From IMG/VR virus record IMGVR_UViG_3300010412_000042, positions 1-35,823 of that record: a stretch of DNA of 35,823 nt; one strand, written 5' to 3'. This document shows, one piece after another, positions 1-35,823 of the stretch. The notes below the pieces were generated by a model. That model saw only the letters and a list, made by a program, of their open reading frames with translations. It ran no database searches and was not told the DNA's origin. How positions within the stretch are numbered: position 1 is the first letter of the stretch; each line of letters opens with the position of its first letter. Origin of the DNA: a virus. Position numbers and translations under genes: made by a program.

Positions 1-38
1 ATCGGGCCGGGGCCCCAAAATTGGCACGATCATTGCTT
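1..38 (+). promoter_or_regulatory. Module-boundary element E1 (sigma-54-type motif)
   Basis: Positions 21-38 read TTGGCACGATCATTGCTT, a full match to the RpoN consensus TGGCACG-N4-TTGC with GG and GC 12 bp apart. A GC-rich palindrome (GGGCCGGGGCCCC) precedes it. The motif covers the stop codon (TCA on the plus strand, 30-32) of the minus-strand gene that ends here. The upstream half of the element lies outside the window. If it is a promoter it would transcribe rightward, antisense to that gene; promoter activity is inferred only. Confidence 0.6.
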
Positions 39-269
39 GTCTAAGTTGCGAATTTCGATAACGAGATATTTTCTCGGATATTCCTTTATCCATTTTCTCA
101 TCGCATCTTCGCGATTAAATGCCTCGACCACGCCGTAACGGCGAGAGCGCGAGCGAAATGCTGGCAAGTATGTTATGCGAAATAATTTCTTCCGAGTATC
201 GCGAAAATGAGTATAGCCCGTCAATTCATCTTTTTCTTTTACGATCGGAAAATTAATTACAGTCCCCAT
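30..269 (-). CDS. Small phage protein of a three-member local family
   Basis: This encodes a 79-aa basic protein of unknown function, the last gene of a three-gene minus-strand cassette. Its stop lies inside element E1. The start at 269 has an AGGTG ribosome site that overlaps the stop (TAG, 277-279) of the gene before it. From about residue 31 it shows a pattern also present in the 55-aa and 57-aa proteins at 3840-4177: a beta-like start, then VVEA, an alpha-like stretch with A and W (AMRKWIKEY), then a second beta-like stretch (YLVIEIRNL). That suggests a compact beta-alpha-beta fold. The shared ancestry is my reading by eye and no enzymatic residues are obvious. Confidence 0.8.
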   Translation of the reverse strand: MGTVINFPIVKEKDELTGYTHFRDTRKKLFRITYLPAFRSRSRRYGVVEAFNREDAMRKWIKEYPRKYLVIEIRNLDKQ

Positions 270-276
270 GTTTCAC

Positions 277-759
277 CTATGCAGTTATGTATATTTCCGC
301 GTCCGTTTCGTAGAGATCAAATTCATACGCGACGGGTTCACGATTACCGGGAAAGCATTCAACAAACATACCAGCCAGAGCATTTCTGCAGGCAAGCATA
401 TTTATTTCGGGATGCTTTGCGAGTTCATTCCAGAGATAACGACCGCCAACAGTTTGAATGTTGTCAACGTCACCGGCTTTGATAGTCCAGCCTTTATGGT
501 TAACGATCCAAACATACAGCGGAACAATGATGTTTTTATAGCGGCGATCCGATTCCACCATGCGAACAGTGTAAACCTTTGGGGCCAGTTTGCGAAGCCA
601 AAGATATGCGGCAACCGTGTCGCCATCGGCAAGGTAAAACGTATACGTTTTACGATGCCAATAAATATCTAGGTCATCAATCGCCCATCCGGTAAACGAT
701 CCGCGCAGTTTCATATCTGCGAGGGTTTCAGCGCGAGAGCCGTCACAATACCAAACCAT
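277..759 (-). CDS. Hypothetical phage protein, 160 aa
   Basis: This 160-aa protein is not recognised. It is soluble-looking, with many aromatic residues and no signal peptide or membrane segment. It starts one base after the stop of the exonuclease gene (TGA-A-ATG) with a GAGG ribosome site, so it is probably translationally coupled to it and transcribed from the promoter at 1454-1481. Codon use and base composition match its neighbours. Placement between an exonuclease and a small basic protein hints at a role in nucleic-acid metabolism or host takeover, but nothing in the sequence proves that. Confidence 0.8.
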   Translation of the reverse strand: MVWYCDGSRAETLADMKLRGSFTGWAIDDLDIYWHRKTYTFYLADGDTVAAYLWLRKLAPKVYTVRMVESDRRYKNIIVPLYVWIVNHKGWTIKAGDVDNIQTVGGRYLWNELAKHPEINMLACRNALAGMFVECFPGNREPVAYEFDLYETDAEIYITA

Positions 760-760
760 T

Positions 761-1423
761 TCAATTAACCTCGTTTACAATTTTCCAAGGGGCCATATCG
801 TATACATTATAAGGAATCCGCTTACGTTTTTCAAGGCATTTTTTCAGTATTTTTACCTCAATTTGAACGTCGGAAAGCGCAGTATGATCTTCCTTAAAAC
901 CAAAGTCACCAGCGCAAAATCTATATGCCATTTCGGCAGAAGTGCGAATATTGCCGACCCGAGTGACCCACCCGTTTTCGCGTGCAATTTTTTTATAGGT
1001 CTTTTTGTTTAGCATTACCTCGCAAGCAAATTGCCAAATGTCAATCAATTTTACGGAGTGGGGAACCATCGGGCCGTCTCCGAGTTTTTTATTAGTTCGG
1101 CGGAGTGCGCGCAGATCGAAACCTAGATTATACGCCGTTATAACTTTCGGGTTGTGCTCTAGCATATCGGTCTGAAATTGTGCTACAATATCGGCCCATG
1201 ATTGCATTTTGATCTGGTTAGAGTCAAGCATAGGGGCATAGTGGGTAAAAGTTTTGGCAGCATAAAACGCCCCCATCATTTGCTTAGGGTTAGTGAATAC
1301 CTCTCGAACGAGAGCGTTATATTGCGCGACAATTTCACCTGAGCGAGTGTGTATAGCATACGCGAAGTCATATACATCGCCGTTCAAGTCAGCGGTTTCA
1401 GTGTCGAGAGTTAAGTACAGCAT
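761..1423 (-). CDS. DnaQ-like 3'-5' exonuclease (DEDDh)
   Basis: This 220-aa protein fits the DEDDh 3'-5' exonuclease fold of the RNase T / DnaQ epsilon type, which removes nucleotides using two metal ions. Visible motifs are Exo I LDTETAD (D7, E9), Exo II AYNLGFDLRAL (N99, D103) and Exo III HTALSD (H180, D185), supplying the four acidic residues plus the histidine. I chose ATG at 1423, which has GAGG seven bases upstream, over an in-frame TTG one codon earlier. It is the first gene after the sigma-70 promoter at 1454-1481. It could degrade host DNA or RNA, trim ends or proofread; the substrate cannot be told. Confidence 0.92.
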   Translation of the reverse strand: MLYLTLDTETADLNGDVYDFAYAIHTRSGEIVAQYNALVREVFTNPKQMMGAFYAAKTFTHYAPMLDSNQIKMQSWADIVAQFQTDMLEHNPKVITAYNLGFDLRALRRTNKKLGDGPMVPHSVKLIDIWQFACEVMLNKKTYKKIARENGWVTRVGNIRTSAEMAYRFCAGDFGFKEDHTALSDVQIEVKILKKCLEKRKRIPYNVYDMAPWKIVNEVN

Positions 1424-1453
1424 CAATGCCTCATATCAATTAATGGTTTGATA

Positions 1454-1481
1454 ATTATAGCAAAGTGAGCGCCAAAGTCAA
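1454..1481 (-). promoter_or_regulatory. Sigma-70 promoter for the exonuclease cassette
   Basis: On the minus strand: TTGACT, 16 bp, TATAAT, with an extended -10 (TGCTATAAT). It is about 30 bp upstream of the exonuclease start and back-to-back with element E2. The extended -10 and the preceding ACTTTGC are shared with the promoter at 2488-2515. Confidence 0.85.
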
Positions 1482-1505
1482 CCCAGAAAAACGTGAATTT
1501 TACCC

Positions 1506-1560
1506 TTGACATTTGCGCGCTCCGCGCGCCGGGGCCCCCAAGTTGGCACGATAGTTGCTA
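1506..1560 (+). promoter_or_regulatory. Module-boundary element E2 (sigma-54-type motif)
   Basis: Read left to right: TTGAC at 1506, a perfect hairpin GCGCGC-TCC-GCGCGC (1515-1529), the GC block CCGGGGCCCCC, then TTGGCACGATAGTTGCTA (1543-1560), a full match to the RpoN -24/-12 consensus. The last three bases are the stop codon of the minus-strand 68-aa gene. The element is divergent from the sigma-70 promoter at 1454-1481. Transcription rightward would be antisense to that cassette; this is inference. Confidence 0.65.
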
Positions 1561-1764
1561 GCTAAAATCCTTCTTATGGATTATATTGTATAGGTGGCGA
1601 ATGGTAGCCTGATCCTCTGCGATCACTTCCGCAACAGCCCTAATAAATGCCATATTATTTTCGTTGGTAGTATCGACGTCGGAAAGTTTAGCCCAAGTTA
1701 ACAGCCCATTAAAAGAGTTGTTAAAATCTTGCGGAGTTCTTCTAGCGCCATATTTTTTATCCAT
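1558..1764 (-). CDS. Hypothetical protein, 68 aa
   Basis: This is a 68-aa, probably helical, charged protein of unknown function. It is the last gene of its cassette. A longer reading would start inside the HAD gene; I chose ATG at 1764 because it lies one base beyond that gene's stop (TAA-A-ATG), with AAGGGC upstream, the coupled layout used elsewhere in this operon. The stop codon is the end of element E2. The C-terminal half (about residues 38-68) is predicted by eye to be one amphipathic helix. No motif points to a function. Confidence 0.75.
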   Translation of the reverse strand: MDKKYGARRTPQDFNNSFNGLLTWAKLSDVDTTNENNMAFIRAVAEVIAEDQATIRHLYNIIHKKDFS

Positions 1765-1765
1765 T

Positions 1766-2236
1766 TTAGTGCCCTTGCTTAGATGGTACATAGTGCGGAA
1801 CAGCGCCGACCGCATGACATACCTTTTCCAGATATTCTATATTATCTTCCCAGAAATGCAATTCTGGCTTTATGGTGAAAGTTGAGAGAAGGGCTTTGAT
1901 TCCCATGATTTTCAGCAGAGAACCAGACCGCTTGTCTTTTCGGCCTTCTCGACTAATCAGGTAATCAGGCTCACCGAGTCGATTTCTAATAAACCATCGG
2001 TCAGGATTGTTAATTACGCGAGCAGTCGCAATCACGACCATAGTTTCCGGATCTGCTAGATCACGCTTATATTGTTCTGCGAGCGGGAGCAGATCATCGT
2101 AGAATGCTTTTGGCTCATTGTCTAGCCAATGTTGCAAGTCTATTCGTTCACCGTTTTCGGTTTCACGGGTTTTATACCGATGCAGGGAGCATACGATAGT
2201 GCCATCCATGTCGTAAATGTGAACACGCTTAATCAT
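1766..2236 (-). CDS. HAD-family phosphatase (PseT-phosphatase-like)
   Basis: This 156-aa protein is a haloacid-dehalogenase superfamily phosphatase. Motif I is YDMDGT (nucleophile D9, acid/base D11), motif II is ATA (T71), motif III is probably K109 in GSLLK, and motif IV is WEDN (E130, D131). Such small phage HAD proteins resemble the 3'-phosphatase half of T4 polynucleotide kinase, which cleans nucleic-acid ends; nucleotidase activity is the alternative. No kinase P-loop is present here. It overlaps the upstream membrane-protein gene by ATGA and is followed one base later by the 68-aa gene, so all four are one translationally coupled unit. Confidence 0.88.
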   Translation of the reverse strand: MIKRVHIYDMDGTIVCSLHRYKTRETENGERIDLQHWLDNEPKAFYDDLLPLAEQYKRDLADPETMVVIATARVINNPDRWFIRNRLGEPDYLISREGRKDKRSGSLLKIMGIKALLSTFTIKPELHFWEDNIEYLEKVCHAVGAVPHYVPSKQGH

Positions 2237-2370
2237 TTTGCAATCTCGTCTATCTTTTCCAACCTTTCATGCTGTAATTCTACAGCCTTTTCCATTTGTT
2301 TGCAAGCGATGTTTTCGGCAATAATACCAAAAATGACAATGCTCAGAATGATGAGAATAATACGATTCAT
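2233..2370 (-). CDS. Small single-span membrane protein, 45 aa
   Basis: This 45-aa protein is too short for most gene callers but is well supported by ATGA overlaps at both ends, with the 37-aa gene before it and the HAD gene after it. Residues 3-18 (RIILIILSIVIFGIIA) form one membrane segment or uncleaved signal anchor. The remainder is charged and helical (residues 26-45, repeated E, K and L), possibly a short coiled coil. A cysteine follows the membrane segment, but the context does not make a convincing lipobox. The layout resembles small phage inner-membrane proteins; function is unknown. Confidence 0.75.
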   Translation of the reverse strand: MNRIILIILSIVIFGIIAENIACKQMEKAVELQHERLEKIDEIAK

Positions 2371-2480
2371 TTGTAGTCTTTCCTATGCTTACGATAGCCC
2401 AATTTTTGGGCACGCTTACGGTCACGCTGAACCGCAGCCTTGTTGAATTTCCGACAGTTTTTTGCAACAGGATTTTTCAT
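2367..2480 (-). CDS. Basic 37-aa phage protein (DUF7230-like)
   Basis: This 37-aa very basic protein is the first gene after the promoter at 2488-2515, with its ATG only a few bases downstream of the expected transcription start, so the leader is very short. The start MKNPVAKNCRKFNK and the end GYRKHRKDYK match, from memory, a widespread family of tiny phage proteins of unknown function with the pattern KNPVAKN..KFN....DRK.......RKHK. Its charge suggests nucleic-acid or ribosome binding, which is inference. It overlaps the next gene by ATGA. Confidence 0.8.
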   Translation of the reverse strand: MKNPVAKNCRKFNKAAVQRDRKRAQKLGYRKHRKDYK

Positions 2481-2487
2481 AGTTAGT

Positions 2488-2515
2488 ATTATAGCAAAGT
2501 CTACAAGTTTTGCAA
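2488..2515 (-). promoter_or_regulatory. Sigma-70 promoter of the HAD cassette
   Basis: On the minus strand: TTGCAA, 16 bp, TATAAT with extended -10 TGCTATAAT. The start point would be around 2481, directly at the 37-aa ATG. A conserved 34-bp block with a palindrome lies just upstream of the -35. Confidence 0.8.
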
Positions 2516-2545
2516 GCGAAAAAAGTGTAAATATTTACGGTTGAC
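2512..2545. promoter_or_regulatory. 34-bp block with palindrome GTAAATATTTAC (copy 1)
   Basis: This 34-bp block recurs at 3767-3800 with a single difference. It contains an A-tract (GCGAAAAAAGTG), the 12-bp perfect palindrome GTAAATATTTAC (2527-2538) and TTGAC. Both copies sit immediately upstream of a minus-strand promoter whose -35 is weak (TTGCAA or TTGCTT), so an activator, operator or UP-element role is likely. The binding protein is unknown; the small HTH protein at 2865-3191 is one candidate. Confidence 0.6.
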
Positions 2546-2594
2546 GTGGGCCAAAAAATCGGCCCCGGCCGCCGGATTGGCACGCTATTTGCTT
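2541..2594 (+). promoter_or_regulatory. Module-boundary element E3 (sigma-54-type motif)
   Basis: TTGAC (2541-2545), an inverted repeat GGGCC/GGCCC (2548-2565) and a GC block lead to TTGGCACGCTATTTGCTT (2577-2594), a full -24/-12 match. The stop codon of the 87-aa minus-strand gene (2593-2595) overlaps its end. It is divergent from the promoter at 2488-2515. Confidence 0.65.
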
Positions 2595-2856
2595 ACCAAT
2601 CCTCTCCCCCGAAGTATCCGTAATCTTCGTCGGTCCCCCATCCCGCAGAGGACAGCACGTCGGCATCCGCTTCTGCGTCGGTCAAAAATCCGTCGTACGG
2701 CTCCTCGCCGCAGGAAAACAGGCGGTCTTTAATTGCCAGTATGGAATCTCCCAGCTCATGCCGCTTTCGGATTTCTCCCAGCTCCCAAGAAGTAAGCTCC
2801 TCGCGGGAGATTCCCGCGAGAGCGCAAATTTCGTCAATAACGAGATCCAAGTTCAT
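2593..2856 (-). CDS. Acidic hypothetical protein, 87 aa
   Basis: This 87-aa protein is strongly acidic toward its C-terminus (residues about 55-87, rich in D, E, G and Y), with a helical N-terminal half containing the pattern ISREELTSWELGEIRKRHE. The ATG at 2856 is preferred over an upstream ATG inside the previous gene because TGAGG lies six bases upstream. It follows the HTH-protein gene closely, in the same transcript. The acidic tail could mimic DNA or bind a host protein, but that is speculation and I do not recognise a family. Confidence 0.78.
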   Translation of the reverse strand: MNLDLVIDEICALAGISREELTSWELGEIRKRHELGDSILAIKDRLFSCGEEPYDGFLTDAEADADVLSSAGWGTDEDYGYFGGEDW

Positions 2857-2864
2857 TTTTAGCC

Positions 2865-3191
2865 TCATTCGTTCGTGAGAGCTGCAAGCACCTTTTCCAG
2901 CGCGGATTTGGTAGCTTTTGCGAGCCCTTCAATTTCATGTTCCTTAAGACCTACAGCCGCACCGATAGATTCGGCAATAGCGGTCTTATTCGTGCGATCG
3001 GCTTTTGCCGATTCTTTTTCTTCTTTAACGTACACGCCCATATTGGAAAGTTTGGCACGTACAGATTGCGGCGTTTTGCCGAGTTCAGCCGCCAATTTAG
3101 CGACTTCCGCTTTGTTATCCAGGCCGGTATAACCTGACTTCAGAACAGCAATATCAGCGTCTGAATAATTTTTTACCTTTTCCTTAGCCAT
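2865..3191 (-). CDS. Small SANT/HTH-like DNA-binding protein
   Basis: This 108-aa protein has an N-terminal region, residues about 8-50, with the pattern NYSDADIAVL..GY....NKAEVAKLAAELGKTPQSVRAKL, typical of short HTH or SANT-like proteins found in many T4-like and other phages. It is followed by VYVKEEK, a charged linker, and a helical C-terminus (residues 70-108) that may dimerise. It is probably a DNA-binding regulator. CGGAGAA precedes the ATG, and it is the first gene after the promoter at 3215-3244. It could bind the palindromic or GC-rich repeats around it; that is untested. Confidence 0.8.
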   Translation of the reverse strand: MAKEKVKNYSDADIAVLKSGYTGLDNKAEVAKLAAELGKTPQSVRAKLSNMGVYVKEEKESAKADRTNKTAIAESIGAAVGLKEHEIEGLAKATKSALEKVLAALTNE

Positions 3192-3214
3192 TTCGATTCT
3201 CCGAGTAAAAAGAA

Positions 3215-3244
3215 ATTATAAAACAAAAACCAACCAAAAGTCAA
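3215..3244 (-). promoter_or_regulatory. Sigma-70 promoter of the HTH gene
   Basis: On the minus strand: TTGACT, 18 bp, TATAAT, about 25 bp upstream of the start codon at 3191. The 18-bp spacer is longer than in the neighbouring promoters. Transcription from the upstream non-coding unit may also read into this gene. Confidence 0.75.
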
Positions 3245-3261
3245 GCGATTTTTTCGGCCAG

Positions 3262-3510
3262 TGTAGGGGCCAGCTTTTAAAATCTGCCGATCTTACTTAT
3301 GTCCCTCATCGGCGGGAGAGTTGCTGGCCTTTCCGGCTATCCCCTCGTAGATTGCCAGCGACCTACGGGTTAAGTTTCCTCTCAGCTATTGCTTCCCTTG
3401 AATCCTGAGAAGATCGGAACCCCCTTCTCAGTTTTGCCGTTGAATCCCCTACGTGATTCGCTGGCGGGAAGTGTCTATGTCAACTACGTCATATCTTGTT
3501 TTCTCATTCT
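3262..3510 (-). ncRNA. Probable structured non-coding RNA
   Basis: No plausible reading frame covers this stretch, but it follows a strong minus-strand promoter (3520-3547) and holds nested complementary segments. These include GCCAGCGA (3354-3361) with TCGCTGGC (3458-3465); CTGAGAAG (3405-3412) with CTTCTCAG (3424-3431); GGCCAGC (3268-3274) with GCTGGCC (3323-3329), enclosing GCCGAT/ATCGGC (about 3287-3313); and GTAGGGG (3263-3269) with CCCCTAC (3446-3452). Some pairings are mutually exclusive, so a switch or pseudoknot is possible. I could not match it to a known RNA class. It could be a stand-alone RNA or a long leader of the HTH gene. Confidence 0.55.
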
Positions 3511-3519
3511 ATGTTACAT

Positions 3520-3547
3520 ATTATAACACAGATTCTTAAAAAGTCAA
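3520..3547 (-). promoter_or_regulatory. Sigma-70 promoter of the structured RNA
   Basis: On the minus strand: TTGACT, 16 bp, TATAAT, predicting a start near 3513. It is the last of three promoters arrayed in the same direction at about 111-bp spacing. Confidence 0.8.
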
Positions 3548-3755
3548 CCCTCAAAAGTGGTAATTTTTGGCAGGTTCCAGTTACCTTTCGGTATTCAGTG
3601 GCTCTTAACCCTAACCTTTATTATGCCTATATTATACCACGAAATCTTAAAAAGTCAACCCTCAAAAGTGGTAATTTTTGGCAGGTTCCAGTTACCGTTT
3701 GGTATTCAGTGGCTCTTAACCCTAACCTTTATTATGGATATAGTATAAGCGATCT
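3534..3755. repeat. Tandem 111-bp direct repeat, two copies
   Basis: Copy A is 3534-3644 and copy B 3645-3755; the first roughly 90 bp are nearly identical. Each unit contains, on the minus strand, a -10 box, a transcribed stretch of about 75 nt, and the -35 box of the next promoter. The transcribed part holds a short hairpin, UACC/GGUA, whose loop differs between copies (GAAA in A, AAAC in B) while the stem is kept. No convincing protein is encoded on either strand. The unit looks like duplicated promoter plus small-RNA cassettes. Confidence 0.8.
3631..3658 (-). promoter_or_regulatory. Sigma-70 promoter, middle of tandem array
   Basis: On the minus strand: TTGACT, 16 bp, TATAAT. Same -35 and spacer length as the promoter at 3520-3547, 111 bp away. 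Confidence 0.8.
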
Positions 3756-3770
3756 TCCCGAAAAAAGCAA
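3742..3770 (-). promoter_or_regulatory. Sigma-70 promoter, first of tandem array
   Basis: On the minus strand: TTGCTT, 17 bp, TATACT. The weak -35 is paired with the conserved 34-bp palindromic block just upstream (3767-3800), as at 2488-2515. Confidence 0.7.
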
Positions 3771-3800
3771 GCGAAAAAAGTGTGAATATTTACGGTTGAC
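3767..3800. promoter_or_regulatory. 34-bp block with palindrome (copy 2)
   Basis: Same block as 2512-2545 with one change, which turns the palindrome into GTGAATATTTAC. It lies between element E4 and the first promoter of the tandem array. Confidence 0.6.
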
Positions 3801-3849
3801 AGGGCGCAAATTTTGCGCCGGGGCCCACAAGTTGGCATGTTATTTGCTA
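3796..3849 (+). promoter_or_regulatory. Module-boundary element E4 (sigma-54-type motif)
   Basis: TTGAC is followed by a perfect hairpin GGCGCAAA-T-TTTGCGCC (3803-3819), the block GGGGCCC, and TTGGCATGTTATTTGCTA (3832-3849). GG and GC spacing is correct; one base (T for C) departs from the RpoN consensus. The stop codon of the 55-aa minus-strand gene (3840-3842) lies inside the motif. Confidence 0.6.
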
Positions 3850-4007
3850 GGGCCTACAACCTTTTTTAGTTGCAGATTATGCGTACCAGTTTCCTGGACG
3901 GCCCAGCTGCGAGCAGTCTGGATTGCCAGAGCGCGAGTAGCCTCTACGACGTGGTAGCAGATAGAATACGAACGACCAACGTTGAAGGTAACTTTATATT
4001 CGCTCAT
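3840..4007 (-). CDS. Small phage protein of local family, 55 aa
   Basis: This 55-aa protein begins MSEYKVTFNVGR and contains HVVEATRALAIQTARSW, then a short beta-like end (LQLKKVV). It shares the arrangement of the 57-aa protein directly upstream and of the 79-aa protein at 30-269, so these look like diverged copies of one fold. It overlaps the upstream gene by ATGA, which supports both starts. Its stop is inside element E4. Function is unknown; the size would suit a host-factor inhibitor or a small binding protein, but that is speculation. Confidence 0.75.
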   Translation of the reverse strand: MSEYKVTFNVGRSYSICYHVVEATRALAIQTARSWAVQETGTHNLQLKKVVGPSK

Positions 4008-4177
4008 TTGTAAAGCCTCTTTACAGATACGATGTAGTTAAGGGCATAGCCCCTACGACGGGTGTTCCAGTAGCCTTTCAGGCACCAGATAGCACCTATG
4101 GCATTGTCAGCCTGAACAACCCATTCCAGTACGGGAGAACCGTAGGTTTCGCGAGCTTTGATTTGATATTCGAACAT
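4004..4177 (-). CDS. Small phage protein of local family, 57 aa
   Basis: This 57-aa protein begins MFEYQIKARETYGSP and contains EWVVQADNAIGAIWCLKGYW, then a basic turn (NTRRRGY) and a beta-like end (NYIVSVKRLY). The pattern is the same as in the 55-aa neighbour, with VVQA in place of VVEA. It is the first gene after the promoter at 4205-4233 and ends in an ATGA overlap with the next gene. Too short for routine callers, but promoter, overlap and family resemblance support it. Function is unknown. Confidence 0.75.
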   Translation of the reverse strand: MFEYQIKARETYGSPVLEWVVQADNAIGAIWCLKGYWNTRRRGYALNYIVSVKRLYK

Positions 4178-4204
4178 TGATCTATTTCCTAATTTGTTGA
4201 GATA

Positions 4205-4233
4205 AGTATAAACGATGTAATCGTAAAAGTCAA
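4205..4233 (-). promoter_or_regulatory. Sigma-70 promoter of the 57/55-aa pair
   Basis: On the minus strand: TTGACT, 17 bp, TATACT, about 25 bp upstream of the 57-aa start codon. Confidence 0.8.
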
Positions 4234-4241
4234 GCGTTTAT

Positions 4242-4328
4242 TTAGTGAATTTTCCACAATCCCCAAGTCGGGATTAGGCCAATCACAGCGGAGACAACGA
4301 TTGAAGTGATTACAATTGATTCGTACAT
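4242..4328 (-). CDS. Tiny hydrophobic membrane peptide, 28 aa
   Basis: A 28-aa peptide, MYESIVITSIVVSAVIGLIP followed by TWGLWKIH, is predicted by eye to be a single membrane span with a short charged end. The start at 4328 is chosen because GAGGA lies about seven bases upstream; an in-frame ATG two codons earlier is too close to that site. It has its own promoter at 4354-4382. Small peptides of this type in phages can act on the inner membrane (superinfection exclusion or lysis timing), but no homologue is recognised. Confidence 0.6.
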   Translation of the reverse strand: MYESIVITSIVVSAVIGLIPTWGLWKIH

Positions 4329-4353
4329 ATACATATCCTCATTTCTTAGACAT

Positions 4354-4382
4354 AGTATAATTGAAATAATCTGATAAGTCAA
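4354..4382 (-). promoter_or_regulatory. Sigma-70 promoter of the membrane peptide
   Basis: On the minus strand: TTGACT, 17 bp, TATACT, with the transcription start expected near 4347. Confidence 0.75.
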
Positions 4383-4426
4383 GAAGTTTCTTAGAATTTG
4401 TTGCTATAAACAGGGCGGTTTTTATA

Positions 4427-4470
4427 TACCCCCCATAGGGGTCATATCAATTTCTGATTTGATATGGAAG
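4427..4470 (-). terminator. Paired hairpins after the 22-aa frame
   Basis: On the minus strand, CATATCAA and TTGATATG form an 8-bp stem, followed directly by ACCCC-TAT-GGGG and then UAUAUAAAAA. This could stop transcription coming from the 22-aa frame, although the U-tract is poor. The stretch holds no other gene. Confidence 0.4.
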
Positions 4471-4472
4471 AT

Positions 4473-4488
4473 GCAAATATCATGCCAA
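4473..4488 (-). promoter_or_regulatory. Sigma-54-type motif E6 (isolated)
   Basis: On the minus strand: TTGGCATGATATTTGC, with correct 12-bp GG-to-GC spacing and one departure from consensus, the same T as in E4. It lacks the TTGAC and GC palindrome of E1-E5. The TGA of the 22-aa frame is inside it. About 73 bp upstream lies the reverse-oriented element E5. Confidence 0.4.
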
Positions 4489-4548
4489 GTTTCGGCGCAG
4501 TTTAGCCATATAGTAGGGGGCGTCATTGGCCGCATCTGTTCCGAGCAT
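4480..4548 (-). CDS. Possible 22-aa peptide with strong ribosome site
   Basis: A 22-aa frame (MLGTDAANDAPYYMAKLRRN, then LA) has a near-perfect ribosome binding site AGGAGGAG five bases upstream of its ATG. It is bracketed by motif E5 just upstream and motif E6 over its stop. If E5 were its promoter, the start point would fall at about 4551, after the ribosome site, leaving a leaderless message, so E5 probably does not drive it. No other promoter was found. It may be a leader peptide or chance. Confidence 0.35.
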   Translation of the reverse strand: MLGTDAANDAPYYMAKLRRNLA

Positions 4549-4560
4549 TTCTCCTCCTGA

Positions 4561-4603
4561 AGCAAGGATCGTGCCAAAGTCGCCGCCCGGGCGCAAATGT
4601 CAA
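4561..4603 (-). promoter_or_regulatory. Module-boundary element E5, inverted (sigma-54-type motif)
   Basis: On the minus strand: TTGACATTTGCGC (the same 13 bases as in E2), the palindrome GCCCGGGC, then TTTGGCACGATCCTTGCT, a full -24/-12 match. It is the only full copy facing left, and it is next to the only plus-strand cassette. As in the other copies it is divergent from a sigma-70 promoter (4649-4676). That the element flips with its gene indicates it belongs to that cassette's upstream region. Confidence 0.65.
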
Positions 4604-4648
4604 GAAAAAAGATAGGAAATATATTACAAATATTTAATGAAAAAAGAG

Positions 4649-4676
4649 TTGCATTCTTCGTAGAATGGTGTATAAT
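4649..4676 (+). promoter_or_regulatory. Sigma-70 promoter of the 65-aa gene
   Basis: TTGCAT, 16 bp, TATAAT on the plus strand, with the start point near 4683. It drives the only plus-strand gene of the accessory block. Confidence 0.75.
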
Positions 4677-4728
4677 TATAATCATAGTAGAGAGAGCAAG
4701 ATAGTTAAGGTAAAGAGGATTAAGCAAA

Positions 4729-4925
4729 TGGCATTCGAATTCGACGAAGTTTACAAAGCAAACGTATTCGCAGATACGACAGTGATGCTCGTGATGGATC
4801 GCGGGGATTGGTGGGTGTTGGCTGGTACGGATGAGGATAGCTCAAAGTATTTCGCCGGATGGTATTCCCATCTGGATGATGCTGAGGAAGCATACGCTCG
4901 CGTAGTGGGAGAATGTAGAAGATAA
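4729..4925 (+). CDS. Acidic hypothetical protein, 65 aa
   Basis: This 65-aa acidic protein starts MAFEFDEVYKANVF and contains MDRGDWWVLAGTDED and WYSHLDDAEEAYARVVGE. ATG 4729 is chosen over an upstream ATG at 4665 because the latter lies within the promoter, and AGAGGA is near the chosen start. The pattern beta-strands, WW, then a helix with DDAEEAYARV resembles small phage proteins of the DUF-type with a WY..L.DA..A motif, but I cannot name one. It is convergent with the ThyX operon, and a GC-rich hairpin separates them. Confidence 0.75.
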
Positions 4926-4930
4926 TATAG

Positions 4931-4958
4931 TATATAAATATAATAATATATTTATATA
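4931..4958. terminator. AT-only palindrome after the 65-aa gene
   Basis: TATATAAATATA (4931-4942) and TATATTTATATA (4947-4958) form a perfect 12-bp inverted repeat of A and T only, starting five bases after the stop codon. It could protect the 3' end or melt easily; it is too weak alone to be a classical terminator. Confidence 0.4.
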
Positions 4959-4989
4959 TTAAATAATAAATAAAGTTATAGCGCACGCA

Positions 4990-5037
4990 GGGCGGGGCGG
5001 ATGTTGGACCTTATAGGGTCCCATCGCCCGCCGCCCC
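4990..5037. terminator. GC-rich hairpin between convergent genes
   Basis: GGGCGGGGCGGATG and its imperfect complement CATCGCCCGCCGCCCC enclose the inner stem GGACC/GGTCC around a loop near 5011-5016. It lies between the plus-strand 65-aa gene and the minus-strand operon that ends at 5066. On the minus strand it is followed by a T-rich stretch, on the plus strand by CTCTCC, so a two-way stop is likely but the leftward direction is better. Confidence 0.6.
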
Positions 5038-5065
5038 TCTCCGCGTAAACCATTATGGGTATTTT

Positions 5066-5293
5066 TCAACCCCCAGAGTCTTGTAAGGTCTGTAGCAGTT
5101 CCATCCAAATCTCGAACCCCTCAGCCGTAGGTGGAAGAATATCAAGAATTTTTTCGATTACGTCACGTTTCACAAATATGCCCCGTCTGGCCTTCCATGC
5201 AGCCAAAGCAGTTTCATGGGGGCCAGGAAAAATTCCAGGAGCACCAGGAAACTTAGCACTATATGTTTTCCACCAGTCCTCAAATGTACTCAT
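5066..5293 (-). CDS. Hypothetical phage protein, 75 aa
   Basis: This 75-aa protein starts MSTFEDWWKTYSAKFPG and has HETALAAWKARRG in the middle, then a helical end (EGFEIWMELLQTLQDSGG). The FEDWW...A..AWKAR arrangement occurs in many short phage proteins of unknown role, often encoded near nucleotide-metabolism genes. It is the last gene of the ThyX operon and overlaps the gene before it by 14 bp. No catalytic residues are apparent. Confidence 0.8.
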   Translation of the reverse strand: MSTFEDWWKTYSAKFPGAPGIFPGPHETALAAWKARRGIFVKRDVIEKILDILPPTAEGFEIWMELLQTLQDSGG

Positions 5294-5468
5294 GCTTCCA
5301 CCCAGACTTCTCAGGTTTCTCCCAAGGAGTAATAATTGCTACATCCTTATTTTCATAAATAATAAGTTTAACTTTACTAAGAGTTATTGTTACTTCTGAT
5401 CTACTAGCAGTAGTATTAACTTGTATATCATCGCACTCTAGTTCAGTTCCATTTATAGTCAGTTTCAT
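5280..5468 (-). CDS. Hypothetical protein, 62 aa
   Basis: This 62-aa protein, MKLTINGTELECDDIQVN and so on, reads as alternating beta strands with a regular hydrophobic pattern (EVTITLSKVKLIIY, VAIITPW), a small beta-barrel or sandwich by appearance. It overlaps the hydrolase gene upstream by 26 bp and the 75-aa gene downstream by 14 bp, which is close packing typical of this operon. The ribosome site is weak, so translation may depend on coupling. Family not recognised. Confidence 0.75.
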   Translation of the reverse strand: MKLTINGTELECDDIQVNTTASRSEVTITLSKVKLIIYENKDVAIITPWEKPEKSGWKHEYI

Positions 5469-5994
5469 ACATTATAAACCTAGCCAGGATTCGGTAACCT
5501 TCTGGGTTAAGGTGAACATGATCCGTTAAATAATTTTCTAGTCCCAAGTAATAAGGGGATAGGTAGGTTCCACCAGACTCTTCGCAGATTCGCTCTTGCC
5601 ACAGCGCGTAAAAAATCATTGGTGGAAATTTTTCCTCTGTCGAAGGAGTTAGTCCTATACAATATAAATTCGCAGTATCTGGAATATAGGATAGCAATAG
5701 TCTGTAGTTATAAGCAAAATCAGAAATAGACGTGCCTATCAAATAATCATTCATGCCCAAAATAACTACTACTTTGTTTATTTGAGGACCAAAAAAGTCA
5801 GGTCCATTCAAAAACCTAATAGCTCCTTCAAGATTATTAGCTGCAAATTCGCTAGTAGCCCCACCACTAGCTAGAGATACATACTCACTAGTGAAGGCCC
5901 CCATGGAGAACATGGCAACGGTTAGAGAATCTCCTACCACAAGCGTACGGGCCTGCACTGTAAGACTAATTAGCATTAAAATTAAAATTCTCAC
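5443..5994 (-). CDS. Secreted SGNH/GDSL-type hydrolase
   Basis: This 183-aa protein is a member of the SGNH hydrolase (GDSL esterase) superfamily. Residues 1-15 (MRILILMLISLTVQA) look like a cleavable Sec signal peptide. Block I is VVGDSLT (nucleophile S23), block II has a glycine in LASGGAT, block III is GMND (N82), and block V is DHVHLN (D158, H161), so the catalytic set is complete. It starts with GTG, overlapping the previous stop as GTGA, with GGAGATAAA before it. Export from the infected cell suggests a role on envelope polysaccharide acetyl groups or lipids, in lysis or release; the substrate is not deducible. Confidence 0.92.
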   Translation of the reverse strand: MRILILMLISLTVQARTLVVGDSLTVAMFSMGAFTSEYVSLASGGATSEFAANNLEGAIRFLNGPDFFGPQINKVVVILGMNDYLIGTSISDFAYNYRLLLSYIPDTANLYCIGLTPSTEEKFPPMIFYALWQERICEESGGTYLSPYYLGLENYLTDHVHLNPEGYRILARFIMYETDYKWN

Positions 5995-6251
5995 TTTATC
6001 TCCTCGTAGAAATGAAGAACTAGATGTCCTCCAAATCTAAGTAATGTGTTAATGTAAATGCCTCCTTCAACTTCATTACCTGTACCATATATTCGTATAG
6101 TACGGGATTCAAGTTCGTTGCTAGGATTTACTTCTGCCCATAGGTACAAATTATTATTTTGTTCATTAATGTGCAGAATTCGTGCACTTTTTGGCAGCAT
6201 AACAGTCTGCGAATTTGTTATTTTTTCTATAGGATATTTATAAATGACCAT
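5991..6251 (-). CDS. DUF7352-like phage protein, 86 aa
   Basis: This 86-aa protein starts MVIYKYPIEKITNSQTVMLP and contains ARILHINEQNNNLYLWAEV, RIYGTGNEVE and a GGHLVLHFYE end. This matches, from memory, the widespread small phage and bacterial family DUF7352 (pattern W/YKYP, QT..MP..A.IL....Q...L.LWA.V, GTG, G.LV.H.FE). Function is unknown. ATG 6251 is preferred over a TTG one codon before. It overlaps the end of thyX and is followed by the hydrolase with a GTGA overlap. Confidence 0.85.
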   Translation of the reverse strand: MVIYKYPIEKITNSQTVMLPKSARILHINEQNNNLYLWAEVNPSNELESRTIRIYGTGNEVEGGIYINTLLRFGGHLVLHFYEEIK

Positions 6252-6879
6252 CAATCAATGCCCTCCAAGATATAGGAAACAAATCTTGTATAATAAAATC
6301 AATTTTGCCAGCTAACGTTTGAATTTCCTTCTGGGCGGAGGCTTCCAGCCTCAATGCACAAAATCTAGCATAAGCCGCAAGACTACCGGTCCAGTACCAC
6401 TTAGTGTACATAGCTTGAGGTAGAACCATGCGCGCCTGCTCAGGTGCTATACCGTGCGTCAACAAACTAGCATAAAGTTCTTTAGCCCTATAAAAGAAGT
6501 TTTCTACTTGTTTGGTAACTTCTTCGTTATATTCGCTAGTTCCTCCAGAACCCTGTTTTATGGTCATTAGCGGTCTGGTGCGCCATGCGTCAGGGTAGAA
6601 AAAAGTAGGCTCGTAATCAACGTATCGTCTAGAAACTTCGTTTTCTACGAATCCTACCTTATGTTTAAAACATTGGGTACGAACAAAGACAGGTGCCTCA
6701 ATAGCAAAAGTAAGCTGAGGGTGTGCGAAAGGCGTCCAGTGCTTGTGTTTGGCCAAATAGAAAATAAGGTTTTCATCTTTCTGAGTTAAAACATCCTCAG
6801 AAACTTTATCAAAGGATACTCTGGCAGCATCAACTACAGTTTTATCACTGCCCATATAGTCAATTAATTTTACTTTCAT
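6238..6879 (-). CDS. thyX: Flavin-dependent thymidylate synthase ThyX
   Basis: This 213-aa protein makes dTMP from dUMP using methylene-tetrahydrofolate and reduced FAD, and supports phage DNA synthesis. The ThyX signature is present as FKHKVGFVENEVSRRY (residues 71-86); the NExSxRY half is intact. The usual RHR triad reads KHK here (72-74), a conservative change at residues that contact FAD and dUMP. Other family features are HWTPFAHPQLTFAIEAPVFV and ARMVLPQAMYTKWYWTGSL. Length is normal. The start overlaps the previous stop by ATGA. Confidence 0.95.
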   Translation of the reverse strand: MKVKLIDYMGSDKTVVDAARVSFDKVSEDVLTQKDENLIFYLAKHKHWTPFAHPQLTFAIEAPVFVRTQCFKHKVGFVENEVSRRYVDYEPTFFYPDAWRTRPLMTIKQGSGGTSEYNEEVTKQVENFFYRAKELYASLLTHGIAPEQARMVLPQAMYTKWYWTGSLAAYARFCALRLEASAQKEIQTLAGKIDFIIQDLFPISWRALIDGHL

Positions 6880-7118
6880 AGTCTTTCTTCTATTTCCGAG
6901 AGCGTGCGGTGTATTTCAGTGTATCGACTAGATAGAGCTAGACGTATTTCAGTTAGTAGAGTTTCTATGATCGACTTATCTACGCTAAATCGAACATCTT
7001 CAATGGACAATTCTGCGGATTTCTTCTTACTTAGAATCTCATCTACTTCATCTAGCAATTCTAATTCTCTATCTAATTTACGATATTCTTTTAGTAAATC
7101 TTGCAAAGCGTTAAACAT
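6876..7118 (-). CDS. Coiled-coil hypothetical protein, 80 aa
   Basis: This 80-aa protein is almost entirely charged and helical (residues 8-35 and 50-80 with heptad-like L and I spacing), so a two-helix coiled coil is likely. The ATG at 7118 has GGAGA six bases upstream; an upstream in-frame start would lie within a terminator hairpin. It is the first gene of the ThyX operon and overlaps thyX by ATGA. It may be a structural or regulatory partner; no family is recognised. Confidence 0.78.
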   Translation of the reverse strand: MFNALQDLLKEYRKLDRELELLDEVDEILSKKKSAELSIEDVRFSVDKSIIETLLTEIRLALSSRYTEIHRTLSEIEERL

Positions 7119-7136
7119 GGTATCTCCAATATAAAA

Positions 7137-7158
7137 GTGGGGCCACTTCGGGCCCCAC
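7137..7158 (-). terminator. Intrinsic terminator in the operon leader
   Basis: On the minus strand GTGGGGCC-CGAAGT-GGCCCCAC forms a perfect 8-bp GC stem followed by TTTTATATT. It lies only 19 bp before the first gene of the ThyX operon and downstream of the promoter at 7209-7238, so it would stop most operon transcripts unless read through. Confidence 0.75.
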
Positions 7159-7183
7159 CAACAAAACAAACTTGATAGAAAGA

Positions 7184-7201
7184 CTGGATTTCTCAATCCA
7201 G
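7184..7201 (-). promoter_or_regulatory. Leader hairpin upstream of the terminator
   Basis: On the minus strand CTGGATT-GAGA-AATCCAG forms a perfect 7-bp stem with a GNRA-type loop at the very 5' end of the expected transcript. It may stabilise the message or affect the terminator that follows. Confidence 0.55.
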
Positions 7202-7208
7202 TAAATAT

Positions 7209-7238
7209 ATTATATCAAAGATCCCAAGTTTAAGTCAA
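7209..7238 (-). promoter_or_regulatory. Sigma-70 promoter of the ThyX operon
   Basis: On the minus strand: TTGACT, 18 bp, TATAAT. It overlaps the last codons of the DUF551-like gene. The leader would be about 80 nt and contains two hairpins. Confidence 0.7.
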
Positions 7239-7418
7239 AACTGGTTTTTCAATCCTGGCAAAGTGGGTAATTTCATTAGCTGAAAACTTATACCCATAGC
7301 ATATCCAGCTTCCTTTAGTAATAGAACAATAACCTATCATATAGAATCCGTCCTCATGGTGAACTAGTACGTCTTCTAAGTGTCCTGGCACTTCATCTTC
7401 AGTTGAAATCCAATGCAT
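7230..7418 (-). CDS. DUF551-like phage protein, 62 aa
   Basis: This 62-aa protein begins MHWISTEDEVPGHLEDVLVH and ends with EITHFARIEKP. It fits the DUF551 pattern seen in many phages and prophages (W.S..D..P....VLV....G....GY....W........ITHW..L..P). The role of this family is unknown. ATG 7418 is chosen over an upstream ATG because GGAGATATAAAT precedes it. It has its own promoter (7443-7472) and is followed by the terminator at 7137-7158, so it can be a single-gene transcript. It is divergent from the head module. Confidence 0.82.
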   Translation of the reverse strand: MHWISTEDEVPGHLEDVLVHHEDGFYMIGYCSITKGSWICYGYKFSANEITHFARIEKPVLT

Positions 7419-7442
7419 ATTTATATCTCCAGCTTTTAATAT

Positions 7443-7472
7443 ATTATACAATATTAAGTAATGAAATGTCAA
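7443..7472 (-). promoter_or_regulatory. Sigma-70 promoter of the DUF551-like gene
   Basis: On the minus strand: TTGACA, 18 bp, TATAAT, about 25 bp from the start codon. Confidence 0.75.
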
Positions 7473-7512
7473 GATTTATTTTTATTTAGGGTTGAGAAAT
7501 AAAAAATTTTTA

Positions 7513-7541
7513 TTGACATGGACTAAAAATTTTGGTATTAT
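7513..7541 (+). promoter_or_regulatory. Sigma-70 promoter of the packaging/head module
   Basis: TTGACA, 17 bp, TATTAT. The upstream 20 bases (TTGAGAAATA plus A and T tracts) match those of the promoter at 10229-10257, suggesting a shared UP element or regulator site. Confidence 0.8.
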
Positions 7542-7551
7542 TAAGATAATA

Positions 7552-7581
7552 GTATAAGAAAAAGTACTGCTGTACTTATAC
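7552..7581 (+). promoter_or_regulatory. 5' hairpin of the late message
   Basis: GTATAAG (7552-7558) and AGTAC (7563-7567) pair with GTACTTATAC (7572-7581) around a TGCT loop and a small bulge. It lies within a few bases of the expected 5' end, a position that usually stabilises messages. The ribosome site AAGGG follows it. Confidence 0.5.
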
Positions 7582-7605
7582 ATTAAGTCAAGAAGGGATA
7601 CTAAT

Positions 7606-8154
7606 ATGTCACGAGCCAAAGCAATAAATGTGCTAGATCATGATAATAATGTAGAAATCATCGAACCCAAGGATGAGGATATTTCTCCAGAAGGTTTAGA
7701 GGTTGCTAATGCTTATCTAGCTGCAGAAGGCGATGTTAAAAAAGTATCAACTGATCTAGATATTCCACTAGAAATGGTGACAAAATACTTGAATAGAAAG
7801 GAAATAAAGAGGTATATAAATACCGTATTCCTAGATCAGGGTTACAACAATCGCTTTAAAATATCAAGAACACTAGAAGAAATAATAGAGAAAAAGCTCG
7901 AAGAAATGGAAGATACTGAAATGGCCTCTCAAAAGGACATTTCAGAATTGGTCGCGCTAGCTCACAAGTTCCAACTTGAGAACCGAAAGCTCGACCTCGA
8001 GGAGCGCAAGCTCGAACAAAATTATGAGCTTGCTAAATATAAGGAGCGCAATAAGATTACGCTATCAGGACCTGTTGTAAATATTAGCGATCAGTCGCAA
8101 TATGGGGGTAATTATGGCAATCTTATACAGCAGCTACTGGAAATGGATAAATGA
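7606..8154 (+). CDS. Probable terminase small subunit
   Basis: This 182-aa protein has an HTH-like region at residues about 28-66 (EGLEVANAYLAAEGDVKKVS, then IPLEMVTKYLNRKEIKRYI), a central coiled coil rich in E, K and L (about 84-150), and a variable tail. This order (DNA-binding domain, oligomerisation helices, C-terminal tail) is that of small terminases, which recognise phage DNA and load it onto the large subunit. Position as the first gene before PhoH and the large terminase supports it. Ribosome site AAGGG. It overlaps the next gene by ATGA. Sequence similarity alone is weak. Confidence 0.72.
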   Translation: MSRAKAINVLDHDNNVEIIEPKDEDISPEGLEVANAYLAAEGDVKKVSTDLDIPLEMVTKYLNRKEIKRYINTVFLDQGYNNRFKISRTLEEIIEKKLEEMEDTEMASQKDISELVALAHKFQLENRKLDLEERKLEQNYELAKYKERNKITLSGPVVNISDQSQYGGNYGNLIQQLLEMDK

Positions 8155-8837
8155 CAGCAGTAAAAAAGATACACAAGTTTCATATAAGACAGTTGGAACG
8201 TGTAACACCCTATACAGCCAACCAGAAAATTGCACTAGATGCATTTTTTGATGGTAAAGATATCGCAATGATAGGCTGTGCAGGGACCGGGAAGACCTTC
8301 CTGGCCCTATATATGGGCTTTCAGGGCGTGCTTGCACAAGATTACCAGTCGGTAACGATCGTGCGATCCGCCGTAGCCGTGCGAGATATGGGATTTATGC
8401 CGGGAGATTTAGAAGAAAAGACAGCATACTACGAAATGCCCTATGCGGCACTTTGTGATGAGCTGTTTCCTTATCAAAATACCTATGAACATTTGAAAAA
8501 GGCAGGACATCTATTCTTTCTTCCCACCTCTTACGTAAGAGGGCTTACTTTTAGAGACTCGATAATTATTATTGATGAGTGTCAATCCTTAAATGCTCAT
8601 GAGTTGGACTCAATTATTACTCGTGTGGGTAATAATTGCAGACTAATTCTATGTGGTGACGGTATTCAAACCGATCTTACTAAGTATTCAGAGCGTCGTG
8701 GCTTCCATGATATTATTAAGATACTGGAAAAAGTCAATAATTTCAGTATAATCAACTTTGGAACAGAAGATATTGTACGATCTGGACTAGTAAAAGACTA
8801 CATAATTGAACGCGACCGTCTCGGGTTGCAGATTTAG
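8151..8837 (+). CDS. PhoH-like P-loop ATPase
   Basis: This 228-aa protein is a PhoH-family ATPase. Walker A is GCAGTGKT (residues 42-49), Walker B is IIIIDECQ (about 137-144), and the family patterns TIVRSAVAVRDMGFMPGDLE and CGDGIQTDL are present. PhoH proteins are common in phages, especially aquatic ones; they are predicted RNA-linked ATPases or helicases with no settled role. Being between the two terminase subunits is noteworthy. The start overlaps the upstream stop by ATGA, and two hairpins, one a strong terminator, follow the stop codon. Confidence 0.93.
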   Translation: MTAVKKIHKFHIRQLERVTPYTANQKIALDAFFDGKDIAMIGCAGTGKTFLALYMGFQGVLAQDYQSVTIVRSAVAVRDMGFMPGDLEEKTAYYEMPYAALCDELFPYQNTYEHLKKAGHLFFLPTSYVRGLTFRDSIIIIDECQSLNAHELDSIITRVGNNCRLILCGDGIQTDLTKYSERRGFHDIIKILEKVNNFSIINFGTEDIVRSGLVKDYIIERDRLGLQI

Positions 8838-8851
8838 GCCCATTCTGGGCC
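8837..8851 (+). other. Short perfect hairpin at the PhoH stop
   Basis: GGCCCA-TTC-TGGGCC is a perfect 6-bp stem starting on the last base of the PhoH stop codon, five bases ahead of a stronger terminator. It probably adds 3'-end protection. Confidence 0.45.
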
Positions 8852-8855
8852 AATC

Positions 8856-8898
8856 GCTGCCTTCATCGTTCTCCGGCGATGGAGGCAGCTCTTTTTAG
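8856..8898 (+). terminator. Intrinsic terminator before the large terminase
   Basis: GCTGCCTTCATCG (8856-8868) and CGATGGAGGCAGC (8877-8889) form a 13-bp stem with one G-U pair, followed by TCTTTTT. It lies directly before the large terminase gene, with no clear promoter between them. Confidence 0.82.
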
Positions 8899-8905
8899 GA
8901 GAACT

Positions 8906-10195
8906 ATGTTAACCATAAGTAGACCGGATATTCCATCTGATAAAATAATAACTCATTCAATAGCAGATAGATTTTTAAAAATCCCAGTCGAAAACTACTT
9001 AAATCTGTTAGGTATTGAACCTTCACCTCCGCAAATAGCGTTGATTAATGGAGTAAATGACCCAAGATACAGATTCGTAGTTGCGTGTTTCTCTCGTCGA
9101 GTTGGAAAGACGTACATATCAAATATAGTCGCCCAACTAGTAGCACTAGTCCCTGGCTCGAATGTATTATTGATTTCGCCTAATTACAACTTGACGACTA
9201 TTTCATGGGATCTTCAACGAACCTTAATAAATAAGTTCGATATTGAGGTAAAGAAGAATAACCAGAAAGATCGTGTGATAACGTTGACTAATGATTCATC
9301 AATACGCATGGGCTCCGTAAGCCAAGCGGACTCATTAGTAGGACGCTCCTACGATCTAATTTTATTTGACGAAGCCGCAATTGATCCAAATGGAAAAGAT
9401 GTATTTAATATTCAGTTGCGACCAACGTTGGATAAAATAAACTCTAAGGCAATATTCATATCAACCCCTCGGGGATTATATAATTATTTCTATGAATTCT
9501 ATCAGCGCGGTTTCAGTGAAGAATATCCAGATTGGGTATCTATGCACTGCGATTGGCGAGATAATCCTCGTGCTAATGAGGAGGATGTTCGTGCAGCTGA
9601 AAAGTCTATGTCGCGAGCAGAATTCAGACAGGAATACTACGCAGACTTCACGGTATTCGAAGGAAAGATTTGGAATTTTGACTCCGATCGATGTGTGAAA
9701 GATTTAAGCGATCTCCCTCTATGGGAAATGGAAGTTATCGCCGGCATCGACATAGGATTTAAAGATCCTACCGCTATGTGCGTTATTGCGTATGACCACC
9801 ATACACAGAACTACTATGTAATTGACGAGTATTGGGATAGAGAAGAAGGCAGCTTACAGCATGCAAACAGAGTAAAAGAGTTAGAAGAGAAATATCAGAT
9901 ATCAATGATCTTTATAGATTCTGCAGCTGCTCAAACACGCTTTGACTGGGCCCAACAGTTCGACATTGCTACAATAAATGCTAAAAAATCTATTTTAGAT
10001 GGTATAGAGGCTGTTGCAAGAATAGTTGATAATAACAAACTAATAGTAGATGAAAGATGTGCACATGTTTTGGAAGCTTTGGATCAATACCAATGGGATG
10101 ATAAAAAGACTCTTGAAAAACAAAAGCCAAAGCATAACGATGCATCGCACATGGCCGACGCACTTCGCTATGCAATATATACTTATACTGTATAA
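8906..10195 (+). CDS. Terminase large subunit
   Basis: This 429-aa protein is the packaging motor ATPase and nuclease that pumps DNA into the prohead and cuts it. The ATPase domain has a Walker A-like SRRVGKT (63-69) and Walker B LILFDEAA (about 152-158). The RNase H-like nuclease domain has AGIDIGFKDPT (about 280-290), MIFIDSAA (about 335) and DASHMADALRY (about 411-421), giving the expected acidic residues. I set the start at 8906, with AGGAG five bases upstream; the ATG at 8879 lies inside the terminator stem. It follows that terminator, so its transcripts must come from read-through or an unseen promoter. Confidence 0.95.
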   Translation: MLTISRPDIPSDKIITHSIADRFLKIPVENYLNLLGIEPSPPQIALINGVNDPRYRFVVACFSRRVGKTYISNIVAQLVALVPGSNVLLISPNYNLTTISWDLQRTLINKFDIEVKKNNQKDRVITLTNDSSIRMGSVSQADSLVGRSYDLILFDEAAIDPNGKDVFNIQLRPTLDKINSKAIFISTPRGLYNYFYEFYQRGFSEEYPDWVSMHCDWRDNPRANEEDVRAAEKSMSRAEFRQEYYADFTVFEGKIWNFDSDRCVKDLSDLPLWEMEVIAGIDIGFKDPTAMCVIAYDHHTQNYYVIDEYWDREEGSLQHANRVKELEEKYQISMIFIDSAAAQTRFDWAQQFDIATINAKKSILDGIEAVARIVDNNKLIVDERCAHVLEALDQYQWDDKKTLEKQKPKHNDASHMADALRYAIYTYTV

Positions 10196-10228
10196 TAGTA
10201 TGCAGGTTTGAGAAATTAAAAATTTTTC

Positions 10229-10257
10229 TTGACATCAGACGAAAAGTCAGGTATAAT
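10229..10257 (+). promoter_or_regulatory. Second sigma-70 promoter of the late module
   Basis: TTGACA, 17 bp, TATAAT. The 20 bases before it resemble those before the promoter at 7513. The expected start (about 10264) lies five or six bases ahead of the next ATG. Confidence 0.85.
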
Positions 10258-10269
10258 CTAAGATAGAAG

Positions 10270-10650
10270 ATGGGAGATCTAAAACGATATCCAGTAAAAT
10301 ATATAAGAGACAAGGTTAAAAGTAGTTACCCAGTTAAAACTGAGTGCTATATTTGCGGTGTTGTAGATGAATTACATTTTCATCATTATAATTCACTTGC
10401 AGAGCTGTATAAGCGATGGACCGCGATTAATAACTTTAACGTTACCACCAAGGAAGAAATCTTGGAGGTGCGTGATCTTTTTATTTCAGAACACTGGAAA
10501 GAATTAGTGGAGCTTGGTGCAACTCTTTGCAAAAAGCACCATGAGTTATTACATAAGCTCTTCGGAAAGAATCCAAAACTAGAGACTTCGGAGAAGCAAC
10601 ATAGATGGGTTGAAAAACAAAGAGCTAAAAAATACAAAGGGGTAACATAA
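10270..10650 (+). CDS. HNH endonuclease (packaging-associated)
   Basis: This 126-aa protein contains a CYIC (C26, C29) zinc pair, HFHHY (H38, H39), then LCKKHHELLH (C87, H90, H91, H95), an HNH/treble-clef arrangement. HNH proteins next to terminase and portal genes, like HK97 gp74, help the terminase cut DNA during packaging, so this one probably does too. The N-terminus (GDLKRYPVKYIRD) resembles such proteins from T4-like phages, which supports the start. No ribosome site precedes the ATG and the promoter start is only about five bases away, so translation from the second promoter may be leaderless. Confidence 0.87.
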   Translation: MGDLKRYPVKYIRDKVKSSYPVKTECYICGVVDELHFHHYNSLAELYKRWTAINNFNVTTKEEILEVRDLFISEHWKELVELGATLCKKHHELLHKLFGKNPKLETSEKQHRWVEKQRAKKYKGVT

Positions 10651-11906
10651 TGAGTCTTAAGGATTTATTCCTAGGTTCTAAGACTTCAGCACCTATAGAA
10701 CGTTCGTGGGATAACTACGAAAAGCTAAACCCCGCGCAGCCAAATATTGCAGAAGATTACGGCAGTGAAATCTCTTCAACGAAATATGGAGTAGCTTTCA
10801 ATACCGCGTATACTGTTATAGAGGTTGTTCGACGAGGCGTAGACTTGGTAGTTCATGCAGCAGCGGAAATAGATGTAGATGTTAAGGAAAAGATACCAAA
10901 TGTAGGTTTTTCAGCTATAAAGCAGAACCGAGTTAATTTGTTACTTAATCATCGTCCAAATGACTTTCAGGATGTTTCGGCGTTTAGACGTAACATTTAT
11001 ATGGATTTAATTATTGAAGGAAATGCTTTTATTTATTTTGATGGCAGAGATTTATATCATCTACCATCAGTAAATGTAACTATTATGCCAGACCCTAAAA
11101 CATTTGTTAAAGGGTATAAGTATACTAGTGGTGGAAAAGAAGTATTTTATAAACCGGACGAGGTTATACACATTAGAGACAATTCTATAAATTCTATTTA
11201 TAGAGGCGACTCTAGACTACGTTCAGCGCAGAATAGCATAAACACTATCTATTCTATGCTACAATTTCAAAAGAACTTCTTTGACAATGGCGCAGTTCCA
11301 GGTCTGGTGTTGAAAACAAAAGATATACTGGGTCAGAAAGTCAAAGATAGAATTATTCGAACCTGGATTCAACGATATAGTCCTACTACTGGCGGCCGCA
11401 GACCAATGATTTTGGATGGCGGTCTAGAAGTGGACAAACTAGCTACTACTAATTTTAAAGAATTAGATTTTAGCGTAAGTATTGTGGATCATGAAGATAG
11501 AATATTAAAAGCTATAGGGGTTCCTCCAGTATTATTAAACTCAGGAAACAATGCTAATATAACACCAAATTTAAAGCTATTTTATCTAACCACCGTAGTT
11601 CCATTGATGAATGTATTTATCTTTGGAGTAGAACGTTTCTTCGGTTATGATATTGATGCTAATGTTAGTAGTGTGGCTGCATTACGTCCAGAGTTAAAAG
11701 AAATTTCCGAGTATTACACTTCATTAGTTAATAATGGACTAATGACGGGTATGGAAGCTCGTGCAGAGCTACGATTAGAAGTAATCGAGGATCCTTTACT
11801 AGAAAGAATACGTATACCAGCAAACGTTGCGGGCTCCGCAACTGGTGTAGCTGGTCAGGAAGGAGGAAGGCCAGAGGGAACGGGGACACAAAATGGCAAA
11901 GTATAA
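10650..11906 (+). CDS. Portal protein (HK97 type)
   Basis: This 418-aa protein fits the HK97-type portal family, which forms the dodecameric ring through which DNA enters and leaves. Recognisable parts are the FNTAYTVIEVVRRGVDLV helix, DLIIEGNAFIYF, the DEVIHIRD strand, RLRSAQNSINTIYSMLQFQK and the FFDNGAVPGLVLKT region followed by DFSVSIVDHEDRILKAIGVP. The C-terminus (about 395-418) is a Gly-rich flexible tail. It starts in a TAATG overlap with the HNH gene, with AAGGGG upstream, and its end overlaps the next gene by 14 bp. Confidence 0.94.
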   Translation: MSLKDLFLGSKTSAPIERSWDNYEKLNPAQPNIAEDYGSEISSTKYGVAFNTAYTVIEVVRRGVDLVVHAAAEIDVDVKEKIPNVGFSAIKQNRVNLLLNHRPNDFQDVSAFRRNIYMDLIIEGNAFIYFDGRDLYHLPSVNVTIMPDPKTFVKGYKYTSGGKEVFYKPDEVIHIRDNSINSIYRGDSRLRSAQNSINTIYSMLQFQKNFFDNGAVPGLVLKTKDILGQKVKDRIIRTWIQRYSPTTGGRRPMILDGGLEVDKLATTNFKELDFSVSIVDHEDRILKAIGVPPVLLNSGNNANITPNLKLFYLTTVVPLMNVFIFGVERFFGYDIDANVSSVAALRPELKEISEYYTSLVNNGLMTGMEARAELRLEVIEDPLLERIRIPANVAGSATGVAGQEGGRPEGTGTQNGKV

Positions 11907-12132
11907 TGAAGAAGAAATGCTTGTTGAATTGAAAAAGTTTTTCGATCAGCAAGGGGGAGTACTCTCCCAAACAGAATACACTAACGTACAGTCGAGAGCA
12001 CCTTACAAATTAAGAGAGATTCGTAAGGTATTCAAATATTATAGCAGAATGTTAGCTAAACTGCCAGTAGATGTAGTTCAACCTAAAGCTCCGCCTCCAA
12101 CTGAATCACAGGAGACAGATTCGGATGAATAA
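11893..12132 (+). CDS. Hypothetical head-region protein, 79 aa
   Basis: This 79-aa protein has a helical, basic first half (KYNEEEMLVELKKFFDQQGG, then REIRKVFKYYSRMLAK) and a proline- and acid-rich tail (QPKAPPPTESQETDSDE). It overlaps the portal gene by 14 bp and the protease-capsid gene by 8 bp, so translational coupling is likely. Small genes in this place can encode head accessory or scaffold-related factors, but the family is not recognised. Confidence 0.75.
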   Translation: MAKYNEEEMLVELKKFFDQQGGVLSQTEYTNVQSRAPYKLREIRKVFKYYSRMLAKLPVDVVQPKAPPPTESQETDSDE

Positions 12133-14206
12133 ACTATTACAAATACCTGCCGAGTTTGTGGAAAAGCAGTTAGCCGAAGATGATGGTAGTATTACTATTA
12201 AAGGGTACGCCAATACGGTCAATAAAGACCGAGTAGGCGATGTAATACAGCGAGATGCCTGGACTAAGGGTGGCTTAGCTGATTACTTAAAGAATCCTAT
12301 TGTTTTAGCTTTTCACGATCATAGACAACCAATAGGTAAAACTATCGGTTATACTATAGATGAACTTGGCTTACAAATCACAGCAAAGATTTCTAAATCT
12401 GCTGGACCTATCGTTAATTTAATTAATGAAGGAATACTTAAAGCTTTCTCCGTAGGTGTCAGAGTAAAAGACGCGGACTATGATTCTGACTCTGATACAT
12501 TTATAATTAAGGATGTAGAATTACACGAAGTATCTGTAGTTGCTGTACCTGCTAATCAGGACAGTCTATTTTCAGTTTCTAAGTGTTTTGAAGCTCCCGA
12601 AAGCTACGAAGAATTCAAAAAGGAATTTATTAAAAAATCTGAAGAAAAGCCAGAAGAAGGCAGCTCTGAAGGAACGACAGATACTAGTGTGATTCCTGCG
12701 ACTAGTATGAACAATTCAATTAAAACAGATGGCCAACCCGAAGAAGGGGAAGCTAAAAATAAATCTGAGGAGCTCATACTAGAAATTGCTAAAGAGCTCG
12801 ATATTTTAAAAACTACCGTTAGGGGTAAAGAGGAAAACTCAATGGAAAATAATGATATTCAGAAACTTATTGCTGACGAGCTAGCTAAGGCCCGTGCCCA
12901 AGAAGCGGCTGAAAAAGCAGCAAAAGAAGCAGAAGAAGCACGTAAGCGTGAAATTATCGAGCTAGGCATGTCCGGGGCTCAAAAACTTGTAGCTGATCTA
13001 GAAAAGAAACTACAAGAGAAAGACAGCCAGTTTGCAGATACTATTGCTAAACTACAAAATGAAATCGTATCTAAGAGCGAAGAAATCTCTAAGATTGTTA
13101 CTTCTCGCTCAGACACCAAAATGGTTTTTGGCGATCGCGAAGGACGTAGTGCAGTAGCTGCTAAAGATGCAGATAACGCTATTCTTCTATCTAAGATTTT
13201 AAAGCGCCCAGTAGAAGATACATTCTATGGTAAGCAGCTACTTGAAAAAGCTGTGAACGATAGCTCATCTACTCGCGTATCTAGCGCTGATTGGGAACAA
13301 GAACTAGCTAATCGCCTAGAAGAAGAAATTCAACTACAACTACGTGTTGCTTCACTTTTCCGTGAAGTACCACTAAATGCGCGTCAGCAAATCGTTAGCA
13401 TCAACCCAGATATGGGATATGCTGGATGGGTAACTTCAGCTGAGACTCATGGTCCTGGCGACGGAACTCAGCCTGCAGCAGATCACCGTACTGATGCAAG
13501 TACCGATCCAGAAGTTGGTAAGACCCTAGCAGAAGTAATCTTAACTGCTCCAAAAATGGCAGCTAAGACTTACATGACTGACGAAACCGAAGAAGATGCA
13601 ATTATTCCACTTCTTCCACTAATTCGTGAAGGTCTAGTACGTGCACACGCTCGTAAAGTAGAAAATGCTCTAATTTTCGATGATGGTGTTACTGCTGGTC
13701 AAACTTTTATTACTGGCCTAATTAAGCGTGCTACTACTTTGAGCACCGCTATTCAAGGCCCAATTGCTGCAAGTGATGCAATTGATCATACCCACGTACT
13801 TGCTGCACGTCGTGCAATGGGTAAGTATGGTATTGATAACAGCGATCTTATCGCTATCGTATCTGTAGATACCTGGTACGATTTACTAGAAGATCCTGAT
13901 TTCGCTAATATGAACGAAGTTGGAGCACAAGCTCAAAAACTAACTGGTCAAGTTGGTAACATGTACGGTGTACCTTTCATCGTATCTCCAGAAATGGCTG
14001 CAAAAGCTAATGGAGCTGTTGGCTTGATTCTTGTGAATTCTCGCAACTTCCTACTACCACGCCGCCGTGGACTAACTCTACAATCTGATTATGATGTAGA
14101 GAAGCAACGCCGCGTTCTAGTAGCTACTCAACGTCTTGGTTTCAGCCACATTATTTCTGCTGCAAAAGCAGTTGCAACTGTTCGCTACGACGACGACGGA
14201 GCATAA
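12125..14206 (+). CDS. Prohead protease fused to major capsid protein
   Basis: This 693-aa protein joins two usually separate HK97-type genes. Residues 1-165 are a U35-type prohead protease: KGYANTVNKDRVGDVI, the FHDHR strand (H64 or H66), FSVGV (S109) and ELHEVSVVAVPAN. Residues 165-240 are a charged linker. Residues 240-340 are a coiled coil, the scaffold-like delta domain. From about 345 it is an HK97-fold major capsid protein (REVPLNARQQIVSINPD; RRAMGKYGIDNSDLIAIVS; NSRNFLLPRRRGLTLQSDYD). The protease must cut itself from the capsid part. An internal ATG at 12842 (residue 240), with GAGG upstream, could give capsid precursor alone. Codon choice is smoother in the capsid half, as expected for high expression. 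Confidence 0.93.
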   Translation: MNKLLQIPAEFVEKQLAEDDGSITIKGYANTVNKDRVGDVIQRDAWTKGGLADYLKNPIVLAFHDHRQPIGKTIGYTIDELGLQITAKISKSAGPIVNLINEGILKAFSVGVRVKDADYDSDSDTFIIKDVELHEVSVVAVPANQDSLFSVSKCFEAPESYEEFKKEFIKKSEEKPEEGSSEGTTDTSVIPATSMNNSIKTDGQPEEGEAKNKSEELILEIAKELDILKTTVRGKEENSMENNDIQKLIADELAKARAQEAAEKAAKEAEEARKREIIELGMSGAQKLVADLEKKLQEKDSQFADTIAKLQNEIVSKSEEISKIVTSRSDTKMVFGDREGRSAVAAKDADNAILLSKILKRPVEDTFYGKQLLEKAVNDSSSTRVSSADWEQELANRLEEEIQLQLRVASLFREVPLNARQQIVSINPDMGYAGWVTSAETHGPGDGTQPAADHRTDASTDPEVGKTLAEVILTAPKMAAKTYMTDETEEDAIIPLLPLIREGLVRAHARKVENALIFDDGVTAGQTFITGLIKRATTLSTAIQGPIAASDAIDHTHVLAARRAMGKYGIDNSDLIAIVSVDTWYDLLEDPDFANMNEVGAQAQKLTGQVGNMYGVPFIVSPEMAAKANGAVGLILVNSRNFLLPRRRGLTLQSDYDVEKQRRVLVATQRLGFSHIISAAKAVATVRYDDDGA

Positions 14207-14222
14207 GTTATTATACAAGTTT

Positions 14223-14244
14223 GGAAGGGAGTTTTCTCCCTTCC
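14223..14244 (+). terminator. Hairpin after the capsid gene
   Basis: GGAAGGGAG-TTTT-CTCCCTTCC is a perfect 9-bp stem soon after the capsid stop. No run of T follows directly, so it may be a weak terminator or an mRNA-end stabiliser rather than a full stop. Confidence 0.6.
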
Positions 14245-14291
14245 AGGCTTACTTTATATTTTAGCGGCTTTGAAATATAAACTAAGCCTGG
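14243..14291 (+). promoter_or_regulatory. 19-bp hairpin at the connector ribosome site
   Basis: CCAGGCTTACTTTATATTT (14243-14261) pairs with its complement at 14273-14291, 18 of 19 positions matching, with an 11-base loop. The base of the stem touches the ribosome site GGAG of the next gene and shares two bases with the preceding hairpin. It could lower translation of the connector relative to capsid. Confidence 0.6.
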
Positions 14292-14301
14292 AGACAATTA
14301 C

Positions 14302-14862
14302 ATGGGATTTATAACGTTAGAAGAGTATAAGAACTACGCGGAGATTACTTCAACTAATGAAGATAGAAAGCTGATAAATTTAATAGAAAATTCCACGGAC
14401 TTTATAAAGGTTTATTGCGGCTTAGATTTTACGCAAAATACTTATACGGAAGAATTAGACCTAGAAGGTAGATATGTATTTTTATCTCAGTTGCCGGTAG
14501 TTTCGGTAACTTCAGTTAAATACTATGATGATACGGGAACATTGTCAGACGCAGTAGATGCAGCAGAATACAGGGTATTTAAAGAAGAGGGTATGTTGTC
14601 TGTAAGTTATGACTTATATGCTTTAATTTACTACTCTAAATACACTGAAAAACAGGTACAAGTTGTATATCAAGCAGGGTATTCAACAATACCTAATAGT
14701 ATAAAACAAGCTACTATGGATTTGGTAAAATATTATCAAAAATCAGAGTATCTGCCAGTAATGTCTGCTAATGTTAGAACTATAGATTACGATGTGATGC
14801 ATTCTGTGAGCCTACCGCCACATATTAGAAGAATGTTATCGATTTATAGGAAGATAGAATGA
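14302..14862 (+). CDS. Head-tail connector protein (gp6-like)
   Basis: This 186-aa protein begins MGFITLEEYKNYAEI and then has a helix with LINLIENSTDFIKVYCGLDF, beta strands (YVFLSQLPVVSVTSVKYYD) and a VQVVYQAGYSTIPNSIKQAT segment followed by a helix. This is the pattern of the gp6-like head-tail adaptors of HK97-type phages that bind beneath the portal. Its place directly after the capsid gene agrees. It ends with an ATGA overlap with the next gene. It starts behind the hairpin whose stem touches its ribosome site. Confidence 0.85.
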   Translation: MGFITLEEYKNYAEITSTNEDRKLINLIENSTDFIKVYCGLDFTQNTYTEELDLEGRYVFLSQLPVVSVTSVKYYDDTGTLSDAVDAAEYRVFKEEGMLSVSYDLYALIYYSKYTEKQVQVVYQAGYSTIPNSIKQATMDLVKYYQKSEYLPVMSANVRTIDYDVMHSVSLPPHIRRMLSIYRKIE

Positions 14863-16724
14863 GTAGTTCAGCTTTAAGAGGACTAGCTGGTAGAATAGAT
14901 GCAGCTATAACTCCTATTATAAACAGAACTTCTAAGCAAAGTAGGGGGTTTCTAAATTTTAATCCTACTTTTTACTCTTTATCTGATGATGCTATTAGAA
15001 CAGGTATATTATTAGACGACCCTAATCTTGCACAAATTATAGAAAATTATAACGCATTAAATAGAAATAATGCAGAGATAACGGAAGAAATTATTAAATT
15101 TTATAATGCACAGAGGAATACTGACACTAGGTATATAACTGATACTCTAGTTAAGATAGTGGCTCATATTTATAGAGTACAAGTTGCAAAAGGTGCTGAT
15201 TTTACAATATCTGAAGCTAAATTAAATATAGCTTTAAATGCTGTTAATGAAGAAATTGCTAGGGATACCAATGATATACCTGAATCACGTAATTTTGCTT
15301 CAGATGAACCAAGTGCAGAATATCTAGCTGCCATCAATGCTAATAAACCAGAAAGAGAGAAGGCCAGAGCACTAGAGTCTAAATATAAAATATCTGAAAG
15401 AGCTAAAAGTGCAGAATTAACAAAAAATAAGATCACTTTACAGATATTAGAAAAAATTGGATATGCTGGAAAAACTTCAGGATCAGTTTTACTTAATATA
15501 TCAGATGCAGGCCCTGAAGAAAGTATTGGAGTATTAATTCTTTCTTTATCTGCATACGGTAGAGAAGATGCAAATGGGTTCAAGCGCTTAAGAGGCATAG
15601 TGGGTAAAGCTGCAAAAGAGGTAGATCAATTTTTCCAGCAAATAGAACGAGCCAAACAAGTTAAAGGAAGTTTAGAGGCAGATGTTATAAAAGTATTAAC
15701 TACTTCTAATAAACTACAGAAATTTACTCCGGAAGAAATAAGTTCTTTGGGTGATATTAGAAGTAGAGATTTGGCAGATATACGTACTATTGTAACTAGT
15801 GTTAACGTAGGCCACGTAGCTGATTCCGTAAACTATGTTAAAGGTTTAGCACAAGCAGCTAAAGAAATAGAAAATATAGCTGCAAGTGTAAATGATGCAA
15901 GCGTAGCAGATGAAACTTCAAAGATTGTATCTACATTAAATGGATTTATTACAGAGTATACCACATTACATAAAGCATTCTCAGACACCATTTATCGAGT
16001 AGATGTAAATTCTTCCAAAGTAGTAAATACTAATAATTTACGATTTGGTGGCGCTCTACAAGTTATTGTAACTATGGGGCAAAATGCTGTATTTAATCAA
16101 ACAATATTTGGATCTGGACTAGAAGATCAAATATATAAAGCAGCCGATGCTTATTTAAAAGATATAGGAAATATTTCCGGATCTAGCACTTTTTTAACCT
16201 TATTAGCTGATAGTATAATAGCTAAATTGAAAGGAAAACAATTTGTTTATAGTCACATAAGTAAAGCAAGAGGCAGAGAACGAAAAGCAAAAGATGGTAA
16301 AAAAGTCACTAATTATATATCAGTGGCTAATAGAAAAATAAAGCCGTCTTCTAAGAAAGTTATATCTAGGGTAATGCCTCCTGAGGAAGTAAGACAAAGA
16401 CGAGAATCGCACCTAAATTTAATTGCTTTAATAGAAAGTATAAATCTAGATTTATATGAAGCAATGAAAAGAAATATGGTGTCTCCTAACTTAGTATTTA
16501 GAACAGGTAGGTTAGCTAGATCGGCAAAAGTTTTAACTGCAACAAGACTAAAGGATGGAAGTATAACTTTTAGATATACTTATGCTCTTGATCCTTATAG
16601 TACTTTTGAACCTGGCGGAGCACAAGGATCCATGCAAAGAGATCCTAGAAAATTAGTAGCTAAGTCTATTAGAGATGTTGCTGCGAAAAAAGTAGCAGAA
16701 AGGTTTAGGAGTATAAAAGCATGA
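14859..16724 (+). CDS. Large neck/virion-region protein, 621 aa
   Basis: This 621-aa protein occupies the place where HK97-type phages normally encode a short head-tail joining (gp10-like) protein. Only the last roughly 100 residues recall such proteins (NLVFRTGRLARSAKVLTATR; TFRYTYALDPYSTFEPGGAQ; SIRDVAAKKVAERF). The preceding 500 residues are mainly helical, with acidic and alanine-rich stretches, and are not recognised. A basic patch with SHISKARGRERKAKDGKKV lies at about 468-490. It may be a joining protein with a long extension, or an internal virion protein. ATGA overlaps at both ends tie it to the connector and tail terminator genes. Confidence 0.72.
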   Translation: MSSSALRGLAGRIDAAITPIINRTSKQSRGFLNFNPTFYSLSDDAIRTGILLDDPNLAQIIENYNALNRNNAEITEEIIKFYNAQRNTDTRYITDTLVKIVAHIYRVQVAKGADFTISEAKLNIALNAVNEEIARDTNDIPESRNFASDEPSAEYLAAINANKPEREKARALESKYKISERAKSAELTKNKITLQILEKIGYAGKTSGSVLLNISDAGPEESIGVLILSLSAYGREDANGFKRLRGIVGKAAKEVDQFFQQIERAKQVKGSLEADVIKVLTTSNKLQKFTPEEISSLGDIRSRDLADIRTIVTSVNVGHVADSVNYVKGLAQAAKEIENIAASVNDASVADETSKIVSTLNGFITEYTTLHKAFSDTIYRVDVNSSKVVNTNNLRFGGALQVIVTMGQNAVFNQTIFGSGLEDQIYKAADAYLKDIGNISGSSTFLTLLADSIIAKLKGKQFVYSHISKARGRERKAKDGKKVTNYISVANRKIKPSSKKVISRVMPPEEVRQRRESHLNLIALIESINLDLYEAMKRNMVSPNLVFRTGRLARSAKVLTATRLKDGSITFRYTYALDPYSTFEPGGAQGSMQRDPRKLVAKSIRDVAAKKVAERFRSIKA

Positions 16725-17161
16725 GTGCACGCTCTCAAATACAAAAAGCTCTTATTGAAAAACTAAAAGAGATAAATGGAAACCCTCCTTACAATTGTAA
16801 TATATATCAAAATGTAGAGGGTAGACTTAAATTTTGGGATGAAGTAAATGACTTCCCATATATTTGTATAGTCCCTGGTTCAGAGACTAGAGAATATTTA
16901 CCTGGCGCGTTTAAGTGGGGGCGCGTTTCTTATACCATAAGAATATATGTAAATTCAGAAGACCCACAAGAAGATTTAGAAGTCGTTATGGCAGACGTTG
17001 AAACGGCCATTGACTCAAATATTACTCTTGCATATGATGTGCTAAATTCAGCAATCAGCACGCAAGATATAAGAATTCTTTCTATTTCCACGGATGAGGG
17101 CGCCCTTGCGCCGTATGGAGTAGGAGAGATAATTATAGAAGTTTTATATCAAAAACCCTAA
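16721..17161 (+). CDS. Probable tail terminator protein
   Basis: This 146-aa protein begins MSARSQIQKALIEKLKEING and has FPYICIVPGSETREYLPG, VSYTIRIYVNSEDPQEDLEV and GEIIIEVLYQK. A short N-terminal helix, beta strands with a central IRIYV, and a terminal strand fit the lambda gpU-like tail terminators that cap the tail tube and bind the head. Its position between joining protein and tube protein agrees. It overlaps the upstream gene by ATGA and is followed by the tube gene after 14 bases. Confidence 0.75.
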   Translation: MSARSQIQKALIEKLKEINGNPPYNCNIYQNVEGRLKFWDEVNDFPYICIVPGSETREYLPGAFKWGRVSYTIRIYVNSEDPQEDLEVVMADVETAIDSNITLAYDVLNSAISTQDIRILSISTDEGALAPYGVGEIIIEVLYQKP

Positions 17162-17175
17162 AGTGAGGATAAACA

Positions 17176-18333
17176 ATGGCACGTAATTTGCTAAGAAATG
17201 CCAGACTGTTCGTCTCAACCGTTGGAGGAGCTTCTCCTACTCTAGATAAAGGCGACACCTGGGAAATTTTAATTCAAGATGATCTTTCATTCACTCAGGC
17301 AACTGAAACACAAGAGATCGCGGTAGCGGAAACTGGAGCTACTCCAGTACGCGGTCAAGCTGTATTCAATACAGCACTTAATCCCGTAGAATGGTCATTC
17401 TCTACATATATTAGACCTTATATTATTGCAGCTGGAGGCACCAACGCCAGCGAGCATCGTTGTGTAGAAGCCATTTTATGGCATGGTCTAGTATCTCCAA
17501 ATACCCCAAATTTTGCAGCGGCGGGTAATGCGGAATGTAGAGCAACCAGTACAACTAGCTTCGATATTAATTTCTCTGCTAGTAATGTACACGTATTAAA
17601 GACTTTATACCTTTATATCAAGTTAGATGACACAACTTGGTATAGAATTAATAATGCACAGGTTAATCAGGCAGAAATTGATCTAGGTATCGATGGAATC
17701 GGTATGATTACTTGGTCTGGTAATGGTACTACCTTGGAGAAACTAAGTTCTGCTCCAACACTATCTGGTACTTTAATCCAGTTATCAGGAGCAACTCCTT
17801 CGGAGACAGCAACTGAGGCAGATTATGTAGTAACTAAACTATCTACTCTGACTTTCCAAGATAATGATGGTACTCCTGCTTCGCCTTATGTTATACCATT
17901 TACAGGCGGTACATTAACTATTAATAACAATGTTACTTATTTGACTCCTAATACTCTAAGTATTGTGGATACTCCAATCGGATCATTCACAGGAACTCGT
18001 CAAATTAGCGGCAACATAAGTTGTTATTTAAATTCTAATGTTGCTACAGGTTCCGGTGGTCTATTAACAGATATGTTAGCTGATTTCTCTAAAGTTAAAA
18101 ACAGCTATGACATTACTCTTTCAATAGGTAATCCTACTTCTACCGCTCCTCGCGTAGAGTTCACCTTACCTACAGCACAGCTGTCGATTCCTTCTATAGA
18201 ATCTGCTGATGTTATCGGTTTAACTATCGATTTCTTCGGACAAGGTTCTACAAGTCCTATCGATGATACGGACGAAATGTCTGTTAAGTATGTAGCTGCT
18301 ACAGTTACTACTGATACTGATAATACAGTCTAA
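17176..18333 (+). CDS. Major tail tube protein
   Basis: This 385-aa protein, beta-rich with many T, S, G and N residues, is the likely tube subunit. It begins MARNLLRNARLFVSTV; the segment DLSFTQATETQEIAVAETG followed by EWSFSTYIRPY is typical of long-tailed phage tube proteins. It is longer than lambda gpV (246 aa), and the C-terminal part (about 190-385) with TLTINNNVTYLTPNTLS and FTGTRQISGNISCYL may be an additional outer domain. The ribosome site GAGGA lies eight bases upstream, and a terminator-like hairpin follows the gene, as often seen after strongly expressed tube genes. Confidence 0.87.
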   Translation: MARNLLRNARLFVSTVGGASPTLDKGDTWEILIQDDLSFTQATETQEIAVAETGATPVRGQAVFNTALNPVEWSFSTYIRPYIIAAGGTNASEHRCVEAILWHGLVSPNTPNFAAAGNAECRATSTTSFDINFSASNVHVLKTLYLYIKLDDTTWYRINNAQVNQAEIDLGIDGIGMITWSGNGTTLEKLSSAPTLSGTLIQLSGATPSETATEADYVVTKLSTLTFQDNDGTPASPYVIPFTGGTLTINNNVTYLTPNTLSIVDTPIGSFTGTRQISGNISCYLNSNVATGSGGLLTDMLADFSKVKNSYDITLSIGNPTSTAPRVEFTLPTAQLSIPSIESADVIGLTIDFFGQGSTSPIDDTDEMSVKYVAATVTTDTDNTV

Positions 18334-18340
18334 TTTAAAA

Positions 18341-18363
18341 AGCGGGCACGCAATGTGCCCGCT
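18341..18363 (+). terminator. Terminator-like hairpin after tail tube gene
   Basis: AGCGGGCAC-GCAAT-GTGCCCGCT is a perfect 9-bp stem, followed by ATCTTCTCTC, which is only moderately T-rich. It probably trims transcription into the less-needed tail assembly genes. Confidence 0.7.
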
Positions 18364-18379
18364 ATCTTCTCTCAAAAAT

Positions 18380-18417
18380 TCCCCCTCGTAGAATAAACAC
18401 CCCTAAAGTAAGGGGGA
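18380..18417 (+). other. Second inverted repeat before tail chaperone genes
   Basis: TCCCCCT (18380-18386) can pair with AGGGGGA (18411-18417); alternatively the inner CCCCT pairs with AGGGG. The gap 18334-18439 holds this and the terminator-like hairpin, no gene and no clear promoter. Confidence 0.4.
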
Positions 18418-18439
18418 TAAGCTTCAGATTAATATAAAT

Positions 18440-18859
18440 ATGAGCGCTATTGACCTAAAAAGTTTAATTTTAGAAAAGAAAACTGTATCTATAGACTTTC
18501 CAGGAATGGACGGTTTTATTATAGATTTATGTTATCTAGGACCAGAGGCTTTGAAAAAGCTACGTGATCGTTGTATGGTCACAAAAATTGATAAAAAAAC
18601 TCGTTCTCCCTACCAAGAAATTGATGAAGAAAAATTCGGTAAAGAATTTTCGACTGCTGTAATTAAAGGGTGGAAAGGGTTTAAATTTAAGTATGTTAAT
18701 GAATTGATGTTAGTAAATATGGATGATTTAGATCCAGAAGATGATATTGCATATTCTCCAGAAAATGCCCATGCTTTATTTACTACATCAGATAATTTTG
18801 CGAGGTGGTTGAATGATGTAGTATTCGATCTATCCAACTTTCGCGCAAGAACAGATTGA
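18440..18859 (+). CDS. Tail assembly chaperone, first frame (gpG-like)
   Basis: This 139-aa protein precedes the tape measure gene, as does lambda gpG, and is probably the short tail assembly chaperone. It starts MSAIDLKSLILEKKTVSIDF and ends FARWLNDVVFDLSNFRARTD. The ATG has no clear ribosome site, only an AT-rich leader. The following frame, shifted by +1, is open from 18822 and continues as the second chaperone part, so a fraction of ribosomes probably shift near the end to make a longer fusion. Similar G/G-T pairs exist in most long-tailed phages. Confidence 0.82.
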   Translation: MSAIDLKSLILEKKTVSIDFPGMDGFIIDLCYLGPEALKKLRDRCMVTKIDKKTRSPYQEIDEEKFGKEFSTAVIKGWKGFKFKYVNELMLVNMDDLDPEDDIAYSPENAHALFTTSDNFARWLNDVVFDLSNFRARTD

Positions 18860-19265
18860 ATATTTATATACTAAGTTAGATTTATTCTTGCAGCATATGG
18901 AATTAAATATTTCTATAGATGATTTTTATAGAGACGTACTCCCTGGATTAGAAGCTATAGGACAGGCCCCTCCCGAAGAGAAGTGGCCTCCTAGATATGA
19001 GGACTTACCTTATGAAGCACAGGAAGCACTTAGAATTTTTTATATACTACCTAATAGAGTTTCGGGCTCTGCAGGTTTTGTAGGAAAAGACTTATCCGCT
19101 ATAGAAAGTATATTTAATATTTATGAAGTACCGTTTGAGTCTAGAAGAGAAGTTTTTTCTATAATAACTCATTTAATTAATAAAACTGTAGAGTCTGCAA
19201 GTAAAAAATTAGAGGCAGAAAGGAAAAGAGCCTCTGCAAAATCTACACAAAATATCAGGAAGTGA
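18822..19265 (+). CDS. Tail assembly chaperone, frameshifted part (gpT-like)
   Basis: This frame is open from 18822 to 19265 and overlaps the end of the first chaperone frame. Read from 18837 it gives TFAQEQIEYLYTKLDLFLQH, sensible coding sequence upstream of any good start. A TTG at 18888 or ATG at 18897 could start a separate protein, but neither has a ribosome site. So it is more likely made as a +1 (or -2) frameshift product; TTT-C at 18839-18842 lets phenylalanyl-tRNA slip from UUU to UUC. The fused protein would bind the tape measure. It ends three bases before the tape measure ATG. Confidence 0.75.
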   Translation, partial: YSIYPTFAQEQIEYLYTKLDLFLQHMELNISIDDFYRDVLPGLEAIGQAPPEEKWPPRYEDLPYEAQEALRIFYILPNRVSGSAGFVGKDLSAIESIFNIYEVPFESRREVFSIITHLINKTVESASKKLEAERKRASAKSTQNIRK

Positions 19266-19268
19266 TAT

Positions 19269-22200
19269 ATGGCTACTAATACAGTTAGCTTATGGGCAAT
19301 TATAAAAACTAGAGGTCAACAAGAACTACTAGCAGCTTGGCATGCTAGCGAAGGATTAAACGCTAGTTTAAGAGAAACTTCAGCTAGTAGTGGACAGTTA
19401 GATCGTAATATGAAAGGCGCTGCAAAAGCGTCTAGTAATACTACTAAAGAATTCTCTAAGATGGCTCAAGGTCTTGGAGGGCTTGTTCACGCCTATGCAA
19501 CGATAGCGGCTAACGTGTTTGCGGTAACTGCTGCATTTAATATATTAAGAAGTGCAGCAAGAGTAGAACAGTTAACCCAAAGCATGACGGCTTTTAGTAT
19601 TGCTACTGGTGCAGCTACTAGAACTACTGTAGAGGGATTAAAGAAAATATCTCAAGGTGCTTTAAGCACTGAACAAGCAATGAGATCAGTAGCTCAGGCT
19701 ACTGCTGCAGGTTTCGACGCCCAACAAATAAACGATATTGCACAGGTAGCAACTAATGCTTCCAAAGTGCTGGGTAGAGATACTGCTGACTCTATAGATC
19801 GTTTAGTTCGTGGTTTAACTAAATTAGAACCAGAATTAATAGACGAATTAGGATTAATGACTCGTGTAGACGATGCTGTACGAAAATATGCGGATAGTGT
19901 AAATAAATCAGCAACAGATTTAACTACTTACGAAAGAAGAATGGCTTTTGCCAATGCCGTACTAGATGAAGGTATTACCAAATTCGGAGAATTAGGGGAT
20001 TTAGTAGAAGTAAATCCTTACGATAAAATAGCTACTAGTATAGAAAACTTAGGCAAACAAATACTTAACCTATTTGGTGGTCCTATAGCCAGCGTTCTAG
20101 AAACTATAACTGAAAATGCACTTCTTTTAGTAAGTGCTTTTACCTTGTTAGGGGCCAAATTAACTAGTAGAATACTACCAGACTTTTCTGAGCAAGCTGC
20201 CAATATGACAGTGATGGCGGAACAAGCCGAAGAGTTTTCTAAGAAAATGTTAGACAAGGAGCTTATAGCGGCAGTAAAAACCGTTACATCACAGCCCACT
20301 GAAGAAATACGAATAAAAGCTACAGAAGTTACAGGCTTGAGGGATGCTTCCGACAAAGCTTTAGATGATTTAAAAAATAATGGCATAAAGGTAAGTAAAG
20401 AAATTACCAAAGCCATGACAGATGAAAATATAAAGTCTTTAAAGAAAATTAGTACCCAAAATACTAAAGCAATGGAAGAAATCACCAAGCGATTGGCAAC
20501 TAATGTAGGGCTCACTAAAGAAGAAACGCTATTACTAGAAAAACAACTAAGAGACAAAGGTCTATTAGGAGCAGCTTTATCCAAACATATAGCATATTTG
20601 GAGCAAAATTTAGTTTTAGAAAGATTAATAACAGAAGAAGCAAAAAGACAAGCAAATTATAGACAAGCTGAGACAAGACATAGAAAAGCTATAGATAAAA
20701 CTAAATTTGCTCAAGAAAGGCAGGCTGCCGCAACAGTAACCCAAAATATAGGTATGGGAGCTGGTATAGCAGCAGCGGCAGCAATGTTATCTGCTGGGGA
20801 TATTGGAGATTCTATGGAAGCGGCCGCAGAGGGCGCCAAGGATCTTACAAAAACTGGCGAAGCAGTTGAAAAGTCATTAAAAGGGGCAGGAGACGCAGCA
20901 CAGAAAGCTGGGAAAAAAGTAGGAATATTTACAAAGGTATTAAGAGCTGCTCAATTAACTATACCGATACTTGGAGTATCTTTTACTCAACTTATTGGAT
21001 TAATTGCTGAATTCGCTGGAACTATATTTATAATAATTATGGCAATAGAGTTTCTAATCTGGATTTGGACCAAATTGGGCGAAGCCGCTGGATCTTTATC
21101 GGAAAAAATAACTACAGCTGAAGAGTCTTATGCAAACTTAAGAAAAGAAACTGCTAATGCAGCCGAGCAGCAAGAACATTTCAATAGATTGCTACAAAAA
21201 GGATATGCCATAGATGCGTTAGCTCAAAGAGCCAACTCCCTCGCTGCAGCCCTAACCAATTTTAATACTGTTGCTAGAGATAGTGTGAATGCTCTAGGAG
21301 AGATGTTAGAGAAGCAGCAAGATATAGAAAATAGTGGGTTTTGGAGACAAGCTTGGGATGTTGTAACTGGCGGAGGAATTCGTAGAGATTTTAGAGCCAG
21401 ACAACTATTTTCTAACGAACTTACAGCAGCAGAAAGAACAATTGAGGCTACTTTAGGTAAATTAGGTCCGGAAGTAGCCAAAAAGTTAGTTAAAGATATT
21501 AATGCCAGATTAGCGGAAAAAGGTGAAACTCTACTATTTACCTATAATGTAGAAGCTAATGATGCACGTACATATTTAGATCCCAGAGAAGATCCTTTAA
21601 ATGTAGAAGAGGCAGCAAGACGTTCAAAAATAATTGCGGATGTAGTAGACACATCTCTTTCCGCCGTTACAAAGCCTGCTGTAGAGTCTGCCGAAGCGTT
21701 AACTTCTCTCAGGGAAGCGCAGCAAGAATATAATAGAGAACTATCTAATACTGTTAGACAAGTAGCTAGAGAAACTCCCTTTAACGATTTATATAATCAA
21801 TTATTAAATACAGATGAAAAATTAAAAGAAGCTACAGGATCTTTAGGAGATTTAAGCAAAGTAAATTCCACTGATTTAAAAGCATATGCTAATGCTATTA
21901 CAGAAGTAGTAGATAATTCTTTCTTAGCCTCTTTATCTACAGATGCTCAAAGAGCCTTAGTAGAGAAATCAGTGGGAGAGGCCAGAGCATTAATAGAAAA
22001 AGCAGCTGGATTAAATGAAGAACAAGCGGGTCAATTAATAAGTGGAGATGAGGCTAGGAGAATTTTTGCCGCCGTTATAGAAAATGTAGGTGGCGCTGTC
22101 AGTTCTTCTAAAGCTTCATTGGATGCAAGATTAGCAAGTTTAAGAGAAGCAGAACAAATAAATGCACGATTATTAATAGATAGAGAAAGATTGAATGCTT

Positions 22201-24131
22201 TAGACACTAGCCAATTAGATATACAGGCTAAAATTGCCGATAATCAAGCAAAATCTCTTAATTTAGAGATGGTGAAACTAAGGGCAGAAGAAGTAGAGTT
22301 GCAGCAACAATTAGTTGGTGCAAAAGATGACGAAAATCAAAGACAAAATATAATAAACAAACAAAGATTAAACGATCAAAAAATAGAACTACTGCGTGCC
22401 CAGCAACTTAATCTTGTAACAAGAGCACAGTCATTGACTCTATTAGATGCTGCTAATACCCAGAAAGAGATAATAGAGCTAGCTGAAAAGTATCCCACAA
22501 TTCTACAAGAAGCAAGTCAGAAACTAAGCAATATAAATGCTTTAGAGGCTGAAAGATTAGCTATGGTGGGAGCAAACAATCAAGCCATTGTAGATTCTAT
22601 ACAAACAGCTATTGAAGCAAGAAAAATTCAATTTGCAGATTTAATAGAATTTGATACTAGACCACAAGAATTACTGGCTATACAAAATCTAGACAGAATT
22701 AGTAAAGAAAAAGAGTTAAATGTAGCGCTACAGGCTTTAACTGCTAGAAGGGAAGACCTTTTAACAAAAACTCAAAATCAGCAAGTAAAAGACGAAATAA
22801 GAATAGTAGACGAACAAATACTTTTAGCTCAAAGACGAAAAACTATAGAATTAGACACTCTTAGAATAAAGCAAGAAGCAGATTTACAAGAACTTATACT
22901 AAGAAATATAGAATATCAAAACAAGTTTCCTCCTTCTCTGGCTAATGTAAATAGAGCGGCAGAGCAAATCTGGTGGAAAATTGGTAGAAATATGCGAGAA
23001 TCTATAGCAGACTCTACGGGGTTTGTAGAAGGTGCAGCTCAAGTGTTTGAAAACACTATTGATGCAGCAGTAGACTCTTTAGTAGACGGTATTATAGAAG
23101 GTGGAGCAACATTTAGTCAAATTATTGATGATATGCGCCAGGCCCTATCAGACTCTTTAGGAGATATGGCCAAAGATTTAATTAAAATGGGTGTCAAACA
23201 GCAAATAGTGGCTGGCATAGAATTAATAAATCCTAGACTAGCAGAAATGCTGAAAGGTCCACAAGAACAGATTCTACAAGCTCAGACAGAGACTAAAGCC
23301 TCTGTAGATACTGTTAGTACCGCTGTTACTACAACTGGTAATAATACTACCTCTGCTGTACAAAACTATGCTATAGCTTCTGGAGATTACTACAATAAAA
23401 CTTTTAATCAATTTGAATTAATGGTTGATTATTTAAAACAAATAGCTAAGTGTAGCTGTGGTGAACAATTTACAGAAGCTACCCCAGGTAGAACTACTGA
23501 GTTTACCCCAGAAATACTAGATATATTAACTCAGCCAGCACAAAAACAATCGGACGCTGCCGCGTCGACTGCAGCAGCCGCTGATAAGATTACTGAGATG
23601 GCAGATAATTCTTCGAATATCTTCTCCAATATTTTTGATATGTTTGAAGGCGGATTTAAAAATATTATTGACTTAGTAATGAAAGCTCTATCTTTTACCG
23701 GAACATCTACCGGTGGAGGAGGCGGAGGTGGAGGAGATTATGCCGGCGCAATAATGAGTGTAGCTAGAATGTTTTTTGCAGAAAACGGTGGAATAATGAC
23801 CTCTAGAGGTCCTATTAATACTTATTCTACTGGTGGTGTAGCAAATAGTCCTCAAATGGCTATTTTTGGAGAAGGGCGTATGCCGGAAGCGTATGTTCCA
23901 TTACCAGACGGTCAAAGCATTCCTGTAACAATGGAAGGCGGTTCAAATATGCAAAACAATGTTTCTGTAGCTGTAAATATAGATAATAATGGTGGAGCTT
24001 CTACTAATATAACTACAGATGGTGCTGAACAAATGGCAGGACGCCTAGGAGTAGCAATATCTAACGCAGTTAAGCAAGAAATAATGAACCAAAAAAGACC
24101 TGGCGGACTATTAGGTCCAGGGAGACGATAA
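19269..24131 (+). CDS. Tail tape measure protein
   Basis: This 1,620-aa protein sets tail length and is ejected with DNA. It is alpha-helical throughout, with long coiled-coil stretches rich in A, E, K and Q. A hydrophobic segment at about 560-600 (TIPILGVSFTQLIGLIAEFA, then GTIFIIIMAIEFLIWIW) may span the host membrane. Around 1270-1320 there is a lambda gpH-like patch (ALSDSLGDMAKDLIKMGVKQ), later a Gly-run (about 1478-1486), then a glycine- and asparagine-rich end with SPQMAIFGEGRMPEAYVPLP, typical of these proteins. The helical length predicts a tail of about 240 nm at 0.15 nm per residue. Ribosome site AGGAAG precedes the ATG. Confidence 0.95.
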   Translation: MATNTVSLWAIIKTRGQQELLAAWHASEGLNASLRETSASSGQLDRNMKGAAKASSNTTKEFSKMAQGLGGLVHAYATIAANVFAVTAAFNILRSAARVEQLTQSMTAFSIATGAATRTTVEGLKKISQGALSTEQAMRSVAQATAAGFDAQQINDIAQVATNASKVLGRDTADSIDRLVRGLTKLEPELIDELGLMTRVDDAVRKYADSVNKSATDLTTYERRMAFANAVLDEGITKFGELGDLVEVNPYDKIATSIENLGKQILNLFGGPIASVLETITENALLLVSAFTLLGAKLTSRILPDFSEQAANMTVMAEQAEEFSKKMLDKELIAAVKTVTSQPTEEIRIKATEVTGLRDASDKALDDLKNNGIKVSKEITKAMTDENIKSLKKISTQNTKAMEEITKRLATNVGLTKEETLLLEKQLRDKGLLGAALSKHIAYLEQNLVLERLITEEAKRQANYRQAETRHRKAIDKTKFAQERQAAATVTQNIGMGAGIAAAAAMLSAGDIGDSMEAAAEGAKDLTKTGEAVEKSLKGAGDAAQKAGKKVGIFTKVLRAAQLTIPILGVSFTQLIGLIAEFAGTIFIIIMAIEFLIWIWTKLGEAAGSLSEKITTAEESYANLRKETANAAEQQEHFNRLLQKGYAIDALAQRANSLAAALTNFNTVARDSVNALGEMLEKQQDIENSGFWRQAWDVVTGGGIRRDFRARQLFSNELTAAERTIEATLGKLGPEVAKKLVKDINARLAEKGETLLFTYNVEANDARTYLDPREDPLNVEEAARRSKIIADVVDTSLSAVTKPAVESAEALTSLREAQQEYNRELSNTVRQVARETPFNDLYNQLLNTDEKLKEATGSLGDLSKVNSTDLKAYANAITEVVDNSFLASLSTDAQRALVEKSVGEARALIEKAAGLNEEQAGQLISGDEARRIFAAVIENVGGAVSSSKASLDARLASLREAEQINARLLIDRERLNALDTSQLDIQAKIADNQAKSLNLEMVKLRAEEVELQQQLVGAKDDENQRQNIINKQRLNDQKIELLRAQQLNLVTRAQSLTLLDAANTQKEIIELAEKYPTILQEASQKLSNINALEAERLAMVGANNQAIVDSIQTAIEARKIQFADLIEFDTRPQELLAIQNLDRISKEKELNVALQALTARREDLLTKTQNQQVKDEIRIVDEQILLAQRRKTIELDTLRIKQEADLQELILRNIEYQNKFPPSLANVNRAAEQIWWKIGRNMRESIADSTGFVEGAAQVFENTIDAAVDSLVDGIIEGGATFSQIIDDMRQALSDSLGDMAKDLIKMGVKQQIVAGIELINPRLAEMLKGPQEQILQAQTETKASVDTVSTAVTTTGNNTTSAVQNYAIASGDYYNKTFNQFELMVDYLKQIAKCSCGEQFTEATPGRTTEFTPEILDILTQPAQKQSDAAASTAAAADKITEMADNSSNIFSNIFDMFEGGFKNIIDLVMKALSFTGTSTGGGGGGGGDYAGAIMSVARMFFAENGGIMTSRGPINTYSTGGVANSPQMAIFGEGRMPEAYVPLPDGQSIPVTMEGGSNMQNNVSVAVNIDNNGGASTNITTDGAEQMAGRLGVAISNAVKQEIMNQKRPGGLLGPGRR

Positions 24132-24134
24132 AAC

Positions 24135-24494
24135 ATGGCAGATTGGGACGCAACAGTAGGAATAGACCCTTCCCAGTATTTTAAGAAAACTTCTCAACCT
24201 AGAATACGTGAAATATCTTATGGGGACGGCTATGCTCAAAGAATATCCGATGGAATAAATAACTTTAAAGAAAGTTGGAGCCTTAGTTTTACTAATAGAA
24301 CTATTAGTGATGTAAACACTATGTCAGCTTTTTTAACTGCTAGAAACGGGGTGGAGTCCTTTACCTGGACTCCCCCCGGAGAAGTTGTAGCATATAAGGT
24401 TATTTGTAGAAGTTGGGATACGGATACCATTGTAAATGATGGTACTATAGGATTTGGAAGCTTAACGGCTACGTTTGAAAGGGTGTATGATTAA
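24135..24494 (+). CDS. Minor tail protein, lambda gpM-like
   Basis: This 119-aa protein begins MADWDATVGIDPSQYFKKTS and contains REISYGDGYAQRISDGINNF, a hallmark of the phage minor tail protein family of lambda gpM, with FTWTPPGEVVAYKVICRSW near the end. gpM-type proteins form the ring joining tube and tail tip. The length is normal (lambda gpM is 109 aa). It starts three bases after the tape measure stop and ends in a TAATG overlap with the L-like gene, giving the lambda order H, M, L. Confidence 0.9.
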   Translation: MADWDATVGIDPSQYFKKTSQPRIREISYGDGYAQRISDGINNFKESWSLSFTNRTISDVNTMSAFLTARNGVESFTWTPPGEVVAYKVICRSWDTDTIVNDGTIGFGSLTATFERVYD

Positions 24495-25261
24495 TGAGTA
24501 CAGAAAGTAATTTTATTACAGAAATGCTCAAATCTAGTCCTAGCGGAATAGTTGAGCTGTATGAAATAGATTTAACTCCAATAGCAGATTTTTATGATAT
24601 AGCAGTACAAGATAGGCATTTATATTTTCATGCAGGATTAAATGGAGAGTCTACTCCAGATTCTGTAGTTTGGCAAGGTAAAACATATGTACCTATGCCT
24701 ATTAAAGCCACTGGATTTACAGCTGCATCTTCAGGAGAAGTACCTAGGCCTAGTTTGAGCATTTCAAATATTAATTTGGTAGTAGGTACTTTGGTTAAGG
24801 CTTATGCCGATTTAGTTGGTTGCGATTTTTGGAGAAGAAGAACCTTTGTTAAATTTTTAGATGCTGTTAATTTTGATACTGGAAACCCTAATGCTGATCC
24901 TAATGCACATTTTGCAGATGATAGGTTCAGAATAGATAGAAAAGCCAGTGAAACAGCAGTATCTATAGAATTTGAATTAGCTCCTGCTTGGGATGTAGAA
25001 GGATTATTGTTACCTAGAAGAATAGTTACTTCTAATTTATGCCAGTGGATATATAGAGGAGGTACTGAAAATCCTCCAACCTCTGGTTGTACATATAACG
25101 GTAATTTATACTTTAAATCAGATGATACTCCTACAGCAAATCCTAGTGAGGATGTTTGCGGTAAACGACTAAGTTCTTGTATCGCTAGATTTGGAGAAAA
25201 TAATAATAACTTGCCATTTGGAGCATTTCCATCAGCAGGAATTTTTGGCGAATTAACATGA
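24494..25261 (+). CDS. Minor tail protein, lambda gpL-like (Fe-S)
   Basis: This 255-aa protein corresponds to lambda gpL, part of the tail-tip hub. The C-terminal domain keeps four cysteines at about 183, 199, 222 and 229 (NLCQWIY, SGCTY, DVCGKRLSSC), which in gpL bind an iron-sulfur cluster. The N-terminal part has IVELYEIDLTPIADFYD and the beta-rich hub segment VWQGKTYVPMPIKATGF. Length is close to lambda gpL (232 aa). It starts in a TAATG overlap and ends with an ATGA overlap to the JAB-domain gene. Confidence 0.9.
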   Translation: MSTESNFITEMLKSSPSGIVELYEIDLTPIADFYDIAVQDRHLYFHAGLNGESTPDSVVWQGKTYVPMPIKATGFTAASSGEVPRPSLSISNINLVVGTLVKAYADLVGCDFWRRRTFVKFLDAVNFDTGNPNADPNAHFADDRFRIDRKASETAVSIEFELAPAWDVEGLLLPRRIVTSNLCQWIYRGGTENPPTSGCTYNGNLYFKSDDTPTANPSEDVCGKRLSSCIARFGENNNNLPFGAFPSAGIFGELT

Positions 25262-25578
25262 GAGAAGAATTATTGGAGTATGCGTATTCTAAATCTCCTG
25301 AAGAAGCTTGCGGGTTTATACTGTCAGAAGGGTTTCTTCCTCTTGAAAATATTGCGCTTGATAAAATAAACACATTTAAAATTAATCCTTACTTATATTT
25401 AAAACATAAAAAAGCTTTAAAAGCTGTTTTTCATTCTCATCCGACTGGCACAGACCCTTCTATTGCTGACATATATGCTTGCAATGCGGGGACTGTGCCT
25501 TGGATTATATTATCTTTTCCAAATACGTTTAATATTATTTACCCTCCAGGGTATACGAATAGGTTTGTGTTATGTTAA
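25258..25578 (+). CDS. JAB/MPN-domain tail protein (half of lambda gpK)
   Basis: This 106-aa protein has the JAMM zinc-protease motif: E16 in EEACGFI and FHSHPTGTDPSIAD (H59, H61, D71). Lambda gpK has this domain followed by an NlpC/P60 peptidoglycan hydrolase; here only the JAB half is present and no NlpC/P60 gene lies nearby. It may process a tail-tip protein or act on cell-wall material during entry. It starts in an ATGA overlap and overlaps the I-like gene by 7 bp. Confidence 0.92.
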   Translation: MREELLEYAYSKSPEEACGFILSEGFLPLENIALDKINTFKINPYLYLKHKKALKAVFHSHPTGTDPSIADIYACNAGTVPWIILSFPNTFNIIYPPGYTNRFVLC

Positions 25579-26366
25579 CTGTTAATTTACATGGTCATTT
25601 AGAAGAAAAATTTGGCACAGGCTTTAAGTTTGATGCAAAAACTGTTGGGGAAACTATATCTGCTCTTCAGGCAAATTTCCCAGAGTTTTCACATGAATTA
25701 GCTAAAGATAACAGAGCTTATCATGTCCTAGTTGATGCAGAAGATTATGCGGATTCGGAAAAGGTAACTCATCCCATAAAAACAGATTCTACAGTGGATA
25801 TAATTCCGGCTATGGAAGGGTCTGGTGGTGGATTGGGAGCAATTGGAGCAATTATTTTAGGAGCTGTTTTAATTGTTGCTGCACCTTATGCAGCGGCAAC
25901 ATTATTCCAAGGCGTTTTAGCCCCTATGGGAGTTTATGGAGTAACAGCTTCTGTAGTAGCAGGTATTACTTCTATAGGTTGGGGATTGGCATTAGCGGGG
26001 GTAGCTTCTCTACTCGCTCCAGATAAGCCAGATACTTCCAGAACAGACTCGAAAAGCACCTCTTTACAGAGTGGAGAAAATGTTGTAGGACAAGGGATGC
26101 CTGTACCCGTTGGGTACGGAAGATTATTATTAGGAAGCGTGGTTATTAGTGCAACATATCAATCTAATTTAACATTAAGATCATATGCAACGAGTTATAA
26201 GTATAACAACACTATTTATGATGCACATGTAGATCCATTAGTAAGTCCACAAGCTGTAGCCGATTGGCTAAAACAATACGGCTATATAGATCAATCTATT
26301 TATATTAATCTAGATGCAAATGACTTTTTACAGTGGAATTTACCTGTATTAACATCGCTTCCGTAA
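25572..26366 (+). CDS. Tail assembly protein, lambda gpI-like
   Basis: This 264-aa protein begins MLTVNLHGHLEEKFGTGFKF, a ubiquitin-like domain (about 1-80), then a Gly/Ala-rich hydrophobic stretch (about 85-150; GAIGAIILGAVLIVAAPYAA), a serine-rich linker and VGQGMPVPVGYGRLLLGSVV. This is the layout of lambda gpI, needed to assemble the tail tip though not kept in virions. A weakly related C-terminal extension (about 200-264) has no counterpart I recognise. It is followed by the J-like gene after 11 bases, with AAGGAG ahead of that start. Confidence 0.9.
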   Translation: MLTVNLHGHLEEKFGTGFKFDAKTVGETISALQANFPEFSHELAKDNRAYHVLVDAEDYADSEKVTHPIKTDSTVDIIPAMEGSGGGLGAIGAIILGAVLIVAAPYAAATLFQGVLAPMGVYGVTASVVAGITSIGWGLALAGVASLLAPDKPDTSRTDSKSTSLQSGENVVGQGMPVPVGYGRLLLGSVVISATYQSNLTLRSYATSYKYNNTIYDAHVDPLVSPQAVADWLKQYGYIDQSIYINLDANDFLQWNLPVLTSLP

Positions 26367-26377
26367 GGAGTATTTAA

Positions 26378-29300
26378 ATGCCAATAGAAACACATATTAC
26401 CGCAGAGTTAGTTGACTTACTTTGTGAGGGACAGATTGAAGGATTCCCTACTTCTGATATTTATAAGCATATTTATTTTAATGGCGCTAGCCTTCGTGCA
26501 ACTGATGATACTATAAATATAGAAGGAGTCAATGTACAATTTAGAGACGGTAGAATCGATCAAGCTCCTATTAGTGATTATACTTTTGGAGCAGCTATTG
26601 CTCCGTCTAATACTAATATTATAGATACTGGAGATTTCGTAGATCAGAGCATACAAATACGAGATGATACCTCTAATGCTGTAGCAAGAACAGAAGCTGT
26701 AGCATTTACTTTAAAGTTTCCAGAGGGGGTTTGGAGAACAGGAAAAGATACTGGAAATATTAAATCTACTCCAGTAAGCATTAGAATACAGGTTAATAAT
26801 AAGTTTGATGGTTCTGGTACTTGGACTACTCGTATAGAAGATACTATTGATATAAAAGAAACACAGGCTTTCGAAAAAACTTATATAATTGAAATACCTC
26901 CTTCATGGTTAAACAGGTATAGTACGCAAGCAGATGATACCATTGTTTTTAGAATTAGAAAAACTGCTGGAACAGATGACGAACGCAGGCATACTAAAGT
27001 TCAATTAGTATCTGTTAATAAATTTACTAAAAATATTTATTCTATGCCTTACTCTGCCTATATAGGAGTAAGTATTAATTCTGATGAAATATCCTCTATT
27101 CCTAAAAGAAATTATGAGGTTAAATTATTAAAAATAAAAGTACCTAGCAACTATTATTTAACTATAGATGCAGATGGGTATGTAACAGATAGATATTATA
27201 CAGGAAACTGGGACGGTACTTTTAAAACCATGTGGAGTGATAATCCTGCATGGTGTTTTTATGATTTAGCTACTAATCCAAGATATGGTTTAGGTGACTT
27301 CTTAGATCCTACTTTAATAGATAAATGGACTCTATATACAATAGGAAGGTACTGTGATGCTGTAGATGGTAACGGTGCTTTCGTAGGAGTAGATGATGGA
27401 TACGGGGGATATGAACCTAGATATACTTGTAACCTTTTAATAACTGATAGAGAAGAAGCATATAATGTTCTCCAAAGAATGGCTACCATTTTTAGAGGTA
27501 TTATATTCTATCATCAGAATAAGTTAACTGCGTTACAGGATGCTCCGACTTGGTGGACACATTCATTTAATAACACTAATATAGAAGGCGGTATATTTAC
27601 TTATAGTGGATCTAGCATTAAAGCTAGACACTCTGTCGCATTAGTAAAATGGAAAGATCCAGCTGATTTTTATGCAGAAAAGGTAGAATATGTAGAAGAT
27701 CCCGATTCGGTTCTACGATATGGATATAGAGAACTAGAAATTGAAGCAGTTGGGTGTACTTCCAAAGGACAAGCCCATAGAGTAGGATTACTTACTTTAA
27801 TTACTGAAAAATTCGAGACAGAAACCGTAGTATTTAAAACTGGTTTGGAAGGCGCAACTGTAACTCCAGGTCAGGTTATTTTAATTAAAGATTCTTTCCG
27901 CCAACAAGTACGCGCAGGCGGAAGAACTGTAAGCGCGGCAGCAGACTGGATACAGTTAGATGCCCCTACGTACATAGATCCTACGTTAACTAATAGATAT
28001 TTAGTAGTAGTGGTAAATGAAGAGTATACTTATACTCTTCCCAATGGTTCCACTCAAACTACTATTATGCCAAAAAATTATGCTTATCAAATAGCGGCAT
28101 CTAGTAATAGCTCAGGTCCAACTGACCTAAAAACTACTATTACTATAACACAACCTTGGACTACCGATCCAGCACCAGGTAATATTTGGTATATTACTTC
28201 TGATGAAGATACTCGAAAAGCTTTCAGAGTATTATCTGTAGTAGAACAAGATGATGGTGTTACTTATGAAATAACTGCTTTAGAGCATGAAACAACTAAA
28301 TACGATCAGGCGGATAATGGATATATTCTTGAGTTGCCTAAAGATACTGCTGCTTATTTATATCCTGCTTTACCTACTTCGGTCACTCTAGATTCTTGGG
28401 GATATGAAGATAATAGATCAGGAGATATTTATAATTGGAGAGTTTATGCTAACGTATCTTGGACCTGTCCTGGATACGTTAATGGGGATAAGTATCATAT
28501 TTATATCTCTCATAATGGTGGAGAATTTGAACTACTTAGATCCAATGTTGGAAGTCTAAGTGTTTCTCTCACAAATTTAAGAGTAGGTACCTACATTTTT
28601 AGAATTATACCTGTTAACGTGTTTGGAAGAGCGGCAGAGACAGGTGCAGATTCTATAACATATGAATTAGGTACGGCACCTATTGCTCCGGAAAATCCTA
28701 CCATAGACGGTATATATCCCGGATTTAAGCAAATTGCAATGTATTGGACTCCTCCCCCTTCGGGCAAATTAGCTCATTATGAAATATGGAGAGATGGTAC
28801 CGATACAACTGTTAGTGTTGTATTAAAAGTAACTTCTATTAATGAAGATACTAATATAATTAGATTAGTAACAAATGATGGTAGTCCTACTTCATTTGAT
28901 CTATCTGCTGAATATATAAGACTTGGGTTACCTGGAGACGGTTACTACTGTGCAAAGGCAATTTCTTGGGATGAGATCAATACTACTACAATAGACGTAG
29001 AAGTAGATAATTTAGCTGGAGTAGAATTAGATTTACTTGGAAATCAAGTAAGCAAAGTTGGTAATGCCAGACAAGTTACAATTACAACTGGTGATGTTTA
29101 TATACACACAGGGTTGGAAAATAAAACAGAATATACTTATTATATTCGTGCAGTAAATCCTCTATGGAAAAACTTGGTCAATGATTGGGTATCAGTAGGT
29201 ACTGCAACAACCTCTGCCGGACCTAGTGAAAACTATTCTGGCTACGTTACTTGGGAGTACAATGGATCTATAGAAAACTGGACCGTTCTTCCTAATACTG

Positions 29301-32300
29301 GATCTGCTCAAGGAAGCACTTATATAACTTTAAGTGGAACTGGTGGAACTAATGGAAGCAATCCAATAGGATTTAAGAGTCCTGAACCCTTTAAAGTAGG
29401 CGCTATAAATGGCGGTATATATGATACCATTCAAATAAGATTACGACAGACTACAGGCACTGTAGCTAACTGGGCCGGGAAAATAAAGTTTTCTATTGAT
29501 GGAACTACGGGTGTTGATGGTACAAATTTCTTAAGTATAGCTCATCCAGGAGATTTAAATACCTGGTATACTCTAGAATTTGATATGGCTCAACTAACTG
29601 ATGGGTCACCTACTTTCTGGATAGATAATGAAATAGATGCTCTACAAATAGAGCTATCTACTAGCCCTAGTGACTCATTTGATATAGACTATGTCTCTAT
29701 AGGAAAGATAGGTCCGGCTATAGGTCCAGATGTACCTCAAGAAGAATATTTTGCTCACTTATATTTATGGGAAATGCAACTTATTCAACCTGCAGGAGAT
29801 TTGGAAGGTTGGATCCCTCTAAAAGATTCAGGGCCCAACCCTACTTATACTTTAGATACTGTTGATGGATATTACTCTACTTTTGCTTATGGGAACCCTT
29901 CTCAAGCAGTAGTAAAGCCAAGAATACAGCAAGTAAATATATTCAAACTTTTTGGTAGAACCAACGGTACCCCCACTCCTTTGATAATGTTAAAAATTAG
30001 AAAAGGAAGTAATAATGATGTAAGTGGGCAAGTAGCCTTACGTTGGAGAACGTATCCTACACAATATGGTACCACAATGGATCAGGATTTTACTGATACA
30101 TTAAAGTATTTACCAAATACTATTTCAGATGATTTTAGAGTTATTATAGTAGATATGTCTACTACTAATAGCGGAACCTGGGTAGGTAAATGGATTGATG
30201 GTTTAGAAGTAGTTTTTCCCGACTCTACGGCAGGACAAAATGGAGAATGGGATGTAGATTTATTAGCTATTGGAGCTAACGGTATAGTACCGAATAATTT
30301 CTTTGGGTGGAATGAGTACGATAAATTTACTTATTCTAGCTATAAACTATGGGATTTCATAGGAGGAGATTTAGGAGGCTGGACTAATACTGGGAATACT
30401 ATTACTTCTCCACAGTCTGGTGTAATAAGATTAGAAAGTACTTCTACTACTCCTACGATTGAATACATATTTCCTTCTGCACTACCGTTAGATGGTAGTC
30501 AATATGATGGTATTCGAATAGGGGTAAGACGTCCACCTCCTGGAGATGTAGTATATGTTCCATCTAATTGGGTAGGTAAATTATATTACAAAACTGTAGC
30601 AGATGATACCTATACGGAAGCTAAATCGGCATTTCTAAATAAATCTCCGCCTAGCGTAGAGAGTTTTGCTAGCATTATGATAGATTTCAGAATGCAGCCA
30701 GACGACGCTAATGCTTGGATTAATAATCAAATAACTGCTCTTAAGTTTCAGTTTGTAAATGCAATAGGGCAGTATGTAGATTTAGACTATATAGAAATAG
30801 TAGATATAACGGGTTCAGGTACTAATTATGAGGCTATTCAAGGCGAAAAGCCGCCTCCTGGTGCTGATATAACCAAGTATTCTCAATTTACTGCTGTATC
30901 AAATTGGGATTTCCACGATACAAGTCAAACTACTTACTCTTGGATTCCATCCACTGTGTGGGGAGTAGGTGAAAATGCTACGTTTTCACACCCTGATGTA
31001 AGTGAAGGCTCTCAATGGGCAACTTTAGATTGTACTGGAGCTAATGGAGCATTAGTACTTGATAGAGATAATGCTGCATTTTTCTTCTTTCCTAATGGTA
31101 TAGAAGGAAATGTAGCAGATAGTATTCAATTTAAAATAAAAAGAACTGCCGGTACTGGTTGGGTAGGAAAGCTGCAATATAGAACTGCTGGTCATGGTTA
31201 TTCAGATTCTTATATGGTACAAATTACTACAGATCCCACATTAGATGGTGATTCAGTAATTTATACTGTAGATATGACTAATCTTACTGCTGGTGGCAAT
31301 GACTATGTAAATAGTTATATAATAGGATATAAGTTTATACTTGGGGCCACTGCAGCGGATTCTTTTGCAATAGATTATTTTGCTTGCGGACGCAGAGGCA
31401 CAGTAGCTTCTAATGTCGCTATGAATACAGCCAGTGTTGGAGGAGCTACCGCAGAAGAAGTAGCAGCTGCTACACAAACTATAGAAGAACAGGCGGCAGA
31501 TAATAAACTTACTCCTGTAGAGAAAAAGCAGGCAAAAGTTTTTTGGGATGGTATTGTAGTTGAATATCCTACTCTCATAAGTGCGGCCACCTCTTTTGGA
31601 ATTGACAGTACGGCGTATACTGCTGCTTACAATGCATTAGACGACTATTTAAATAATGTAACTACCGGATTACTCAATGATTTAACTATTACATCCGATA
31701 TAACTGCTTCAGAATATACCCAAAAATGGACAGACTATTGGGACGAGTATGAATTATTGAAGGGAGAAATAAATGAAGTAGCAAGAGAAAATAGAACTTT
31801 TACTACTACAGGTCCTCCTAATCCGCCAGCTTTAATAGGGCCACCAGCCCCTCCTGAAGGATTTATTCCAGGAGATATTTGGGTTCATTTATACGATACT
31901 CCAGCAGGATATAAAGAAACTTATGTATATAATGGATCTACTTGGGAATTTTCAAGCACATTAGGTGGATTATACTCCACAGATAGATATACATTTAATG
32001 ATCAGATAGAAATTATTGGTGCTGTTCCATATCTATATATGACAGATACTAATAATACTAATTTAAAGTTTAGAATAAATGCTAACTCTAGTGTTTTTAC
32101 TGCCACTTCTTTACAGTATACTACTAATGATGGTACTGACTGGAGAAATGGTATTGTATTTGTAGCGGGCTCGGGCTCAACAAGGCTTATTTGGAATGAT
32201 ACAACGGATATAATTGGTCCGGATTATAATTCTAGTGCGGCATTGGAAACTACAAATCAAGGCATAAAGGTAAATAGGTATACCGGTTCGGGAGACCAAA

Positions 32301-35300
32301 CAGTATTTGAGACTATGAGCTGGGGCTCTGTTCTTTATGGGGAACAAGTATTAGAATATGGATCTCCATTACTTAAATTCATAAATACTGGAGATACAAC
32401 AGAACAGTATAGGATTTGGGGAGACTCAGACGGTACTAATTCTTTAAGAATACAGATAAGTACAGATAGTGGTTCACAGTGGGATGATGTTGTAGCTATA
32501 GCTGATAACGTAACCACTATTACCGGTGATTTAATAGTTACTGGGGATATAAGTGGATCTTTAGGAGGAGAAGTTTGGATAGAGGACTTCGGCGCGGATC
32601 CGGCTAATAGCGCGAGCGCCAATGCAACCGCTATTCAAAATGCCATAGACTCTTTAGGAGCACTTGGCGGAACTGTAAGATGCCGTCCCGGAAGATATAC
32701 TACTAACTCTTTCTCCGTTAAAAAGCATATAACTTTTGTAGGACCCTTAGAATTTGTACATCCTAGAGAGGCTACTGCATATTTCACTGAAATATCCGCA
32801 CTTCTACTAACCGCTGGCAATACTATTTATTTAGAGAGCGACGCACATATTAAAAATATAGCTATTTTTAAGTCTGGCGTTGATTTTTCCGTAAATATTA
32901 CAAAAGCTGTAGCTGACGCATGGACAGATACTGCTATTACTATAGAGCCGGGTAGAAACGGTAATTATATAGGATATGCTTTAATTGCTGGATTTTTATA
33001 TGCTATATCTGCAGCGGGTACAGGTACGGGAGGTTCATCAACCGAATATACTGTTGTAGAAAATGTAGGTATTGATTGTAGAAATGGAGTACACATAACT
33101 AGAAGTTATGATATTCCTAGGTTAACAAATGTACACTGTTGGCCCCATAGTTCCTTATCTGGAGTAGCTGCTGACTTAACAAGAAACGGTACGGCTTTTT
33201 ACTTTGGAGATACGGTCGACTGGGGGAAAATTACTAACTGTTTCTCTTACGGCTATCAAGTAGGTTTTCACTTATCTGGTGTTAATTCTTGTACTTTAAT
33301 AGGGTGTGGAGCAGACTATCCTGGTGGAATTACTAATTCTGCCATTGGCTTTAGAGTAGATCAAAATATAAATGGTGGAGGAGAAGATAATAGGCTTATC
33401 GGATGCCAGGCTGCGGCTCAAAGTATTGGTTTACTTGTAAACATTCCTGATACTCAAACATTAACTGTTTCAGAGTACATGGCATGGGCTCAACAAACTA
33501 ATGGTGTAAATGGTAAGGGTGTTCAAATAGATGCTGGAAGCGTGCAGTTTCTCGGTGGTGGTATTAGAAATACTGCTACTGGAATGGATGTCAATACCAG
33601 CGGAGGCAAAATTACTATAACTAATTTTGCTTTCATGGATTTAACAGGAACTGCGGTTGACAATGTCTCAGCAAATAATATTTTCTGGGATAACATTACA
33701 TATGATAGTGTAAGCGGCAGTACTTGGACATTATTACCTCCAAAAATATTTGATACTTCTGCAGTCTATGCAGATACTCCTTCAACTGGAGGACATGTTG
33801 GTGGGTTTATCACCCAAGTAAATGGCAGCGATAAGAGCAGATTTGGAACTGATTTAAGCACTAGCGCAGTAGAAATAGAATATTGGTCTAGTAGCCAGTG
33901 GAAAAAAGCTTTTATAGCAGCAGTAGACGGCGGAACTGAGTTATATTATAACGATTCTCTTAGAGTAAAAACTACAAGTACTGGTTTAGAAACAGCAGGA
34001 CATCTAGTAGTAAAAGAAAATGATGTTTATATAGATCTGGTAGATACTAATACTCCTACTATTGCCGCTAGAATTCAATACACTGATCAATTTGGTGGCA
34101 CATTTGGACTTCAGACTGGAACTATAGGAAGTACTTTTACTACTCATATGACTATGACTGCTTCTACAGGAGTAGTTACTATAAGGCATAATGGGAATGT
34201 TAAATTAGAGACTACGTCTACCGGTATAAAAACAACCGGCAATATACAAGCTTCTGCTGAAGATGTATATTTAGAGCTAGTAGACCCTACTACCCCAACG
34301 GTTGGAGCAAGACTCCAATACAGCGACGGATTGGGTGGAGTATTTGCTATACAGTCTGGTAATCTTGCCAGTATAATTACTCATATTTCCATATCTACAG
34401 TAACTGGAAAAGTACTTTTACGTTACGGCGGTAATGATAAATTCGAAACTACTAATACAGGTGTAAAAGCAACTGGTGATGTAGATATTACTGGAGATTA
34501 TAGACTAAATGGAAGTCTGTTGAAGCCTTCCGATTTAGACATTACAGGTACTCCTAATGGGACTAAGTTCCTGAGAGATGATGATAGTTGGCAGACTATA
34601 AGTGCTGGATTATCGGCTTCAGCTAATGAAACTATAACTGGTCAATGGACTTTTGATAACTATATAAATATAGATACTGCATCAGCACAAGGAGCAGTAT
34701 TTACTGATACTGGTAATAAAGTAGGTAATATTTCAGCTAATGGACTCGCTCAATTAGCCTTACAGGTATGGAATAGTACAACATGGGAAAATGCTATACT
34801 TGCTACCCCTGATGGTAGTGTTGCTTTATACCATAATAATGCATTAAAATTAGAAACTTCTAGTACTGGGGTAACAGTTACTGGAACTTTAAATGCTACA
34901 ACTGGTTACAATGTAAATGGTTCAGCATTAAATTACAGTCACTTAGCTGGAAATGGTTCAACAAATATTACCACTGTAGGTACTATAACTACTGGTACAT
35001 GGACAGGAAGTGATATAGCAGTTGCTTATTTAGGTAGTGGAACACCTCAAGCAGGATACTATCTAGATGGTGGAGGATCATGGACTGCTTTACCTGGCGG
35101 ATTATCAGCTTCAGCTAATGAAACCATAACCGGTACATGGACATTTAATGCTACATCTCCTAATAAAACTATATTTAATAATACCTATATAGAGTGTCAA
35201 TATACTGGTGCAGCTGTATTAGCTCTTATAGCAGGAGCAACTACTAGCGGAGGACTAAGTGTATGGAATGGCACAGCTTGGGAAAATGCAGTTTTATGCG

Positions 35301-35823
35301 AAGTTAACGGTTCAGTAAGACTTTATGAAGATAATGTCGAAAGAATAAAAACTACTAACTATGGAGTAGACGTTAATGGAAGAGCCAATGCCGGAAGCTT
35401 CAGTGTAAGCGGATCAAACCTAAATTACACTCACTTAGCTGGTAATGGTTCAACAAGCATTACTACTGTAGGTACTATAACTACTGGCACATGGACAGGT
35501 ACTACTATAGCAATAGCTAATGGTGGTACAGGATCTACTACTGCTCAAGGAGCTAGAACTGCTCTATTACCCACTCAAACTGGTAATAGTGGAAAGTATC
35601 TAACAACTAATGGAACTGATGTTAGTTGGGCTACAGTAAGTACTGGATTATCAGCTTCAGCTAATGAAACTATAACTGGTCAATGGACCTTTGATAACTA
35701 TATAAATATAGATACTGCATCAGCACAAGGAGCAGTATTTACTGATACTGGTAATAAAGTAGGCAATATTTTAGCTAATGGATTTGCTCAGCTGGCTTTA
35801 ACAGTATGGAATAGTACAGCATG
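26378..35823 (+). CDS. Giant J-like tail hub/fibre fusion (partial at window end)
   Basis: One reading frame runs from ATG 26378 (AAGGAG 9 bases upstream) to the window edge without a stop: 3,148 codons, against 1,132 aa for lambda gpJ. Residues 1-680 are a J-type tail hub (DNPAWCFYDLATNPRYGLGD at about 288). Residues 685-905 hold two fibronectin III-like domains. Residues 955-1675 hold four related beta-sandwiches, each ending near DIDYVSIG. Residues about 1675-1865 are a helical linker and an intermediate part. Residues 2067-2455 are a pectate-lyase-type beta-helix (IEDFGADPANSASANATAIQ), as in tailspikes. From 2455 onward come repetitive fibre modules. It combines attachment, recognition and perhaps glycan degradation in one chain. 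Confidence 0.92.
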   Translation, partial: MPIETHITAELVDLLCEGQIEGFPTSDIYKHIYFNGASLRATDDTINIEGVNVQFRDGRIDQAPISDYTFGAAIAPSNTNIIDTGDFVDQSIQIRDDTSNAVARTEAVAFTLKFPEGVWRTGKDTGNIKSTPVSIRIQVNNKFDGSGTWTTRIEDTIDIKETQAFEKTYIIEIPPSWLNRYSTQADDTIVFRIRKTAGTDDERRHTKVQLVSVNKFTKNIYSMPYSAYIGVSINSDEISSIPKRNYEVKLLKIKVPSNYYLTIDADGYVTDRYYTGNWDGTFKTMWSDNPAWCFYDLATNPRYGLGDFLDPTLIDKWTLYTIGRYCDAVDGNGAFVGVDDGYGGYEPRYTCNLLITDREEAYNVLQRMATIFRGIIFYHQNKLTALQDAPTWWTHSFNNTNIEGGIFTYSGSSIKARHSVALVKWKDPADFYAEKVEYVEDPDSVLRYGYRELEIEAVGCTSKGQAHRVGLLTLITEKFETETVVFKTGLEGATVTPGQVILIKDSFRQQVRAGGRTVSAAADWIQLDAPTYIDPTLTNRYLVVVVNEEYTYTLPNGSTQTTIMPKNYAYQIAASSNSSGPTDLKTTITITQPWTTDPAPGNIWYITSDEDTRKAFRVLSVVEQDDGVTYEITALEHETTKYDQADNGYILELPKDTAAYLYPALPTSVTLDSWGYEDNRSGDIYNWRVYANVSWTCPGYVNGDKYHIYISHNGGEFELLRSNVGSLSVSLTNLRVGTYIFRIIPVNVFGRAAETGADSITYELGTAPIAPENPTIDGIYPGFKQIAMYWTPPPSGKLAHYEIWRDGTDTTVSVVLKVTSINEDTNIIRLVTNDGSPTSFDLSAEYIRLGLPGDGYYCAKAISWDEINTTTIDVEVDNLAGVELDLLGNQVSKVGNARQVTITTGDVYIHTGLENKTEYTYYIRAVNPLWKNLVNDWVSVGTATTSAGPSENYSGYVTWEYNGSIENWTVLPNTGSAQGSTYITLSGTGGTNGSNPIGFKSPEPFKVGAINGGIYDTIQIRLRQTTGTVANWAGKIKFSIDGTTGVDGTNFLSIAHPGDLNTWYTLEFDMAQLTDGSPTFWIDNEIDALQIELSTSPSDSFDIDYVSIGKIGPAIGPDVPQEEYFAHLYLWEMQLIQPAGDLEGWIPLKDSGPNPTYTLDTVDGYYSTFAYGNPSQAVVKPRIQQVNIFKLFGRTNGTPTPLIMLKIRKGSNNDVSGQVALRWRTYPTQYGTTMDQDFTDTLKYLPNTISDDFRVIIVDMSTTNSGTWVGKWIDGLEVVFPDSTAGQNGEWDVDLLAIGANGIVPNNFFGWNEYDKFTYSSYKLWDFIGGDLGGWTNTGNTITSPQSGVIRLESTSTTPTIEYIFPSALPLDGSQYDGIRIGVRRPPPGDVVYVPSNWVGKLYYKTVADDTYTEAKSAFLNKSPPSVESFASIMIDFRMQPDDANAWINNQITALKFQFVNAIGQYVDLDYIEIVDITGSGTNYEAIQGEKPPPGADITKYSQFTAVSNWDFHDTSQTTYSWIPSTVWGVGENATFSHPDVSEGSQWATLDCTGANGALVLDRDNAAFFFFPNGIEGNVADSIQFKIKRTAGTGWVGKLQYRTAGHGYSDSYMVQITTDPTLDGDSVIYTVDMTNLTAGGNDYVNSYIIGYKFILGATAADSFAIDYFACGRRGTVASNVAMNTASVGGATAEEVAAATQTIEEQAADNKLTPVEKKQAKVFWDGIVVEYPTLISAATSFGIDSTAYTAAYNALDDYLNNVTTGLLNDLTITSDITASEYTQKWTDYWDEYELLKGEINEVARENRTFTTTGPPNPPALIGPPAPPEGFIPGDIWVHLYDTPAGYKETYVYNGSTWEFSSTLGGLYSTDRYTFNDQIEIIGAVPYLYMTDTNNTNLKFRINANSSVFTATSLQYTTNDGTDWRNGIVFVAGSGSTRLIWNDTTDIIGPDYNSSAALETTNQGIKVNRYTGSGDQTVFETMSWGSVLYGEQVLEYGSPLLKFINTGDTTEQYRIWGDSDGTNSLRIQISTDSGSQWDDVVAIADNVTTITGDLIVTGDISGSLGGEVWIEDFGADPANSASANATAIQNAIDSLGALGGTVRCRPGRYTTNSFSVKKHITFVGPLEFVHPREATAYFTEISALLLTAGNTIYLESDAHIKNIAIFKSGVDFSVNITKAVADAWTDTAITIEPGRNGNYIGYALIAGFLYAISAAGTGTGGSSTEYTVVENVGIDCRNGVHITRSYDIPRLTNVHCWPHSSLSGVAADLTRNGTAFYFGDTVDWGKITNCFSYGYQVGFHLSGVNSCTLIGCGADYPGGITNSAIGFRVDQNINGGGEDNRLIGCQAAAQSIGLLVNIPDTQTLTVSEYMAWAQQTNGVNGKGVQIDAGSVQFLGGGIRNTATGMDVNTSGGKITITNFAFMDLTGTAVDNVSANNIFWDNITYDSVSGSTWTLLPPKIFDTSAVYADTPSTGGHVGGFITQVNGSDKSRFGTDLSTSAVEIEYWSSSQWKKAFIAAVDGGTELYYNDSLRVKTTSTGLETAGHLVVKENDVYIDLVDTNTPTIAARIQYTDQFGGTFGLQTGTIGSTFTTHMTMTASTGVVTIRHNGNVKLETTSTGIKTTGNIQASAEDVYLELVDPTTPTVGARLQYSDGLGGVFAIQSGNLASIITHISISTVTGKVLLRYGGNDKFETTNTGVKATGDVDITGDYRLNGSLLKPSDLDITGTPNGTKFLRDDDSWQTISAGLSASANETITGQWTFDNYINIDTASAQGAVFTDTGNKVGNISANGLAQLALQVWNSTTWENAILATPDGSVALYHNNALKLETSSTGVTVTGTLNATTGYNVNGSALNYSHLAGNGSTNITTVGTITTGTWTGSDIAVAYLGSGTPQAGYYLDGGGSWTALPGGLSASANETITGTWTFNATSPNKTIFNNTYIECQYTGAAVLALIAGATTSGGLSVWNGTAWENAVLCEVNGSVRLYEDNVERIKTTNYGVDVNGRANAGSFSVSGSNLNYTHLAGNGSTSITTVGTITTGTWTGTTIAIANGGTGSTTAQGARTALLPTQTGNSGKYLTTNGTDVSWATVSTGLSASANETITGQWTFDNYINIDTASAQGAVFTDTGNKVGNILANGFAQLALTVWNSTA
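34605..34785 (+). repeat. Long direct repeat in fibre gene, copy 1
   Basis: About 180 bp encode GLSASANETITGQWTFDNYI and the next 40 residues. Copy 2 starts at 35643, 1,038 bp (346 codons) downstream, and is almost identical for the first 135 bp, then gradually diverges. Since the spacing keeps the frame, recombination between copies would shorten or lengthen the fibre. Confidence 0.85.
34919..35030 (+). repeat. Second direct repeat in fibre gene, copy 1
   Basis: About 110 bp encode SALNYSHLAGNGSTNITTVG and TITTGTWTG. The partner is at 35411-35520, 492 bp (164 codons) away, again in frame. Confidence 0.8.
35411..35520 (+). repeat. Second direct repeat in fibre gene, copy 2
   Basis: Partner of 34919-35030, with mostly synonymous differences (SNLNYTHLAGNGSTSITTVG). 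Confidence 0.8.
35643..35823 (+). repeat. Long direct repeat in fibre gene, copy 2 (cut by window)
   Basis: Partner of 34605-34785; it continues past the end of the window. Confidence 0.85.

Follow-up and report, generated by a model that had tools for sequence, protein, structure and literature searches.

Predicted sigma-54-type and other host-protein sites at early operon ends of phages that carry T5-like terminases

Why should a phage repeat, at the borders of its gene cassettes, a motif with the letters and spacing of a sigma-54 (RpoN) site? The question is raised by the left end of the window, the whole 35,823-nucleotide stretch of viral DNA analysed here. Its large terminase gene is T5-like (8879–10195, + strand; 47–48% to Vibrio T5-like phages). 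The − strand genes at the left end, taken as simple ORF picks, include those for a DnaQ-like exonuclease (761–1426), a HAD phosphatase resembling the T5-type deoxynucleoside monophosphatase (1766–2236) and a D5-like DNA-binding protein (2865–3191). Rfam gives no match in positions 1–8000 of the window.

Six sigma-54-type sites and their surroundings

A pattern scan for TTGGCAYG-N4-TTGC finds six copies in the window, four on the + strand (c1–c4) and two on the − strand (c5 and c6). The first-pass annotation had named five copies, all of which are present, and had missed c6 (TGGCATGATATTTGCA, 4472–4487, −). The c1 site (TTGGCACGATCATTGC, 21–36, +) is antisense to the gene at 30–269 (−), the stop of which lies inside the element. 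The c2 (TTGGCACGATAGTTGC, 1543–1558, +) and c3 (TTGGCACGCTATTTGC, 2577–2592, +) sites adjoin the stop codons of the genes at 1558–1815 (−) and 2593–2868 (−), respectively, and c4 (TTGGCATGTTATTTGC, 3832–3847, +) overlaps the end of the ORF at 3840–4007 (−). The five copies had been given one identical pattern; this is true of c1–c3 and c5, but c4 is a CATG variant, with a T in place of the C in CACG. As had been claimed, c1–c4 face the 3′ ends of − strand genes: they start at most about 10 nt from an operon stop codon and face back into that operon. The c5 (TTGGCACGATCCTTGC, 4562–4577, −) and c6 sites lie between divergent units, ahead of a rightward sigma-70 promoter (4649–4676).

All six copies score 16–19.6 bits with a sigma-54 weight matrix, compared with about 0.1 sites of at least 16 bits expected per window in first-order Markov sequence. 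The only other strong match in the window (17177–17192) is coding (Met-Ala-Arg-Asn-Leu-Leu, in a gene starting at 17176). When the spacer is varied, a length of 4 gives seven matches (the six copies and that at 17177), a length of 6 gives one and the others give none; the N5 version, which acts as a spacer control, has no matches above chance. In the window as in its relatives, GG stands at −24 and GC at −12, with four bases between TGGCAYG and TTGC.

The sites are part of a longer element, which in the complete copies c2–c5 reads, in the direction of the genes, (stop)-GCAANNNNCRTGCCAA-GC palindrome-GTCAA-sigma-70 promoter, the sense promoter lying about 25–45 nt past TTGAC. At c2, these parts are TTGACA (1506–1511, +), the palindromes GCGCGCTCCGCGCGC and GGGGCCCC (1515–1537) and, downstream, the promoter of the exonuclease operon (TTGACT-16-TATAAT, 1454–1481, −). 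At c3 they are TTGAC (2541–2545, +), the palindromes GGGCC..GGCCC and CCGGCCGCCGG (2548–2575) and the downstream promoter TTGCAA-16-TATAAT (2488–2515, −), and at c4 TTGACA (3796–3801, +), the palindrome GGCGCAAATTTTGCGCC (3803–3819) and the downstream promoter TTGCTT-17-TATACT (3742–3770, −). The c5 copy has the palindrome CGCCCGGGCG (4584–4593), at the edge of which an independent contig, L005, begins, then TTGACA (4598–4603, −) and, downstream, TTGCAT-16-TATAAT (the + strand promoter at 4649–4676). TTGAC and a GC palindrome had been reported at each of the five copies, with the upstream half not visible for the first, and both are present at c2–c5; c1 is truncated by the contig end, the contig beginning within the element and retaining the palindrome GGGCCGGGGCCCC (4–16). 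The c6 site has no TTGAC. The hexamer at c2 is identical to the −35 of the antisense sigma-70 promoters of relatives, yet there is no −10 at c2; a search of the window for an antisense consensus promoter (TTGACA-N16..18-TATAAT) found none, only TTGAC(A) being left. The window likewise has no parS, Fur or SlmA sites.

Operon ends in related phages

The window exonuclease alone was insufficient to retrieve its family, and an alignment query was used, which gave 35 loci with the same exonuclease. Loci selected by TerL served as controls. In loci picked without regard to sigma-54, a spacer of 4 gives 41 matches to the sigma-54 pattern and any other spacer gives 0–2. Gap-16 matches, mostly one coding family as judged by eye, were set aside. 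The family has 14 sites of at least 16 bits, compared with 0.2 expected. In the TerL-selected controls there are no spacer-4 matches and sigma-54 sites are not enriched. The letters, the strict N4 spacer and the recurrence in relatives thus argue, at the level of prediction, for a true RpoN-type site, as the first-pass annotation had it. The motif is also, as had been proposed, part of a cassette-boundary element, and this element recurs; judged on its letters, the motif belongs to a broader class of boundary elements in phages that has apparently not been described. Three other searches, of phage DNA records with the 5′ region, of IMG/VR with the exact GC block of the window as a pattern and with the c3/c4 leader GTRAATATTTACGGTTGAC, found no relatives of the elements, no match and no match, respectively. 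Integron attC sites and stoperators were ruled out on sequence as the identity of the element.

At the same operon ends, the exonuclease loci carry backward-facing consensus sigma-70 promoters, TTGACA-N17/18-TATAAT-nGGCGC, together with exact Fur, ParB (parS) and SlmA sites. Such antisense promoters point into the upstream operon in L060, L041 and most of the exonuclease relatives. Consensus promoters followed by GGCGC are predominantly antisense (26:6 within the family, 182:27 elsewhere among viral loci), whereas those without GGCGC are predominantly sense (73:9 and 155:42). The composite pattern has at least 120 viral matches, compared with 24 in 257 Gb of genomes; these 24 are mostly in Clostridia, and with such rarity in genomes the idea that TATAAT-nGGCGC mimics a host rRNA promoter is unsupported. 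Relatives are enriched in consensus palindromes for parS, Fur and SlmA, of which the controls have none, and in tandem gaps these sites lie a median of 37–92 nt from the upstream stop; the orientation of Fur and parS sites cannot be quantified because they are palindromic. In L060, where the sigma-54 motif is usually antisense at operon ends as in the window, the stop is followed by GCAA-N4-CGTGCCA and a Fur dyad, and these in turn by an antisense consensus sigma-70 promoter and then a sense promoter. In other phages the sigma-54 orientation is mixed, and L114, L330 and L026 have inverted pairs.

Several relatives keep the palindrome and the antisense promoter with no sigma-54 site at all. The first-pass annotation had held that relatives keeping the palindrome but losing the GG/GC positions would speak against it; the site may indeed be absent, but wherever it exists these positions are intact. 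Its theme of RpoN regulation fares less well: the sites look real, but since relatives fill the same slot with sites of other host proteins, the theme appears to be a host DNA-binding protein at an operon end. We put at even odds that in a family of phages an interchangeable kit of host-protein consensus sites (sigma-70 or sigma-54 polymerase facing backwards, Fur, ParB, SlmA) ends the early operons, the host proteins acting as transcription barriers or as docking points on the phage DNA; if so, the kit would represent a previously undescribed class of regulatory element.

This exchange of modules also bears on whether the element is a shuffling cassette, the repeats of which would let early gene blocks swap by homology, like the PeSL cassettes of T4-type phages. 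The element is indeed repeated where cassettes meet, together with a sense promoter, and two independent contigs break within it. However, the copies share short blocks only, their palindromes differ, and in relatives unrelated sites take the place of the module, so that what is conserved is not long homology; we regard this explanation as very unlikely.

Nine phage records were searched for a sigma-54 activator (PF00158) and for a ParB gene, and none has either; the sites would therefore serve host proteins. They might do so as a sponge or a mimic of the chromosome, titrating or recruiting RpoN, Fur, ParB and SlmA and, for example, disturbing segregation and division, the operon ends being simply free space. 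Besides the missing genes for ParB and an activator, it suits this idea that four host proteins unrelated to one another have exact consensus sites here, intergenic and in several copies. Yet there are few copies per genome before replication, and titration needs neither an antisense orientation nor a place directly after the stop, which makes it unlikely.

Head-on sites as candidate barriers

We propose that the motifs are binding sites for the host RNA polymerase–sigma-54, and that they may be one version of a modular boundary element that lies at early operon ends in a family of phages with T5-like terminases. In the direction of the genes, this element would consist of head-on host-protein sites directly after the stop, and then of the sense sigma-70 promoter from which the next operon is read. 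A perfect antisense sigma-70 promoter with a GC palindrome at its start makes up the head-on module in most relatives, and Fur boxes, parS, SlmA or sigma-54 sites lie between that promoter and the stop codon; the window variant has lost the sigma-70 −10 and is left with the sigma-54 sites. The head-on bound host proteins and holoenzymes would most likely stop, or collide with, polymerase coming from the upstream operon, so that each cassette and the divergent next promoter could be insulated without a classical terminator. What is observed directly is the sequence and position of the sites, the way they face in the window and in L060, and their family-wide recurrence; that proteins bind there, that a barrier results and when it acts are inferred.

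A head-on barrier insulating early cassettes, built from sites for host holoenzymes and proteins, is to us the best explanation, with a probability of roughly 0.45. Against it count the mixed sigma-54 orientation, the inverted pairs, which are odd for a directional promoter, and a result from E. coli, where intragenic sigma-54 binding did not lower the expression of the overlapping gene and roadblock repression was ruled out (PMC4591121).

The same sites could instead be regulated antisense promoters: once a host activator is on, sigma-54 polymerase would make antisense RNA and damp the early operons according to the nitrogen or stress state, and in relatives control of the antisense sigma-70 promoter would fall to Fur and iron. 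The promoter letters, the spacing and the antisense orientation fit, as does the Fur box of L060: relative to the antisense sigma-70 promoter it sits at about +1, a classic operator position. However, the antisense promoter and the gene are often separated by an intrinsic terminator or a strong palindrome, and parS and SlmA sites in the same slot do not suit a metabolic switch. Regulated antisense transcription is thus, in our view, rather unlikely.

A barrier in place of a terminator can be compared with the terminators themselves. Sense intrinsic terminators are found in 8 of 33 boundary segments with protein sites, compared with 61 of 127 without (p = 0.018, a value that ignores the relatedness of loci). 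About 43% of the segments with antisense sigma-70 promoters also carry an intrinsic terminator, and termination is therefore not the sole need. In the window no U-tract terminator adjoins the stop codons, except for a weak candidate at c3. The element might nevertheless act as RNA, as a terminator or processing hairpin at the 3′ end of the sense transcript, with the sigma-54 match as a by-product. Pairing is retained in the variable palindromes, and the L060 copy at 9106 has a short hairpin and then a T-run. Yet for five of the six elements the RNA shows no folding advantage over shuffled sequence, and c3 is marginal (z-scores of the six elements 0.97, 1.51, −1.47, −0.18, 0.43 and 0.74), the stem has no T-run behind it, and the strict four-base spacing across unrelated phages fits sigma-54 rather than a stem. 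An RNA signal is accordingly highly improbable.

Relation to known systems

If the barrier reading is true, cassettes are insulated by host holoenzymes and chromosome proteins rather than by terminators, and one slot takes sigma-54, Fur, ParB or SlmA sites. Phage gene order would then be tied to host factors for nitrogen, iron, segregation and division, and the elements would be compact natural insulators. Even as sequence alone, it is unexpected that phages with T5-like terminases should carry exact parS, SlmA, Fur and RpoN consensus sites in repeated copies.

The PeSL (promoter early – stem-loop) cassettes of T4-type phages are intergenic and combine the end signal of one unit with the early promoter of the next. 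The window element resembles them in lying between cassettes and providing an early promoter for the next unit, but it has no T-run stem-loop terminator ahead of that promoter (the weak c3 candidate excepted), and in the phage family sigma-54, antisense sigma-70, Fur, parS and SlmA sites are set against the upstream operon. With bacterial sigma-54 sites and promoters it shares TGGCAYG-N4-TTGC with exact spacing; the phage copies differ in that they recur where operons end and, in the window and L060, mostly face antisense, while the phage records searched contain no activator gene. The relatives carry the exact chromosomal parS sequences TGTTTCACGTGAAACA / TGTTCCACGTGGAACA (PMC7022226; PMC4368675) and the exact SlmA site GTGAGTACTCAC (PMC3116907). 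Unlike their chromosomal counterparts, these sites, none of which is in the window, stand at early operon ends of phages, with no ParB in the records searched. Finally, DNA-bound proteins or opposing polymerases are able to stop transcription (reviewed in PMC10310618); unlike known convergent promoters and roadblocks, the host-site set described here from its sequence is modular and recurs at the ends of many operons within a phage family.

Sigma-54-type sites and boundary elements of the window

The window covers 35.8 kb of the incomplete genome of a tailed phage. Simple ORF picks give it a large terminase of T5 type (47–48% to its best matches, in Vibrio T5-like phages), a small terminase, a portal, a head protease fused with the capsid protein, and tail proteins like those of lambda. 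An ORF of at least 3148 aa (26378-35821), tail-fibre-like and with repeats at its end, runs off the contig. The early genes in the first 4.6 kb are small and leftward; they code for an exonuclease of DnaQ type, a HAD phosphatase that resembles the deoxynucleoside monophosphatase of T5, and a DNA-binding protein similar to D5. A 111-nt tandem duplication is located at 3518-3739 (two copies, 93%), and both copies have a TTGACT-16-TATAAT promoter that points leftward. The duplication lies upstream of a ~230-nt noncoding stretch (~3250-3480) rich in inverted repeats; this stretch, for which Rfam gave no match, is a possible small RNA.

The sigma-54-type (−24/−12) motif that the first-pass annotation had placed at five positions is indeed present at all of them: 21-36 (c1), 1543-1558 (c2), 2577-2592 (c3) and 3832-3847 (c4) on the plus strand, and 4562-4577 (c5) on the minus strand. 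The proposed pattern fits the five places, but not letter for letter at c4 (CATG for CACG), and there is an additional minus-strand copy at 4472-4487 (c6). All six copies score 16–19.6 bits with a sigma-54 matrix, with about 0.1 sites of at least 16 bits expected per window. Sites c1–c4 start within ~10 nt of an operon stop codon. Site c1 abuts or overlaps that of gene 30-269, c2 that of gene 1558-1815 and c3 that of gene 2593-2868; at c4 the overlap is with the end of ORF 3840-4007. Sites c5 and c6 are both in the gap between divergent genes that precedes gene 4728-4925, and the tie to an upstream stop codon is therefore lost there.

Read in the gene direction, the complete elements (c2–c5) consist of GCAANNNNCRTGCCAA, a GC palindrome, GTCAA, ~25–45 bp and a sigma-70 promoter. 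The palindromes vary in sequence and keep their symmetry; as RNA, the window copies do not fold above shuffles, with c3 a marginal exception, and the only sign of an adjoining T-run terminator is a weak candidate at c3. The −10 of the antisense sigma-70 promoter has no match in the window, where it seems to have given way to the sigma-54 sites. Elements are broken by the ends of two independent contigs, at the GC palindromes: the window in c1 (position 1) and L005, a viral contig with a terminase 100% identical to that of the window, in c5 (its position 1, window ~4582). This suggests further copies in the unassembled remainder of the genome.

Related elements in other viral loci

The loci L060 and L041 were retrieved by a gapped pattern search of IMG/VR; their early genes are homologues of the HAD and D5-like genes of the window and of its exonuclease (51% for L060 and 59% for L041). 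In four elements of L060 an operon end is followed by a sigma-54 site. Next in the gene direction come a dyad that resembles a Fur box, AAATGAGAATAATTCTCATTT, a backward consensus sigma-70 promoter in three of the four (TTGACA-N18-TATAAT or TAAAAT) and then a sense promoter. L041 has the same layout, with TTGACA-N17-TATAAT and GGCGCGGCCGCGCC, and an exact parS, TGTTTCACGTGAAACA, at the preceding operon end. Most of the 35 loci found by an exonuclease alignment search contain sigma-70 promoters in antisense orientation, many of them matching the consensus without a mismatch; Fur boxes occur in many loci, and parS or sigma-54 sites in several.

Exact chromosomal parS TGTTTCACGTGAAACA lies at early operon ends in L041 (6982-6997), L213, L219, L223, L328 (three), L329, L330, L360 and L375, often beside Fur boxes, and TGTTCCACGTGGAACA is commoner still. 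In L275, L278, L280, L290, L295 and L296, the antisense sigma-70 promoter is immediately followed by a further motif, GCAAACAAAAGTATTCATTT, often as inverted pairs.

Promoter orientation is linked to a trailing GGCGC. Consensus promoters with GGCGC are antisense rather than sense by 26:6 in the exonuclease family and by 182:27 in the viral loci retrieved with the sigma-70 composite given below, and those without are sense rather than antisense by 73:9 and 155:42, respectively (Fisher 1e-12 and 1.5e-43, in a test that ignores relatedness; all counts given here take in related phages). The sigma-70 composite AAAAN{2,5}CTTGACAN{17,18}TATAATNGGCGC matches viral sequences at least 120 times, versus 24 times in 257 Gb of genomes. 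In loci selected by this composite, blind to sigma-54, TGGCAYG-Nk-TTGC occurs 41 times at k=4 and 0–2 times at each other k (0–9), with no k=4 match in TerL-selected controls. Family loci not picked for sigma-54 hold 14 sites of at least 16 bits versus 0.2 expected.

In an unbiased palindrome census of these loci, the leading sequences include TGTTCCACGTGGAACA, TGTTTCACGTGAAACA, GAGAATnATTCTC and GTGAGTACTCAC/GTGAGCGCTCAC, each with zero occurrences in TerL-selected controls. GAGAATnATTCTC is a Fur box core, and one member of the GTGAGTACTCAC/GTGAGCGCTCAC pair is a variant also bound by SlmA. The pair includes the SlmA site (PMC3116907), and TGTTCCACGTGGAACA and TGTTTCACGTGAAACA are parS sequences (PMC7022226, PMC4368675). 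Those parS, Fur and SlmA sites that fall in tandem gene gaps are a median of 37–92 nt away from the upstream stop, and a sense intrinsic terminator is present in 8/33 boundary segments with such sites versus 61/127 without (p 0.018). SlmA-type sites and close variants are also seen at operon ends of viral loci selected by the sigma-70 composite (e.g. L389 and L296), where they could affect host division.

Because of these tests across loci, chance resemblance is ruled out for the predicted sigma-54 motif, which is one exchangeable part of the boundary element.

A possible barrier at operon ends and its relation to known cassettes

The shared theme of the elements is a predicted site for a host DNA-binding protein, often the polymerase itself, set head-on at an early operon end; these sites adjoin a divergent sense promoter. 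In the simplest working model, polymerase leaving the upstream operon would be stopped by, or collide with, the bound host protein, as DNA-bound proteins do in other systems (PMC10310618); we infer both the binding and the barrier effect. No sigma-54 activator or ParB gene was found in nine phage records of the family, of up to 94 kb. Several points speak against a barrier: E. coli data argue against roadblock action of intragenic sigma-54 binding (PMC4591121), a terminator is also present in many boundary segments (69/160), the orientation of sigma-54 sites is mixed in other phages, and the sites sometimes form inverted pairs, for example TTGGCATGATAATTGC-TAAG-GCAATTATCGTGCCAA in L330, that are hard to explain as ordinary promoters. 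These points leave room for other readings, antisense regulation or the titration of proteins. Inverted pairs a few bases apart were seen in L114, L330 (14515) and L026 (5671-5793).

No description of such elements was found in open-access full text. Among known systems, the PeSL intergenic cassettes of T4-type phages come closest; these have a stem-loop terminator, a feature that the window elements do not share. We rate the elements as a new variant among phage cassettes of the intergenic kind, and they stand a fair chance of being a separate class.
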